64,000 nt of DNA. It comes from Shouchella clausii. GTDB lineage: Bacteria; Bacillota; Bacilli; Bacillales; Bacillaceae_D. Position 1 is the first letter of the stretch. The number at the start of each line of letters is the position of its first letter. Made by a program: the position numbers and the translations under genes. The stretch spans positions 1,364,001 through 1,428,000 of the forward strand of contig NZ_CP019985.1 of assembly GCF_002250115.1 (NCBI RefSeq). The letters run 5' to 3'. The notes below the pieces were generated by a model. That model saw nothing but the letters and a program-made list of their open reading frames with translations. It was not told where the DNA came from and did no database searches. This document shows positions 1 to 64,000 of this stretch, piece after piece.

Positions 1-1645
<1,645 letters not shown>

Positions 1646-1667
1646 TCACCTTCTCATCAGGGATCGT

Positions 1668-1964
1668 CTACTCACTATCGCTTAAAAGCGCCTCCCCCAA
1701 TTCGTCATTTAGCAATTCCAATCCATCAGACATGGACCGGCGTTTTAACGTCTGCGAGGAAACCGGGGAAAAATAGATGCAAGTATCGGTTACAATGACA
1801 CTTTTCACTGAATCTTCTGATGCAATTTTTTTGCAATCGTGTTTCGTATCCCATTCGTGTAAAAAAACGGCTGTATCTTTTGCCAGTTCGCCCTCTGCAT
1901 AGGGCAAGATTGCGATAATTTGTGTAGCTGGCAAAATGACATCTCCACCGATGTGAATATACAT
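1668..1964 (-). CDS. remB: RemB/YaaB family extracellular matrix regulator
   Basis: This is a 98-residue protein of the DUF370/RemB (YaaB) family, always found between recF and gyrB in Bacillus. It opens with MYIHIGGDVILPATQIIAIL, the typical start of this family, and carries a variable acidic tail (ELLNDELGEALLSDSE). In B. subtilis RemA/RemB are DNA-binding activators of matrix genes; that role is transferred from the family, not seen here. The ribosome binding site GGAG overlaps the recF stop codon, so translation is likely coupled to recF. Confidence 0.85.
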   Translation of the reverse strand: MYIHIGGDVILPATQIIAILPYAEGELAKDTAVFLHEWDTKHDCKKIASEDSVKSVIVTDTCIYFSPVSSQTLKRRSMSDGLELLNDELGEALLSDSE

Positions 1965-1967
1965 ACT

Positions 1968-3086
1968 TTACTCCAATCGTTTCACTGTGCCTTGGTCTAC
2001 GGAAAAGAGGCAAGCTTCAGCCAACACGCCCTCATCGATTCCGCTTGTGGAAGTTGTCGTTACAAACGTCTGCACACGGGCTTGGATCGCCTCTAACAGA
2101 TGCGATTGCCGATAATTGTCTAGTTCAGATAGTACGTCGTCCAAAAGCAAAATCGGGTAATCGCCAATTTCCGCATAGATTAAATCGATTTCAGCTAGTT
2201 TGACAGACAGCGCCGTCGTTCTTTGTTGTCCTTGTGAGCCGTAGGATTGGACATCTAAACCATTGACAGAGAAAGAAACGTCATCACGGTGGGGCCCAAA
2301 CAATGTTGTCCCCCTGCGTACCTCTGTTTCCCTTTTCATTTCGTACGCTTTAAATAAGTCTTCTTTTATTTTCGACATATTCTCTATGTCTGATACCTCA
2401 ATTGACGGGATATAGGAAAGAGTGAGCACTTCTTTGCCGCGGCTAATGGATTGATGGATTGGCGTGGCCCATTCTTCGAGCCGGCTAATAAATTCAGCCC
2501 GCTTTTTCATGACAAATGCCGCTTTGTCAATTAGCTGCTCGGTTAAGACATCCACCATTGCATAATTTTGCGAGCGTTTTTGTTGCATATTTTTTAAGAG
2601 CACATTCCGTTGCTTTAGTATTTTTCCGTACAAGGAAAGGTTGTTTAAATAGACTGGGCTGATCTGGCCAAGCTCCATGTCGATAAAGCGGCGCCTGACT
2701 TGCGGGCTGCCTTTCACTAAGTCAAGGTCTTCAGGAGCGAACATGACGACGTTCAGCGTCCCTACATAGTCGCTGAGGCGGCGCTGTTCAAGGCCATTAA
2801 TCTTCCCTTTTTTCCCTTTGGCCGACAAAATGATATCCAGTTCGACCTCGCCTGTACGTTTTTCGGCTTTCGCATGAATGCGTGCGAACGGCTCTTCAAA
2901 GCCAATCATTTCTTTGTCCTTTTGGGTGCGATGGGATTTGGCTAGTGATACCACATAAATCGCTTCCAGCAAGTTTGTCTTCCCCTGGGCATTTTCGCCA
3001 ACAAAGACATTGATTTTTTCGCCAAAAACGACAGCCGTTTTGCTGTAATTACGGTAAGAGGACAGCTCAAGCGTGTGGATAATCAT
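1968..3086 (-). CDS. recF: DNA replication and repair protein RecF
   Basis: RecF is an SMC-like ABC ATPase that loads RecA at single-strand gaps through RecFOR. The 372-residue protein has the Walker A motif GENAQGKTN near residue 30, the signature motif YGSQGQQRT and the Walker B segment [12 protein letters not shown] near the C-terminus, all of the normal length and order. The start ATG has an AAAGGA site and follows the rlbA stop codon by two bases, which indicates translational coupling in the dnaA operon. Confidence 0.97.
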
Positions 3087-3088
3087 TG

Positions 3089-3307
3089 TTATTCCTTTCC
3101 AACAATCGTCAATGTGCGCCCGTCGGCCAATTCAATCACATCCCCGTTTCGTAATTTGCGGCCGCGCCGGTTTTCTTCTTCGCTATTCACGCGCGGGGTG
3201 TGCTCGCTCAAATACCATTTTGCCATGCCTCCCGTATCAATAGCGCCAATTTCCTTCAAGAGCTGGCCAAGGGTAATATACTCCGTTCCAATTCGTATTT
3301 GTTCCAA
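3089..3307 (-). CDS. rlbA: S4 domain ribosome-assembly protein RlbA (YaaA)
   Basis: This is a short RNA-binding S4-domain protein located between dnaN and recF, as in B. subtilis yaaA/rlbA. The open frame extends up to 3346, but I choose the TTG at 3307: a GAGGT site lies five bases before it, and the product (72 residues, [17 protein letters not shown]...) then matches the roughly 71-residue family length. S4 signature residues are seen in the stretch [11 protein letters not shown] ... [15 protein letters not shown]. The upstream ATG has no visible ribosome binding site. Confidence 0.88.
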
Positions 3308-3471
3308 GGTATACCTCACAATCGGCTGGACGAAGGAAGACAGCATACTTTGCGAGAATGCTGCCTTTTTCGTTAGCCATATAGGTTTTCTTCCAAATCT
3401 CGTTTGTCCATCTTTTCTTATATTGTACTAAACGTTTGCGCTGTTAGCCAACCTTTTTTCGCCCTAGTACT

Positions 3472-4614
3472 TTAATACGTTCTGACTGGCGAGAATAAAT
3501 GCAAATAGTGGTCTGAATCAATTGGGCGAATAACGAAGGGACTCATCGCACCTGTCAAAAAGATTTGGACTTCATCGCTGTCAACCACTTTCAAGGCATC
3601 AAGAATATTTTTCCCATTAAACGAAATCCGGATTTCATCCCCTTCAAATTGGTCAGTGGCCATTTTTTCCGTCACTTTCCCTATTTCTTGTGATGTGGAC
3701 GTAATTTCAATTTGGTTGTCGCCAAGTGTTTTGACGTTAATGACATTGTTTTTTGCTTCCCTTGACAACAACATTGCCCGTTCAAGCGTATGGACCAATT
3801 CTTTTGTTTTTACGACAAAGGACGTTTTGAACTGAGTCGGTATCATGCTCGACGTTACTGGATACTTCCCTTCAAGAAGTCTTGAGAAAAACAACAAGTT
3901 TCCGAGTTTGAACAGGATTTGATTCTCGGTTACAACAATTTCAGCCAAATCGCTTGTATCCTCTAAAATCTTGCTCAACTCTTGCAAGCTTTTTCCAGGG
4001 ATAACGACATTTTTAAATTCTAGTCCCTCATCTTGGCTATCAATCTTTGTTTTCCGCATCGCCAACCGATGGCTATCTGTTGCAGTACAGATAAGCTCCC
4101 CATTTTCCGTTTCAATGTTTACACCTGTCAACACGGGACGTGTTTCCTGAGTGGACACGGCAAAAACGGTTTGGCGAATGATGTTGCGCAACATATCTTG
4201 CGGCAAGCTAAAAATCAAATCTTCCTTCAGTTGTGGCAGACGAGGATATTCTTCTGGATCAAGGCCGTTTAACGTAAAAACAGAAGAGCCAGAGCGGATT
4301 GTTGCTGCAAATTGGTCGTGGACTTGGATTTCAATCGTTTCTCCAGGCAGTTTTTTCACAATCTCAGCAAAGTATTTTGATTGCAACACAATGCTACCTG
4401 CTTGTTCGATTTGCACAATTTCACGCTCGTTTTCTTCTTTTGGAATAAACGATTCAATCGATAAGTCTGAGTCGCTCCCAGTAAGGGTTAAGCCATTTGC
4501 ATCAGCAACCAATTTAATTCCCGTTAAAATCGGAATCGTTGTTCTTGATGAAACGGCTTTTGCAACGTGTTGGACATCGTGAACCATCCGATTCCGTTCA
4601 ATAATGACATGCAT
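3472..4614 (-). CDS. dnaN: DNA polymerase III beta subunit (sliding clamp)
   Basis: The beta clamp forms the ring that tethers polymerase III to DNA. The 380-residue product has three clamp domains. It starts MHVIIERNRMVHDVQHV and ends with the clamp-type tail SPFVIRPIDSDHYLHLFSPVRTY, including the conserved PIR/hydrophobic pocket region. A GGAG site precedes the ATG by nine bases. It lies downstream of dnaA on the same strand, separated by the unwinding half of oriC. Confidence 0.98.
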   Translation of the reverse strand: MHVIIERNRMVHDVQHVAKAVSSRTTIPILTGIKLVADANGLTLTGSDSDLSIESFIPKEENEREIVQIEQAGSIVLQSKYFAEIVKKLPGETIEIQVHDQFAATIRSGSSVFTLNGLDPEEYPRLPQLKEDLIFSLPQDMLRNIIRQTVFAVSTQETRPVLTGVNIETENGELICTATDSHRLAMRKTKIDSQDEGLEFKNVVIPGKSLQELSKILEDTSDLAEIVVTENQILFKLGNLLFFSRLLEGKYPVTSSMIPTQFKTSFVVKTKELVHTLERAMLLSREAKNNVINVKTLGDNQIEITSTSQEIGKVTEKMATDQFEGDEIRISFNGKNILDALKVVDSDEVQIFLTGAMSPFVIRPIDSDHYLHLFSPVRTY

Positions 4615-4619
4615 AATAA

Positions 4620-4780
4620 GAAACTCCTTTTCATAAATCTATATATAAGTCTTTTAATGTCGTAGTAATAGTACTAGGGCTTGTGCATTTGTGGATAAGT
4701 GAGCGAAATGCGTAAAGAGACAGCCTATTCACATGTGGGTAGTTTGTGGATAGGCTTGTTTCCGTTATGCACATGTTCAC
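4620..4780. other. oriC: oriC, unwinding half: DnaA boxes, DnaA-trios, AT-rich element
   Basis: This is the dnaA-dnaN intergenic region. I see a perfect DnaA box in reverse orientation (TGTGGATAA, 4690-4698), one-mismatch boxes TGTGGATAG (4745-4753) and TTATGCACA (4765-4773), a short GC cluster (GGGC, 4677-4680) and then a run of TAG-TAA-TAG-TAC-TAG triplets at 4663-4677. Read 3'->5' away from the box, these are the DnaA-trio repeats described at B. subtilis oriC. Beyond them is an AT-rich stretch (4631-4660) suited to strand opening. Confidence 0.85.
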
Positions 4781-4782
4781 AT

Positions 4783-6138
4783 CTACTGACGCAACTGCTC
4801 GGTAATAGCTTGCACTTTTTGCTGCAATTCCTGGTCAGTGGCAAGCAGTTTTGAAATCTTTTCATGAGCATGGATGACTGTTGTATGATCGCGGCCGCCA
4901 AATTCACTGCCGATTTTAGGCAATGAAGCGTCCGTCATTTCTCGGGATAAGTACATCGCTATTTGGCGCGGGAAAGCGACTGATTTAGTTCGTTTCTTTG
5001 CTTTGAAATCTTCAAGCTTTACTTGGAAGTGTTCGCCGACAAGCTTTTGGATGTCTGTAATCGTTAGCGTTTTAGGCATCGCATTTGGAATGATGTCTTT
5101 TAATGCTTCAGCCGCCAGATCGGCATTCATATCTTGGTTAATTAAAGAAGAATAGGCAACAACACGGATGAGCGCGCCTTCTAGCTCACGAATGTTTGTA
5201 TCAATCTGATTGGCAATGTAAAGCATCACTTCATTAGGGATATCCAAGTTTTCTGCCTTCGCTTTTTTGCGCAAAATGGCAATGCGCGTTTCCAAATCAG
5301 GCGGCGTAATATCGGTAATCAAACCCCACTCAAAACGGGAGCGTAATCGGTCTTCCAAAGTCGGTATCTCTTTTGGAGGGCGGTCACTTGAAATGACGAT
5401 CTGCTTTGATTCCTCATGCAATGCATTGAATGTATGGAAAAATTCTTCCTGTGTTTGGATTTTGCCAGCAATAAATTGGATGTCGTCAATGAGCAGTACA
5501 TCAACATTGCGGTATTTGTTGCGAAAATGGACAGCTTTGTTGTCTCGGATCGCGTTAATAAATTCATTTGTAAATTTTTCAGATGACAAATACACAACTT
5601 TTGCATTTGGGTTATGTTCCATTACGTAATGGCCAATCGCGTGCATTAAATGGGTTTTTCCTAGGCCGACTCCTCCATAGATAAACAGAGGGTTATAGGC
5701 TCTCGCAGGAGCTTCCGCAACGGCTAATGAAGCAGCATGGGCAAAGCGATTTCCGGAGCCAATGACAAATGTATTAAACGTGTATTTGTCGTTAAGCATC
5801 GTTTGCGACAGTGTCGATTGGCCGGCTACATCTTTTTCCGGCGGGGTCTGAGGTGTTTGTTCAGGTAATGCTTCCTCTTCTTGGTTATGTTGAGGAATAA
5901 CAAACTTTGGCGTCAATCGCGCACCTGTAAGCTGTTCGATAATGTCGGATGTCAGCCCTGAGTAGTGGTCTTCCAGCCAGTCACGTGCAAACTCATTTGG
6001 CGCAGTGACAATGATCGTGTCGTTATTTTGGAGCGCGTTCGCTTTTGTTGCTCTTAGCCACGTTTCATAACTAGGTTTGCTTACTTTCTTTTTCATTTCT
6101 TCAAGCACTTTGTTCCACAGATCATCAATATTTTCCAA
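4783..6138 (-). CDS. dnaA: Chromosomal replication initiator DnaA
   Basis: DnaA is the AAA+ initiator that binds DnaA boxes and melts oriC. I use the TTG at 6138 (GGGAGGGG site just upstream), giving 451 residues beginning [18 protein letters not shown], the usual family start; the frame is open 18 codons further upstream. Visible parts are N-terminal domain I, an acidic/Pro linker around residues 95-120, Walker A ([10 protein letters not shown]), Walker B (LLIDDIQF), and the C-terminal domain IV with the box-binding signature [15 protein letters not shown]. It is the first gene of the leftward operon. Confidence 0.98.
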
Positions 6139-6310
6139 AAAAACCCCTCCCTTATTGCGACATAAATAAGCTGTACAACATTTGTACAACATCTAAAATC
6201 AACACGAATAATTATGCGTGCACTGCATAGTTGTGTATAATAATTATTATAGTAGAAAAACGGAAATCCCCCTTATGCAGTACGTTGTGGATAAGAACGC
6301 CAACAGAAAT

Positions 6311-6357
6311 AAAAAACCTGTCCACAACCTTACCCACAGGCTGTGGACAGGTTTTTT
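6311..6357. repeat. 16-bp perfect inverted repeat carrying DnaA-box-like arms
   Basis: The arms at 6311-6326 and 6342-6357 are perfectly complementary (AAAAAACCTGTCCACA and its reverse complement), with a 15-base spacer that contains a further box-like TTACCCACA. The structure ends in a T-run and so could also act as a factor-independent terminator in either direction. It sits in the centre of the DnaA-box cluster. Confidence 0.85.
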
Positions 6358-6590
6358 GATTAAGTCAATGTCCACGAAGGAAAACAACTTAATCATAGCA
6401 AAAATAACTAGATACCGCAATGGTTCTATGTACTTATCCACAAAACCCTGTATCTAGTGTTTTGTAGTTGTCCACAACACTAGATATGTGCAAAGGGTTG
6501 TCGATAACTTGTAGACAAGAAAAAATGGAGCGCGGATTTTATCCACAATTGTCGAAAAGAGGGAGAAACAGTAGCCAATTGAACTATCTC

Positions 6591-6620
6591 TTGACAGAGG
6601 TAGTCTATTGTCTATATAAT
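6591..6620 (+). promoter_or_regulatory. SigA-type promoter of rpmH
   Basis: TTGACA at 6591-6596 and TATAAT at 6615-6620 match the consensus exactly, with an 18-base spacer. The promoter lies about 50 bases upstream of rpmH. Confidence 0.88.
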
Positions 6621-6668
6621 TTTTTAGAGTGTCTTACAGAGATACAATCCTCGAAGGAGGTGGAATAA

Positions 6669-6806
6669 ATGGGAAAACCAACGTTCCAACCAAATAACCG
6701 CAAACGCAAAAAGAATCATGGCTTCCGTGCCCGCATGGCGACAAAAAACGGGCGTAAAGTGATTGCGCGCCGCCGTCAAAAAGGAAGAAAAGTATTGTCT
6801 GCATAG
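6669..6806 (+). CDS. rpmH: 50S ribosomal protein L34
   Basis: This 45-residue basic protein ([19 protein letters not shown] ... GRKVLSA) is the L34 family. It is one of the smallest large-subunit proteins and is conserved beside oriC. An AAGGAGGTGG site lies directly upstream of the ATG. The gene is too short for standard ORF cut-offs but is unmistakable in sequence and position. Its stop codon overlaps the start of a palindrome (6805-6830) that probably limits read-through into rnpA. Confidence 0.98.
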
Positions 6807-6830
6807 ACCACTGGCGCCAGTGGTCTTTTT
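6805..6830 (+). terminator. Palindrome/attenuator between rpmH and rnpA
   Basis: A perfect 22-base palindrome (6805-6826) beginning at the rpmH stop codon is followed by a T-run. As RNA it folds as AGACCACTG / CAGTGGTCT with a GCGC loop. Confidence 0.7.
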
Positions 6831-6861
6831 CAAGTATGGGGAGCATTGCAGGCGAGAGGTC

Positions 6862-7236
6862 GTGGTCAGATTGAAAAAAGAGCAACGAATTAAAAAGAAC
6901 CGAGAGTTTTCAGCGGTTTTTAAAAAAGGGACTTCAATGGCGAATCGGCAGTTTGTTTTATACGTGTTGCCAAAAGAGGGACAAGACCGCTTCCGACTCG
7001 GCCTGTCCGTTTCAAAGCGTGTCGGGAATGCCGTTTGTCGAAATCGGATCAAGCGCCTTGTTCGCGTCGCTTTTCAAGAACTTGAAGGACGGCTTCGGCC
7101 AGACTGTGACTATGTAGTGATCGCGCGAAATCCAGCCCGGGATCTTTCCTTTAAAGAAGTACGGAGCAGTTTGGAGCATGTTATGAAAAAAGCGAAAGTA
7201 TTGGCCCCTTTATATGGAAGTAGTAAAGAAAGATAG
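6862..7236 (+). CDS. rnpA: Ribonuclease P protein component
   Basis: RnpA is the protein subunit of RNase P, which matures tRNA 5' ends. The RNR motif is present (SVSKRVGNAVCRNRIKRL), as is the N-terminal LKKEQRIKKNREFSAVFKKG. The start is ambiguous: the GTG at 6862 gives M-V-R-L-K-K, matching the length of B. subtilis RnpA, while the TTG at 6871 has the better distance to the GAGAGG site (6854-6859). There is no ATG in range. The product is 121-124 residues. Confidence 0.93.
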   Translation: MVRLKKEQRIKKNREFSAVFKKGTSMANRQFVLYVLPKEGQDRFRLGLSVSKRVGNAVCRNRIKRLVRVAFQELEGRLRPDCDYVVIARNPARDLSFKEVRSSLEHVMKKAKVLAPLYGSSKER

Positions 7237-7264
7237 CTGATTGGTGGGAGGATGTCCGAGTTTG

Positions 7265-8119
7265 ATGAAAAAAACAGGCTGGCTAATTGTACTGGCGAGC
7301 ATGCTGTTGTTTTTATCTGGCTGCTTTAGCGTCAATGAGCCCGTTACGGCTGACAGCGAAGGGATATGGAATTCGTTTTTTGTGTATCCGTTATCACGGC
7401 TCATTATCCTAATTGCCGGCTGGGTCAGTAGTTATGGCTGGGCGATTATTGTTGTAACCGTTCTGTTTCGGATCGTGCTTTTGCCGTTAATGGTCAAGCA
7501 GACGAAGAGCATGAAAGCAATGCAGCAACTACAGCCCGAAATGCAAAAGCTCCGTCAAAAGTACAGTGCAAAAGATAAGAACACGCAAATGCAGCTAAAT
7601 ACAGAAATGCAGAAGTTGTTTTCTGAGCATAAAGTGAACCCATTTGCCGGCTGTTTGCCTTTGCTTGTGCAAATGCCGATTTTCTTGGCGATTTACCACG
7701 CAATTATGCGGACGCCTAATTTTCAAGGGGAATCGTTTGCTTGGTTTGTACTAAACAATCCAGATCCTTATTTTATTTTACCTGTTTTGGCATGTATTTT
7801 AACGTTTGTCCAGCAAAAAATGATGATGGTGCAAGACAATCCACAAATGAAAATTTTGTTGTATGCGATGCCGATTATGATTTTGGTGGTCGGTATTTTC
7901 CTTCCTGCCGCTGTCATTTTGTACTGGGTTGTCGGAAACATTTTCATGATCTTACAAACCTATTTTATTACCGGGCCAAATGCTGGCAAACGGGGCCTCG
8001 AAGCAACAGTGGAAACAGCCGCTGCTTCAAAAGCAAAAGGAAACCAAGGCAGCCAACGGAAAAATAACAAGAACAAGCCAAACAAGAAAAAGAAAAAGCC
8101 GAAGAAAAAACGCAAATAA
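7265..8119 (+). CDS. yidC: Membrane protein insertase YidC/SpoIIIJ, lipoprotein
   Basis: YidC family insertases place membrane proteins into the bilayer and, as SpoIIIJ, support forespore signalling in sporulation. The protein starts MKKTGWLIVLASMLLFLSGC, a lipoprotein signal peptide with lipobox LSGC, followed by the conserved core (WAIIVVTVLFRIVLLPLM; PFAGCLPLLVQMPIFLAIY) with about five membrane segments, and it ends in a highly basic K/R/N tail that can contact ribosomes. The start is ATG 7265 or the TTG three bases earlier; GGGAGG at 7245-7252 serves either. It is followed at once by jag, the usual pairing. Confidence 0.95.
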   Translation: MKKTGWLIVLASMLLFLSGCFSVNEPVTADSEGIWNSFFVYPLSRLIILIAGWVSSYGWAIIVVTVLFRIVLLPLMVKQTKSMKAMQQLQPEMQKLRQKYSAKDKNTQMQLNTEMQKLFSEHKVNPFAGCLPLLVQMPIFLAIYHAIMRTPNFQGESFAWFVLNNPDPYFILPVLACILTFVQQKMMMVQDNPQMKILLYAMPIMILVVGIFLPAAVILYWVVGNIFMILQTYFITGPNAGKRGLEATVETAAASKAKGNQGSQRKNNKNKPNKKKKKPKKKRK

Positions 8120-8134
8120 GAAAGGGGATTAAAA

Positions 8135-8767
8135 GTGGCGCATACGTTCAAAGGTCGGACGGTGGAAGAAGCAGTTGCCAATGCAGTGCAGCATTTGGGT
8201 ACTACGGAAGAACAGTTAGTCTATGAAGTCATCGAACAACCACAAAAAGGGTTTTTCGGTTTGTTTGGCGGAAAGCCAGCTGTGATTAAAGCTCATGTGC
8301 CGCCAAGATCTGCAGACGTTGCCCGCTCCTTTCTTGAAGAAACCATTTCTTTAATGGGGTTAAAAGCTGAACTTTCTGTCGAGCAAGTAGGCAAAGAAGC
8401 GTTTTTTTCGTTGCATACAGAAGAAAAGGATCAAGGGCGTTTGATTGGACGCAAAGGGCAGACGCTCGATTCATTAGAGTATTTAACGAATTTGGCTGCT
8501 TCCCATTCGCCTAGCACGGATTTCGTCAAAGTCCGCCTCGATGCCGGAGGCTACCGGCACAAACGGGAAGAAACGCTCAAGCAGCTCGCATTGCGGATCA
8601 GCCATAAGGCAAAAACGACAAAGGAACCGATTGTCCTTGAGCCAATGCCAGCTCGTGAACGTAAAGTCATTCATACTACTTTGGCAAACGATGCCGGCGT
8701 GCAAACCCATTCGCAAGGCGAAGGAGCAAAACGGCATGTTGTTGTTGAGCCGACGCAATCAGACTGA
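8135..8767 (+). CDS. jag: RNA-binding protein Jag/KhpB (SpoIIIJ-associated)
   Basis: This 210-residue protein has the Jag N-terminal domain (FKGRTVEEAVANAVQHLG), a KH domain (GRLIGRKGQTLDSLEYLTN) and a C-terminal R3H domain (MPARERKVIHTTLAND). It is a cytoplasmic RNA-binding protein linked to cell-envelope control and, with SpoIIIJ, to sporulation in Bacillus. The start is GTG at 8135 with a GAAAGGGG site; only 15 bases separate it from yidC. Confidence 0.95.
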   Translation: MAHTFKGRTVEEAVANAVQHLGTTEEQLVYEVIEQPQKGFFGLFGGKPAVIKAHVPPRSADVARSFLEETISLMGLKAELSVEQVGKEAFFSLHTEEKDQGRLIGRKGQTLDSLEYLTNLAASHSPSTDFVKVRLDAGGYRHKREETLKQLALRISHKAKTTKEPIVLEPMPARERKVIHTTLANDAGVQTHSQGEGAKRHVVVEPTQSD

Positions 8768-8876
8768 AGAACGTTGTCCGACTGGGAGTGAAGTGCGGGA
8801 AGAGGCGAATAGAACAGGTGTTCATGACATATGACTGAGGCAAACGACGAATGCGAGCGATTGTCTACAGTCTGAA

Positions 8877-8903
8877 AGGGAAGCACATGCTTCCTTTTTC
8901 TTG
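8877..8903 (+). terminator. Intrinsic terminator after jag
   Basis: GGAAGC-acat-GCTTCC is followed by TTTTTC. It separates the rpmH-jag group from mnmE. Confidence 0.75.
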
Positions 8904-8998
8904 TTGCTAAAAGTGCGGCCAATTTCAGGCGATAGCTTTTCACGTTTTCCTGTGCTATGCTTATATGTTGAAGATACTGCCTTAAGGAGGTGAAAACG

Positions 8999-10375
8999 AT
9001 GGAAATGGATACAATTGCAGCAATATCGACGGCACTTGGAGAAGGGGCGATTGGGATTGTCCGGCTGAGCGGAGATCAAGCAATTGCGATTGGCGATAAG
9101 TTGTTTAAAGGGACAAAGCGTTTAGAAGACACGCCGAGTCACACGATTGTGTATGGCCATTTAATGGATGATGCTAGCGAGGAAACAATTGAAGAAGCGA
9201 TGGTCACGGTTATGAGAGGGCCGAGGACCTATACACGTGAAGACATTGTGGAAATCAATTGCCACGGCGGGCTTGTGTCTGTCAACCGTGTGCTTCAAGC
9301 TGTTCTGGCAAAGGGAGCTCGATTGGCTGAGCCGGGAGAATTCACAAAGCGCGCTTTCTTGAATGGCCGTATTGATTTGTCGCAAGCAGAAGGCGTCATC
9401 GACTTAATCCGTTCAAAAACGGACCGGGCAATGAACGTCGCGTTGCGCCAAGTTGAAGGGCGTTTGTCCAAAAAAATTGGCAAGCTGCGGCAAGATCTTT
9501 TAGAAACGATTGCTTCGATCGAGGTCAACATTGATTATCCAGAGTATGATGCGGAGACAATGACAGCTAAGCTCATAAACGAAAAAATGACCATTGTTTT
9601 AGCGGAAATTGAAGCGTTACTGGCGACTGCCAAACAAGGGAAAGTGTTACGGGAAGGGCTCGCCACCGCTATCATTGGCAGGCCGAATGTTGGCAAGTCC
9701 AGTTTGATGAACAGCCTCGTCCACGAAGCAAAAGCGATTGTGACCGATATACCTGGAACGACGAGAGACACGCTTGAAGAGTATGTCAATGTCCGCGGCG
9801 TTCCTCTTCGCCTTATTGACACAGCCGGCATTCGCGAAACGGAAGACATTGTCGAGCGAATTGGCGTTGAACGGTCTCGCCAAGCACTCAAAGAAGCGGA
9901 CTTAATCTTGCTTGTTTTAAACTATGCAGAAGAGCTTTCAAAAGAGGATGAAGCTTTGTTCGAAGCGGTTAAAGGACTGGATGTTGTCGTGATCGTCAAT
10001 AAAATCGACCAAACAGGGCGGATTGATATGGAGCGTGTCCGCCAACTGGCAGGAGATAATCCAGTTGTGGCGACTTCCTTCCTCCAGGAAGAAGGAGTCG
10101 ACCAATTAGAAGAAGCAATTAGTCGCTTGTTTTTTGCTGGTGGAGTGGAAGGCGCTGACTTGACGTATGTGTCAAACGCCCGTCATATTGGTTTGCTAAA
10201 CCAAGCAAAAGCCCATGCTGAAGAGGCGATTGCTGCTAGTTTAACCGACGTTCCTGTTGATTTGATTCAAATTGATGTGACACGGACGTGGGAATTATTA
10301 GGCGAAATTATTGGAGAAGATGTCCAAGATAGTTTAATTGACCAGTTGTTTTCGCAATTTTGTTTAGGAAAATAA
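8999..10375 (+). CDS. mnmE: tRNA modification GTPase MnmE
   Basis: MnmE works with MnmG to install the carboxymethylaminomethyl/aminomethyl group on uridine 34 of certain tRNAs. The 458-residue protein shows the N-terminal formyl-folate binding domain ([21 protein letters not shown]), a G domain with P-loop [10 protein letters not shown]3 DTAGI and G4 NKID, and the essential C-terminal motif CLGK. The start is ATG at 8999, eight bases after a strong AAGGAGG site (8984-8990); the in-frame GTG at 8990 overlaps that site and is not used. Confidence 0.97.
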
Positions 10376-10392
10376 ACACATTTTTTGTGTAG

Positions 10393-10435
10393 AAAGGAAG
10401 GTAGGCTGCTAGGCAATTTAGCAGCCGCAGCCCAT
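10393..10435 (+). promoter_or_regulatory. Distant ribosome binding site and hairpin upstream of mnmG
   Basis: A good GGAAGG site ends at 10401 but the mnmG ATG is at 10436. In between, GGCTGCTA (10404-10411) and TAGCAGCC (10419-10426) form a perfect 8-bp stem with a 7-base loop. If folded, it leaves about 11 bases between the site and the ATG. Confidence 0.55.
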
Positions 10436-12325
10436 ATGAGTTACCAAGGTGGAACGTTTGATGTTATTGTCATCGGCGCAGGGCATGCGGGAGTAGAAGC
10501 TGGCCTTGCTGCTGCCAGAATGGGCGCTAACACGCTCATGTTGACATTGAATCTAGATGCAGTTGCTTTTATGCCGTGCAACCCTTCTGTTGGAGGGCCG
10601 GCTAAAGGCATTGTTGTCCGTGAAATTGATGCCCTTGGCGGAGAAATGGGGCGGAATATTGATAAAACCCATATCCAAATGAGAATGCTTAACACGGGGA
10701 AAGGCCCTGCTGTTCGAGCACTGCGGGCGCAAGCGGATAAATTTCGTTATCAACAAGAGATGAAACGGACGATTGAAGAGCAAGAAAATCTGCTTCTTCG
10801 CCAAGGAATGGTGGATCGTTTAATTATTGAAGACGGAGAGTGCCGCGGCGTTATTACGAACACAGGGGCACAATACCGGGCGAAAGCGGTTGTTGTTACA
10901 ACGGGCACGTATTTGCGCGGGAAAATTATATTAGGAGAACTTTCTTATGAGTCTGGCCCGAACAATATGCAACCAAGCATTAAGCTGTCAGACCACTTGA
11001 AAGAGCTCGGTTTCGACATGGTTCGCTTTAAAACAGGAACGCCTCCTCGTGTCCATGGGAATACGATTGATTACAAGAAAACAGAAATTCAGCCTGGAGA
11101 TGACAAACCTCGCGCCTTTTCGTACGAGACGACAAAATTCATTACAGACCAGCTGCCGTGCTGGTTAACGTATACGAGCGAAAATACTCATCAAATTATT
11201 TCTGCTAACCTTGGACGTTCCCCTATGTATTCCGGTATGATAGAAGGGACAGGACCAAGGTACTGCCCTTCGATAGAGGATAAAATTGTTCGTTTTAGCG
11301 ATAAGCCAAGACATCAGATTTTCTTGGAGCCGGAAGGGCGCGATACAAGTGAAGTCTATGTACAAGGGTTGTCGACAAGTCTGCCAGAAGATGTCCAATT
11401 GTCGATGCTTAAAACGATTCCTGGCTTAGAAGAAGTCCGAATGATGCGGCCTGGCTATGCGATTGAATATGACGCGATCGTGCCAACACAACTATGGCCA
11501 ACATTAGAAACGAAAAAAATTAGCGGTTTGTTTACGGCAGGGCAAATCAATGGAACATCTGGCTATGAAGAAGCAGCCGGGCAAGGAATTATGGCTGGCA
11601 TTAATGCGGCCCAAAAAGCATTTGGCAAAGAAGGCGTGATCTTAGATCGTTCAGAGGCTTACATTGGCGTGTTGATTGACGACCTTGTAACGAAAGGGAC
11701 GAATGAACCATACCGCTTGCTGACATCACGGGCTGAATTTCGCTTAATTCTTCGCCATGACAATGCTGATTTGCGTTTGACGGAAAAAGGCTACGAGTTG
11801 GGATTAATTTCTGAAGAACGCTATTCCCGCTTTAAAGCAAAACAGGAAGCGATTGAACAGGAAAAACAACGAATTTCTGCACTGGTTATAAAACCGTCAG
11901 ACGAAGTCAACCAACTACTTGAACGTTTAGGTTCAAGACCGATGACGGAAGCGTTAAAAGCGACAGCAGTGTTAAAACGACCAGAAATGACTTACGACCA
12001 TTTCCTGAAAATCATTCCGCGGCCAGACGTGGAGCTTGATGAAGAGGTATATGAACAAGTTGAAATTCAAGTCAAATACGAAGGTTATATCGAGAAACAA
12101 TGGCAACAAATTGAACGCTTGAAAAAGATGGAACGAAAACGAATTCCTGAGGATCTTAATTATGATGCGATCCAAGGCATTGCCACAGAAGCGCGACAAA
12201 AACTAAAACAAGTACGGCCTCTTTCAGTAGGTCAGGCTTCCCGTGTTTCAGGCGTAAATCCAGCGGACATTTCAATTTTGCTTGTATATCTCGAACAAGG
12301 GCGGCTGGCAAAAACATCATCGTAA
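10436..12325 (+). CDS. mnmG: tRNA uridine-5-carboxymethylaminomethyl(34) synthesis enzyme MnmG
   Basis: MnmG (GidA) is the FAD protein partner of MnmE. The 629-residue chain begins [21 protein letters not shown] with the dinucleotide-binding GxGxxG motif. It contains the family signatures [12 protein letters not shown] and [16 protein letters not shown], and ends with the helical C-terminal domain ([22 protein letters not shown]). I prefer ATG 10436 because the protein then aligns with B. subtilis MnmG. A TTG at 10385 would add 17 residues of unrelated sequence. The ribosome binding site is unusually distant. Confidence 0.96.
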
Positions 12326-12335
12326 GGAGGAGCAG

Positions 12336-13049
12336 ATGGGCGAAGAATTTTTCTCCTCGTTATTAGCGGAACAAAAAATCGTCTTATCGTCCACTCAGCA
12401 CGAGCAGTTCAAGCGCTATTTTGAACTGCTCGTTGAGTGGAACGAAAAGATGAATTTGACTGCTATTACCGAAAAAAAGGATGTATACTTAAAACATTTT
12501 TATGATTCAATCACGCCGAGTTTTTACTACCCGTTTACTGACCAAAAAATTGTTGATATCGGCGCTGGGGCTGGATTTCCAAGTTTGCCGCTTAAAATCC
12601 TTTATCCCGACTTGCAAATCTCAATTATTGATTCTTTAAATAAGCGGATTGGTTTTTTAACCCATTTGGCTAATGAACTTGAATTAACGGGCGTTTCCTT
12701 TTACCATGACCGGGCAGAATTGGCCGGAAAAAGCAAGCTTCACCGGGAAGTTTATGATGTTGCAATTGCCAGGGCAGTCGCACGTATGTCCGTTTTAAGT
12801 GAACTATGTTTGCCTTTTGTGAAAGTAGGCGGCGATTTTATCGCCTTAAAAGGGGCTGGCAGCAATGAAGAAGTGGCCGAAGGGAAAAAAGCAATTGCCG
12901 TTTTAGGCGGGGAACTTTCCGCGAGTCATTCATTCCAACTGCCGATTGAACATAGCGAAAGGCAAATTGTGCAAATAAAAAAGGCGAAAGCAACACCAAA
13001 CAAGTATCCTCGCAAGCCTGGGGTGCCCAATAAGCAGCCAATCACGTGA
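12336..13049 (+). CDS. rsmG: 16S rRNA (guanine-527-N7) methyltransferase RsmG
   Basis: RsmG (GidB) methylates G527 of 16S rRNA in the 530 loop using S-adenosylmethionine. The 237-residue product has the SAM-binding motif [16 protein letters not shown] near residue 72 and the downstream [17 protein letters not shown] and KGAGSNEE segments. A TAAGGAGG site overlaps the mnmG stop codon and lies five bases from the ATG at 12336, so the two genes are co-translated. Confidence 0.96.
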
Positions 13050-13051
13050 AA

Positions 13052-13067
13052 TGTTCCACGTGAAACA
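13052..13067. promoter_or_regulatory. parS site upstream of noc
   Basis: TGTTCCACGTGAAACA matches the Firmicute parS consensus (TGTTNCACGTGAAACA) exactly. A partial copy of the core (TCACGTGAAA, 13042-13051) abuts it. It is the loading site for Spo0J/ParB. Confidence 0.93.
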
Positions 13068-13155
13068 TATGTGAATTTCCAATGAGAAAAGGAATGCTGC
13101 GAATATATGTCGAATCAATTCAAATGGTTAAAAACAAAAGGTGGTGTCCGAGGCG

Positions 13156-14007
13156 ATGAAGCAATCGTTTTCACGCCTATTTGGCTTAAATGATAAAAAC
13201 GACGATGCTGAATTAACTGCAAACGAAGAGGTACAGCAGCTTGCTATTAAAGATATCGTGCCGAATCGCTTCCAGCCTAGAACTCTATTTGATGAAGACC
13301 GGATTGCCGAATTAGCGCAAACGATCAGGACGCATGGAGTCATACAGCCCATAGTCGTCCGTGTTCGCGATGATAAATACGAAATCATTGCAGGAGAGCG
13401 CAGGTGGCGTGCTGTTACTTCATTGCAATGGGAAACGATCCCTGCTATTGTCAAAGAATTTAATGACTCGCAAACAGCTTCGATTGCACTAATTGAAAAT
13501 TTGCAGCGTGAAGGCTTAACTGCAATTGAAGAAGCAACCGCTTATGCAAAATTAATCGAAATCCACAACTTGACGCAGGAAAGTTTGGCGCAACGCCTTG
13601 GCAAAGGCCAATCAACGATTGCAAACAAACTTCGATTGCTTCATTTGCCACAAGCAGTCCAAGACGCAATTTTAAATAGAGACATTTCAGAGCGCCATGC
13701 TCGCGCGTTAATTGCTTTAAAAGATGCTGAAGCCCAAGAAGCCGTTTTAAAACAAATCATTGAAGAGCAGTTGAATGTGAAGCAGACGGAAGAACGAGTG
13801 AAAGCGTATTTTAAAGCAGCGGAAGAAGAAGCACCTAAAAAGAAAAAGCCAAAACGGAAATCTTATCCGAAAGACATGCGTATTGCCATGAATACGATTC
13901 GTCAATCCGTTGATATGGTGATGAAAAGCGGCTTAAAAGTCGATACCGATGAAGAAGACAATGAAGAATTTTACCAATTTACGATTCGCATTCCTAAGAA
14001 AAAATGA
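13156..14007 (+). CDS. noc: Nucleoid occlusion protein Noc
   Basis: Noc is a ParB paralogue that binds dispersed sites and the membrane and keeps the division septum off the nucleoid. The 283-residue protein begins [11 protein letters not shown], the short amphipathic membrane-targeting start. It has the CTP-binding ParB-N motifs ([35 protein letters not shown]), the helix-turn-helix ([17 protein letters not shown]) and the C-terminal dimerisation segment. The GTG at 13141 in the same frame overlaps the AAAGGTGG site, so ATG 13156 is chosen. Confidence 0.95.
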
Positions 14008-14034
14008 TCTATCAGCTTTGATAGGTCTTTTTTT
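14006..14034 (+). terminator. Intrinsic terminator after noc
   Basis: A 9-bp stem GATCTATCA / TGATAGGTC with a 4-base loop is followed by a T-run. Confidence 0.85.
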
Positions 14035-14067
14035 GTTGTTTTTTCCCTAAAATGGGTCTAATTCAGT

Positions 14068-14096
14068 TTCACAAACTACAAGAAAAAATGTATAGT
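14068..14096 (+). promoter_or_regulatory. Probable SigA promoter of soj-spo0J
   Basis: TTCACA (14068-14073) and TATAGT (14091-14096) are separated by 17 bases and lie downstream of the noc terminator, about 95 bases before soj. Confidence 0.6.
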
Positions 14097-14191
14097 AGAG
14101 TTAGACTATTAAAATCGCTCATTAAACACGTAAATTGTTTAGCAATAGGATTGTTTGATGTTTTGCAGGAAAGCAGGAAAGAGGTGCCCAT

Positions 14192-14953
14192 GTGTCAAAA
14201 ATCATCGCTATCGCAAATCAAAAAGGCGGTGTAGGGAAAACGACAACATCAGTCAATTTGGCTGCTTGTTTGGCTCACTTAGGAAAACGTGTGCTGCTCG
14301 TAGACATTGACCCACAAGGCAATGCTACAAGTGGCGTTGGCATTGAAAAAGGCGACGTCGATGAATGTGTCTATGATTTGCTCATAGAGGATTTAGATGC
14401 ACGCAAAGTTGTTCGGTCAACAGAAGTGGACAATCTTGACGTTATACCAGCTACAATTCAGTTATCAGGGGCTGAAATCGAACTCGTACCGACCATTTCA
14501 AGGGAAGTGCGCTTGAAAAAAGCATTGACGCCTTTGAAATCCCATTATGATTACATTTTTATTGATTGCCCTCCTTCACTTGGATTGCTAACCATTAATG
14601 CGTTAACTGCTTCAGATTCAGTTGTGATCCCTGTTCAATGTGAATATTATGCACTGGAAGGGCTTAGCCAATTGCTTAATACTGTTCGCCTCGTACAAAA
14701 ACATTTAAATACGGACTTAGCGATCGAAGGCGTATTGTTGACGATGTTAGATGCGCGGACCAATTTAGGCATTCAAGTAATTGAAGAAGTGAAAAAATAT
14801 TTTCGTGATAAAGTATTTGATACCATTATTCCGAGAACTGTCCGTTTAGGGGAAGCGCCGAGCTATGGAAAACCAATTATCGTGTATGATGCCAAGTCGC
14901 GTGGTGCCGAAGTATACATAGACTTAGCGAAGGAAGTGGTTGCGAATGGCTAG
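14192..14953 (+). CDS. soj: Chromosome segregation ATPase Soj (ParA)
   Basis: Soj is a deviant Walker-A ATPase that acts with Spo0J in origin segregation and modulates DnaA. The 253-residue product starts (GTG) MSKIIAIANQKGGVGKTTTS, with the deviant P-loop KGGVGKTT, and has the A' motif DIDPQGNATSG and Walker B FIDCPPSLG. A GAGG site precedes the start by seven bases. It overlaps spo0J by eight bases. Confidence 0.97.
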   Translation: MSKIIAIANQKGGVGKTTTSVNLAACLAHLGKRVLLVDIDPQGNATSGVGIEKGDVDECVYDLLIEDLDARKVVRSTEVDNLDVIPATIQLSGAEIELVPTISREVRLKKALTPLKSHYDYIFIDCPPSLGLLTINALTASDSVVIPVQCEYYALEGLSQLLNTVRLVQKHLNTDLAIEGVLLTMLDARTNLGIQVIEEVKKYFRDKVFDTIIPRTVRLGEAPSYGKPIIVYDAKSRGAEVYIDLAKEVVANG

Positions 14954-15815
14954 AACTGCAGGAAAAAAGGGGTTGGGAAAAGGGCTACAAGCGTTCTTTC
15001 CAGAACAAGAAGACACGCAAGAAGAGCAAATTGTACAAGTTGATCTTGCAGACGTTAGGCCAAATCCGTATCAACCTAGAAAAACGTTTTCTGAAGAAGC
15101 ATTAACGGAATTGAGCAACTCGATTCGCGAACACGGAATTTTGCAGCCTGTTACTGTTCGCAAAGCAATTAAAGGGTATGAAATTGTAATGGGCGAGCGG
15201 CGCGTAAAAGCGGCAAAACAAGCAGGATTAAAACAAATCCCTGTCATTGTCCAGGAACTTGATGAAAATAAAATGATGGAAATTGCTTTAATCGAAAACT
15301 TGCAGCGTGAAGATTTGAATCCAATCGAGGAAGCAATCGCCTATGAGAAATTAATGGAACATACGAATAGCACACAAGAGCAGTTAGCAAAGCGCCTTGG
15401 AAAAAGCAGGCCCCATATTGCCAACCATATGCGATTGTTGCAATTGCCAAAAGTTGTTCAAGAGTTCATTTCGGTTGGCAAACTGACAATGGGCCATGGA
15501 CGTGCGCTTTTAGGGCTGCAAGATAAGCAAAAACTTTCACAGCTGTTAGAAAAAGTGCTGCAAGACAAGCTTAGCGTGCGTGAAGTCGAACAACTCGTCC
15601 AGAGATTAAATGAACATGTTCCACGTGAAACAAAGCAAGTCAAAGTGAAGTTACCGCCGATTATTAAAGAACAGCAAGAACGTTTAAGAGATACGCTTGG
15701 TACATCTGTATTAATTAAACCTGGAAAGAAAAAAGGCAAAATTGAAATTGACTATTTTTCCGAGGACGACTTGGAACGGATTTTATCGTTATTGGTTCAT
15801 ACAGAAAAGGAATGA
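14946..15815 (+). CDS. spo0J: Chromosome partitioning protein Spo0J (ParB)
   Basis: Spo0J binds parS, forms a CTP-dependent sliding clamp and recruits SMC to the origin. The 289-residue protein has KGLGKGLQAFF, the ParB-N motifs (NPYQPRKTFSEEAL, VMGERRVKAA, ENLQREDLNPIEEA), the helix-turn-helix AKRLGKSRPHIANHMRLL and the C-terminal dimer domain. I take ATG 14946; the ORF is open two codons further up. A parS site lies inside the coding sequence (15615-15630), encoding part of VPRETK, as in B. subtilis. Confidence 0.97.
   Translation: MARTAGKKGLGKGLQAFFPEQEDTQEEQIVQVDLADVRPNPYQPRKTFSEEALTELSNSIREHGILQPVTVRKAIKGYEIVMGERRVKAAKQAGLKQIPVIVQELDENKMMEIALIENLQREDLNPIEEAIAYEKLMEHTNSTQEQLAKRLGKSRPHIANHMRLLQLPKVVQEFISVGKLTMGHGRALLGLQDKQKLSQLLEKVLQDKLSVREVEQLVQRLNEHVPRETKQVKVKLPPIIKEQQERLRDTLGTSVLIKPGKKKGKIEIDYFSEDDLERILSLLVHTEKE
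15615..15630. promoter_or_regulatory. parS site inside spo0J
   Basis: This is an exact parS sequence, TGTTCCACGTGAAACA, identical to the site at 13052-13067 and translated as part of VPRETK in spo0J. Confidence 0.95.
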
Positions 15816-15854
15816 AGCTGTCGGCTGCGATGGCTTCTTTTTTAAAGGAGTGGA

Positions 15855-17009
15855 ATGATGCGGTATTTTGATCAAGCGGCAACGTCTTTTCCAATGGCAA
15901 AAGCAGTTGCTGACGCTGTTAGCGAAGCGATTCTTGCCTATGGCGCGAATCCAGGAAGAGGAGGCCATAAGTTAGCGAGGCAAGCTGCAGACACACTTTT
16001 TCAGGCAAGAAAACGGTTGGCGGCCTTTTTTGGTGCGCCCGGGCCTGAGCATATTTGGTTTTATCCGAACGCCACGTACGCGTTAAATCAAGCCATCCTT
16101 GGCTTCCCTTTACAGCAAGGAGATCGAGTAGTAAGCACAGCTTTTGAACATAATTCGGTTTTGCGGCCGTTGCATATACTCGAAAAAGAAAAGCAGGCGA
16201 CGATCGTTTATGCAAGTGGAAAAACAGGGGACGAGACAGCAGCAGCAGTCGTGGAAGCAATGACGCCAGGTACGCGCCTTGTTGTTATCAATCATGCTTC
16301 AAATGTTACAGGAGAAATCGTGCCTTTAAAATCCATTGCCACAAAAGCAAAAGAAATCGGCGCCGTCCTGCTTGTGGATGCCTCACAAACAGCTGGGAAA
16401 ATTGCGATTGACATGGAACAAGACGGAATTGACTTGTTGGCGTGCCCAGGACATAAAGGCTTATTAGGGCCACAAGGAACAGGCTTGTTAGCAGCAGCGA
16501 GAGATGTTGGCTTGAAACCCCTCGTCCACGGCGGCACAGGGCATTTATCCGAGCATCCAGAGCAGCCAGACAAATGGCCTGAGCGCTATGAAGCTGGCAC
16601 GGCCAATACACCAGGAATTGCAGGTTTGCTTGCAGGTTTGCAAGAGCTTGAACGTCTAGGAGGAGTGGAAGCTGTGCATGCCCATGAAATGGAAGCAACA
16701 CGGATCTTTTTAGAGGGGATTAGCAACCATGAGCATGTACATGTAGTCGGTTCTTTATCGACGCAAGGAAGAGTAGCGGTTGTTTCGTTTGCAATTGACG
16801 GCGTGAGCAGCCAAGAAACGGCAATGGTACTAGATGAACATTATGATATGGCTGTACGAGCAGGCCTTCATTGCGCGCCGAGGCTGCACAATTGGTACAA
16901 GACAGCTGAAGATGGGCTCGTACGCGCCAGTTTTGGACCTTACACGAAACAAGAAGACGTTTCGGCTCTTGTGGATGCGATTACAGACATTGCCGATGCG
17001 TTCCGTTAG
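15855..17009 (+). CDS. Cysteine desulfurase-like class V aminotransferase
   Basis: This is a PLP-dependent enzyme of the NifS/Csd type, which moves sulfur from cysteine to an acceptor. The 384-residue protein opens RYFDQAATSFP, has the PLP lysine motif CPGHKGLLGPQG near residue 200 and a candidate persulfide cysteine in RAGLHCAPRLHN near residue 341. It resembles the stand-alone cysteine desulfurase family protein of Firmicutes rather than the IscS or SufS type. It sits between spo0J and yyaC, with 39 bases to spo0J. A GGAG site fits the ATG at 15855 or the next codon. The substrate is unproven. Confidence 0.85.
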   Translation: MMRYFDQAATSFPMAKAVADAVSEAILAYGANPGRGGHKLARQAADTLFQARKRLAAFFGAPGPEHIWFYPNATYALNQAILGFPLQQGDRVVSTAFEHNSVLRPLHILEKEKQATIVYASGKTGDETAAAVVEAMTPGTRLVVINHASNVTGEIVPLKSIATKAKEIGAVLLVDASQTAGKIAIDMEQDGIDLLACPGHKGLLGPQGTGLLAAARDVGLKPLVHGGTGHLSEHPEQPDKWPERYEAGTANTPGIAGLLAGLQELERLGGVEAVHAHEMEATRIFLEGISNHEHVHVVGSLSTQGRVAVVSFAIDGVSSQETAMVLDEHYDMAVRAGLHCAPRLHNWYKTAEDGLVRASFGPYTKQEDVSALVDAITDIADAFR

Positions 17010-17054
17010 GATGTTAGGCAACTGGCTATTCTGTATTGCCACTCAACGATGGCA

Positions 17055-17687
17055 TTAAAGGGGCTCTGTCTTTGTTGGCATAAAGGAAAAGGCTTTTTTC
17101 GTTTTGGCAGTTTGCAGCGCGGTTAATTGTTGGTCAGCCGCAGCAACTGCCTTGCTTATTTTTTGGGCCATGCTCATGACTACATGCAGCCTTGTGCTTT
17201 GCAGCATATAAAAATCCATCAGCCCTCCAACATTGACAATGCCTGTTAAGCAAATATCGCCAATTTCAGGTAAGTTTTTGCCCATGGCTGCCCCAGGTTT
17301 GAGTGGTTCTGCCGACAATGTAATATAGCCAACGTTTGCAGTTTTGCCCAGGCATGCATCCAAGGCGACAACAAACGCGTTAGGATGTTTTTTATAAATG
17401 GAGGCAAGCCGTTTTTCCATGTTGGCGGCATGGATCGGTTCTGCTAATGTCCCATGCACGTGGAAATGGTTTAAGTTTTGACATTCTAATAAGTTGCCAA
17501 CTAAAGGCCCTAACGAATCGCCAGTCGAACGGTCTGTGCCGATGCAAATAAGCAAAAGGTCGCGATTGCCGCGGTGTTTGCAAAATTCGACAAGAGCGTG
17601 TGCTAGGTCTTCCGTTAATGATGCTTCCTCGGCATGGCAGCGAAAGGATGTCGGTCTTTTTTTAAAGGGCCATAGGTTTGTACTCAT
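17055..17687 (-). CDS. yyaC: Spore protease YyaC family protein
   Basis: This 210-residue protein is of the DUF1256/YyaC family (germination-protease-like fold), restricted to spore formers. Family features are LLLICIGTDRSTGDSLGPLVG (the nucleophile-proximal Asp/Ser region), VVALDACLGK and ICLTGIVNVGGLMDFYMLQ. In B. subtilis the gene is expressed in the forespore. It is the only minus-strand gene between rpmH and the island and is convergent with the desulfurase gene. No spore-sigma promoter could be assigned with certainty. Confidence 0.88.
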   Translation of the reverse strand: MSTNLWPFKKRPTSFRCHAEEASLTEDLAHALVEFCKHRGNRDLLLICIGTDRSTGDSLGPLVGNLLECQNLNHFHVHGTLAEPIHAANMEKRLASIYKKHPNAFVVALDACLGKTANVGYITLSAEPLKPGAAMGKNLPEIGDICLTGIVNVGGLMDFYMLQSTRLHVVMSMAQKISKAVAAADQQLTALQTAKTKKAFSFMPTKTEPL

Positions 17688-17772
17688 AAATGAAGCTCAC
17701 CTCCCATAGTAGTAACAGTATAGTAGATTCTGCAAGAATCTATACATGACGGGGAAATTGAAGGTGACGAAA

Positions 17773-18801
17773 ATGTGGGGAAACGGACTAAAATGGATGT
17801 TTTTAATTGTCGGGACGGTGATTGGCGCTGGCTATGCTTCTGGACGGGAACTGTGGGAATTTTTCGGGGCAGAAAGCGGACTGGCTATCGTATTGTTTGC
17901 GATTTTATTTACAATCAGCTGTGCGGTCATATTAACGATTGCCCAAAAAGAAAAGACAACCCATTATTTGCCGATACTTGAGAAGTTGCTTGGGCGGCGC
18001 TTTGCAAAAGCGTATGATTGGATGATTATTCTTTACTTATTTTCAGTGACGGTTATTATGCTTGCAGGCGCAGGGGCAACACTCGAAGTATATAACATTC
18101 CCTTTTGGCTTGGCGTTGTCATTAATGCAGCGTTGGTAGTGTTCATGTTTGTAAAGGATATGACAGGAATGACTAAAATAAATGCATGTCTCATTCCAGT
18201 GCTCATTATTTGCTTAGTAGCGGTCTTACTCGTTTACCAATCATCAATTGGCTTTTCGTTCACATTTGACATCCATATGCAACATAATTGGCCAGCGGCA
18301 ATGACCTTTACGTCGCTTAATATTTTGCCGATTATCGCTGTTTTAAGTGCGGTAGGCAACCAAATCAAACATAAGGGTGAAATTTACATTGCCAGCATGG
18401 GGAGCGGGCTCTTGCTTGGGACGATTTCCTATTTGTACAATGAGTCGTTGCTTTCTGTTGCTCAAGAAATCATTTTTTACGAGATTCCGCTGTTTGTGAT
18501 CTTAAAACATTATCCGTCGATTATGGTTTTGGCCATTTCCTTATTATTGTGGCTAGCCATCTATACAACGGCAGCTTCAGGGGTTTTTGGGCTGATAGCG
18601 AGATTACGAACAAACGTACAAGGCGAGGCTTGGCTGATTGCATTGTTGCTTGTTGCTTGCATGGCGCCTATGACGATGTTTGGCTTCTCGACATTAATTT
18701 CCATATTGTACCCATTGTACGGCATCTTAAATTTGTTTATTCTTGCTTCACTCGTTCTTTACCCAATTGTCAAACATCCAGCAACGAAAAGCAAACAGTG
18801 A
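17773..18801 (+). CDS. YkvI-like polytopic membrane protein
   Basis: This is an integral membrane protein of about ten hydrophobic segments, starting MWGNGLKWMFLIVGTVIGAGYASGREL; the glycine-rich IGAGYASG loop of the first segment is typical of LeuT/APC-fold transporters and of the YkvI family. The substrate is unknown. I prefer ATG 17773 because GAAGGTGA lies just before it; the ORF also has an ATG at 17746 without a good site. It is transcribed away from yyaC, with a palindrome at 17724-17742 in the shared upstream region. Confidence 0.75.
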   Translation: MWGNGLKWMFLIVGTVIGAGYASGRELWEFFGAESGLAIVLFAILFTISCAVILTIAQKEKTTHYLPILEKLLGRRFAKAYDWMIILYLFSVTVIMLAGAGATLEVYNIPFWLGVVINAALVVFMFVKDMTGMTKINACLIPVLIICLVAVLLVYQSSIGFSFTFDIHMQHNWPAAMTFTSLNILPIIAVLSAVGNQIKHKGEIYIASMGSGLLLGTISYLYNESLLSVAQEIIFYEIPLFVILKHYPSIMVLAISLLLWLAIYTTAASGVFGLIARLRTNVQGEAWLIALLLVACMAPMTMFGFSTLISILYPLYGILNLFILASLVLYPIVKHPATKSKQ

Positions 18802-18864
18802 CACTACAAACTCCTGCTTGGTTCATGTATAATACAAGCAGACGAGCTTGAGGAGGACGAAACG

Positions 18865-19059
18865 GTGGCAGCAGAAAAGGAATTTGCGTTAGGCGATGTG
18901 GTGGAAATGAAGAAACCACATCCTTGTGGGGAAAATCGATGGAAGATTATCCGCATGGGCATGGATGTCCGGATAAAATGCCTGGGTTGCCAACACAGCG
19001 TGATGCTACCACGCCGGGACTTTTCAAAAAAACTAAAAAAAGTATTAGGTTCCGAATAA
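18865..19059 (+). CDS. DUF951 family protein (YyzM-like)
   Basis: This 64-residue protein of the DUF951 family is nearly always located next to ychF in Firmicutes. It contains the family pattern GDVVEMKKPHPCGENRWKI and IRMGMDVRIKCLGCQHSVM, with cysteines at HPCG and CLGC that could bind metal. A GAGGAGG site precedes the GTG start. Its function is not known. An intrinsic terminator follows. Confidence 0.88.
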   Translation: MAAEKEFALGDVVEMKKPHPCGENRWKIIRMGMDVRIKCLGCQHSVMLPRRDFSKKLKKVLGSE

Positions 19060-19090
19060 CAAGGGAGGGTCTGTACTCTACCTTGTTTTT
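19057..19090 (+). terminator. Intrinsic terminator after the DUF951 gene
   Basis: An ACAAGG...GAG / CTC..CCTTGT stem overlapping the stop codon is followed by TTTTTG. Confidence 0.65.
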
Positions 19091-19127
19091 GTGCGGGCCT
19101 GTACAAATAAAAAGGACGTGACAGGAA

Positions 19128-20228
19128 GTGGCTTTAACAACTGGAATAGTAGGGTTGCCAAACGTGGGGAAATCAACGCTGTTCAATGCGATTACCCAAG
19201 CCGGTGCAGAATCGGCCAATTACCCGTTTTGTACGATTGACCCAAATGTAGGGATTGTCGAAGTGCCTGACGTGCGGTTGGAAAAATTAACCGAACTGGT
19301 CAAACCGAAAAAAACGGTGCCGACAGCGTTTGAATTTACAGATATAGCTGGGATTGTCGAAGGCGCCAGCAAAGGCGAGGGGCTCGGCAACCAGTTTTTG
19401 TCTCATATTCGCCAAGTAGATGCGATTTCCCATGTTGTCCGCTGCTTTGCTGATGAAAACATTACCCATGTTTCCGGAGGCGTCAATCCGTTGCGCGACA
19501 TTGAAGTTATTAACTTAGAATTGATTTTGGCTGACTTGGAATCAGTCGACAAGCGGATCGGCCGTGTCGCGAAGCTGGCGAAAGCAAAAGACAAAGCCGC
19601 TGTTGCTGAATTGCCTGTGCTAGAAGCATTAAAAGAGGCGTTTGAAAATGAAAAGCCAGCACGAAGCATTGATTTCGATGACGACCAACTAAAAATTGTC
19701 AAACAGCTACACTTGCTTACAAGCAAACCTGTCCTGTATGTAGCCAACGTTGCTGAAGACGATTTGCTTGCTGGCGAAGACAATGATTACGTCAAACAAG
19801 TGAAAGCATTTGCGGAAGCGGAAAACAGCAATGTGATTGTCGTTTGCGCCAAAATTGAATCGGAAATTGCGGAGCTGGAAGGCGATGAAAAAGCGCTGTT
19901 TTTAGAAGAGCTCGGCATCCAAGAATCAGGGCTTGACCAATTAATCCGCGCGGCATATTCTTTGCTAGGCTTGGAAACGTATTTTACAGCAGGAGAGCAG
20001 GAAGTGAGGGCCTGGACATACCGCCGGGGCACGAAGGCGCCACAAGCAGCTGGGATTATCCATACTGACTTTGAGCGCGGCTTTATCCGTGCTGAAGTTG
20101 TCGCCTATGACGATTTGCTTGCCGCTGGCGGCATGGTTGCTGCAAAAGAGCGGGGCAAAGTTCGCCTTGAAGGAAAAGAATACGTCGTCCAAGACGGAGA
20201 TGTCATCCATTTTCGGTTTAATGTGTAA
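19128..20228 (+). CDS. ychF: Redox-regulated ATPase YchF/EngD
   Basis: YchF is an Obg-family P-loop protein that prefers ATP and binds ribosomes. The 366-residue product has the P-loop GLPNVGKSTLFN, switch DIAGIVEGASKGEGLGNQFL, the altered G4 region (YVANVAE in place of NKxD), a coiled-coil insertion (residues about 130-200) and a C-terminal TGS domain (VRAWTYRRGTKAPQAAG ... VVQDGDVIHFRFNV). The GTG start has an AAGGA site 11 bases upstream. Confidence 0.95.
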   Translation: MALTTGIVGLPNVGKSTLFNAITQAGAESANYPFCTIDPNVGIVEVPDVRLEKLTELVKPKKTVPTAFEFTDIAGIVEGASKGEGLGNQFLSHIRQVDAISHVVRCFADENITHVSGGVNPLRDIEVINLELILADLESVDKRIGRVAKLAKAKDKAAVAELPVLEALKEAFENEKPARSIDFDDDQLKIVKQLHLLTSKPVLYVANVAEDDLLAGEDNDYVKQVKAFAEAENSNVIVVCAKIESEIAELEGDEKALFLEELGIQESGLDQLIRAAYSLLGLETYFTAGEQEVRAWTYRRGTKAPQAAGIIHTDFERGFIRAEVVAYDDLLAAGGMVAAKERGKVRLEGKEYVVQDGDVIHFRFNV

Positions 20229-20234
20229 AAGGGA

Positions 20235-20262
20235 GGGGCTGCAGCCAACGTTGCAGCCCCTT
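20235..20262 (+). terminator. Intrinsic terminator after ychF
   Basis: A 9-bp GC-rich stem, GGGGCTGCA / TGCAGCCCC, has an 8-base loop. The following T-run is weak (TTAATTGT). Confidence 0.7.
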
Positions 20263-20437
20263 AATTGTAGATTCATTTTGTCGAAAAAAAATGCAAGAAA
20301 AAACAAGGAATTTTAGTTGAGATAGCGTATATAGTTGGTAACCCCTTTGAAAGCCCCCCTCACGTATGCTCTTACACCCTTGATTCCCAATTGTCGTGCC
20401 AATCTGAACAAAAGGCAGGTGGTTGCTTCGATAATTC

Positions 20438-20466
20438 TTGAATAAAGACCATTTTAATGGTATACT
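20438..20466 (+). promoter_or_regulatory. SigA promoter of rpsF-ssb-rpsR
   Basis: TTGAAT (20438-20443) and TATACT (20461-20466) are separated by exactly 17 bases, about 80 bases before rpsF. Confidence 0.82.
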
Positions 20467-20490
20467 CGTTCAATGTGAGTGAATTGACTT

Positions 20491-20530
20491 TTGCTCCTTG
20501 CTCTGTGTAAACGGAGCCGCTTAGACCAAA
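20491..20530 (+). promoter_or_regulatory. Possible S6:S18 autoregulatory leader of rpsF
   Basis: The leader contains GCTCC ... GGAG with an adjacent CCG, ahead of the ribosome binding site. A hairpin with a CCG element upstream of rpsF is the known S6:S18 binding motif that represses this operon in many bacteria. The assignment rests on position and this short pattern. Confidence 0.4.
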
Positions 20531-20544
20531 AGGAGGTGACTGGA

Positions 20545-20832
20545 ATGCGTAAGTATGAAATTATGTACATTATCGCTCCAAACCTAGAAGAATCAGCAAA
20601 CAAGGAAATCATTGAGCGTTACAACAAAGTGCTCACTGACAACGGTGCTGAAATTCTAAAGGTGGACGAGATCGGTAAAAAACGCCTAGCTTATGAAATC
20701 AACGATTTCAAAGATGGTTTCTATGTATTGCTAAGTGTACAAGCAAATACGGAAGCAATTAACGAGTTTAACCGTTTGATTAAAATCAACGACAACGTTA
20801 TCCGCGTTCTCGTAACAAAAGACGAACAGTAA
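20545..20832 (+). CDS. rpsF: 30S ribosomal protein S6
   Basis: This 95-residue S6 protein ([21 protein letters not shown]...) pairs with S18 on the small-subunit platform. ATG 20545 has a perfect AAAGGAGGTGA site; the frame extends upstream without one. It is the first gene of rpsF-ssb-rpsR. Confidence 0.98.
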
Positions 20833-20902
20833 GTCGAAATAGACATATTTTAACGGGCCCAGGACGAATAAGGGACCATTTAAAAGGCTGGGAGGGATCG
20901 CA

Positions 20903-21385
20903 TTGTTAAACCGTGTTGTTCTTGTCGGACGCTTAACGCGTGACCCTGAATTGCGATTCACGCCAAACGGTGTAGCTGTAGCCAATTTTACGCTTGCAGT
21001 CAACCGTCCGTTTTCAAACCAGCAAGGAGAACGAGAAGCTGACTTCATTAACTGTGTTGTCTGGCGCAAACCGGCTGAGAATGTCGCCAATTTCCTTAAA
21101 AAAGGGAGCCTTGCAGGAGTCGACGGCCGTGTGCAAACGCGAAGCTATGACAATAATGAAGGCAGGCGCGTTTTTGTAACGGAAGTCGTTGCTGAAAGCG
21201 TCCAATTTCTCGAACCTCGCAATAGTCAAAACCAATCCTCTGGGAATCCTGGTTTTGATCAGTACGGCGCTGGCAGCCAAGGTTCTGGCAACCAAACTGG
21301 TGGCAGCCGTTCTAATGGATATGATAACGACCCGTTCTCGAATGACGGTTCGATTGATATTTCCGATGATGATCTTCCATTTTAA
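20903..21385 (+). CDS. ssb: Single-stranded DNA-binding protein
   Basis: SSB coats single-stranded DNA in replication and recruits partner proteins. The 160-residue chain has the N-terminal OB fold ([18 protein letters not shown] ... [19 protein letters not shown]), a Gly/Asn/Gln/Ser-rich linker (residues about 110-145) and the acidic partner-binding tip DISDDDLPF. The start is TTG, supported by GGGAGG seven bases upstream. It lies between rpsF and rpsR as in other Bacilli. Confidence 0.97.
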
Positions 21386-21410
21386 TGTTTAAAGGAAAGG
21401 AGTGAAACAT

Positions 21411-21644
21411 ATGGCACGTCGTGGTCGTCCTAAACGGAGAAAAGTATGCTTTTTTACTGCCAATAAAATTACCCATATTGACTACAAAGATGTTGATTTG
21501 CTGAAACGTTTTATTTCCGAACGTGGAAAAATTCTTCCGCGCCGCGTAACTGGAACTTCTGCAAAGTACCAACGTAAGCTGACTGTAGCGATTAAACGCG
21601 CTCGCCAAGTAGCATTGCTACCTTACGTCAACGATGTAAACTAA
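21411..21644 (+). CDS. rpsR: 30S ribosomal protein S18
   Basis: S18, 77 residues: [20 protein letters not shown] followed by the conserved [22 protein letters not shown] and [26 protein letters not shown]. It retains one cysteine near the N-terminus. ATG 21411 follows AAAGGAG; the in-frame GTG at 21402 is within the ribosome binding region. It ends the S6 operon and is followed by a long hairpin. Confidence 0.98.
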
Positions 21645-21653
21645 AGATGGGAT

Positions 21654-21709
21654 AAAGAGGGCGGACCGGGCCAAGCTAAGAAAAAGCTGGCTTGGTTGCC
21701 CTCTTTTCT
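21654..21709 (+). terminator. Intrinsic terminator after rpsR
   Basis: AAAGAGGGC pairs with GCCCTCTTT and the inner CCAAGC with GCTTGG, followed by T-rich sequence. A second smaller hairpin (GGCGA / TCGCC then TTTT) lies at 21720-21742. Confidence 0.8.
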
Positions 21710-21827
21710 TCTACTTACTGGCGAATCGAGAGGCTCGCCTTTTACTTTAAAGGTAATTACGCTAAAATAGATGGGAACTGTGTGTGAATGAGACGCGTTC
21801 GTTGAGCGTGTTAAATGAGGTGAGAAT

Positions 21828-22751
21828 TTGGAACACAGGAACCAGCTGATGAAGGGTCTACTATGCGGTGTGATTTACATTGCATTGTTCATGATCTTTG
21901 CATTTAACATTCCGCTATTAAACATGTTCGCACTTGTCGCCATGCCGTTGCCAGTTGTTTATTTTACGGCCATTTTTGGGCCAAGGCCGGGGATGGTGCT
22001 AACAGCGGCTGTCGGTTTGCTTGGAACAATAGCGACGTTAAACCCTTTGGCAGCATTTGCTTTTGCCGTCATTGGCTATGTGCTCGGCTATGCTCAGCAC
22101 AAGCGCAGAAAAGGGGCTGAATTGTTGCTGGCAACGATTGTTGCATCGTTTGTCTTTCTTTCGGCTGCCTACATACTCCTTACAGCCGTCACCGATCTAT
22201 CCGTGCTGCAATTTGTCCGGGAGTCCCTCCAAGAGACGCAACAGCTTCTGTCTGAATTAGGGATGGAATCCTATGATGAAGCATTTATAGAGGAATACGT
22301 CCAATTAATTGAATCGCTGATGACCTTTTTGTTGCTACTGATGGCTGCCGTATATGCGTTTTTGGTCTATGGAGCGGCAACCATGCTCTTTAAACGTGTA
22401 GACCTACCGTATCATAAGCTGCCGAAGTTTCGCGAATGGGCATTTCCACGTTTTTTCCTTTGGTTTTATTTTTCCCTATTGCTCCTGTCCTTTTTGCCAT
22501 TTGAGCCTGGTTCCTATATGGCGGCAGTCACGCAAACTGGCATAAATTTGGTCAGTGTATTGCTTATCATCCAAGGAGTGTCGCTTCTGTTTGTGTATTT
22601 GCAGGCAAGGCGGCTTGCAAAGGGCGTCTCTGTTTTCATTATTATCATGGTTGTCATCAGTCTTTTACTCGTGCCATTTTTGTTGTGGGCCATGAAAATG
22701 ATTGGCGTACTGGATATGGTTTTAAGAATTCGCGACCGTATGAAACTGTAA
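21828..22751 (+). CDS. yybS: YybS family (DUF2232) membrane protein
   Basis: This 307-residue integral membrane protein has about eight hydrophobic segments and a short amphipathic loop (residues about 130-165). The family (DUF2232, YybS) is found directly upstream of gdpP and rplI in Bacilli; its substrate and role are unknown, although the fold resembles energy-coupling S components. The TTG start is supported by GAGGTGAGAAT. Confidence 0.82.
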   Translation: MEHRNQLMKGLLCGVIYIALFMIFAFNIPLLNMFALVAMPLPVVYFTAIFGPRPGMVLTAAVGLLGTIATLNPLAAFAFAVIGYVLGYAQHKRRKGAELLLATIVASFVFLSAAYILLTAVTDLSVLQFVRESLQETQQLLSELGMESYDEAFIEEYVQLIESLMTFLLLLMAAVYAFLVYGAATMLFKRVDLPYHKLPKFREWAFPRFFLWFYFSLLLLSFLPFEPGSYMAAVTQTGINLVSVLLIIQGVSLLFVYLQARRLAKGVSVFIIIMVVISLLLVPFLLWAMKMIGVLDMVLRIRDRMKL

Positions 22752-22780
22752 TTTTTGGATGACAGGTAGGAGATGACAAT

Positions 22781-24751
22781 ATGCCAAATTGGAAAAAGCA
22801 GTGGTGGCAACAGCTTCATGTCATCACACTCTTTGCCATTGCCGTTGTGTCCATTGCTGTTCTCGCTTATTATCGCTTAGAAGCCGGCGCAGTTGCTGGC
22901 ATTGCTCTGATCGTATGGATCGGTTTATTTCACCAATCCCATAAGCGCAATGAACGGCAGTTGCACAAATATATTTCGACTTTATCATACCGTGTGAACA
23001 AGGCAGGGGAAGAAGCTGTCACCAAGCTGCCTGTAGGCATTGTCCTCTATAATGAGGATGAAGTGATCGAGTGGGTAAATCCGTTTGTTGAGGAACGGTT
23101 TGGGACTGGGCTGATCGGCGAGCCTATTACCTGCATCCATGAAGAGCTTGGCGAATATGTAAGCAAGGACGTTGCCAATGAAACGTTCCAAATGGAGTCC
23201 TCTTACTATTACATGACGTTTGAGCGCGACGAGCAACTTATTTACATTGTGGATGTAACCGAGAAAGAACAAACGCAAAAAAAGTACCAACATATGCTGC
23301 CAGTCATCGCGCATATTTACTTAGACAACTACGATGAAGTCACACAAAGCATGGAAGATCAAGTTCGCAGCCGGCTGCTCGCCAAAGTGACAACAGCGTT
23401 GAACAACTGGGCGAGCGATTATGATATCTTTTTAAGAAGGACGTCATCTGATCGGTTTTTGGCAGTGATGAACCATAAGACGCTATTGCTGTTAGAGGAG
23501 AACCGGTTTGAATTGCTTGATGATATCCGTGAACGGACAGCGAGGGAGAAAGTGCCAATTACGCTCAGCATTGGGGTCGGCACGGAAGAAACGTCATTAA
23601 AACAACTGGGCGCCTTGGCCCAGTCAAGCTTAGATCTAGCGCTTGGCCGCGGCGGCGACCAAGTGGCGATCAAAAAGAAAAATGGCCGCGTCCGCTTTTA
23701 TGGCGGCAAGACCAATGCGATGGAAAAACGGACACGGGTACGCGCTCGCGTTATCTCCCATGCTTTGCGCGATTTTGTAAAAGAAAGCGAACGAGTGATT
23801 GTCATGGGCCACCAGCGTCCAGATATGGACGCGATTGGGGCAGCGATTGGCGTATTAAAAATTGCTGACTTAAATGACCGTGAAGGCTTTATTGTGCTCG
23901 ATGTGGAGGATATTAACCCGGATGTCCAGCGGTTATTGGAAGAAACGGAGAAACACGACCATTTGTGGAGCCAGTTTGTTTCGCCGGAAGAAGCATTGGA
24001 TTTAGCTGATAAAGAGACGTTGCTCGTCGTCGTCGATACACACAAGCCATCGCTTGTCATTGAGCCGCGGCTATTGGAAATGATTGACCGAATCATTGTC
24101 ATTGACCACCATCGCCGCAGCGAAGACTTTGTTGAAGATCCGGTTCTCGTTTATATGGAGCCGTATGCGTCATCTACGGCCGAGCTTGTGACCGAGCTGC
24201 TCGAGTACCAGCCGATGCAGTTCAAAATGGACCGGCTGGAAGCGACAGCACTGCTCGCTGGCATTATTGTCGATACAAGAAGTTTTGCCGTCCGTACTGG
24301 GGCGAGGACATTTGATGCAGCCTCGTTTTTGCGGGCCAACGGCGCCGATACGGCGCTCGTGCAAAAGCTATTAAAGGAAGACTTGGCGTCTTACGTAAAG
24401 CGTGCTAAGCTTGTAGAAAACGCCTATCTTTACCGAGAGGGCTATGCCATTGCCGTGGCTCCAGACGACCATGTTTACGATCAGCTCGTGATCGCCCAGG
24501 CTGCTGATACGTTGCTGACAATGAGCGGCGTGCTTGCCTCTTTTGTCGTTTGTCAGCTTGCTGATGGACGAATCGGCATTAGCGCTCGTTCACTTGGCGA
24601 CGTAAATGTCCAAGTCATCATGGAAAAGCTCGGCGGTGGCGGCCATCTCTCAAATGCAGCGACACAATTGCCTGACTTGACGCTGGAGGAAGGGAAACTC
24701 CAGCTCGAGAAGGCCATTGATGAAGTACGAGAAGGAGGAAGCGGAGCATGA
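22781..24751 (+). CDS. gdpP: Cyclic-di-AMP phosphodiesterase GdpP
   Basis: GdpP hydrolyses c-di-AMP to pApA and so sets cell-wall and potassium homeostasis. The 656-residue protein has two N-terminal membrane helices (residues about 12-55), a PAS-like domain (about 80-165), a degenerate GGDEF domain (about 170-310), and a DHH/DHHA1 module with [13 protein letters not shown] near 345, VVDTHKP near 415, [10 protein letters not shown] near 440, and [12 protein letters not shown] near 620. Its stop overlaps the rplI start (ATGA). Confidence 0.97.
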
Positions 24752-25191
24752 AAGTCATTTTCACTGAAGATGTAAAAGGGAAAGGCAAAAAAGGCGAATT
24801 GAAAGACGTGTCAGAAGGCTATGCCCGCAACTATTTAATCCCTAAAAATTTAGCAGTGGCAGCTACGTCTGGAAATATAAAAGACCTTGAGGCACAAGAA
24901 AAAAGCAAGCAAAAAAAGGCGGAAGCGGAACTTCAAAAAGCGAAAGCATTGAAAGAAGAGCTTGAAGCGCTCAAGATCGAGATTCCTGCCAAAGCTGGCG
25001 AAGGCGGCCGCCTATTCGGGGCCGTGTCGACAAAGCAAATTGCCGAGGCACTTGGGAAACAAGGCAAGAAAGTCGATAAACGCAAAATCCAATTGGACGA
25101 ACCGATTCGTTCACTCGGCTACACGAAAGTGCCGATTAAAATCCACCCAGAAGTGGTGGCAACGGCTACTGTCCACGTTGTAGAAGCATAG
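24748..25191 (+). CDS. rplI: 50S ribosomal protein L9
   Basis: L9, 147 residues, with the N-terminal signature [32 protein letters not shown], a long connecting helix ([20 protein letters not shown]) and the C-terminal domain ([17 protein letters not shown]). It overlaps gdpP by four bases and is followed by a strong terminator. Confidence 0.98.
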
Positions 25192-25195
25192 AAAC

Positions 25196-25233
25196 AAAAG
25201 GAAGCTGGCTCTCGCTTTGGCCAGCTTCCTTTT
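25196..25233 (+). terminator. Intrinsic terminator after rplI
   Basis: A 14-bp stem (AAAAGGAAGCTGGC / GCCAGCTTCCTTTT) has a 10-base loop and ends in T residues. Confidence 0.9.
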
Positions 25234-25261
25234 AAGTCAGTTGTAAGGGGGGGAGAAATGG

Positions 25262-26623
25262 ATGAGCGACCTTTTGACAGAGCGGACGCCGCCGCAAAAC
25301 ATTGAAGCAGAGCAGGCCGTGTTAGGTGCGATTTTTCTCGCTGACCATGCGTTAACGACGGCGAGTGAGCGCCTCATGCCTGAAGATTTTTACCGTGCTA
25401 GCCACCAGCGGATTTACGAAGTGATGCTGGACCTCGGTGAAAAGGGAGAGCCTGTCGATTTAGTCACAGTCACCTCAGAGCTGCAAAACAGAGGGTGGCT
25501 TGATGATATTGGCGGTGTCGCCTACTTGGCCGATGTCGCCGAGTCTGTCCCTACTGCCGCCAATGTTGAGTATTACAGCCGCATCGTCGAAGAAAAATCG
25601 CTGTTACGGCGGCTCATCCGTGTGGCCACCAACATTGCAAAAGAAGGCTATGCGAGCGAGGATGAAGTCGATGCGATCCTCGACCAAGCAGAGAAAACGA
25701 TTCTCGAAGTCGCACAACGAAAAAATACAAGCAGCTTTGTCTCGATTAAAGATGTGCTGCTTGAAACGTATGACCAAATCGAAATATTGCAGCAAACCCG
25801 CGGGGAAATTACGGGCATTGCGACTGGTTTTACGGAGCTAGATACAATGACTGCTGGATTCCAGCGCAACGATCTTATTATCGTTGCAGCGCGCCCGTCA
25901 GTAGGGAAAACCGCATTTGCGCTTAACATTGCCCAAAACGTTGCCACAAAAACCGATGAAACGGTTGCGATTTTCTCGCTGGAAATGGGAGCGAGCCAGC
26001 TCGTCACGCGGATGCTTTGTGCAGAAGGGAACATCGATGCCCAGCGGATGCGGACAGGCGCCTTGGAGGAAGAGGATTGGCATAAACTGTCGATGGCGAT
26101 GGGGTCTTTGTCGAAAGCAGGCATTTACATCGATGACACACCTGGTGTGAAAGTCGGCGAAATTCGTGCCAAATGCCGGCGCCTCAAGCAAGAAAAAGGG
26201 CTTGGCATGATTTTGATTGACTACTTGCAGCTCATTCAAGGGAACGGCCGCAGCGGTGAAAACCGCCAGCAAGAAGTATCGGAAATTTCACGGACGCTGA
26301 AAGCGATCGCCCGTGAGCTAGAAGTGCCAGTTATTGCCCTGTCGCAATTGTCACGGGGCGTCGAATCAAGGCAGGACAAACGCCCAATGATGTCAGACAT
26401 CCGGGAATCAGGCAGTATTGAACAAGATGCCGATATTGTCGCTTTTCTCTATCGTGATGACTACTATGATAAAGAAACCGAGAATAAAAATATTATCGAA
26501 ATTATTATTGCCAAGCAGCGAAACGGCCCCGTTGGGACGGTTGAGCTAGCATTTGTAAAAGAATACAATAAGTTCGTTAATTTGGACCGGCGCCATGACG
26601 AGAACGACATGCCGCCAGGTTAA
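25262..26623 (+). CDS. dnaC: Replicative DNA helicase DnaC (DnaB family)
   Basis: This is the hexameric helicase of the replication fork, called DnaC in B. subtilis. The 453-residue protein has the N-terminal domain (PPQNIEAEQAVLGAIF), Walker A ARPSVGKTAFALNIA near residue 210, Walker B LGMILIDYLQLI, the H3/H4 region (ELEVPVIALSQLSRGVE, MSDIRESGSIEQDADI) and the typical RNGPVG arginine segment. The long GGGGGGAG tract upstream serves as ribosome binding site for ATG 25262. Confidence 0.97.
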   Translation: MSDLLTERTPPQNIEAEQAVLGAIFLADHALTTASERLMPEDFYRASHQRIYEVMLDLGEKGEPVDLVTVTSELQNRGWLDDIGGVAYLADVAESVPTAANVEYYSRIVEEKSLLRRLIRVATNIAKEGYASEDEVDAILDQAEKTILEVAQRKNTSSFVSIKDVLLETYDQIEILQQTRGEITGIATGFTELDTMTAGFQRNDLIIVAARPSVGKTAFALNIAQNVATKTDETVAIFSLEMGASQLVTRMLCAEGNIDAQRMRTGALEEEDWHKLSMAMGSLSKAGIYIDDTPGVKVGEIRAKCRRLKQEKGLGMILIDYLQLIQGNGRSGENRQQEVSEISRTLKAIARELEVPVIALSQLSRGVESRQDKRPMMSDIRESGSIEQDADIVAFLYRDDYYDKETENKNIIEIIIAKQRNGPVGTVELAFVKEYNKFVNLDRRHDENDMPPG

Positions 26624-26627
26624 CGGA

Positions 26628-26654
26628 AAAAAGCTCTCATCAAGAGAGCTTTTT
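26628..26654 (+). terminator. Intrinsic terminator after dnaC
   Basis: AAAAAGCTCTC / GAGAGCTTTTT is an 11-bp stem with a 5-base loop, suitable for either direction. Confidence 0.88.
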
Positions 26655-26660
26655 CGTTTT

Positions 26661-26701
26661 TATACGAATGTTGGAGATTTTTATTATGGAAATGTTCGTG
26701 T
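26661..26701. promoter_or_regulatory. Candidate PurR operator (two PurBox-like half-sites) of purA
   Basis: TATACGAATGTT (26661-26672) and the inverted AATGTTCGTGT (26691-26701) resemble the CGAA-centred PurBox pair that controls purA in Bacillus and lie just upstream of the -35 element. The spacing is near, but not exactly, the usual 16-17 bases. Confidence 0.42.
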
Positions 26702-26705
26702 CTAA

Positions 26706-26735
26706 TTGACGCCCCGTAGGCTGACCTGCTATACT
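26706..26735 (+). promoter_or_regulatory. SigA promoter of purA
   Basis: TTGACG (26706-26711) and TATACT (26730-26735) are 18 bases apart, 36 bases before the purA start. Confidence 0.8.
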
Positions 26736-26752
26736 TACAATGGTTTTTATAG

Positions 26753-28057
<1,305 letters not shown>

Positions 28058-28064
28058 CTGGCAA

Positions 28065-28101
28065 GGGAAAATGCAGGGAAAGCGCCCCTGTATTTTCCCG
28101 C
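28065..28101 (+). terminator. Terminator-like hairpin after purA
   Basis: GGGAAAATgCAGGG pairs with CCCTGtATTTTCCC across an 8-base loop directly after the purA stop. The T-run is absent, so efficiency is uncertain. Confidence 0.6.
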
Positions 28102-28145
28102 TTATCTTCCATTCAATCACGCTAAAAAAACTTTTTAAAAAGTAG

Positions 28146-28174
28146 TTGCACACCTAGTTTTTATATGCTATTAT
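28146..28174 (+). promoter_or_regulatory. Promoter of the tRNA cluster
   Basis: TTGCAC (28146-28151) and TATTAT (28169-28174) have a 17-base spacer, about 70 bases upstream of the first tRNA. Confidence 0.65.
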
Positions 28175-28245
28175 AAATCTTGTCGCCAAGGGATTTGGGG
28201 ACAAGCGGTTTGCTTTTCTGCACCGCCTGCTCGGCTTTTTTAGAG

Positions 28246-28321
28246 GAGCCATTAGCTCAGTTGGTAGAGCATCTGACTTTTAATCAGAGGGTCGAAGGTT
28301 CGAGTCCTTCATGGCTCACCA
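28246..28321 (+). tRNA. tRNA-Lys(UUU)
   Basis: This is a cloverleaf with acceptor GAGCCAT / ATGGCTC, anticodon TTT in CTGACTTTTAATCAG, T-loop GGTTCGAGTCC and an encoded CCA end. It is the first of five tRNA genes in a row. Confidence 0.97.
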
Positions 28322-28331
28322 TGTTTACAGT

Positions 28332-28403
28332 GGCCCGTTGGTCAAGCGGTTAAGACACCGCCCTTTCACGGCGGTAACACGGGTTCGAATCCCGTACGGG
28401 TCA
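28332..28403 (+). tRNA. tRNA-Glu(UUC)
   Basis: The acceptor is GGCCCGT / ACGGGTC, with anticodon TTC in CCGCCCTTTCACGGCGG and T-loop GGTTCGAATCC. CCA is not encoded. Confidence 0.96.
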
Positions 28404-28426
28404 CTTTTCATATAGATACATATCTT

Positions 28427-28503
28427 GGTCCGGTAGTTCAGTTGGTTAGAATGCCTGCCTGTCACGCAGGAGGTCGCGGGTTCGAGTCCCGTCCGGACCG
28501 CCA
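28427..28503 (+). tRNA. tRNA-Asp(GUC)
   Basis: The acceptor is GGTCCGG / CCGGACC, with anticodon GTC in CCTGCCTGTCACGCAGG, discriminator G and an encoded CCA. Confidence 0.97.
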
Positions 28504-28539
28504 TTTACATCTTGATAAAAAGTCGAAAGAAGCAAAAAT

Positions 28540-28615
<76 letters not shown>

Positions 28616-28618
28616 TTT

Positions 28619-28691
<73 letters not shown>

Positions 28692-28695
28692 TAGC

Positions 28696-28736
28696 GAAAG
28701 AACTTTATGTGCGAATGCATATAAGGTTCTTTTTTT
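28696..28736 (+). terminator. Terminator of the tRNA cluster
   Basis: AAAGAACTTTATGTGC pairs (with wobble) with GCATATAAGGTTCTTT around a GAAT loop and runs into seven T residues. Confidence 0.88.
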
Positions 28737-28860
28737 GCATTCTTCTTGACTTGCACGTTTGTGGTAAACTAAGAGATAGGGCAAAACAATTGCCCGGGAA
28801 AGAATGTTGTTATTTCTAAATGAAGGATCTTAGAACGACGACCAATCTAGGAGGATGAGG

Positions 28861-29571
28861 ATGGACAAACATATTCTCGTGGTAGATGATGAAAAGTCGA
28901 TTGCTGATATATTAAAATTTAACTTGGAGAAGGAAGGCTTTGATGTTACTTGTGCTTATGATGGGAATGAAGCATTAGAGCGCGTCAAGGAACGGAAGCC
29001 TGATTTAATGCTCCTTGATATTATGCTCCCTTATAAAGATGGCATGGAAGTTTGCCGTGAAGTAAGGAAGCAATACGATTTGCCAATTATCATGTTAACG
29101 GCAAAAGACTCGGAAATTGATAAAGTGCTTGGCCTTGAGCTTGGCGCTGATGACTATGTTATCAAGCCGTTTAGCACGCGGGAACTGTTGGCACGTGTAA
29201 AGGCAAACTTGCGGCGCCAACAAGTCGCTTCTGACGATGCGCCAACAACGCAAAAAGAAATTACAATTGGCGAGCTATCGATTCTTCCTGAAGCGTATCA
29301 AGTAAAAAAACGGGGCGAGCCAGTTGATTTAACGCACCGGGAGTTTGAGTTAATCCATTATCTTGGCAAGCATTTAGGCCAAGTAATGACGCGGGAGCAT
29401 TTGCTGCAAGCGGTGTGGGGCTATGATTATTTTGGCGATGTGCGCACAGTAGACGTAACAGTGCGGCGCTTGCGTGAAAAAGTGGAAGACAACCCAAGCT
29501 ATCCAAACTGGATTATGACGAGAAGGGGAGTCGGCTACTTCTTGTCGGCGCCAGAGGGCGAGCAACGGTAA
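28861..29571 (+). CDS. walR: Response regulator WalR (YycF)
   Basis: WalR is the essential OmpR-type regulator of cell-wall metabolism genes. The 236-residue protein has the receiver domain ([14 protein letters not shown], phospho-acceptor Asp53 in [11 protein letters not shown], conserved Lys in DDYVIKPF) and a C-terminal winged helix ([15 protein letters not shown] ... [16 protein letters not shown]). ATG 28861 lies six bases after AGGAGG; the ATG at 28855 is too close to it. walK follows without a gap. Confidence 0.97.
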
Positions 29572-31410
29572 ATGGAACGCAATGTCGGGTTTTTTAAATC
29601 CATTCGCTTCAAACTGATTATTATTTATGTGCTGTTGATTGTATTGGCGATGCAAATTGTCAGTGTCTACTTTTCCCGGGAACTGGAAAGAAATTTGCTT
29701 GAAAACTATGAAACACTGTTGAATGACCGCTTAAATGTGCTGTCTTTAAGTGTCGGCCAAGAATTGCAAGAAGACCCAGAAGAACGGGACCTTGATACGC
29801 TTGTACGCAACGCTTTCCCGCAAAACGATGAGAATACACGCAAAGGGAAAGCGCAAGTGATTGGCTATAATAGCGTGGTGCTGGCAAGCTCTTCCGACGA
29901 AGACGCCAACATTATTGACCAACAGACTGACCAAACGATTGTTAAGCGCGCCTTAACCGGAACGCCGACATATGAATTCCAAGAGCGGATCAACCAAGAA
30001 GACCAAGAGCGCTACATTATTAAAGCACACCCCGTTCGTTCCAATGAAAATGGCACTGGCGAAATTCTCGGTGCTGTCTACATTGAAGCGTCAATTGAGG
30101 GTGTCAGTAAGCAAGCACAAGCGATCAACCGCATTTTTATCTCGGCGACAGGTATTGCGATGGTGTTGACGTTCTTAGTGGTCATTCTACTGGCCCGAAC
30201 GATCACGATGCCGATTCTTGACATGCGTCGGCAAGCGCTCCGCATGAGCCATGGCGATTTTTCGAGGCAAGTCCGTGTCTACAGTACCGATGAGTTAGGC
30301 CAGCTTGCCACTGCGTTTAACGAGTTGACGAATAGGCTCCATGATACGACATTAATGAGGGACAGGGAGCAGAAGCGTTTGCGTTCGGTATTGGCCCACA
30401 TGACGGATGGCGTGATTGCGACAGACCAAAGCGGCTTAATTATTTTGATGAACCGCCGCGCCGAAGAACTGTTAGGCATTCCGTTAAAGCATGTGCTGCG
30501 CAGGCCGATTATGAACGTGCTGCGCATGGAAGAGGAAGTGAGCATTTTTGAGCTCTACGAAAGGAACGAGCCGTTGCTCCTTGACTTAAGCACAGGCGAA
30601 GAGCCGATTGTGCTCGAAGTGAACTTTTCAGCGATTCAAGAAGATGAAGGCCCCTTCAATGGCTTGATTGCGGTCCTTCACGATGTAACCGAGAAAGAGA
30701 AAATTGAAAATGAACGGCGCGAATTTGTCGCCAACGTGTCACATGAATTGCGGACGCCGTTGACGACGATGAAAAGCTACCTAGAAGCGTTGGCAGACGG
30801 GGCGATGCAAGATGAGGACATTGCGCCGCGCTTTTTAGAGGTAACGCAAAAGGAAACGGACCGGATGATCCGCCTTGTCAATGATTTGCTCCAGCTGTCC
30901 AAAATTGACTCAAACGATTACCGTCTCGACTTGCATTGGGTGGAGCTCGGTGCCTTTTTGCATAGCATTGTCGAACGGTTTGAAATGGTCGTCAAGGACA
31001 AAAACATTGATTTTCACCGCCATATTGCGAAACAGCCAACTTACGTCAAAATCGATACCGATAAAATGACTCAAGTGCTGGACAACATTTTATCGAATGC
31101 GATTAAATACTCTCCGTCTGGGGGCAATGTGACCATCACCCTCCTCCATCAAGGAAACAAAGCACGGATTAGCATTGCCGATGAAGGGTTAGGCATTCCA
31201 GCTGAGTCACAAGACAAGATTTTTGAGCGGTTCTATCGAGTGGACAAAGCTCGGGCGCGGAACGTTGGAGGGACAGGTCTCGGCCTTGCGATTGCGAGCG
31301 AGTATGTCCATGCCCATGAAGGCGATATTTGGGTCCATAGTGAATACAATGAAGGCACGACCATTTATATCACGTTGCCTTACTCGACATTCAAAGGAGG
31401 AACAATGTGA
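29572..31410 (+). CDS. walK: Sensor histidine kinase WalK (YycG)
   Basis: WalK is the membrane sensor kinase partner of WalR. The 612-residue protein has two membrane helices (about 13-33 and 185-205) flanking an extracytoplasmic PAS-like domain, then HAMP, a cytoplasmic PAS domain (about 265-370), the HisKA domain with phospho-His391 in FVANVSHELRTPLTTMKS, and the ATPase domain with N box NILSNAIKYS, DEGLGIP and GGTGLGLAIA. It starts immediately after the walR stop and overlaps yycH. Confidence 0.97.
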   Translation: MERNVGFFKSIRFKLIIIYVLLIVLAMQIVSVYFSRELERNLLENYETLLNDRLNVLSLSVGQELQEDPEERDLDTLVRNAFPQNDENTRKGKAQVIGYNSVVLASSSDEDANIIDQQTDQTIVKRALTGTPTYEFQERINQEDQERYIIKAHPVRSNENGTGEILGAVYIEASIEGVSKQAQAINRIFISATGIAMVLTFLVVILLARTITMPILDMRRQALRMSHGDFSRQVRVYSTDELGQLATAFNELTNRLHDTTLMRDREQKRLRSVLAHMTDGVIATDQSGLIILMNRRAEELLGIPLKHVLRRPIMNVLRMEEEVSIFELYERNEPLLLDLSTGEEPIVLEVNFSAIQEDEGPFNGLIAVLHDVTEKEKIENERREFVANVSHELRTPLTTMKSYLEALADGAMQDEDIAPRFLEVTQKETDRMIRLVNDLLQLSKIDSNDYRLDLHWVELGAFLHSIVERFEMVVKDKNIDFHRHIAKQPTYVKIDTDKMTQVLDNILSNAIKYSPSGGNVTITLLHQGNKARISIADEGLGIPAESQDKIFERFYRVDKARARNVGGTGLGLAIASEYVHAHEGDIWVHSEYNEGTTIYITLPYSTFKGGTM

Positions 31411-32738
31411 GGTACGAACAGTTTAAAACTGTCGCATTAATTGCCTTAATTGGTCTAAGTTTATTTTTCACATACCAATTGTGGACATTCCAACCAAATA
31501 TCGAAGCATTAGAAGATAGCTCCAACGTGCAAACCGAAGAAATGTTTGGCACAGAACGGGACCCAGGTGAGCTGATTGCCCCTGAGCAAGTCGTGCTGCA
31601 CAGCTCTGAAGGGACGTATTCGCTCATAAAAAATGGCTCTTCGTATTTTTCTCACGTTGTGAATCAATTGTTTGCCGAAGGGCAACTGCAATCAATCAAC
31701 CGCGACTATGAAGACATCTCCGCCGTAAGCGGAATTGAATTGATTTTTCCCGATGCAGTACCGAAAGAATTTGTGCTGAAACAATTCGGGATCGATCATG
31801 AAGATTTTCGCTTCAATTTAAGTGCCATCGATCGGATGTTTGTCTATGTTAGCCCTTATGACGGCGGGGTCAACATCCAATTTGCCTCATTGGAAAATGA
31901 AAGCTTATTTACGGTTGGCTCTGCGATGGATCCTGAATTGCTTACTGATTTGCTCGAATCTGGGGAGGAAGCAGACATCGAAGAGGCTGTGATTGTGAAG
32001 CAAAAGGGTGATGACAACAAATTGTTGCAAAACCGGCTGTACGTCAGCAGTGAGCCACAAAAAGTGAGAGAAAAGCAGTATGAGCTTGCCCGTCTAGACA
32101 TCGGGCAAATCAACCAGCGTTTGTTTAGCGGCGCTTCTGATGTCCCCCGGCAAAACCAGCTTGATGGGCAAAATGTCTACACCGATGGCAGCCGAATTGT
32201 CACGATTGACCAACGGCTCCAGTATTTAAGCTACAGCTATCCGTTTGCAGCAGACGGCGTTGACACAAACAACCGCCACATTATTGAGGCTGCGACTGAA
32301 TTTGTCAATTTAAACGGCGGCTGGACCGATGATTATAAGGCGAGCAGTTGGGCAGCCAGGGATAATAGCGAAACCGTTGATTTCCGGATGATGATTGACG
32401 GCATTCCTGTTTTTGGCCGCAGCAGCAGCGACAACAAAGACAGAATGAAAATAACCGTCAGCCGCTCAGGCACACAAGTGATCCAATTCGAACGGCCACT
32501 CTTTCATTTAGTCGGGGCGCCGCTGCAAGACCCTGAAGTGGAAGTCCCGTCAGGAGAGGCAGCTGCAGAAGCGTTAAAGGCCGCAACGTCGGTCAACTGG
32601 GACGATGTCACCGACATCCGCCTTGGCTACAGGGCCGATATGGAGAACAACTCAAATGCCAATTTTGTGCCGACGTGGTATTATGAAAGCCAAAATACGT
32701 GGAAAAGAGTCCCGTTTGATGAGGAGTACAAACAATGA
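31407..32738 (+). CDS. yycH: WalK regulator YycH
   Basis: YycH is a single-pass membrane protein that, with YycI, restrains WalK through membrane contacts. The 443-residue protein has one N-terminal helix (ALIALIGLSLFFTYQLW) and a large extracytoplasmic part. The GTG start overlaps the walK stop and follows AAAGGAGG. Annotation rests on the family pattern and its fixed position. Confidence 0.9.
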   Translation: MRYEQFKTVALIALIGLSLFFTYQLWTFQPNIEALEDSSNVQTEEMFGTERDPGELIAPEQVVLHSSEGTYSLIKNGSSYFSHVVNQLFAEGQLQSINRDYEDISAVSGIELIFPDAVPKEFVLKQFGIDHEDFRFNLSAIDRMFVYVSPYDGGVNIQFASLENESLFTVGSAMDPELLTDLLESGEEADIEEAVIVKQKGDDNKLLQNRLYVSSEPQKVREKQYELARLDIGQINQRLFSGASDVPRQNQLDGQNVYTDGSRIVTIDQRLQYLSYSYPFAADGVDTNNRHIIEAATEFVNLNGGWTDDYKASSWAARDNSETVDFRMMIDGIPVFGRSSSDNKDRMKITVSRSGTQVIQFERPLFHLVGAPLQDPEVEVPSGEAAAEALKAATSVNWDDVTDIRLGYRADMENNSNANFVPTWYYESQNTWKRVPFDEEYKQ

Positions 32739-33631
32739 ATTGGAGTCGGGCCAAATCCATTTTTATTGTCACGTTTTTGCTGTTAAATGTGTTTTTAGGC
32801 ATACAGTTGCTGGACAAAATCCAACAAGTGCCTGATATTGAGCAATCAAGCGACATCGAAAAGCGGCTTGCGGATAACAACATCTCTCTCCCGTCGAAAG
32901 AAATCAACATTGTTGGCGCGAAAGGCGTTGTCCTTGAAGGAAGATGGACAACCTTTTCAGAAGCAGAGCTAGACGGTCTTACAGGGCAGACGGCGACGTT
33001 GTCCCAATCACGGGAATTGATTAAAGCGGCTTTTGATGAACCGATTGATCTATCGGATATTCCTGGCAACGACAACAACGAAACAGCGGAACAAACCGAC
33101 TATGCTGCTTTTTTAGCCCAGCATATTTTGCACGGGTATGACTATGTGTTTTCACGGCGAGAAGGATCGTACCTTTATTTTAACCAGCTATATAACCAAA
33201 ACGAAACGTTCGTCAACGAGGACGCACCTCTCATTTTAGAACTCGATGAAGACGACAAGGTCATTGGCTACACACAACGCCATTTCACCTTTGAAGAAAA
33301 CCCAGATGAACGGAAAATGATTACGTACATGGAAGCAGTCGAAACGCTGCTAAACAACCATTTTATTAAAAGAAACAATAGCATTGTTGAAATTGATTTT
33401 GGCTATTATAGCCTAGCTGAACAAACGCCTCGTTTCTTTTCGCCTATGTGGGAAGTGACGGTGAAGGGCAACACCGATGAGGAGGACGATGTACGCATTT
33501 ATTTAGTGAATGCGATTTTAGGCGAACAACATCAATGGTATCCTGATGAAAACCAAGCGATTGATGGAGAAACGCCAGAATTAGAGGAACCAAGTATAGA
33601 CGAGATGAACGAAGCGGGCAGCACGCCTTAG
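32735..33631 (+). CDS. yycI: WalK regulator YycI
   Basis: This 298-residue partner of YycH starts MNWSRAKSIFIVTFLLLNVFL, a single N-terminal membrane helix, followed by an extracytoplasmic region related in fold to YycH. Its start overlaps the yycH stop by four bases. It ends with an acidic Glu/Asp-rich tail. Confidence 0.9.
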   Translation: MNWSRAKSIFIVTFLLLNVFLGIQLLDKIQQVPDIEQSSDIEKRLADNNISLPSKEINIVGAKGVVLEGRWTTFSEAELDGLTGQTATLSQSRELIKAAFDEPIDLSDIPGNDNNETAEQTDYAAFLAQHILHGYDYVFSRREGSYLYFNQLYNQNETFVNEDAPLILELDEDDKVIGYTQRHFTFEENPDERKMITYMEAVETLLNNHFIKRNNSIVEIDFGYYSLAEQTPRFFSPMWEVTVKGNTDEEDDVRIYLVNAILGEQHQWYPDENQAIDGETPELEEPSIDEMNEAGSTP

Positions 33632-33657
33632 AGTGTGGAAATGAAGGGGGAAACTAG

Positions 33658-34452
33658 ATGAGTATGCGGTTCAGCGTGCTGGCCAGCGGCAGTACTGGAA
33701 ACGCGATGTATGTAGAGACGGCATCGCAGCGCCTTTTAATTGATGCCGGTCTAACCGGGAAAAAACTGGACGAGCTGTTCCAAAAAATTGACCGCAACCC
33801 AAAAGACATTGATGCGCTGCTTGTCACCCATGAACATAGCGACCATATTAAAGGAGTCGGCGTTTTTGCCAGAAAACATCAAGTGCCGATCTATGCGAAC
33901 GCAAAAACGTGGAAAGCGATGGAGAAACAGCTTGGGCAGTTGTCTCTTGACCAAAAGTTTGAGTTCGACCGGGAGACAGTCAAGCAGTTTGGCGACATAG
34001 AAGTCGAGTCATTTGGCGTCTCACACGATGCAGCTGAACCGATGTTTTTTGTCTTCCGCCACGAAGGCAAGAAACTCGTTTTAGCGACAGATATGGGCTA
34101 TGTGAGCGAACGAATTAAAAAGACCGTTGCAGGCGCCGATACGTACGTGTTTGAGTCCAACCATGATATGAACATGCTCCGTGTCGGCCGCTATCCCTGG
34201 AACGTCAAACGCCGGATTCTGAGCGATTTAGGCCATGTTTCCAACGAAGATGCCGCGATGGCGTTGGCCGATGTCGTCGAGGACAAACAAGCCAACATCT
34301 ACTTAGCTCATTTAAGCCTCGACAACAATATGAAAGAATTAGCGCATATGACAGTCAAGCAAGTGTTAGAGCAAGAAGGGCATAAAGTCGGCGAAACGCT
34401 GCGCCTATACGATACGGACCCGTATCACCCTACCCCCCTCTCGATTGTTTAA
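33658..34452 (+). CDS. walJ: Metallo-beta-lactamase fold hydrolase WalJ/YycJ
   Basis: This 264-residue protein of the metallo-beta-lactamase superfamily has the zinc-binding motif [10 protein letters not shown], then DMGYVSE and HLSLDNN. In Gram-positives WalJ/YycJ is encoded with walRK and is thought to act as a nuclease linked to DNA replication or mismatch repair. Start [20 protein letters not shown] is typical. GGGGGA precedes the ATG. Confidence 0.93.
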
Positions 34453-34652
34453 AAAGGGATGAAAGCGTAAATAAATAGAAAGAACCTACAGTATTCGTTT
34501 TTTTATCAAACTTCAGCAACAGTTATCGATAATTGTTAAACGAAGGTCAAAAATCGTTGAAATGCCCGCAAATGCCTAGACCATCAGGCGAACAGGGGTA
34601 TAATAAAGATACATAGAACGAATACGACTGTTTAGAGGGAAGGGGTATAATC
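34453..34652 (+). promoter_or_regulatory. Intergenic region with htrA promoter
   Basis: A perfect -10 box TATAAT (34599-34604) lies about 50 bases upstream of the htrA-like gene; the -35 match (CTAGAC, 34576-34581) is weak, so an activator may be needed. Nothing else is seen here. Confidence 0.5.
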
Positions 34653-35873
34653 ATGGGCTACTATGATGACCAGCAAGAAACGCGCTACCGTGAGCCAAAT
34701 AAAAGCTCAAAAAAAGTGGCTGGTTTGTCCGCGTTTGGCGGTGCCATTATCGGCGGTGCGCTTGTGTTAATTGCTTCACCAATTATGTCGAGCCTCGGCC
34801 TTGGCATAGATGATTCAGCAAGCGAAAACAACAACGCCAATACAGAACCGAATACCGAGCAAAACGCCGAGAATGTCATTAACCTCGACGTCAATTCAGC
34901 GGTCACGGACGTTGTGAGCAAAGTGTCCGATGCAGTCGTCGGCGTCATTAACATGCAGCAAGCCAACATGTTCGGATCGAGTGAAACAGACGAAACAGGC
35001 ACAGGATCTGGTGTGGTTTATAAGAAAGAAGGCGACTCGGCATTCATTGTTACCAATAACCATGTCATTGAAGGTGCTTCGGAAATTGAAGTCGCCTTAA
35101 CGGACGGCACCCGCGTTCCAGCTACGCTTGTAGGCCAAGATGAAATAACAGACTTAGCTGTCCTTGAAATCGATGGCGAAAACGTCACAACCGTTGCCGA
35201 GTTCGGCAATTCCGATGAATTAAGCGTCGGCGAACCAGCGATTGCGATAGGCAACCCGCTTGGCCTTGAATTTGCCGGCAGCGTCACACAAGGCATTATC
35301 AGCGCGACAGAACGGAGCATTCCAGTCGATTTAAGCGGCAATGGCCAAATTGATTGGAATGCAGAAGTACTGCAAACGGACGCAGCGATTAATCCCGGCA
35401 ACAGTGGCGGTGCACTTATTAACATTAACGGCGAAGTCATCGGGATTAACTCGATGAAAATTTCCGGCGGTGCAGAAGGATTAGGCTTTGCGATCCCTTC
35501 TTCCATCGTGCAGCCAACCATCAGCGACTTAGAACAGTACGGCGAAGTGCGACGCCCAACACTCGGCATCACTTTGCGCTCGCTCAATGAACTGCCAAGT
35601 TCCGCTCTCCAAGGAACGTTGAACTTGCCTGAAGACGTGACAGAAGGCATCGTCATCGTCGGCGTCCAAAACGGCAGCGCTGCAGCCGATGCAGGCCTGC
35701 AAGAACGAGACGTCATCGTCGAAATTGACGGCAAAGCGATTGAAAACCCTCAAGAGTTGCGCAAACTCTTATACGCTGAACGCTCCATCGGCGACACCAT
35801 TTCCGTCACACTCTACCGTGACGGTGACAAACAAACAATCGATGTCACCCTTGAAGAACAAAGCGACGTATAA
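34653..35873 (+). CDS. htrA: HtrA-like membrane serine protease (YycK position)
   Basis: This is a trypsin-fold quality-control protease anchored by one N-terminal helix (LSAFGGAIIGGALVLIASPI). The 406-residue protein has catalytic His in TNNHVIEG, Asp in DLAVLEI and Ser in NPGNSGGALI, and a C-terminal PDZ domain (LGITLRSLNELP ... IVIVGVQNGSAAADAGLQERDVI). An Asn/Glu/Thr-rich linker follows the helix. It closes the walRK cluster; a strong terminator follows. Confidence 0.95.
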   Translation: MGYYDDQQETRYREPNKSSKKVAGLSAFGGAIIGGALVLIASPIMSSLGLGIDDSASENNNANTEPNTEQNAENVINLDVNSAVTDVVSKVSDAVVGVINMQQANMFGSSETDETGTGSGVVYKKEGDSAFIVTNNHVIEGASEIEVALTDGTRVPATLVGQDEITDLAVLEIDGENVTTVAEFGNSDELSVGEPAIAIGNPLGLEFAGSVTQGIISATERSIPVDLSGNGQIDWNAEVLQTDAAINPGNSGGALININGEVIGINSMKISGGAEGLGFAIPSSIVQPTISDLEQYGEVRRPTLGITLRSLNELPSSALQGTLNLPEDVTEGIVIVGVQNGSAAADAGLQERDVIVEIDGKAIENPQELRKLLYAERSIGDTISVTLYRDGDKQTIDVTLEEQSDV

Positions 35874-35881
35874 ACAAATCC

Positions 35882-35919
35882 ACAGCTCCCGCGAACAACG
35901 CGCGGGAGCTGTTTTTTTG
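35882..35919 (+). terminator. Intrinsic terminator after htrA
   Basis: A 12-bp stem ACAGCTCCCGCG / CGCGGGAGCTGT has a 7-base loop and a run of seven T residues. Confidence 0.93.
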
Positions 35920-35922
35920 CTT

Positions 35923-36233
35923 TGTGGATTGTGCAAAAGAAGCACTCGCTGTGGATAGCCAAGCCATGCTATAATAGCAAACGACAAAGAAAGGACGGAT
36001 TCAATTGCTTTACGCCTGCACAGAACATATCGAACTAGCACTAGACGTCGCCGTAGACGAATGGGAAGTTGCACCCAAAATCGAAAAAACCACAGACGCC
36101 AACGACGCCACATGTAGCTACTGTGGAAACAAAGCCACATACACTGTGGCAAAATAATCAGATATACACACTGTTGATATGTGGATAAGTTATGTGGATA
36201 AACTGTTTGCATCTGAAAAAGGAGTTATACACA
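35923..36233. promoter_or_regulatory. DnaA-box cluster around the CxxC gene and rlmH
   Basis: Two perfect boxes TGTGGATAA at 36180-36188 and 36193-36201 are joined by close matches TGTGGATTG (35923-35931), TGTGGATAG (35950-35958) and TTATACACA (36225-36233). The two perfect boxes are 13 bases apart and lie just upstream of rlmH, about 30 kb from oriC. Confidence 0.65.
36005..36157 (+). CDS. CxxH/CxxC small protein
   Basis: This 50-residue protein has N-terminal CTEH and a C-terminal CSYC pair (MLYACTEHIELALDVAVDE ... ATCSYCGNKATYTVAK), the pattern of the CxxH/CxxC family found before rlmH in Bacilli; the four residues could bind one zinc. The start is TTG with an AAAGGA site. The gene is shorter than usual ORF cut-offs. 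Function unknown. Confidence 0.8.
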   Translation: MLYACTEHIELALDVAVDEWEVAPKIEKTTDANDATCSYCGNKATYTVAK

Positions 36234-36234
36234 A

Positions 36235-36714
36235 GTGAATATCACGATTCTATCCGTCGGCAAACTAAAAGAAAAATACATAAAACAAGGCATCGACGAA
36301 TACAAAAAGCGCCTAAGCGCCTACGCCAAAATCCAAGAAATCGAAGTCCCAGACGAAAAAGCACCCGAACACTTAAGCACCGAAGACATGCGCCTCGTCA
36401 AGAAAAAAGAAGGCGAACGCCTCCTCGCCAAAATAAGCGCCGACAGCTACGTCATCGCCCTGGCGATCGAAGGCAACATGAAAACAAGCGAGCAACTTGC
36501 AAAGAATATTGAACAGCTCGGCACATATGGAAAAAGCAAAATCGCCTTCGTAATCGGCGGTTCATTAGGATTGTCTAACGACGTGTACGCACGGGCAGAC
36601 GAACTGCTATCATTTTCAAAAATGACATTCCCCCACCAACTGATGAAACTCGTGCTATTTGAGCAACTGTATCGGAGTTTTCGGATTATGAGGGGGGAGC
36701 CGTATCATAAGTAG
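36235..36714 (+). CDS. rlmH: 23S rRNA (pseudouridine-1915-N3) methyltransferase RlmH
   Basis: RlmH is a SPOUT-class methyltransferase acting on assembled 70S ribosomes. The 159-residue product has [19 protein letters not shown] and [25 protein letters not shown], and the conserved end GEPYHK. The GTG start has GGAG upstream. Its codons end in A or C far more than those of most neighbours. The 3' end (GAGCCGTATCATAAGTAG) resembles the SCC attachment site in staphylococcal rlmH (orfX), and an accessory island begins directly after it. Confidence 0.97.
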
Positions 36715-36913
36715 GGGGGAAAATTGTTGTAAATAAAATGATATTTTGGTTTATGAAGCGGGTAAGGGCTGTGAAAATGTAACGTCTTTATCGTTTCCGA
36801 TAAAGTAAATGAATAAGTGTAAAAGCCTAGGATATATTGACCACCGTAAAATTGAAGTCAAGTTCAACCTGATGAATAGATCTTGAGAGATTTTCTAATT
36901 GTCGTTTGAGATT

Positions 36914-37140
36914 CTACCTAAATAGCTGGAGCAACTCCTTTTTTCCTTCCCTTGAAGAGAGTTGGTAGACTTCTACAAACTTCTTCTCTAATATAAAACG
37001 AGCCAACTCATGCGGGATGACTTTTGTATCTGATGAACTTATATCCAGAGTTTATTTTTCTTTTGTTCAAATTGCTTCCTAAGCACCTTTTGAAGTCGTT
37101 CTTCTAAGATTGCGAGAGGGAAGAGGTTTAGTTCAAATAC
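36914..37140 (-). pseudogene. Degraded coding remnant, family not recognised
   Basis: Two adjacent frames read as plausible helical protein: VFELNLFPLAILEERLQKVL... up to KNKLW, then, after a short frame change near 37045, SDTKVIPHELARFILEKKF...LLQLFR and stop. There is no start codon context. It looks like the C-terminal part of a frameshifted gene, but I cannot name it. Confidence 0.4.
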
Positions 37141-37644
37141 TCATAAATATATTCTATGAAACTGTTTTATTTATAACAGCCTTTTTCTGTATGCTATAAA
37201 TCCCCTTTAAGTTCAGAAATGGCGAGAAGCGATTGCTTATTTAAAGATTGAATGGTTGAAATAAAGTCTCTCTGAAAAGGAAGTTTTCAATTTGCCCAAA
37301 CACCTGATTTTCAGCGTAATAGCTTTGATGTTATTAAATTTACAGGCAGATGATCATTTATTATGAAAATCAGAACAGACATAGTGATGATGTTTTCACT
37401 TTGTACAATCTTTGCGTTTATATAAGTTAGTAATGAAAGGAACCAGGCCCAGTCTGTAATCGGGACAACGTAAAATACCAGCAAAAGATGCAGATCAATA
37501 AATTTGTTTTCCAGAGCACCCCTTTCCAACCGAGAAAGCTACCGCACTATTTTGGAAGAACAGTCAGGATTCCCTGTTAATAAAATAACTCTATTAAATT
37601 GACTTTGTTACCCTTTGGTAGAAAGTCTTTTTTATAACCTTTCA

Positions 37645-37673
37645 TGAAAATCAGCCGTATGTAATGGTATAAT
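37645..37673 (+). promoter_or_regulatory. Extended -10 promoter of the helicase/restriction operon
   Basis: TGGTATAAT (37665-37673) is an extended -10 element; the -35 region is weak. It lies 36 bases upstream of the first gene. Confidence 0.6.
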
Positions 37674-37708
37674 GTTACTATTAAGACTGTTGAGGAGGTC
37701 TGGACTTT

Positions 37709-40291
37709 ATGAATTCTTCTACTTTGGAAGATTTATTTGAAATTCATAAGTTTAAACCAAACGAGGGACAATTAGAAGCAATTAAAACATTAGAGGGTCC
37801 ACTTTTCTTAATGGCAGGTCCAGGTTCAGGTAAGACAAGAGTTCTTTTGTGGAGAACAGTAAATGCTATTGTATTCCAAAATGTCAATCCAGAAAACATT
37901 TTTTTGTCTACTTTTACGGAGAAGGCCGCAAAACAATTGAAAGACGGACTTCAGTCTATATTAGGTACAGTCACAAATATTACAGGCGTTCCATATGACA
38001 TTTCGAGAGCGTATATAGGAACTGTTCATTCACTTTGTCAGCGAATTATTGCAGATAGAAGGTTTATAAAGCAACGTTCAAGAGTAAAACCGCCAATTCT
38101 TATGGATGAATTGGACCAATATTTCTTTGTCAATTCAAATCAATTTTGGAATATGGTCGAAGAAATCCTTCATGTGAAAGAAAATGAATGGCGTTCCGAA
38201 ATGAAGAAATACTTTTCAAAGAGATCAGAGTCACGTCATGAAACTGCATTGTCACTTATTTCTGTATTCAATCGTTTTTCGGAAGAAAATCTGCAGATAG
38301 AAAGAATCATTGACCATGCGGTAAATATAAATGATGAAACATTACAGCAAATAGCCAGATTATATGAATGGTATAAACAAAGACTCCAAACAATGAATAT
38401 GGTTGATTTTGCACTATTACAACAAAGAGCTTATAGTCAATTACTTGAAAGTGAGCATGTAATTAATGAATTTGAGCATGTCGTAATTGATGAATTTCAG
38501 GACACAAATCGGATTCAAGAGCAACTGTTCTTACGATTAGCAAAAGGAAATAAAAACCTTTGTGTAGTAGGTGATGATGACCAAGCACTATATCGGTTTC
38601 GTGGAGCTACAGTAGAGAACTTTGTTCAATTTCCTCAAAGGTCTAAACTATATTTATTAACTCCTCCAAAGGAAATAAAGTTGAATATTAATTATCGTTC
38701 CAAGAAACAAATCGTAACAACTTATACCAACTTCATCGAGAAGGTCAGTTGGGTAAGAGAAGATGGGGCTGGATACTATCGCTTACATGAAAAAGATATC
38801 CAGTCACATCATCGAGATAATGATTTAGCTGTTATTACAACTACCCCATCCAAATCAGAAGACGTTGTTAAAGAAATTGCACAATTTGTTAAGAAGTTAA
38901 TTGTAGAAAAAAAGGTGGAAGATCCTAATCAGATTGCATTCTTGTTCCCTGCATTAAAAAATAATAAACATGTTCAACGCATGAAAAGAGCATTGGAAGC
39001 AGAAGGGATTAAAGTTTATGCTCCAAGGGCAGGGCGTTTTTTAGAAGTAGAAGAAGCAAAAGCGATGTTTGGAATACTTACTCAAATAGTCGGCAAACCA
39101 ACCAGACAAGCCTTTGCGGGAGCATACAAAGATTATCATGATTGGTTGGATGTTACTGAGGGAATTGCTAAGGAACTAATGGAGAAAGATGAGCGGTTAG
39201 GACGGTTTGTGCATGTTAAAATTGAAGAGCTTAATAGATGTAAAGACGACTATATTCGTCTTTTAAAGACTGTCAGTGATAATGGCTGGTCACTGAATGA
39301 TATGTATGTACCGCAAACTCATAAGCGGATTCTTTCTAATACACCGCTTATTTCACAGCAAACTCTAAGGGGTCTTGGTACAGATCGCTTAGACAAAATT
39401 ATTGAGCAAAGAATAAAAAGCGGAAAACCATTTACACTTCAATACATTCTAAATCGGGCAACATCAGTTGATTGGAATATAATGGATCTATTTTACCGTC
39501 TTTGTGGTTTTCCCTACTTTACACACATGTTCAAGTTGGCGGAAACTGGTGAAGATGAAGGACCGATTTCGAACCTCTCGATGATTTCAGAGTATTTAGC
39601 ACGCTATATGGAGCAATCCCAATCAATGCTTACTGGTTCAAGGTTAATCGAAGACCGTTTTTCGAACGACTTTTTTGGTCGCTATGTGTATGGATTATTT
39701 CGAGTAGGCGAATCAGAAGTAGAGAACGAAGAAACACCATTCCCAAAAGGACGTATACCTTTTTTAACCATCCATCAGTCGAAAGGATTGGAATTCCCCT
39801 ATGTAGTACTCGGCAGTCCTGGTAAAAGAAACTGGGGAGTGCCGAGAGTAGAGGAGCTTGTTAGGCCATTAATTGAAGCGGACAGTGAACCATTGGAAAG
39901 AATCCCTGAGTTTGATACAATGAGGCTATTTTATGTCGCTTTATCCAGGGCAGAAAATGCTTTGATTATTACCCACTTACGAGGTCCAGGTCAGGTGGTA
40001 GAACCAGCTTTCAAAAAGCTTTTTTCTGAAATGAACTACCCGATGATACCAAATATTGATGTCGATAAATTATCGGATGTACAAGTTAAGGAAGATGAGA
40101 TTCCCAAGGTTTATTCATATACCAGTGATTACCTTTTGTATTTAAAGTGCCCAAGAAATTATATGGTCTTCAAAAAGTATGGGTTTGTACCATCACGTTC
40201 CCAAACTATGCTTTTTGGAAACCTTGTCCATCAGACGATTGAAGATATTCATAATCGAATCATTTCAATGCGAGGTGAAATAGATGAGTAA
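37709..40291 (+). CDS. UvrD/AdnA-like helicase ending in the first part of a RecB-like Fe-S nuclease domain
   Basis: This is an SF1A DNA helicase of 860 residues. Motifs in order: Q-motif FKPNEGQLEAI (15-25), Walker A AGPGSGKT (36-43), Ia (LSTFTEKAAKQL), Walker B VVIDEFQDTN (from 258), motif III GDDDQALYRFRGA (near 290), motif IV/V region with IHQSKGLEFPYVVL near 690, and motif VI RLFYVALSRAEN near 735. The last 50 residues are the start of a PD-(D/E)XK nuclease: a cysteine at 814 (YLKCPRNYMVF) and His841 in FGNLVHQTIED. The catalytic Asp/Lys and remaining cysteines are in the next gene. Family proteins with both parts, such as AdnA/AdnB, are about 1050-1100 residues. GGAGG precedes the ATG. 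Confidence 0.9.
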   Translation: MNSSTLEDLFEIHKFKPNEGQLEAIKTLEGPLFLMAGPGSGKTRVLLWRTVNAIVFQNVNPENIFLSTFTEKAAKQLKDGLQSILGTVTNITGVPYDISRAYIGTVHSLCQRIIADRRFIKQRSRVKPPILMDELDQYFFVNSNQFWNMVEEILHVKENEWRSEMKKYFSKRSESRHETALSLISVFNRFSEENLQIERIIDHAVNINDETLQQIARLYEWYKQRLQTMNMVDFALLQQRAYSQLLESEHVINEFEHVVIDEFQDTNRIQEQLFLRLAKGNKNLCVVGDDDQALYRFRGATVENFVQFPQRSKLYLLTPPKEIKLNINYRSKKQIVTTYTNFIEKVSWVREDGAGYYRLHEKDIQSHHRDNDLAVITTTPSKSEDVVKEIAQFVKKLIVEKKVEDPNQIAFLFPALKNNKHVQRMKRALEAEGIKVYAPRAGRFLEVEEAKAMFGILTQIVGKPTRQAFAGAYKDYHDWLDVTEGIAKELMEKDERLGRFVHVKIEELNRCKDDYIRLLKTVSDNGWSLNDMYVPQTHKRILSNTPLISQQTLRGLGTDRLDKIIEQRIKSGKPFTLQYILNRATSVDWNIMDLFYRLCGFPYFTHMFKLAETGEDEGPISNLSMISEYLARYMEQSQSMLTGSRLIEDRFSNDFFGRYVYGLFRVGESEVENEETPFPKGRIPFLTIHQSKGLEFPYVVLGSPGKRNWGVPRVEELVRPLIEADSEPLERIPEFDTMRLFYVALSRAENALIITHLRGPGQVVEPAFKKLFSEMNYPMIPNIDVDKLSDVQVKEDEIPKVYSYTSDYLLYLKCPRNYMVFKKYGFVPSRSQTMLFGNLVHQTIEDIHNRIISMRGEIDE

Positions 40292-41105
40292 CGACGAGAT
40301 GTTGCAATTCATTGAGGAAGCATTTGAAGAGAATTACGAGCTTTTGAAATTAGAAGGTGGACACTCCTTGTCACCTCATGTAAAGAAATTAGCATTGGAG
40401 CAAGTGAAAAACTATTGGAAAAAGCTTCGAAACGTTGCGGAAAATGTCTCGGATACAGAAGTAAGACTTACCCTACCACAACAAAAAACACCAACTGGAA
40501 GACCATACACTATACAAGGTGTTGTAGACGTTGTAAAAGAAGATGAGAGAACAGTTATGTATGATATAAAAACTCATGATGCTGATTTTGTTAGAAGCAA
40601 TAAAAAGGATTATGAGGGGCAATTGAATATCTATGCTCACATTTGGCAGTCTGTTCGTGGACAAGGACTGGACGGCACTTCAATACTTGCAACTGGTGAA
40701 ACGGAGGCTTTGAGAAAAGCAAAACAACGGGCCTATCAATCAAATAATGAACGTTTTTTAGATGAAGCACTTAAGGAGTGGGACCCAGAAATACCGATCG
40801 AATTAGATCCAGGGCGTGTAGAAACTTATATTGAGTCCTTTGGTGAAGTTGTAGATATGATAGAAGAGCATTTATTCCAAGCTCCACCCGTTGACAGGTT
40901 AAAGACCAAATTGAAAGATAATAAAACATTTATCGAACATGCCTGTCGAAACTGTGACGTTCGTTTCTCCTGCAAATCGTATAAGGAATATGCCTTCACA
41001 TCAAGTCGTGCAAGAAGGGACTATATTGCTTTCTACGATGATTATGGAACGGAGCAAGAGCGGGTAGAAATAATAGAAGCAACATTAGATGAAGAAGAGG
41101 TGTAA
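40284..41105 (+). CDS. PD-(D/E)XK nuclease part with three Fe-S cysteines, split from the upstream helicase
   Basis: This 273-residue protein is the continuation of the RecB/AddB-like nuclease domain begun in the preceding gene. It contains Asp82 (GVVDVV), Asp94-Ile-Lys96 in MYDIKTHD, QLNIYAHIW as motif QxxxY, and C221-x2-C224-x5-C230 (CRNCDVRFSC), the cysteine pattern that holds a 4Fe-4S cluster in AddB/Cas4 nucleases. The fourth ligand would be Cys814 of the helicase. It overlaps that gene by eight bases (ATGAGTAA) but has its own GAGGTG site, so it is probably a separate, coupled subunit. Two bases separate it from the methylase gene. Confidence 0.85.
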   Translation: MSNDEMLQFIEEAFEENYELLKLEGGHSLSPHVKKLALEQVKNYWKKLRNVAENVSDTEVRLTLPQQKTPTGRPYTIQGVVDVVKEDERTVMYDIKTHDADFVRSNKKDYEGQLNIYAHIWQSVRGQGLDGTSILATGETEALRKAKQRAYQSNNERFLDEALKEWDPEIPIELDPGRVETYIESFGEVVDMIEEHLFQAPPVDRLKTKLKDNKTFIEHACRNCDVRFSCKSYKEYAFTSSRARRDYIAFYDDYGTEQERVEIIEATLDEEEV

Positions 41106-41107
41106 TT

Positions 41108-43111
41108 ATGTCAATTGAAGAATTAAAAAGACCAGTACGAATTGATGAAGATCGAATAGAGAAGCTGAAGGAATTGTTTCCAGAGGCTTTTGGTGATGGA
41201 AGATTGAATATAGAATTACTTAAGGAACTTATTAAGTTAAGTGATGATTTTTCAGACGCAGATTCAGGAGAATTTTTTGGGTTGCAATGGGCTGGAAAAA
41301 AAGAAGCAAGAAGGCTTAGCTCAATTCCAGCCACAGGAACACTAAATAAATCGGTTGGCGAAGGCATTAACGAAGACAACACTGATAATATTATTATCGA
41401 AGGTGATAATTTAGAAGTTTTACGGATTTTACAGAAGAGTTACTCTGGAAGAATACAAACTATTTACATTGACCCGCCGTACAATACGGATAAAGATTAT
41501 ATTTATAAAGATACATTTAAGGAACCAGTTGAAAGTTATTTGCAAAAATCAAACCAGGCAGATGAAGAGGGATTATTAACCAGTAATCCAAAGGCAAGTG
41601 GAAGATATCATGCTAATTGGTTAAATATGATGTATCCACGATTAAAGCTTGCATGGAGTCTTCTGAAACCCGATGGAATATTATGTGTGTCAATTTCAGA
41701 TATAGAAGAAGCAAACTTGAGGAAAATATTGGACGAAATATTTGGGGAAGAAAATCATATTAATACAGTTTCGGTTAAATCAAAAGTGAGTGCTGGTGCG
41801 TCTGGTGGGGGAGAGGACAAACGCTTAAAGAAAAACCTTGAGTATATCCATATGTATGCTAAAAATCTTAATGAACTTCAACCATTATCTCATTTGAACC
41901 AACGCATGGAATTAAAGAAATTGATTTCCGAGATGAGAGAGGAAGGTAGAAGTTGGAAGTACACAAGCGTATTTACAGATATGGGGGAAAGGAAAAAAAT
42001 CGCAACTACAATGGATGGGGATGGTAATCCTATTGAAATATTTTTACGGGAAAACGTAAAAAGGACAACAGTTGCCAAAATTATGAAAGAGGAAGGTTTA
42101 GATGAAGAGCAAGTATACAAAAAGTATTTGAATAATATCTTCAGGGATACCAATGCTCAATCAAGCATTCGGCAAAGGGTTATTGATGCGGTCCCTGGAT
42201 TATCAAATAATCAAGTTTACGAGATAGAATATACCCCTCGCTCAGGTAAAAATAAAGGGAATAGGATTGTTCAAACGTATGTTGGAAACACTATTCAGTT
42301 AGTAGTTTGGCTAAAAGATGTTGTAGAAGAAGTAGATGGGACCCTTATGAAATTAGAAAAACTGGGGACCCTTTGGGATGACATTGATTACAATAATGTT
42401 GGTAGGGAAGGTGGAATTCCTTATCCTAATGGAAAAAAGCCAATTGAATTAATTAAAAGATGTATTCAAATCAATGATACTGGTGATGGTATTGTCATGG
42501 ACTTTTTTGCGGGTTCAGGCTCAACAGGACATGCAGTATTAGATATGAATGCCGAAGATAATGGTTTAAGAAAGTTTATATTAGTTCAATTACCAGAGAT
42601 TCCAAAGGACTCAGAGTTCGATAGAATAACAGAACTGACAAAACAACGTTTACGAAATAGCATAGCTCAGTTAAACGAGAAAGACGGAAACGCTGAAAAA
42701 TTGGACAGAGGATTCTCTGTTTATAATTTGGATAAAACAAATATTAAGAAATGGGAAGAGTATGAAGGTGACGATATAACCGTATTAAACGAAGGTTTAG
42801 ATCTGTTTACATCGCACCCATTGAATGAGCAAACAAGTGAAATAAATATTATTACTGAATTAATGTTAAACCAGGGCTTCCCACTCGACAGTAGGATTAA
42901 AACCAATAAAGTGGACAATGAACTTTGGATTGTTGAGCATGAAGATGTTTCATTCTCTTTAGTTGTTTGCTTAGACGAGAAGTTAGATGAAAAATCAGGG
43001 GATTACCTGGCAACTAATTATGAAAAATCAACATTCATTTGCCTTGATGATGCTTTAACAAATAAGCAAAAAATCCTTCTAAGCGAAGCAATGAATGTTA
43101 AAACAATTTAA
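41108..43111 (+). CDS. mod: Type III restriction-modification system methyltransferase (Mod)
   Basis: Mod gives the type III system its sequence specificity and methylates adenine on one strand. The 667-residue protein has the catalytic motif DPPYNT (Asp122-Tyr125) before the SAM-binding motif DFFAGSGSTGH (from 465), the order of beta-class N6-adenine methylases. The variable target-recognition region (about residues 220-440) lies between them. An AGAGGTG site precedes the ATG, and the gene follows the nuclease-part gene by two bases. The recognition site cannot be read from the sequence. Confidence 0.93.
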   Translation: MSIEELKRPVRIDEDRIEKLKELFPEAFGDGRLNIELLKELIKLSDDFSDADSGEFFGLQWAGKKEARRLSSIPATGTLNKSVGEGINEDNTDNIIIEGDNLEVLRILQKSYSGRIQTIYIDPPYNTDKDYIYKDTFKEPVESYLQKSNQADEEGLLTSNPKASGRYHANWLNMMYPRLKLAWSLLKPDGILCVSISDIEEANLRKILDEIFGEENHINTVSVKSKVSAGASGGGEDKRLKKNLEYIHMYAKNLNELQPLSHLNQRMELKKLISEMREEGRSWKYTSVFTDMGERKKIATTMDGDGNPIEIFLRENVKRTTVAKIMKEEGLDEEQVYKKYLNNIFRDTNAQSSIRQRVIDAVPGLSNNQVYEIEYTPRSGKNKGNRIVQTYVGNTIQLVVWLKDVVEEVDGTLMKLEKLGTLWDDIDYNNVGREGGIPYPNGKKPIELIKRCIQINDTGDGIVMDFFAGSGSTGHAVLDMNAEDNGLRKFILVQLPEIPKDSEFDRITELTKQRLRNSIAQLNEKDGNAEKLDRGFSVYNLDKTNIKKWEEYEGDDITVLNEGLDLFTSHPLNEQTSEINIITELMLNQGFPLDSRIKTNKVDNELWIVEHEDVSFSLVVCLDEKLDEKSGDYLATNYEKSTFICLDDALTNKQKILLSEAMNVKTI

Positions 43112-43125
43112 AGGAGATGGACTAT

Positions 43126-46100
43126 ATGGCCAAGCAACTAACATTAAAATATAATGCCGATCAACAGTTCCAATTAGATGCCATCTCCAGTGTGGTTGAT
43201 TTATTTGAAGGGGTACCATATCAAGAGCAAAAAGAACTTTTGTCGGGTGTCTCAAACGATATAATTCCAAACTTTCCACCCCAGGAAATATTAGATGAAA
43301 TACTATTATTTGATAATCTCCAAATGGTACAGGAGAGGAATAACGACGAGAATCGAGGTAGTGAACTGGAGTTTTCCGATGAACTTGTGGTTGATGATGG
43401 CATGGTCTTAGAAGTAACGGGAAATGATTCTATTCGTGTACCTCACTTTACTGTTGAGATGGAAACGGGAACAGGAAAAACATATGTGTATCTACGTACA
43501 TTATATGAATTGAAAATGCGATATGGGTTTACAAAGTTTATTATCGTTGTACCCAGCGTAGCGATTTACCAAGGTGTCTTGAAATCCATAAAGACGATGA
43601 GAAACCACTTTCGCCAATTATATGATAACCAGGACATTTCTGTAATTTCATATGACGGTGATAAGATTGGTGAGTTAAATACATTTGCCAGTAATACGGA
43701 TTTAACAGTAATGGTTATGACCATTGATGCTTTTAATAAGGCAAGTAACAACATTTTTAAGCATACTGAGAAATTGTCGGGTGAGTGGAAACCATATCAG
43801 TATATCCAAGCGACAAGACCGATAATGATTTTAGATGAGGCACAGAACTTCGAAACAAGCAAGGCGAAAGAAGCTATTCGAACACTAAAACCCTTATTTG
43901 TGCTGAGATATTCTGCTACGCATCGCGATGCACCGAATATGGTATATAGTTTGACACCAATTGACGCATTTAGAAATAACCTCGTCAAACAAATTGAAGT
44001 AATTGGAGTTTCGGAATTAGGTAATTTAAATGATCAGATCCTTCGCTTAATGGAAATCAAGAGGAATCCGATTACAGCTACTGTGAGGGCCATTGTATTT
44101 GACCAAGGAGAAGCAGTTGAAAGAGATATTACATTAAGACAAGGCGAAGATTTATTTGCGAAAACAAAAAATCCTGATTACAAACAATTTGTTGTGGAAG
44201 AAATTCGATTTGGCAGACAAGAGGATGAGCAATTTATATCTTTTCAAAACGGAGTTTCTTTATCGGTGAGTGATTCAATGCTTTCTAAAGAGAGTATCTT
44301 TAGATCCCAAATTGAACGGACTATCAGTGTGCATATGCAACGTCAGCAAGCTTTGAAAGCCCAAGGAATAAAGGTGTTGTCTTTGTTTTTTATCGACAGG
44401 GTAAAGAACTATACCGCTCATGATGGATTAATAAAACGATTGTTTGATGAAAGTTTTGAAAGATTGAAGCACCATTACGATGAATATAAAGGGCTTTCTG
44501 CAAACGAGGTCAGGGAAGGTTATTTCGCAAAACCCAAAGCTGATTCACCTGAAGAAGAAGCCGTAGATACAGAAGGCAGAACAAAAGCACAAAGAGAAAT
44601 GGAGAAGCGAGCTTTTGAACTGATTATGAAGGAAAAAGAGCGTCTCTTAAGTTTTGAAGAGCCTGTTTCATTTATATTTGCTCACTCTGCTTTAAAAGAA
44701 GGATGGGATAACCCGAACGTCTTCCAAATTTGTACACTCAATCAAACAAGCTCAACTATGAAAAAGCGTCAGGAGATCGGGCGTGGATTACGATTGGCTG
44801 TTGACCAAGAAGGAAAACGAGCAGAAAATCATGACATCAATATTTTAACTGTCGTTGCAAATGAACAATATGAATCCTTTGTGTCCCGTTTACAACAGGA
44901 ATATATAGAGGACGGTACAGATGCTCCACCAACACCGAAGAAGCCAGAGCAAGGAGAAGTACATCGCAAAGAAGAAGTATACAACTCCGAAGAGTTCAAG
45001 GAATTCTGGCAAAAGTTGAATAAAAAAATGAGTTATAAAGTTGAAGTTGATACGAACAAGTTGATTGAAGAGTGTGTGGGTCGTCTAAATAATGCAAAGT
45101 TCCCATCACCTTTGATTGAAATTACAAGAGGTCGCTTTGTAATGTGTGAATACAAGCTTTCTCTTATAGCAACTGAAGGCGAACGAGCAAAACTTAAGAT
45201 TGAGATGGAAGATTCAAAAGGAGGTCGCTTTGAAAATGAATTTTATGTACAGAAAGATGACGACTTAAAGAAAGTAACAAAGGATGATCGTCTCAGAGGA
45301 TTCAAAGTGCTTCATACAGGCGAGTTGTATGGCGAACCATATATTAAATTTACCAATGAAGTAACAGTGAAAAAGTTTGAGCCATACAGATTTCATGCAG
45401 AAAGAGCAGAAAAGCCTAAGAAACAAATTGAACAAGCGGACAAGACCACCTATCCTATTCCCGATTTTATCACTCGTACTGCCAATGAAACGAAATTGAC
45501 GAAGAAGACGATTGTTGAAATTTTTAAGGGGATTAGGACGGAACAGAAGGAAAAGATTTTCTTTAATCCCGAAGGATGGATATCTGAATTCTTATCTCAA
45601 ATTAAAATTACTTTAAGTGATCATATTGTTGATAATATCGAATTTGAAATTGACGAAAATGTTGAGATCTATGATTCGGAAGAATTATTTCCAGAAATGG
45701 TGAAACAACCACAGCGTGAGTTAATAGAGGCGGGTGTCGCTGGCCTATACGACAAAGTCCAGGTAGATTCAGACGTAGAGCGTGATTTTATCCAGAACCT
45801 TGTTCGACCTGATGTTGAGAAGGATAATACAATTCTTTATTTTAAATTTCCGCCGAAGTTTAAAATATTACTGCCGAAAATTATTGGAAACTATAATCCC
45901 GACTGGGCAATCGTCAGGAAAGATGAAACCGATGATAAATTGAAGTTAGAATTGGTAAGGGAAACTAAAGGTGGACTTAAACTTGACGAGTTACGATTCC
46001 CGCAGGAAAAACGGAAAATCCTTTGTGCAATGAAATACTTTGAGAAAATTGGTGTGAACTATAGAGTTGTGACAGGGGACAGTTATGATTGGACGGAATT

Positions 46101-46137
46101 AACGGAGCCTGTGCAGTTAAGTTTGGAGACAAACTAA
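43126..46137 (+). CDS. res: Type III restriction enzyme Res subunit
   Basis: Res is the SF2 ATPase/endonuclease partner of Mod. With ATG 43126 (AAAGGAG nine bases upstream; the earlier ATG 43117 abuts that site) the protein has 1003 residues: Walker A TGTGKT (115-119 core), DEAQ box (237-240), SF2 motif VI QEIGRGLRLAVD near 550, and a C-terminal PD-(D/E)XK nuclease with Asp926 (NPDWAIV) and E946-T-K948 (RETKGG). All catalytic motifs are present, so the enzyme looks intact. It is the last gene of the four-gene operon; a hairpin follows. Confidence 0.93.
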   Translation: MAKQLTLKYNADQQFQLDAISSVVDLFEGVPYQEQKELLSGVSNDIIPNFPPQEILDEILLFDNLQMVQERNNDENRGSELEFSDELVVDDGMVLEVTGNDSIRVPHFTVEMETGTGKTYVYLRTLYELKMRYGFTKFIIVVPSVAIYQGVLKSIKTMRNHFRQLYDNQDISVISYDGDKIGELNTFASNTDLTVMVMTIDAFNKASNNIFKHTEKLSGEWKPYQYIQATRPIMILDEAQNFETSKAKEAIRTLKPLFVLRYSATHRDAPNMVYSLTPIDAFRNNLVKQIEVIGVSELGNLNDQILRLMEIKRNPITATVRAIVFDQGEAVERDITLRQGEDLFAKTKNPDYKQFVVEEIRFGRQEDEQFISFQNGVSLSVSDSMLSKESIFRSQIERTISVHMQRQQALKAQGIKVLSLFFIDRVKNYTAHDGLIKRLFDESFERLKHHYDEYKGLSANEVREGYFAKPKADSPEEEAVDTEGRTKAQREMEKRAFELIMKEKERLLSFEEPVSFIFAHSALKEGWDNPNVFQICTLNQTSSTMKKRQEIGRGLRLAVDQEGKRAENHDINILTVVANEQYESFVSRLQQEYIEDGTDAPPTPKKPEQGEVHRKEEVYNSEEFKEFWQKLNKKMSYKVEVDTNKLIEECVGRLNNAKFPSPLIEITRGRFVMCEYKLSLIATEGERAKLKIEMEDSKGGRFENEFYVQKDDDLKKVTKDDRLRGFKVLHTGELYGEPYIKFTNEVTVKKFEPYRFHAERAEKPKKQIEQADKTTYPIPDFITRTANETKLTKKTIVEIFKGIRTEQKEKIFFNPEGWISEFLSQIKITLSDHIVDNIEFEIDENVEIYDSEELFPEMVKQPQRELIEAGVAGLYDKVQVDSDVERDFIQNLVRPDVEKDNTILYFKFPPKFKILLPKIIGNYNPDWAIVRKDETDDKLKLELVRETKGGLKLDELRFPQEKRKILCAMKYFEKIGVNYRVVTGDSYDWTELTEPVQLSLETN

Positions 46138-46151
46138 ATAAAAGGTGATGA

Positions 46152-46186
46152 ATAAAAGGGTTGAGGCTTAGTCTCGATCCTTTTAT
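46152..46186. terminator. Terminator after res
   Basis: ATAAAAGGGTTGAG pairs with CTCGATCCTTTTAT (two wobble pairs) across a 7-base loop. Confidence 0.75.
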
Positions 46187-46558
46187 GATTAGCAGAAAAC
46201 ATCATTTCCTGTGTACCTGTAAACTCTTTAAATGGCAAGGCAATCGACGTAAATAAAATGGAGAACTGACTAACTTTCAATGAGGCGACTCATGAAATAA
46301 AGCAATTACAAGTTTTGGAATAGACCTGAAGGAGTACATTAAAGGGATTCTCCTTAGTAAACGAAATCATACAAAATTTAACAGGTAAGGATTATATTGA
46401 ATACTCTTGAAGTGTATAAGGGATTTCCCTCATTGGGATGAGTAAAAAGAATATAAAAAAATGCTTAACGTGGTAAGAGCATTCCGTTTTTATATGTGAG
46501 CGCAAACGAACCTGTTCTGTCCTTTTCCCAGCCCCTGTCCCCAAACACCCGTCCTCCA

Positions 46559-46741
46559 TTACCGAGACTTAACTCCCCCAAAAACGGCTAACTCCATCAG
46601 TACCTGAACAGGCTCGCTCTGAAAGTAGGTGATCACCTGGAGCATCATTTTTGTCTGATCCGCACCGTAAGGAATACCGCCACGCACTTGCTTTAAATAA
46701 TGCTCTGTCACCTCATTTAGCTTCCATGAGGTTGTCCTCAT
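46559..46741 (-). pseudogene. Truncated N-terminus, probably of a SAM methyltransferase
   Basis: From ATG 46741 (AAAGGCGGGG upstream) the frame reads MRTTSWKLNEVTEHYLKQV..., PYGADQTKMMLQVI and PVQVL, which resembles the leader preceding the SAM-binding motif of small class I methyltransferases. It then diverges (MELAVFGGVKSR) and stops at 60 residues, where the Gly-rich motif should be. I infer truncation by rearrangement or frameshift. The family assignment is from memory of the pattern only. Confidence 0.4.
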
Positions 46742-47295
46742 GCTATCCCCGCCTTTCCGTTCATGATATAACAGTTCCAAGAGCAAGCTTTTGTCTCAAC
46801 CCACTAAGCTAGTTAATGGTACCTTTCCCCATATCGACAGGAGTATCGATCCAACCGGAGCGAACTCCTCCGTTTCAGCAAACAACTAAAAACAACTCCA
46901 GCTTCTTCGATGCCAAGTGGCTGGCCAAGAAGCAGTGAGTGTTGGCTCCAACATAATCAATGCTTTTTACTTACGAGACGAATTGCATTGATTTGACCCC
47001 GTGTAGCTGCGGGGGCCCTAGAAGTGCTGTCCAACCAAAACTGGGTGTCGTAGCTCCAGGCCACTCTTTCAGTCACTGCCCCTCTGAAATCGCAATGTGA
47101 TATACAATGCTGGCTGCCAGCTCAAAAATTCTATTTCCGATTGACCGTATGATAACTGGTTATGTGGGTAGGAGGCTTGCTTGCTGTGTCGCTAAGGCTT
47201 AAAAGACCAATATTTCTTTACTTTTACTCTATAAAAAAGAGGATTATTCCGACCAACCCTAGAAAAAATAAGCAAAAGGAGAATCAAGAATCAAA

Positions 47296-48087
47296 ATGTA
47301 TCAACATGAAGATCGTATAAAAGTGATGTCAGAGATTGAAAACTTCACAAGGTCAATAAACGGTATTCAAGGATTATTACTGGTTGGCTCTGGTTCAACT
47401 GGCTTTAGAGATCAGTATTCGGATCTTGATTTACTTGTCGTAGTGGAAAATCCCGAAAATGTAGTTGATATTAATGAGCAAATTAGAGGATTTTTACAAT
47501 CAAGGTTTTGTGTTCTGAAAGAGAAAGTATACCAGCATGAAAAGGATATTTTCGTTACTTGTTTCTTTTTTGAAAACTATCTTGAGTTGGATTTAGGTGT
47601 ATGGTCATTTAATAAACTTAGAGCAACAAAGCCAAATTGGATTGTTGTTTTTGATCGAGAAGGGATCCTTTCCGATAAACTAAATGACTCTTTAAATAAA
47701 CTAAATCATAGGGATATGGATGAAGCAATAAATGATTCATTAAGTTTTATTTGGCAATTTTTTAGAAGCGCAGTTGTAGCGTTAAAAAGAGGCCATCTTA
47801 TTAAAGCGCTAAAAGATATTGACTTTATACGAAATCAAATTATTGAGCTGATTTGCTTGCGAAACAACATTAACTATGATTTTGACAAATCTATTGATCA
47901 AATTGATAGTTATCATGTTAGCAGCCTTAAAAAAACTTATGAAGTGAAAATGGACTATACCAGTATAAAGAAAGTCCTTTTTGATGTGATGAATATCTAC
48001 TTTGGTGTTATGGATATAAAAGAGAATGATGTTGTAGAAAAAAATAGACGAATGATCCATAAATTCTTAGAAGACGAGCTTATCTAA
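47296..48087 (+). CDS. Nucleotidyltransferase-domain protein
   Basis: This 263-residue protein has the polymerase-beta-type nucleotidyltransferase motif LLVGSGSTGFRDQYSDLDLLVV (Gly-Ser followed by Asp-x-Asp; residues about 28-49) and a third carboxylate in LELDLGVWSF near 98. The remaining two thirds is helical, as in streptomycin/kanamycin adenylyltransferase-like proteins. It could modify a small molecule or tRNA/protein; the substrate is unknown. AAAGGAG is found upstream. It lies alone between non-coding stretches in the island. Confidence 0.75.
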   Translation: MYQHEDRIKVMSEIENFTRSINGIQGLLLVGSGSTGFRDQYSDLDLLVVVENPENVVDINEQIRGFLQSRFCVLKEKVYQHEKDIFVTCFFFENYLELDLGVWSFNKLRATKPNWIVVFDREGILSDKLNDSLNKLNHRDMDEAINDSLSFIWQFFRSAVVALKRGHLIKALKDIDFIRNQIIELICLRNNINYDFDKSIDQIDSYHVSSLKKTYEVKMDYTSIKKVLFDVMNIYFGVMDIKENDVVEKNRRMIHKFLEDELI

Positions 48088-48207
48088 ACGATTTAATGTC
48101 TTAATTTAACTAGTACCGGACTTTTCTTGGCTATACACTTAAACCAACTATTCACAAGCAAGCTGTGTGTGGGAGATATTGAATTTTTCATAGGAGAGGT
48201 TTGAATG

Positions 48208-49054
48208 ATGAGCAAAAAAATATGGGACCCTAGTGTTTTGGATGAGTATGAACTTGATCCCTTAGAAAACGACACAGTCAAGTTTGTGGAAAACCATTTT
48301 CAAGTGAAGTTACCGCCATCCTACGTGAACGTGTTAAAAGAACAGAACGGTGGATACTTATCACGAAACAAATATCCTTAAACATGATAATGAAGATGAA
48401 GACATAGAAATTGACCATTTATTAGGATTGAGCATTAAAAACAATGAAGGCATTTTGCAATCAGAGTATTTCATTAATGAATGGGGGCTTCCACAACATT
48501 TAATTCTGATCAGTGGTGACGGTCACGGCTGGGTTTGTTTAGATTATCGATCAGTTAATGAAAACCCTCCGGTTATTTTCATTGACGTCGAAGTGGAAAA
48601 GGAACACCGTTTAGCTGATTCATTTGCGGAATTCATAAACAACCTTTATCAAGATGAGACCTCAAAAGCGTCATTTATTGACGACGTTTTTGAAGATGAC
48701 CAAACAGAGTTTACGTATAAAGAAGGGGAAAAAGCATTTTCTGGCAACAATGTAAGAAAGATTAGTTTTGCTCTTCTTCACTTTACCAATACAGATAGTG
48801 ATACAAATTGGTTTTTAAAGCAATTAAAGAAACTAACAAATAAAAAGAACGAATTTATTGTTCACGATGCGGCAGAAGCGCTTTACCATATTGTTAATGA
48901 CCGGTATGGAAAAGATAAAGATGTAGATAGCAATTTAATTCAAGAAGTTATCGACAAACTTAAATCTCATTCTAGTGCTACAGTTAATAATTATGCTAGG
49001 AAGATACAGAGACTATTTGACGAGAATAAGAATTTTAGCTGTCCTTCTCTGTAA
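48208..49054 (+). pseudogene. SMI1/KNR4 (SUKH) family gene with a frameshift
   Basis: The first frame (48208-48381; GGAGAGG upstream) encodes the SUKH start: VKFVENHFQVKLPPSYVNVL then KEQNGGYL, and stops. The next frame (+1), open from about 48350 to 49054, continues with LLGLSIKNNEGI, EWGLPQHLILISGDGHGWVCLDY and a helical C-terminal extension. Together they match a SUKH immunity-type protein of about 280 residues, with one frame change between 48340 and 48380. SUKH proteins commonly neutralise polymorphic toxins, but no toxin gene is seen nearby. If the frameshift is an assembly error, the gene would be intact. Confidence 0.65.
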
Positions 49055-49177
49055 TCATGACGTTGCTATGCAATCGGCTATCTTTCTTGTGTCATTCAGA
49101 GATAGAACAGCTCCTTTTTTGTATTTAAAATTTGGACACTATCTTTTCCGTGACATCCCTTTATAGAATTGTAATTA

Positions 49178-49225
49178 AACTAAGCGTATATGGCCTAACG
49201 GCTCATACACGCTTAATTTTTTTGG
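49178..49225 (+). terminator. Intrinsic terminator
   Basis: TAAGCGTATATGGCC pairs imperfectly with GGCTCATACACGCTTA and is followed by seven T residues. Confidence 0.75.
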
Positions 49226-49250
49226 GTTATTCAATTAATGTTAACCCAAC

Positions 49251-49421
49251 CTACCTCCTCCCAAACTTGAATACCTCCAAACAAAGCATTGAGAATACGA
49301 CTGAAGTAAGCACCAAGAAGGAAATAATCGCTCCTATCAAACTTTTTTCCACATACTTTGAAAGAAGATACAAAGTCACACTCGCCACAACAAAATAGAT
49401 AACATATCGTAGGTATTTCAT
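49251..49421 (-). CDS. Small two-helix membrane protein
   Basis: This 56-residue open frame starts MKYLRYVIYFVVASVTLYLL and has a second hydrophobic helix (IGAIISFLVLTSVVFSMLCL) and a basic end (KFGRR). It has the length, hydrophobicity and codon pattern of a real small membrane protein, though the ribosome binding site (GAGACAAC) is weak. I do not recognise a family. Confidence 0.5.
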   Translation of the reverse strand: MKYLRYVIYFVVASVTLYLLSKYVEKSLIGAIISFLVLTSVVFSMLCLEVFKFGRR

Positions 49422-49652
49422 TTAGTTGTCTCAATCCCCTCGTTACTAAGAACCAATCTCGTCTATGTTTGCTAGGAATTTGAAGGCGCCAACACGATCC
49501 ATTAACTGCTTCCCTTGCTCTCGTGTAATTATATAATATCGCCAAACAAACAGGACCACTTTTTGTACTGTCTTTTTCTTTTTGTAATGCCAAATGATTG
49601 CCAAGAAGTAACACAAGTGGTCTTTCCCCCCTCCCTCCCCCCAACTTCCATA

Positions 49653-49681
49653 TTGACAAATCTGTGAACTGTTGTTAAGCT
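49653..49681 (+). promoter_or_regulatory. Promoter of the four-carbon acid sugar operon
   Basis: TTGACA (49653-49658) and TAAGCT (49676-49681) have a 17-base spacer. The -10 is poor. A palindrome follows at 49694-49709. Confidence 0.5.
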
Positions 49682-49693
49682 CCAAATAGATTC

Positions 49694-49709
49694 AACTTAG
49701 ATCTAAGTT
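49694..49709. promoter_or_regulatory. 16-bp palindrome, candidate operator for the GntR regulator
   Basis: AACTTAGATCTAAGTT is a perfect palindrome about 12 bases downstream of the -10 element and 24 bases before the kinase gene, a position where a repressor would block transcription. Confidence 0.6.
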
Positions 49710-49732
49710 AGATTTATGGTGGTGAAAAAAGA

Positions 49733-51070
49733 ATGAATCGGTTGTTGTTAGGCTTTTATGGAGATGATTTCACGGGTTCGACGGATGCAATGGAAGCGCT
49801 TGATCAGTATGGGTTGAAGACGATTCTTTTTTTAAGGATACCGGATCAAGGTATGCTTAAGCGCTTTGATGATGTGGATTGTATTGGTGTGGCGGGAACG
49901 GCGCGAGCGAAGGGGAAAGCGGGGATGAAGGAGGAGTTAGAGCCTGTTTTTTCTTTCTTGCGTGATATCAATCCTTACTTTGTCCATTATAAAGTGTGCT
50001 CGACGTTTGATTCGTCGCCTGAAACGGGGAGTATTGGGTTTGCGAGTGATTTGGCGAGACGCTATTTTGAGAAAGGCAGCTATCCTTTGCTAGTGGCGGC
50101 GCCGAACTTAGGTAGGTATACGGTGTTTGGGCATCATTTTGCCGCTTTTAACAATCAAGTTTTTCGATTGGATACACATCCGGTCATGGCTAGGCATCCT
50201 GTTACGCCAATGGATGAAGCGGATTTAGCGAAGCATTTGCAGAAGCAAACGAAGCAAAAAATTGCAAACGTTACCATTCTTGATTTAGAGGCAAAGTCAG
50301 CGTCGGAGATTGTGAAAGATGAGTTGGAAGCGGGTCTTATCGTTTATGATGCCCTCAATCGTGGCCATATGGAAAAGGTTTCTGAAGTGCTATGGGAAAA
50401 AAGGGGCGAACGAGCTCAGTTTGTTGTTGGGTCTTCAGGTGTGGAGTATGCGCTTGGCGAGGCGATGAAGCGAGAAAGGCCGATTGAACGGACAGACAGA
50501 GTGAAGAAACCAAGTCAAGCGGAGCGGATTTTTGCTGTTTCTGGCAGCGTGTCAGATGTAACGAAAAGCCAGTTGCTTGCTGCTGAAGCTGCAGGGTTTC
50601 ACGCTATTCAAATTCCTGTGGAGCTGTTTACAGATGCCGCAAAGGCAGAAGCGTTTTTAGCGGACGTTGCAGCGATGATTGCTGCGAAGCAAAAGGTGGT
50701 TATTTATACCGCTAAAGGGGCTGATGACCCGGCTATTGTGGAAACGAGGAAGCATCTGAGCGAAAGTGGTGTAGCGAAAGAAGAGATTGGCATTTTTATC
50801 GGTGAAAAGCTCGGTGCGTGGACGAAATCGATTTTAGATCGTGTCGATGTCCGACGGGTGATTATTTCCGGTGGTGACACTTCTGGTTTTGTTACATCGA
50901 ATCTCGACATTTATGGGTTGGAAGTATTGGATTCTGTTGCGCCAGGGGCTCCTTTATGTTTAGCATATTCTGAGAGCGAGAAATTTGATGGACTGGAAAT
51001 CGCCTTAAAAAGCGGTCAGCTTGGCGGTGAGCATTTTTTTGAAAACGTTTATCGATCTGGCTCTAAATAA
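49733..51070 (+). CDS. Four-carbon acid sugar kinase family protein (DUF1537)
   Basis: This is a DUF1537-type ATP-dependent kinase, the family containing 3-oxo-tetronate kinase (OtnK) and D-threonate/D-erythronate kinases. The 445-residue protein starts MNRLLLGFYGDDFTGSTDAME with the conserved Asp-Asp motif. It has HYKVCSTFDSSPETGSIG, and a C-terminal nucleotide-binding domain with VSGSVSDVTKSQ, VIISGGDTSGFV and GAPLCLAYS. The class II aldolase at the other end of the operon fits a 3-oxo-tetronate kinase followed by decarboxylation, so OtnK-like activity is the best inference. Confidence 0.85.
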   Translation: MNRLLLGFYGDDFTGSTDAMEALDQYGLKTILFLRIPDQGMLKRFDDVDCIGVAGTARAKGKAGMKEELEPVFSFLRDINPYFVHYKVCSTFDSSPETGSIGFASDLARRYFEKGSYPLLVAAPNLGRYTVFGHHFAAFNNQVFRLDTHPVMARHPVTPMDEADLAKHLQKQTKQKIANVTILDLEAKSASEIVKDELEAGLIVYDALNRGHMEKVSEVLWEKRGERAQFVVGSSGVEYALGEAMKRERPIERTDRVKKPSQAERIFAVSGSVSDVTKSQLLAAEAAGFHAIQIPVELFTDAAKAEAFLADVAAMIAAKQKVVIYTAKGADDPAIVETRKHLSESGVAKEEIGIFIGEKLGAWTKSILDRVDVRRVIISGGDTSGFVTSNLDIYGLEVLDSVAPGAPLCLAYSESEKFDGLEIALKSGQLGGEHFFENVYRSGSK

Positions 51071-51079
51071 ACTAAAGGA

Positions 51080-51712
51080 ATGAACGTGGACATGTTATTG
51101 AAAGATGTTGCTTATGAAAAAATTAAAGAAAAAATTTTAGAAGAGCATTACGAACCTGGCCAGTTTTTATCGGAGCGAACGTTAATCGATGAGCTCGGCA
51201 TGAGCAAAACGCCGATTAAAAATGCATTGGTGCGGCTTGAATCGGAAGGGTTTGTGACCGTTTCTTCTAAGCAAGGCATCATCGTTGTCGATATATCGAT
51301 CGAACGGATCAATGATATTTACAATTTGCGGATTGCGTTAGAGACGTTTAATTGCCAGGAAATTTATAAGCGCATAACAGATGACCAAATTAACGAGTTA
51401 GAAGAGAATGTCGAAGCCACGAAAGAGGCTGCGGCTAATAAAGATGTGAAGGCATTTGCCACTTTGGATCATGAGTTTCATTTAGCGATAAGCGAGTTTG
51501 CTGGAAACAGTGAGATCACGAAAATTTTATTAAATTATCAGGATCATTTGCGGAGAATTACGCTTCGGCATTTACGGAAAGACCCTGATCGGGTCAAAAA
51601 ATTTTATACGGAGCATGTCGACATTTTAAATGCATTGAAAACCAAAAATGACAACTGCTCTGATTTGATGAAAAAGCACTTGTACGAATCAAAGATGATG
51701 TATTTTCAATGA
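51080..51712 (+). CDS. GntR family (FCD) transcriptional regulator
   Basis: This regulator of about 210 residues has an N-terminal winged helix (YEKIKEKILEEHYEPGQFLSERTLIDELGMSKTPIKNALVRLESEGFV) and a C-terminal FCD ligand-binding domain (NLRIALETFNCQEI ... DHEFHLAISEFAGN ... HVDILNALKTKN) with the metal/ligand His residues. It probably represses the surrounding operon and responds to the acid sugar or its phosphate. The start is uncertain: ATG 51080, GTG 51086 or ATG 51092; AAAGGA fits the later two better. Confidence 0.88.
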   Translation: MNVDMLLKDVAYEKIKEKILEEHYEPGQFLSERTLIDELGMSKTPIKNALVRLESEGFVTVSSKQGIIVVDISIERINDIYNLRIALETFNCQEIYKRITDDQINELEENVEATKEAAANKDVKAFATLDHEFHLAISEFAGNSEITKILLNYQDHLRRITLRHLRKDPDRVKKFYTEHVDILNALKTKNDNCSDLMKKHLYESKMMYFQ

Positions 51713-51742
51713 TTGGTTGGTGCAATAAGGAGAGAAACGACG

Positions 51743-52777
51743 ATGAAAGCTGTTTTTGTAGACGATGCAGAAAAAATTAACATCAAAGAAATCGACATAC
51801 CGGTCGTGAAGGACAATGACGTGCTCATTAAAGTGGCCGTGGCCGGTATTTGTGGATCGGACATTCATACGTATAAAGGATTGCACCCGTTTCGAAAACC
51901 GCCTGTCGTCATTGGTCATGAAGTGGCTGGCGAAGTTGTGAGCGTTGGCCAAGCGGTAAAACGTGTTCAAGTTGGAGACCGGGTAACGGTTGAACCGCAA
52001 ATTGGCACGGGAGAGAGCGAAGGCGTGATGACAGGCCAGGCGAACTTGTCCGATAAGCGTTTGGCTCCTGGCATGGGCGATTGGCTTGGGACAATGGCTG
52101 AATACTTCGTCTCTCCTGAGGCGCAAGTGATTAAGCTGCCCGATACGGTCAGTTATGAAAAAGGGGTGTTAGTTGAGCCGTTAGCGGTTGGCGTCCATGC
52201 TGCACGTAAAGGGGATATCCAACCAGGGGACCGTGTCGCGATTTTAGGTGCTGGGCCGATTGGCTTGTTGACGCTTATTGCGGTAAAAGCGAAAGGTGCT
52301 TCACACATAGTTGTGACCGATGTGTTAGACTACTCCCTTGATGTTGCCAAAGAAATGGGGGCAACGGCCGCGATTAATATAAAGGGCAAGCCGGATTGGA
52401 TTGAGGAAGCAAAAAGTCAAGTCGGCCGGTCATTCGATAAAGTGCTAATTACCGCTGGCGTGCCAGGCATCATTAATGATTCATTGAACTTACTAAAAAA
52501 AGGGGGACGTGCTGTAACGGTCGCGATGTTTCATGGCCAACAAGATTTTGATGTGGAACAACTACAGCAAAATGAAAAAGAAATTGTTGGCTGCATGACG
52601 TATAATCGTCCCGATACGGAAGAAGCGTTGGATATCATCGCCAAAGGCGCGCTTCCAGTCGAAAAAGTGATTTCTCATCAATTGTCTTATGAACAGGCTG
52701 GCAAAGGGTTTGAAATGGTCGATAAAAAGCAAGACAACTCTGTAAAAGTGATTGTTTCATTTGAACAGGAGGGCTAA
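51743..52777 (+). CDS. Zinc-dependent alcohol/polyol dehydrogenase (MDR family)
   Basis: This 344-residue medium-chain dehydrogenase has the catalytic zinc region GICGSDIHTYKG and GHEVAGEV, and the Rossmann motif AILGAGPIGLLTLIAVKAKG. The structural-zinc four-cysteine lobe is absent: the region after VEPQIGTG has no cysteine cluster. It resembles sorbitol/threonine dehydrogenases and probably oxidises the imported acid sugar at C2 or C3 with NAD(P)+. ATG 51743 has AAGGAG; the frame opens earlier at the GntR stop codon. The dctP gene begins three bases downstream. Confidence 0.88.
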   Translation: MKAVFVDDAEKINIKEIDIPVVKDNDVLIKVAVAGICGSDIHTYKGLHPFRKPPVVIGHEVAGEVVSVGQAVKRVQVGDRVTVEPQIGTGESEGVMTGQANLSDKRLAPGMGDWLGTMAEYFVSPEAQVIKLPDTVSYEKGVLVEPLAVGVHAARKGDIQPGDRVAILGAGPIGLLTLIAVKAKGASHIVVTDVLDYSLDVAKEMGATAAINIKGKPDWIEEAKSQVGRSFDKVLITAGVPGIINDSLNLLKKGGRAVTVAMFHGQQDFDVEQLQQNEKEIVGCMTYNRPDTEEALDIIAKGALPVEKVISHQLSYEQAGKGFEMVDKKQDNSVKVIVSFEQEG

Positions 52778-52780
52778 AGG

Positions 52781-53770
52781 ATGACAAGAAAACAGTGGTT
52801 ATGGCCTGTTGCAGCTATTGCCCTTGTTTTAACTGGCTGCAACGTTGGGCATGCAAATGAAGGCGAGCCGAAAAAGCTACGTCTTGGCCATATTCAAAGT
52901 GAGTCGAATGCGTGGCACAAAGGCTCACTCAAATTTGCCGAATTGGTGCATGAAAAAACAGGCGGCTCTGTCAAGGTAGAGGTTTATCCAAGCTCTACTC
53001 TTGGCGCCGACCGCGACTTGGTTGAAGGCATGCAAATTGGCTCTGTTGATTTTGCTTTAGTAGCTGGCGTAATGTCTAACTTTTATGAACCCTATTCGAT
53101 CTTAGAGCTCCCTTATCTATTCGAAGATTTGAATCATTTAGAGGAATTTGTCTATGGAGAAGATGGTAAGCGATTGCAAGAAGAGACGTTAGAAGCAACA
53201 GGGGTAAGAGGGCTGGAGTTTTGGCTCCGTGGAGCACGGTAGCTAACAACCAATAAGCTTGTGGAGTCACCTGAAGACCTTCGCGGCGTAAAAATTCGTG
53301 TACCAAACATTGAGGCGTCTGTAGAAGGCTGGCAGGCAATGGGGGCAAGCCCGACACCGATGAACTTTGGTGAAGTGTATTCTTCTTTGCAGACAGGCGT
53401 GATTGACGCGCAAGAAAATCCAATTGAGTTCACCGCAAGTGCGAGAATTCATGAAGTCCAAGACTATCTTGTAATGACGGACCACGTTTTTGGTTATGTG
53501 CAATTATTAATGAGTGACAAAACGTACCAAGAGTTAACAGAGGACGAACAGCAAGCGGTCATGGAAGCAGCTGAAGAAGCGCGTATGTACCAAAATGAAA
53601 TCGTTTCCGCGGAAGAAGAGAGCGCTTTGCAAATGATGCTCGATGAAGGTGTCGAGCAAATCGAAGTCGATCAAGAGCCGTTTCGTGAGTCTGTTCAACG
53701 TGTCAATGAGAGATTAGCTGATAAATACGGGAGAGAACTTTACGACACGATCCAAGGTATGAGGGAGTAA
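52781..53770 (+). pseudogene. dctP: TRAP transporter solute-binding protein DctP, interrupted by an in-frame TAG
   Basis: DctP binds the substrate outside the membrane for a TRAP carrier. The protein starts with a lipoprotein signal peptide (lipobox VLTGC) and DctP features (LRLGHIQSESNAWHKGSLKF, GVMSNFYEPYSILELPYLF, FWLRGAR). A TAG at 53240-53242 stands where family members have Gln (RGARQLTTNK); the same frame then continues LTTNKLVESPEDLRGVKIR to 53770, giving 329 residues in total. A single C-to-T change explains it. dctQ and dctM downstream are intact, so the inactivation is recent, a sequencing error, or tolerated by suppression. Confidence 0.88.
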
Positions 53771-53774
53771 CGCT

Positions 53775-54281
53775 ATGAATACGTACATTCGAATCATTGA
53801 TGGTATTAATAATGGGGTTAAGTCGATTGTATCTGTGATGTTGGCGATTTTAGCAGTGCTTGTTGTTTTACAAGTGACGACACGGTTTGTGATTAATGTG
53901 CCCCTTGCGTGGACAGAGGAAATTGCTCGTTATTTAATGATTTACATTGTATTTCTAGGGTCCGGGCTAGCGATGCGCCATAATCAGCATATTGCCATCG
54001 ATTTTTTGTTAGATGTCATTCCCCATAAAAACAAAGCGAGATTGCAAACGATTATTTTATCAATATGCGCTGTATTTTGCCTTGTTTTAGCTTACTACGG
54101 AGCCCAGTTAACGCTCATAGTTGTTGACCAGTCCACCCCGACGTTGCAATATTCAATGGCCTGGGCCTATGCAGCAATTCCCCTTGGTGCCCTATTAATG
54201 TTATTAAACATTGTCGCCTTGCTTTTGAAACCAAATAAGGTTGAAGACAGTGTAGACAGAATAGTTGGTGAGAACAAATGA
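53775..54281 (+). CDS. dctQ: TRAP transporter small membrane subunit DctQ
   Basis: This 168-residue membrane protein has four hydrophobic segments and the family motif TRFVINVPLAWTEEIARYLMIY. It pairs with DctM to form the Na+-dependent TRAP permease. It starts two codons after dctP and overlaps dctM by four bases (ATGA). Confidence 0.93.
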   Translation: MNTYIRIIDGINNGVKSIVSVMLAILAVLVVLQVTTRFVINVPLAWTEEIARYLMIYIVFLGSGLAMRHNQHIAIDFLLDVIPHKNKARLQTIILSICAVFCLVLAYYGAQLTLIVVDQSTPTLQYSMAWAYAAIPLGALLMLLNIVALLLKPNKVEDSVDRIVGENK

Positions 54282-55552
54282 TCATCGTTTTACTTGTATC
54301 GTTACTCGTCCTCTTCTTTATCGGCGTGCCAGTAGCGATTGCGCTCGGTTTATCGACGAGTATGGCCATGATTGTAGCAGGCGATGTTCCTTTATTAACG
54401 CTTGCACAACGAGCGTTTGTGTCACTCGATTCGTTTCCGTTGCTGGCGATTCCATTATTTATTTTGGCTGGCGTCATCATGGAATACGGCGGCATTTCGC
54501 AACGGCTTATTAACCTCGCCAATGCCCTTACTGGCCATTTAACAGGAGGACTAGCCGTTGTTACGGTTGTGACAACAATGTTTTTTGCCGCCATATCAGG
54601 CTCAAGTGTCGCTGCGACTGCCGCTTTAGGGGCAATTTTAGTGCCTGCGATGATTAGCAGAGGGTACGAAAAAGAATTTTCAGGAGGCGTGCAAGCTGTA
54701 TCAGGGACACTTGGCATAATTATGCCGCCGAGCATCCCATTGATTTTGTATGGCACAGCAGTCGGGGCATCGATTGGTGATTTGTTTATTGCTGGAATGG
54801 TCCCTGGCATCCTTATTGGCATTGGTCTAATTTTAACTGTTTATATAATTGCCAAAAAACGGAACTATGCAAAAGGAGACAAGAAAAGTGGAAAAGAAAT
54901 TGGCACAGCGTTTGTAAAAGCGATTCCGGCACTGATTATGCCTGTAATCATTTTAGGCGGTATTTATACAGGTGTGTTTACGGCAACGGAGGCTGCCGGT
55001 GTAGCTGTTGCCTACGCCTTTATTGTAGGGGTGTTTGTCTATAGGGCGATCACGTTTACGAAAATCAAAATGATTTTGTCACAAGCATCGATAACGACGG
55101 CAACCATTATGCTTATTTTGGCGACAGCAGGCTTGTTTAGTTGGATTTTAACGATTGAGAATGTACCGCAGCAAGTGGCAAGCGTCATTACGTCAATTTC
55201 CGAAAATCCATGGGTATTTCTCGGTATCGTTGTTCTATTGCTCCTCCTCGTAGGCATGTTTATGGAAACAAATGCATCGATTATTATTTTGGCGCCGATT
55301 CTTGTGCCAGTGGCATCGGAATTAGGGATTGACCCTGTTCACTTCGGCATCGTCATGATTGTCACACTTGCCATCGGCATGGTCACGCCGCCACTTGGGC
55401 TCAATCTTTTTGTTGTATCAAAAATCGCCAACTTAAGGATGGATCGGTTAACGATTAGCCTCATCCCCTTTTATATCACTATATTGATCTGTCTATTGAT
55501 TGTTACGTTTATTCCGTCTCTCACTATGACCGTTGTAGAGTGGATGAAATAA
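54278..55552 (+). CDS. dctM: TRAP transporter large permease DctM
   Basis: This 424-residue membrane protein with about twelve segments carries DctM signatures (SLDSFPLLAIPLFILAGVIME, AAISGSSVAATAALG, IMPPSIPLILYG, GMVTPPLGLNLFV). It is the transport channel of the operon. Substrate inferred from neighbours: a four-carbon acid sugar or a related carboxylate. Confidence 0.95.
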   Translation: MIIVLLVSLLVLFFIGVPVAIALGLSTSMAMIVAGDVPLLTLAQRAFVSLDSFPLLAIPLFILAGVIMEYGGISQRLINLANALTGHLTGGLAVVTVVTTMFFAAISGSSVAATAALGAILVPAMISRGYEKEFSGGVQAVSGTLGIIMPPSIPLILYGTAVGASIGDLFIAGMVPGILIGIGLILTVYIIAKKRNYAKGDKKSGKEIGTAFVKAIPALIMPVIILGGIYTGVFTATEAAGVAVAYAFIVGVFVYRAITFTKIKMILSQASITTATIMLILATAGLFSWILTIENVPQQVASVITSISENPWVFLGIVVLLLLLVGMFMETNASIIILAPILVPVASELGIDPVHFGIVMIVTLAIGMVTPPLGLNLFVVSKIANLRMDRLTISLIPFYITILICLLIVTFIPSLTMTVVEWMK

Positions 55553-55578
55553 TCAAAGTGAAAAAGGAGCGTTAAAAT

Positions 55579-56235
55579 ATGCAAAATGATTCGATTTTGC
55601 AAGACTTGCAAAAGACAGGCTTGTTTATGATGGAAAAAAACCTCGCTTGGGGAACAGCAGGGAATATTAGTGCAAAATGTGAAGATGGCTATTTAATTTC
55701 CGCTACTGGGACCTATTTAGGCGAATTAGAGGTAGAGGATTTTGCTTATTGCCAAGGAGGAGAGCATCTTGCTGGCAAAAAGCCTTCAAAGGAATATGTA
55801 ATGCATGAAGGCATTTACGAACAGCGGCCAGAAATCGGGGCGGTGCTCCACTCATCCCCGTTTTATAGCACATTGATCGCCAACAGCGACCTTCATTTGC
55901 CATCGAACTACTTTGTCGAGTCGATGTATTACTTGGAGAGAATGGTGCGTATTCCTTACTATCAGCCAGGCAGTAAAGAGCTAGCCCAAGCCGTTAAAGA
56001 GAGAGCAAAGGAGGCAAATGTCTTTCTGCTAGAGAACCACGGCATTATCGTCTGCGATGTGAATCTGAAAGAAGCACGCACGGCGTTGCAAACGCTTGAA
56101 TACACAGCGCGCATGCATATCACAGCATTGGAGAAAGGCATAACCATCAACGGTTTAAGTGACGATACAGTCCATCAGTTTCTTCATCACTCCGGCTATA
56201 AACCGGTAAGACAGTGGGGAGAACCCAAACAATAA
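55579..56235 (+). CDS. Class II aldolase/adducin family protein, OtnC-like decarboxylase
   Basis: This 218-residue member of the class II aldolase family has the zinc-binding and catalytic features NLAWGTAGNISAK, EYVMHEGIYEQRPEIGAVLHSSPFYST and VFLLENHGIIV. In acid-sugar operons this family acts as 3-oxo-tetronate 4-phosphate decarboxylase giving dihydroxyacetone phosphate. That fits the DUF1537 kinase upstream; L-ribulose- or fuculose-phosphate aldolase activity is less likely here. AAGGAG precedes the ATG. Confidence 0.85.
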   Translation: MQNDSILQDLQKTGLFMMEKNLAWGTAGNISAKCEDGYLISATGTYLGELEVEDFAYCQGGEHLAGKKPSKEYVMHEGIYEQRPEIGAVLHSSPFYSTLIANSDLHLPSNYFVESMYYLERMVRIPYYQPGSKELAQAVKERAKEANVFLLENHGIIVCDVNLKEARTALQTLEYTARMHITALEKGITINGLSDDTVHQFLHHSGYKPVRQWGEPKQ

Positions 56236-56240
56236 ATGTA

Positions 56241-56273
56241 AAACAGGTTGCAGGAAGCAGCCTGTTTTTTTGA
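56241..56273 (+). terminator. Terminator of the acid-sugar operon
   Basis: AAACAGGTTGC / GCAGCCTGTTT (one G-U pair) has a 5-base loop and is followed by T residues. Confidence 0.87.
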
Positions 56274-56411
56274 TGAACCGTAGTGTAAGAAGATACAAAC
56301 CTATTCTTTAAGAACAAATTGAAGATTGAATTGAAATACAATTGACGCATTACATAAAAGCGATTACAATAAAGGGAAAATTATTCTAATATGTTTGAAT
56401 AAGGGGATTTT

Positions 56412-56675
56412 ATGCATATTTTCAGATCGATCATTGTCTTTATTGCTTTTCAAGTTGTCTTTATTGTGGTTGATATTATTGGCTGGGAACCCAATCGTAA
56501 CAGATTGTATGAACTAGTGGTCGGATTTCCACCGATCCGATTTTTTGAAGAAACATTTGCCCCATACAAAATGCTGGAGTTCAATATTATGACAGCAGGA
56601 TTTCTAATTGCTTTACTAGCAAGTATTATTTCCCAACTATGGTCACGTTCGTCAAAAGAAACTCACAACAAATGA
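56412..56675 (+). CDS. Small membrane protein, YfzA-like
   Basis: This 87-residue protein has two hydrophobic helices (residues 5-23, 58-78) separated by a polar loop (GWEPNRNRLYELVVGFPPIRFFEETFAPYKM...). The layout and the FxPYxxxEFNI pattern recall YfzA proteins of Bacillus. Function unknown. GGGG and an AT-rich promoter-like region precede it. Confidence 0.55.
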   Translation: MHIFRSIIVFIAFQVVFIVVDIIGWEPNRNRLYELVVGFPPIRFFEETFAPYKMLEFNIMTAGFLIALLASIISQLWSRSSKETHNK

Positions 56676-56797
56676 AAACGCATGACAAACTTTAGCAGTA
56701 CGCTTAAAAGTCTGTGATTTATGAATTAAAAATAAAATCTTGAAATGAGATGATTTACACCTCTGATAATAGGAATCTATACAAAAGGAGAATCACG

Positions 56798-57409
56798 ATG
56801 TCAGTGCTCTTGAAAGTGGAGAACTTAAACAAGTCTTACCCTGATTCTACATTTCAGCTGCAAGACGTGTCTTTTTCGATACCGTATGGCTCGATTGTTG
56901 GGTTTATCGGCGACAATGGAGCTGGAAAATCGACAACGATGGGGTCGATCATCGGCAATCTACATCGAAACAGCGGTTCTATATTGATGGATGGACAAGA
57001 AATTGATGGTGATCATCTTGCCTTAAAAAAAGACGTAGGTGTAGTGTTTGACACGATGAAGTTGCCTACTTCGTTAACGATTTGTAAGTTAAGCAAAGTT
57101 TTGAAGCATATTTATAAGGAATGGGATCAGCGATTATTTAACGAGTACATAACGATGTTTTCATTGCCGAAAAATCAGAAAATCGGAAAATTTTCAAGAG
57201 GGATGTCGATGAAGTTATCGATGGCGGTTGCATTATCCCACAATCCAAAATTATTAATTTTAGATGAAGCGACGGCTGGGCTAGACCCCTCAGGGAGACA
57301 TGATGTATTGGATATTCTATCTAAATTCGGTGAACTACCCACCACTTACCACCCTTACAGGCTGCTTGAAGTGGGGGCTTCTTGGGTAATCGCCCCTTTT
57401 AGTAGCTGA
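56798..57409 (+). pseudogene. ABC transporter ATP-binding protein, 3'-truncated
   Basis: The intact part (residues 1-177) has Walker A FIGDNGAGKSTT, the signature FSRGMSMKLSMAVAL and Walker B KLLILDEATAGLDPSGRHD, as in YtrB/gliding-type ABC-2 exporters of Bacilli. After DILSKF (57328) the sequence changes to 27 unrelated residues encoded by an IS-like scar and stops, so the switch histidine and C-terminus are missing. ATG 56798 follows AAAAGGAG. The ABC-2 permease expected downstream is absent. Confidence 0.85.
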
Positions 57410-57410
57410 C
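57330..57410 (-). mobile_element. IS200/IS605-like right-end remnant (omega-RNA 3' end-like)
   Basis: The segment contains GAACTACCCACCACTT and CTTGAAGTGGGGGCTTC with short inverted repeats (57342-57347 / 57369-57374; 57368-57371 / 57378-57381). On the minus strand it ends ...GTGGGTAGTTCAC, resembling the 3' end of the TnpB guide RNA scaffold in IS605-family elements, with the ABC gene sequence in the guide position. No tnpA or tnpB is present. It is a scar, joining two truncated genes. Confidence 0.5.
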
Positions 57411-57463
57411 GAAATGGACCAAGCGAACCCTCTTGTTCCAAGAGTTTATCGATTCATTAGGCA

Positions 57464-58042
57464 GTGGTTAATAAGGTTTTTAAAGGGATGGTTTTCTATA
57501 TTGCCATCGGCTCATTAATAGGAGGAGTTAGTGCGGTCTATATCAATAGCGATATTTTAAGGTTTGCCTTTATCGGTTTATTGTTGTACGTCATTGTGAG
57601 CAATCTATTAAAAAAAACATTTACGGCCCATGTGGAGGACCAAGATTTTCGGATGCCGAGCCGGAAATCAAGGGGACCGGTAGGTGTTGGCATCGGATTG
57701 ATATCAACGATGTTAGGTGTTGGCGGCAGCGTGATGACGATTCCTTATTTAAGAAAGCAAGGGATGCGGATGTTGAATGCGGTCGCCCTTGCGACGCCGC
57801 TTGGCTTGCCGATTGCGATCGTGGGGGCATTCACTTTTTTAGTCACAGGTTTGCAAATAGAGGGGATGCCTGGCTCCACGCTTGGCTTTATCTTTATTCC
57901 GGCTTTGTGCGGATTTACACTCGGTGGGTTTATTGGCGTACCACTGGGGCGGTCGTGGGCGCAAAAAATCCCCGATGCCGTCTATTCCAAAGTGTATTTA
58001 ATCTTGCTGGTCATTGTTGTCATTATGATGATGTTAGAATAA
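57464..58042 (+). pseudogene. TauE/SafE family permease, 5'-truncated
   Basis: The frame encodes the C-terminal two thirds of a TauE/SafE (sulfite exporter-like) membrane protein: IAIGSLIGGVSAVYINSDILRF, then VGVGIGLISTMLGVGGSVMTIPYL (the second family repeat with the GxGGG motif) and ATPLGLPIAIVGAF. The first repeat is missing; the frame is closed by a TAG at 57458-57460, just after the IS-like scar. GTG 57464 has no ribosome binding site. It is probably non-functional. Confidence 0.8.
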
Positions 58043-58053
58043 GTGTAAACGTG

Positions 58054-58087
58054 CCGCCTTTAAGAAAGGATTTACTCTTAAAGGCGG
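58054..58087 (+). terminator. Terminator after the TauE/SafE remnant
   Basis: CCGCCTTTAAGA / TCTTAAAGGCGG is a perfect 12-bp stem with a 10-base loop, followed by TTTG. Confidence 0.8.
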
Positions 58088-58157
58088 TTTGTCTGTATGT
58101 AAAGCACGGTAGGGGTATAGAGGGAGAGGTTGGCGTGAGTGCGGTTTCATTTATCGT

Positions 58158-58343
58158 CTAAATAACAAAAGCAATAATAACAACGACGATAACAGAAATC
58201 GGCACTATTAAAAAATAGAGCCACGTAAAGGTCTTTAAGCTTTTTTCGCTGCTGTATGAAGAATCGGTCGATTTCATAGCGAATAACGATACAATTAAAC
58301 CAATTAAACAAATCAATCCAATAATGATATAGAGCGCAATCAT
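58158..58343 (-). CDS. Small two-helix membrane protein
   Basis: This 61-residue protein, MIALYIIIGLICLIGLIVSLF, has a polar Ser/Lys-rich loop (MKSTDSSYSSEKSLKTF) and a second helix (WLYFLIVPISVIVVVIIAFVI). The AGGAG site seven bases before the ATG supports expression. The layout resembles the small BshB3-type proteins of Bacillus, but I cannot confirm this. Confidence 0.65.
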   Translation of the reverse strand: MIALYIIIGLICLIGLIVSLFAMKSTDSSYSSEKSLKTFTWLYFLIVPISVIVVVIIAFVI

Positions 58344-58789
58344 GTTGATCTCCTCATTTCAATAAACGTTCCATAGTGGCTAACGATTTTACCGTACCAT
58401 ATTAGAGAACCGTTTGGAATAATGCCGCTGTTTTTGTTCATGTAGAATGGCTTAAACAGATCTTCTCCTTTGGCCGCTTAGGCGTTTTAGCAAGCGTCCT
58501 CCTTCAATGTTCATCACCCCAACTCTAAAGGAAATGGTCCTATCCTCTTCTCCATCGGCATAAACATGGTTTTAAGGGGGATTCCTATCTCCATTTTACA
58601 AGATGATCGTTCGTGTTTACAGGTGAGAAGAAGGGCGTATGGCAATTTAATTGAATTTTCTTTTTATTAGTAAGGATAACAAGAAGGTGATATCCTTATA
58701 AAATTGGGTTGACTTATCGGAATTATATGTTTTAATAAGACTTAGTTTATGTTGCAAAAAATGAATGGAGTTGTGAAGGAGGAGTTAGA
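58344..58789. other. Intergenic region upstream of the peptide transporter operon
   Basis: No clear gene. A minus-strand open stretch at 58452-58571 (HVYADGEEDRTISFRVGV...) may be a decayed fragment. TTGACT at 58709-58714 with TAATAA at 58733-58738 (18-base spacer) is a candidate promoter for the transporter operon. Confidence 0.5.
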
Positions 58790-60523
58790 TTGGTTTTAAG
58801 ACAAAAATGGCTCTACCCTGGTTTTCTTACAGTGGCATTGTTAGGCGCTTGCAATACGGAGATGGGCGCGGATGATTCAACCCGTTCTTTAGAGGAGAAC
58901 GGCGAAAACGAAGAGGAACCAACGGTTGTAGAAGATGTAAAGGTAAAAGCGACTGATCCATCCTCCTCACCTGCATTAGCAAGCAATCGAGGGAATACGG
59001 TTGTTGTTGGTTTACAGGAGCCTGGAGGCATCTTTACGCCGCATTTTAATACAAGTGGCTATGATGGAAATGTGCAAGCGGTCATGTTTCCGCCCCTTGT
59101 TGACATAAATGAAAAGGGGGAGCCATTCGGGCGGCTTGCAGAGGATTGGGACATCTCGGAAGATGAATTAACGTATACATATTATTTACGGGATGATCTG
59201 AAATTTGATGACGGCTCGCCTCTTACTGCCAATGATGTTGCTTTTACGGTAACGCTTTTGTTTGACCCTGATTACCCAGGAACGACGGATTTGACAGAAA
59301 CGAACTTGGTTGGCGGCCTTGATTATAAGGAAGGCGATGCTGACAGCATTGCGGGCATTCATGTAATTGACGATCAAACGATTGAGTTTCAGCTAGAACA
59401 GCCAAATGCGCGAGCGTTGACTATGCTTGGCGGCACCGTGCTTAGTGAAAACTATTATGGAGAGAAATACGAAAAAGGCGATTTGGATTATATGAGTGAC
59501 TATCATTTAAAGCCACTTGGGGCAGGTCCTTTTAAATTTGAGGCGTACCATCCTGGAGAAGAGATTCGGTTCTCGGCCAATGAGCATTATTATAATGGTA
59601 AGCCAGAGGTCGATACATTTGTGTACCGAACGACTGAAGGGGATTCGCAACAATTTTTCCAAACCGGGGAATTGGATTACAGCGGTTTTGTCGCTACGAA
59701 AGATAATTTTGAACTGTTGGAGTCAATGGCGTTTGCCAATATTGATCTGTATACTTCGTCGAATTACAGTTATATCGCCTTTAACCATGAGTCCGAGGTG
59801 TTTAAAGATCCGAATGTTCGGATTGCTTTTAATTTGGGGCTAGATCGGCAAGCGTACATTGACGCTCGGTTTCAAGGATACGCACAGCTAGCCAATGTCC
59901 CGGTATCGCCTATATCGTGGGCCTATACAGATGAAGTAGAGGCGTTTCCATATGACCCTGAAGAAGCGAAGCGGCTTCTAGACGAGGCGGGATGGAAGGA
60001 AGGGCCTGACGGCATAAGAGAGAAAGATGGGCAGAAGTTAACCGTCTATTTCTTTACAACGGATGGCAGCGGCAGCAATGATATTTTCGTAACGCTTGCG
60101 CAAGAAAACTATAAAGACATTGGCGTCGATTTCCAAATTGAACAAATGGATTTTAATGCGTTGCTGGCACGTGTCGACAACGGCGATCATGATCTCGTGT
60201 CTTTCTCGACAACGATGCAGCCAGATCCGCATATCGGCGTGCAAGCATTTCATTCAAGCCATACTGGCAATACATTTAGAGGGTATCAAAATGAGGAAAT
60301 CGATCGTTTGATAGAAGCTTCCGTAGCTGTAAGTGATCTTGACGCGAGGGCGGAGGCCTACCATGAGCTTTATGAAAAGTTAAAAGAAGATCCGCCGATC
60401 ATTCTTCTCAATTACAACAAATCGCTTGCAGCAACCAATGCACGAGTAGAAGGATTTGAACCGAATGGGTTTCGAGGCATTAGCTTAAGTTTAGAAAACT
60501 TGCGGGTGGTGGACACACCTTAA
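58790..60523 (+). CDS. Peptide ABC transporter substrate-binding lipoprotein (family 5)
   Basis: This is an OppA/DppA-type extracytoplasmic binding protein, 577 residues: signal peptide with lipobox LLGAC, an acidic linker (residues 25-55), then the SBP5 fold (FTPHFNTSGYDGNVQAVMFPPLVDINEKGEPFGRLAEDW; LRDDLKFDDGSPLTANDVAFT; FNLGLDRQAYIDARFQG). The start is TTG with AAGGAGGAG upstream. It heads the operon; a terminator follows it and probably sets higher expression than the permease genes. Confidence 0.92.
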   Translation: MVLRQKWLYPGFLTVALLGACNTEMGADDSTRSLEENGENEEEPTVVEDVKVKATDPSSSPALASNRGNTVVVGLQEPGGIFTPHFNTSGYDGNVQAVMFPPLVDINEKGEPFGRLAEDWDISEDELTYTYYLRDDLKFDDGSPLTANDVAFTVTLLFDPDYPGTTDLTETNLVGGLDYKEGDADSIAGIHVIDDQTIEFQLEQPNARALTMLGGTVLSENYYGEKYEKGDLDYMSDYHLKPLGAGPFKFEAYHPGEEIRFSANEHYYNGKPEVDTFVYRTTEGDSQQFFQTGELDYSGFVATKDNFELLESMAFANIDLYTSSNYSYIAFNHESEVFKDPNVRIAFNLGLDRQAYIDARFQGYAQLANVPVSPISWAYTDEVEAFPYDPEEAKRLLDEAGWKEGPDGIREKDGQKLTVYFFTTDGSGSNDIFVTLAQENYKDIGVDFQIEQMDFNALLARVDNGDHDLVSFSTTMQPDPHIGVQAFHSSHTGNTFRGYQNEEIDRLIEASVAVSDLDARAEAYHELYEKLKEDPPIILLNYNKSLAATNARVEGFEPNGFRGISLSLENLRVVDTP

Positions 60524-60524
60524 A

Positions 60525-60557
60525 AAGAGGGGTGTCTATCCCCCTCTTTTTAACGTT
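60525..60557 (+). terminator. Intra-operon terminator/attenuator
   Basis: TTAAAAAGAGGGG / CCCCTCTTTTTAA forms a perfect stem directly after the binding-protein gene and ends in T residues. Confidence 0.87.
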
Positions 60558-60577
60558 TCTGACAAGGAGGGGTGGCA

Positions 60578-61534
60578 TTGGGGAATTATTTTATCAAACG
60601 GCTATTGTACTTAATCCCAACGTTAATTGGGGCATCGATCTTGATCTTCTTTTTGTACTCCATGATCCCTGGCAATTTCATTGACTCCGATCCGAATTTG
60701 ACTGCTGAACGAAAAGCAGAGTTATACGCGCTGTATGGGTTTGACCAACCGACGATCATTCGCTATTTTGTGTGGATTGGAAACCTGTTGAAAGGGGATC
60801 TAGGTTATTCGCTTCAATTCCAGCGTCCTGTCAGTGAGGTGCTTGGCAATTACATATGGAGCTCGTTTATTGTCGCCGGGGCGTCGCTCATTCTTACATG
60901 GGGGATCGCTCTAATTGTTGGCGTCGTTTCCGCGACCAAGCAGTACTCTTTCTATGACGCGGCTGTTACTGTTCTTGTTTTTGCGGCGATGGCCACGCCG
61001 TCCTTTTTTCTCGGCTTGATTGTGATTAAAATTTTCGCAGTGGATTTCGGCTGGTTTCCTGCCGGTGGAATGACAACGTCCGGCGTTGAGTACAGTGGAT
61101 TTGCTTATATGAAAGACGTATTAGAACATATGATACTGCCGGTTCTTGTGCTCACGATGCTTGGGATTGGCGGGTTAACGCGGTACTTTCGCACCAATAT
61201 GCTAGAGGTGATTAAACAGGATTTCATTCGTACAGCCCGTGCGAAAGGATTAAAAGAAAAAGTCGTTGTTTACAAACATGCATTAAGAAATGCACTGCTT
61301 CCTGCAATCACATTGTTTGCGTTTGAGTTGCCTGCGCTTTTTAGCGGCGCCATTATTATAGAACAAATTTTTAACTGGCCAGGGATAGGGGCGATTTACA
61401 TGCAAGCTTTTTCCGTTAGGGATTATCCGCTCTTAATGGGATTCACGATGTTCATCGCTGTCCTGACGGTGATTAGCAATTTAGTCGCCGATTTGCTTTA
61501 TGGCGTCGCCGATCCCCGCGTCCGTGTTAAGTAG
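60578..61534 (+). CDS. Peptide ABC transporter permease, OppB/DppB type
   Basis: This 318-residue membrane protein of six helices begins MGNYFIKRLLYLIPTLIGAS. It has the inner-membrane component (EAA-like) loop TARAKGLKEKVVVYKHALRNALLP near residue 220. I choose TTG 60578, seven bases after AAGGAGG; the GTG at 60572 is too close to that site. Confidence 0.94.
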   Translation: MGNYFIKRLLYLIPTLIGASILIFFLYSMIPGNFIDSDPNLTAERKAELYALYGFDQPTIIRYFVWIGNLLKGDLGYSLQFQRPVSEVLGNYIWSSFIVAGASLILTWGIALIVGVVSATKQYSFYDAAVTVLVFAAMATPSFFLGLIVIKIFAVDFGWFPAGGMTTSGVEYSGFAYMKDVLEHMILPVLVLTMLGIGGLTRYFRTNMLEVIKQDFIRTARAKGLKEKVVVYKHALRNALLPAITLFAFELPALFSGAIIIEQIFNWPGIGAIYMQAFSVRDYPLLMGFTMFIAVLTVISNLVADLLYGVADPRVRVK

Positions 61535-61547
61535 GAAGGAGGACAGC

Positions 61548-62477
61548 ATGGAACAGCAACCAAATATTCGCTCAACGACTCATTTTCTTAAAGGCAGCAG
61601 CAAGAGGTCGTCGCTCTGGAAAGAAGTGGGCAGGCGTTTTATCAAAAAGAGAATGGCGTTGTTTGGCTTAATTGTCCTCATCATTGTTTTTTTATTTAGC
61701 TTTGTCGGCCCGTTTTTTTCTCCTTATACCACGGTTGGCACGAATACGCAGGCGATTCATCAAGCTCCTAGTTTTTCTCATTGGTTAGGAACGGATCATT
61801 TAGGCCGCGATGTGCTGACTCGTTTGATGTTGGCTGGGCGCATTTCGCTGACAGTCGGACTTGGCGCCATGGCATTGGCAGTGACGATTGGCGGCATTCT
61901 CGGGATTTTGGCTGGTTATTACAGGGGGATTGTCGATCAAGTCATTATGAGACTAGCCGATGTATTAATGACATTGCCTGGCTTGCCGTTGTTGTTTATT
62001 ATGGCGGCTGTTATGTCTGAGTGGCGGGTGCCAGCGGAACAACGGCTCTATATCGTCATGGTCATGTTAAGCCTCGTAAATTGGCCAGGCTTGGCACGCC
62101 TCGTGCGAAGCCAAGTACTTAGCTTAAGGGAACGGGAATTTATGCAAGCGACAGAGGCGCTAGGTTTAAGAGACAGAAGAAAAGTGTTTAACCACTTGCT
62201 GCCGAATGTCGTCCCTTTATTAATCGTAACGGCGACGTTAAGCGTAGGCGGAGCGATCTTAAGTGAATCTGTGCTTAGTTTCTTCGGTTTAGGTGTTGTT
62301 CCACCTACGGCTTCATGGGGGAACATGATTAACACAGCGAATACGCTAATCGATTTTACAAACAGGCCTTGGCTTTGGGTTCCTCCTGGGTTAGCTATTT
62401 TCATCACAGTCATAGCTGTAAACCTCCTAGGCGACGGGCTTCGTGATGCGATTGATCCTAATATGAAAAGCAGGTGA
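61548..62477 (+). CDS. Peptide ABC transporter permease, OppC/DppC type
   Basis: This 309-residue permease has an N-terminal soluble stretch, RRFIKKRMALFGLIVLIIVF, HWLGTDHLGRDVLTRLM (the OppC signature) and the coupling loop QATEALGLRDRRKVFNHLLPN. ATG 61548 follows GGAAGGAGG. It is encoded 13 bases after the first permease gene. Confidence 0.94.
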   Translation: MEQQPNIRSTTHFLKGSSKRSSLWKEVGRRFIKKRMALFGLIVLIIVFLFSFVGPFFSPYTTVGTNTQAIHQAPSFSHWLGTDHLGRDVLTRLMLAGRISLTVGLGAMALAVTIGGILGILAGYYRGIVDQVIMRLADVLMTLPGLPLLFIMAAVMSEWRVPAEQRLYIVMVMLSLVNWPGLARLVRSQVLSLREREFMQATEALGLRDRRKVFNHLLPNVVPLLIVTATLSVGGAILSESVLSFFGLGVVPPTASWGNMINTANTLIDFTNRPWLWVPPGLAIFITVIAVNLLGDGLRDAIDPNMKSR

Positions 62478-62482
62478 GCGAT

Positions 62483-63463
62483 ATGGGTAAGCCAATACTG
62501 CAAGTAAACAATTTGCGCACGTATTTTCAAACAGATGAAGGTTCAGTAAAAGCCGTTGATGATATAAGTTTTTCAGTAAAGCAAGGTGAAACGGTTTGCC
62601 TTGTAGGTGAATCAGGCTGTGGGAAGAGTGTGACAGCGATGTCGATTATGGGATTGCTCCAAGGGCAAGCTTCTGTAACAGGAAGGATGGAGTTAGCTGG
62701 AAATGAATTAACAAAGCTGTCTAAGGGCGAGATGAGGCGGTTGCGTGGCAACGAACTGGCCATGATTTTCCAAGAACCGATGACTTCGTTAAATCCTGTC
62801 TTGACGATTGGTGAACAAATGACAGAAGTCTTGTTAGAACATAAACCGATCTCAAAGAAACAAGCGAGGACGAAAGCGCTTGAACTCATCAAGCGAGTCG
62901 GGATTGGGCGAGAAGAACAAGTGTTGAAATCGTATCCACATCAAATGAGCGGCGGCATGCTGCAACGAATCATGATTGCGATTGCCCTCGCTTGTGAGCC
63001 AAAAATGCTGATTGCCGATGAACCAACGACGGCACTCGATGTTACGATCCAAGCGCAAATTCTTGAATTGTTAAAACAACTGAAAGACAGTCAAGGGATG
63101 TCGATGTTGTTAATTACTCACGATTTAGGGGTTGTCGCGGAAGTTGCTGACTATGTCGTTGTGATGTATGCAGGTAAAATCATCGAACAAGGATCGGTGC
63201 ACGAGATTTTCTTTAACCCGAAGCACCCTTATACGAAAGGGTTGCTCCAAGCGAAGCCTGTCATCGGGCAAAGGAAAAAGAAACTTTATACCATCCCAGG
63301 GCAAGTTCCGCCTTTAATTGATTTGAAACCGTCTTGCTACTTTGCTGATCGTTGCGGACATTGCATGGACATATGCCTCGAGCAAGCACCCTCCCTCATT
63401 AATGATGGCGATGAGGAAGACCATCGGGTAGCTTGCTGGTTATACGAGAAGGTGGCGCAATGA
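62483..63463 (+). CDS. Peptide ABC transporter ATP-binding protein, OppD/DppD type
   Basis: This 326-residue ATPase has Walker [12 protein letters not shown], signature [19 protein letters not shown], Walker [14 protein letters not shown], switch His in LLITHDLG and the OppD-type C-terminal cysteine region ([19 protein letters not shown]) that may bind an iron-sulfur cluster. ATG 62483 follows AGGTGAG; a GTG at 62474 overlaps the OppC gene. Confidence 0.95.
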
Positions 63464-64000
63464 CAAACAAACCAGTCGTCATGGAAGTGAATCGATTAAA
63501 GAAGTACTATGAGACAAAAGCTTCTTTTTTAAATCGCCAATCAGAGCTTGTAAAGGCTGTCGATGATGTTAGTTTCGCCATCCATGAAGGGGAAACGTTT
63601 GGTTTAGTCGGTGAATCAGGGAGCGGCAAGAGCACGATTGGGAAATCGATTCTTAATTTGCAGCCGTTATCAGCAGGGGAAGTCGTTTATAGAGGAAAAA
63701 ATCTCCACCGTTTAAGCAAACAAGAAATGAGAAAGGTAAGGCCCCGTATTCAGTTTGTGTTTCAAGATCCATTCAGTTCGTTAAATCCCCGCTTACGAAT
63801 TGGCGATGCTTTAGCAGAACCGTTATTGGATCACGGCCTCGCGACGAAAAAAACAGTCAGGCAAAAAGTATTGGAAACGATGGAGCTTTGTGGGCTGCCG
63901 TCTTACCATGTGAATAAATTCCCACATGAATTTAGTGGCGGGCAACGCCAGCGGATTGGCATCGCCCGTGCAGTCATTATGGAGCCTGATTTTATTGTAG
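63460..64000 (+). CDS. Peptide ABC transporter ATP-binding protein, OppF/DppF type (3' end outside the window)
   Basis: The first 180 codons show Walker A GESGSGKSTIGKSIL, Q-loop FVFQDPFSSLNPRLRIGD and the signature FPHEFSGGQRQRIGIARA; the sequence leaves the window at the Walker B region (EPDFIV). It overlaps the OppD gene by four bases (ATGA). It is the second ATPase of the transporter. Confidence 0.95.
   Translation, partial: MTNKPVVMEVNRLKKYYETKASFLNRQSELVKAVDDVSFAIHEGETFGLVGESGSGKSTIGKSILNLQPLSAGEVVYRGKNLHRLSKQEMRKVRPRIQFVFQDPFSSLNPRLRIGDALAEPLLDHGLATKKTVRQKVLETMELCGLPSYHVNKFPHEFSGGQRQRIGIARAVIMEPDFIV

Follow-up and report, generated by a model that had tools for sequence, protein, structure and literature searches.

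Organization of the locus

The locus lies in Shouchella clausii (NZ_CP019985.1), and all positions below follow the numbering of the window, i.e., the whole 64,000-nucleotide stretch of DNA that was analysed. Its central features are as follows:

37644..37673, + strand: promoter-like site upstream of gene A (consensus scan only; ATGAAA-18-TATAAT with TG preceding the second hexamer)
37709..40291, + strand: gene A, a UvrD-type SF1 helicase of 860 aa (Pfam UvrD-helicase 1.3e-58, UvrD_C 1.6e-24)
40272..40277, + strand: GAGGTG, a ribosome-binding-like site for gene B read from the sequence, within the 3' end of A
40284..41105, + strand: gene B, 273 aa, the rest of the nuclease domain with the catalytic core and three cysteines (Pfam PDDEXK_1)
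41108..43111, + strand: type III methyltransferase Mod, 2 nt downstream of B (PADLOC MTase_III 6.6e-134, Pfam N6_N4_Mtase 1.3e-29)
43117..46137, + strand: type III helicase-endonuclease Res, 5 nt downstream of Mod (PADLOC REase_III 4.5e-200, Pfam RE_endonuc and ResIII)

The C-terminal ~55 residues of A correspond, in an alignment of 39 rows, to the N-terminal portion of an iron-staple-like PD-(D/E)XK nuclease domain, and the assignment of B to the remainder is also backed by an alignment of 40 rows. The former excludes L010 and L017, whose contigs begin within A, as well as L040; the latter excludes L040 and L042, in which B is incomplete. A and B overlap by 8 nt (ATGAGTAA at 40284-40291), with B in the +1 frame relative to A. 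The open reading frames, named residues, frame relation, overlap and GAGGTG site of the original prediction, which had been made from the letters of the window, were all found as it described them. Coding constraint acts on both genes, the identity to the homologous locus L002 at codon positions 1/2/3 being 0.84/0.91/0.49 for A and 0.86/0.90/0.50 for B. The consensus scan returned 40 promoter-like sites in the region against a shuffle mean of 31.9, so the site ahead of A is a weak candidate.

Conservation of the break between A and B

A genome scan retrieved 41 homologous loci (L002-L042), 40 of which contain both parts (the sequence of the other, L040, begins inside B), and the break falls at the identical position in all 40. 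Thus, the homologue search that the original prediction had proposed found the split kept in place rather than homologues that are all single-chain; the single-chain relatives, of 956-986 aa, appear as a sister group. The hosts of the split pair include isolates of Bacillota, Cyanobacteriota and Bacteroidota, along with metagenome-assembled genomes (MAGs) labelled as further phyla; Ureibacillus xyleni (L002) and Algoriphagus formosus (L016) are among the isolates. With the window included (41 loci), the distance from A to B varies between -11 and +708 nt, and each of the three frame relations is represented (27/11/3). The widest spacing is that of L005, where a GIY-YIG gene stands between A and B (+684 if an alternative B start is taken), whereas in L008 and L027 B follows directly, and in frame, after the TAA of A. 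The starts of B were set by rule as the first ATG/GTG/TTG from 40 nt upstream of the end of the A stop codon, and by hand in nine loci (the window, L002, L003, L005, L010, L017, L028, L029 and L037). SD-like 4-mers precede B in 24/41 loci, as against 175/1854 ATGs within A genes. In seven further genomes with strong matches B occupies its own reading frame after A in every case, and two of these copies are damaged: in L091 the frame of A is broken ahead of the GxxxH motif, and in L076 A is spread over several frames and B contains a TGA.

These data bear on two readings in which A and B would be a single chain. That a sequencing error or a fresh frameshift has broken up the gene of one ~1130-aa protein in the window has in its favour the existence of 956-986 aa single-chain relatives and the isolated frameshifts of L091 and L076; however, the same break recurs in 40/40 loci with differing overlaps and frames, a ribosome-binding-like site precedes B in the window, as SD-like 4-mers do in over half of the loci, and we assign this reading a negligible probability. 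Programmed recoding, by +1 frameshifting or stop read-through, into a fused A-B chain would fit the 8-nt overlap in the window and the in-frame arrangement of L008 and L027, but it is highly improbable in view of the varying frame relations and the pair that lies 708 nt apart with another gene in between; on inspection, no common slippery site was noticed either. A minor fused product may nonetheless occur in a single species. Since the break is constant while spacing and frame vary, and since L005 carries an insert, sequencing error and conserved recoding are excluded as the common cause, and the same observations uphold the preference of the original prediction for two coupled genes over recoding.

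A nuclease domain divided over two chains

The residues expected of the nuclease domain are distributed over the two genes:

40148..40150, + strand: codon of Cys814 in A, the first presumed Fe-S ligand (C in 39/39 A rows)
40217..40231, + strand: GxxxH motif of A, G837...H841 (GNLVH, 837-841; G and H in 39/39 A rows)
40527..40571, + strand: catalytic D82 and D94-I95-K96 of B (invariant, 40/40 B rows)
40620..40634, + strand: Q113xxxY117 motif of B (invariant, 40/40 B rows)
40944..40973, + strand: C221-x2-C224-x5-C230 of B, three presumed Fe-S ligands (invariant, 40/40 B rows)

Iron-staple domains are described, in the relevant parts of PMC7430649 and PMC3466216, as having four strictly conserved cysteines that span the whole domain. 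This C...Cx2Cx5C arrangement is present here, yet spread over two chains (39/39 A and 40/40 B rows), and 17/40 B proteins have exactly three cysteines. In the end of A, the residues C814, P815, R816, Y818, G837, H841, D846 and H848 are invariant in 39/39 rows; overall, 17/61 positions of the nuclease end (800-860) are invariant versus 143/860 across the whole of A.

Profile comparisons assign the two ends to complementary stretches of one model. The end of A matches Pfam PDDEXK_1 (PF12705) over model positions 7-50 with 16.7 bits, below the cut-off of 22, and B matches positions 83-247 with 35.6 bits, so that membership in the pfam12705 Cas4-like nucleases is found only when A and B are taken jointly. 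Taken singly, the two pieces of L027 reach 16.9 bits (positions 9-56) and 35.0 bits (85-246), whereas reading through the in-frame TAA gives 58.9 bits over 9-246; the corresponding composite of L008 scores 59.7 bits, and in two single-chain relatives the match spans 5-247. A two-part alignment of A and B was matched by hhalign to a fused relative with E 8.7e-17, over the GxxxH helix of A and over B through its cysteines, with the columns near C814 left unaligned; the AddB-like protein encoded by the host itself matched it poorly (probability 28.5, E 6e-4). Sequence searches of the PDB gave chance-level matches alone for B, for the composite A+B alignment (most A columns being dropped) and for the nuclease of a fused relative. 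By these profile matches and motifs, both halves are homologous in sequence to one nuclease domain. As A and B each encode part of that domain, a metal cluster probably bridges the two separate proteins.

Genomic context

The A-B pair is associated with type III Mod/Res. In the window both Mod and Res are present, although Res falls below the NCBIfam equivalog NF012027 cut-off (268.1 vs 564 bits). Mod was found in 34/41 of the loci L002-L042 and was absent by tblastn in seven (L008, L009, L011, L018, L024, L039 and L042), of which L042 ends inside B and L009 has just 1.5 kb of downstream sequence. The pair is also seen occasionally at type I R-M and BREX-like loci.

The island containing the locus comes after rlmH, and for this reason an rlmH-type insertion site was searched for. 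No second rlmH end was detected above chance: allowing up to 3 mismatches gave 4 matches, one of them the known rlmH end, versus 1.04 expected (4 matches were reached in 3/100 shuffles), and the repeats found were all short and imperfect. None of 36 pattern-matching stretches on viral contigs encodes a relative of B, and phages yielded no match; from plasmids came one weak hit with B (27%, E 8e-9), and the fused query matches the same record at full length.

Relationship to known helicase-nuclease systems

The closest single-chain relatives recovered by our sequence comparisons are the UvrD-Cas4 fusions, which the section on them in Hudaiberdiev et al. 2017 (PMC5704561) describes as a UvrD-type helicase joined to a pfam12705 Cas4-like nuclease, most often adjoining type III Mod/Res. 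The A-B pair shares with them the UvrD-like helicase, the Cas4-like nuclease and the type III surroundings, and nine aligned fusions have the same four cysteines, GxxxH, D, DxK and QxxxY. However, the fusions hold all the cysteines in one chain of 956-986 aa as opposed to chains of 860 and 273 aa, and their helicases fall on the other side of the tree from the split helicases. Among 12 fused-type loci Mod was found in 10 and a match to the window-type Res in none (tblastn, E 1e-5). The same source section mentions unfused operons of UvrD and Cas4-like genes, mostly from Clostridiales, with an independent origin and a context not indicative of defence. These have helicase and nuclease in separate genes, as in A-B; that section is silent on the completeness of their Cas4-like protein, and the A-B pair may be the same as these operons. 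The passages of PMC2292703 consulted contain nothing concerning the A-B pair.

AddB, Cas4, Dna2 and Bad resemble A and B jointly in being RecB-type nucleases with four domain-spanning cysteines, but keep all four within one chain in the descriptions of PMC3466216 and PMC7430649 that we drew on. The combination of an SF1 motor with a RecB-family nuclease that we propose for A-B is that of AddAB, RecBCD and AdnAB. Against the PDB, A matches PcrA/UvrD best, followed by AddA, 6ppr_B (which we take to be AdnB) and RecB. AddAB was rejected, A reaching 120.8 bits where the addA_Gpos model requires 707.65 and the operon being devoid of a second AddB-type helicase-like partner. AdnAB was rejected solely because the UvrD-Cas4 fused relatives are closer, and the AdnA-like label of the original prediction accordingly gives way to kinship with the fusions of type III R-M loci (PMC5704561, in the section cited above). 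The best GajB model matches A at 5e-42 but is surpassed by a DRT helicase model (1.3e-51); Gabija (GajAB) was rejected, as the UvrD helicase is flanked by B, Mod and Res and not by a GajA partner.

In the helicase tree all 41 split rows fall on one side (SH-aLRT 99), as do 45 rows in an enlarged tree (SH-aLRT 99.5), and in these trees the split helicases are one clade. For the first tree we selected nine fused rows from the records found; the enlarged tree retains an added fused row, L080, with 3 stops in its translated stretch. Rooted with three UvrD-type helicases from the same genome, all on long branches, the split helicases appear as sister to the nine fused rows; the outgroup branches are very long, and the fused-first versus split-first order is not fixed by the tree. 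L025, labelled Diapherotrites, is placed next to the Anaerolineales locus L042, and L009, labelled Planctomycetaceae, next to Nodosilinea; both placements may reflect misbinning or transfer, and hence not all MAG phylum labels are trusted. Among the 27 loci in which each of the four genes is of sufficient length, distance correlations are 0.937 for A-B, 0.929 for A-Res, 0.913 for B-Res and 0.777 for A-Mod, with a maximum of 0.25 for any pair among 500 permutations. For A and B, shared inheritance is what linkage by itself would lead one to expect.

A probable two-subunit helicase-nuclease

We consider it likely that A and B constitute a two-subunit helicase-nuclease that serves the type III R-M operon, with an Fe-S staple between its subunits. 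We infer a physical A-B complex, an Fe-S cluster across its interface, nuclease activity, and a fused form that came first and split later. A single gene fission, in the loop that follows the GxxxH helix, would probably have divided the single-chain UvrD-Cas4 type, with horizontal spread of the two-gene form thereafter. B, translated from its own start inside or beside the end of A, would dock onto A and complete the active site, and the four conserved cysteines would form the cluster across the interface. The complex could then load where Res, or a type I or BREX-like partner, has left ends or single strands, and degrade unmodified invader DNA. A more elaborate and doubtful version is that the cluster, liganded by two chains, acts as a latch that clamps A to B and switches the nuclease on, such that the defence would be armed or disarmed according to redox state or the supply of iron-sulphur, and that the module plugs into type III, type I or BREX-like systems, with or without HerA-NurA.

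Two other readings keep A and B as separate proteins. In one, which we find unlikely, they interact without an Fe-S cluster, the four cysteines binding zinc or the three of B alone binding a metal. Sequence cannot reveal the identity of the metal, and a DUF3799 structure with the same four-Cys arrangement holding zinc is reported in the part of PMC3466216 concerned; yet the cysteine spacing is common to the nine fused relatives and C814 is invariant, so a three-Cys site is improbable while zinc may still apply. According to the other, A would be a lone helicase with a relic nuclease end and B a free nuclease with another partner, e.g., Res, with which A and B correlate (0.929 and 0.913) about as well as with each other (0.937). 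The strong conservation of the A end (17/61 invariant positions against 143/860 overall) and the absence from B of the residues supplied by A make this reading very unlikely.

The division of the nuclease domain over two genes is maintained in distant bacteria, alongside DNA-restriction genes. If confirmed, staple ligands contributed by two proteins would be a natural test of the role of the cluster in AddB, Cas4 and Dna2, separating those of fold holder, assembly clamp and sensor. It would also mean that a two-gene helicase-nuclease, easily mistaken for two unrelated proteins, travels with type III R-M.

A RecB-type nuclease domain divided between two genes

The RecB-type nuclease domain of the window is divided between two adjacent genes, A and B, its first segment being the end of the A product (860 aa) and its remainder, with the catalytic core and three cysteines, the B product (273 aa). 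These genes, together with the type III restriction-modification genes Mod and Res, are almost contiguous, all on the forward strand, within a stretch of lower GC content:

37709-40291, + strand: A, UvrD-type helicase
40284-41105, + strand: B, rest of the nuclease domain
41108-43111, + strand: Mod, type III restriction-modification subunit
43117-46137, + strand: Res, type III restriction-modification subunit

All the nuclease residues named in the original prediction were found in the sequences of A and B. Against the Pfam PDDEXK_1 profile, A matched at positions 7-50 with 16.7 bits, under the cut-off of 22, and B at positions 83-247 with 35.6 bits. At one homologous locus (L027) the ATG of B directly follows the TAA stop of A in the same frame; here the two pieces scored 16.9 and 35.0 bits separately, and 58.9 bits as one domain (profile 9-246) when read through the TAA. 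Two single-chain relatives scored 81.4 and 78.6 bits over 5-247.

In the alignments, C814, P815, R816, G837, H841, D846 and H848 are identical in all 39 A rows, and E59, D82, D94, I95, K96, Q113, Y117, C221, C224 and C230 in all 40 B rows. Invariant positions make up 17 of the 61 residues between 800 and 860 of A, as against 143 of 860 in the whole protein. Moreover, 17 of 40 B proteins, including that of the window, have exactly three cysteines, so that in these a fourth cysteine ligand could come only from another chain.

Sequencing error, recoding or two genes

A genome scan with B recovered 41 loci, of which L040 starts within B, leaving 40 with both parts. In all 40 the match to A extends to window residue 852-860, the A frame ends no more than 19 codons past the end of the match, and B has an open reading frame of its own. 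For the spacing between A stop and B start, counted with the window included and with B starts set by hand for nine loci, 18 loci have -4, nine have -8, eight have -1 and two have 0, with single cases of -11, +2, +25 and +708. Relative to A, B is in frame 2 in 27 loci, in frame 1 in 11 and in frame 0 in 3. At L005 A and B are separated by a stand-alone gene for a 95-aa GIY-YIG protein (5482-5769), which may be a mobile endonuclease that exploited the gene boundary. Shine-Dalgarno-like 4-mers stand ahead of B in 24 of 41 loci; for ATGs located inside A genes the figure is 175 of 1854. This shared break, with its variable spacing and frame, an intervening gene at one locus and ribosome-binding-type sites, fits neither a read error nor a conserved recoding event; the original preference for two genes is thus upheld.

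Single-chain relatives and the helicase tree

A weak hit in G255, a genome of the same order, was a 986-aa open frame adjoining a Mod and led to a family of fused proteins on plasmids: 22 records matched, and in 20 of them a single place accounted for 80% or more of the query. Ten of these plasmid matches and one locus recovered via the B search were fetched; in three of the eleven (L051, L061 and L062) the annotation gives two coding sequences, the gap between them falling within the helicase part and away from the A/B split site. Nine fused proteins of 956-986 aa were aligned, eight of them from plasmids and the ninth from L052. They share the four cysteines, H, D, DxK and QxxxY of A plus B, but in one chain, and the A/B break maps to the linker after their GxxxH helix. 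They represent the UvrD-Cas4 fusion described by Hudaiberdiev et al. 2017 (PMC5704561), which, according to section 8 of that study, mostly neighbors type III Mod/Res. The same study mentions operons of separate UvrD and Cas4-like genes, mostly from Clostridiales and in a non-defense context, which may or may not encode the same proteins as A and B. None of the open-access papers that literature searches brought up was recognized as treating a helicase-nuclease split in this way.

Whole-genome profile searches covered sets of 299, 9, 292, 345, 301, 41 and 348 genomes, some searched twice, with E limits of 1e-6 or 1e-4. Hits above 340 bits were all in short frames of 273-438 aa, seven of them in previously unmet genomes. 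Those below 60 bits comprised an 81-aa fragment in G299, which contains a stop, and 11 places whose frames measure 516-1520 aa; in six of the latter (L046, L077, L078, L080, L081 and L087) A and B match within a single frame, and some of the others are only distantly similar.

A tree of the helicase part was rooted on three UvrD-type proteins from the host genome, which have very long branches. In it, one branch sets apart the 41 split rows and another the nine fused rows, each with SH-aLRT 99. A larger tree, of 45 split rows and 15 fused ones, retains 99.5 for the split side and leaves the unity of the fused rows unsupported (24). A single split event is enough to account for the split clade. 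As RecB, AddA/AddB and AdnA/AdnB are single chains, we infer that the fused form is the older state.

Genomic context and co-inheritance

The source genome is a single 4.5-Mb contig, of which the window covers 1364001-1428000. Between 36 and 52 kb of the window, downstream of rlmH (Pfam SPOUT_MTase), the GC content is 0.36-0.40, versus 0.46-0.49 in the preceding 16 kb. A B-profile search of 41 genomes from the family, including 13 from the same genus and counting that of the window, gave a strong match only in the window's genome; the sole other match, in G1254, was weak and within a 1068-aa frame. This pattern suggests horizontal acquisition. The restriction-modification island starts after rlmH (36697-36714 and following). 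SCC elements of staphylococci insert at the end of rlmH; a search of the window for a second rlmH end gave nothing above chance. The low-GC stretch after Res also encodes a nucleotidyltransferase-domain protein (47296-48087) and a SUKH (SMI1/KNR4) family protein (48350-49054). A gene for a TRAP-type DctP solute-binding protein (52781-53770) is split by an in-frame TAG at 53240-53242; Pfam DctP positions 1-119 are matched ahead of this stop and 129-281 beyond it. At about 3.08 Mb the host genome carries a compact AddAB-like pair (L090, 1893-4595 and 4561-7152): the 900-aa AddB-like protein has a full PDDEXK_1 domain and scores 39.1 bits against the addB_Gpos model, far below its cut-off, and Pfam found no nuclease domain in the 863-aa AddA-like helicase.

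Across the 41 loci L002-L042, Mod is present in 34 and a window-type Res in 28, and contig ends cut several of the rest; no Mod was found in L008, L009, L011, L018, L024 and L039, the last of which has HsdM. HerA and NurA genes lie directly upstream of the split pair in L011, L019, L025, L032, L038, L041, L042, L092 and L093, mostly labeled Chloroflexota, those of L032 being only 30% and 21% identical; this arrangement suggests a larger end-processing module. In L092 the pair is also followed by a full type I system (HsdM, HsdS and HsdR; 7709-14122), and L091 has two N6-methylase genes of the HsdM type. As in BREX, BrxC, PglXI and PglZ follow B in L054 and BrxC lies beside the pair in L053, giving BREX-like loci with a helicase-nuclease; the longer B of L053 (421 aa) weakly matches a second PD-(D/E)XK model. 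Additional genes near Mod encode GmrSD_N proteins (L013, 6834-8798; L020, 4621-6606; L022, 6827-8815) and a PLD nuclease (L016, 7270-8061) between B and Mod, and a Schlafen AlbA_2 protein with an ATPase between Mod and Res (L041, 8806-10509).

Over the 27 loci having all four genes, pairwise distance correlations were 0.937 for A-B, 0.929 for A-Res and 0.913 for B-Res, with 0.777 for A-Mod, 0.746 for B-Mod and 0.725 for Mod-Res; the highest permuted value was 0.25. Hence, A, B and Res travel together and Mod is freer, linkage alone accounting for part of this. Mod carries target recognition.

A proposed functional model for the split helicase-nuclease

The four cysteines of iron-staple nucleases are described as strictly conserved, in a pattern spanning the whole domain (PMC7430649), and the AddB cluster as essential for structural integrity (PMC3466216). 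Since the ends of the domain here belong to two proteins, an Fe-S cluster, if formed, must bridge A and B. Beyond what the sequences show, we propose a putative A-B complex with a putative cluster, nuclease activity and role: B would be produced by coupled translation and dock on the end of A, with the Fe-S cluster clamping the pair. The A motor may then feed cut, unmodified DNA as single strands into the active site that A and B complete together, and this action would help Res.
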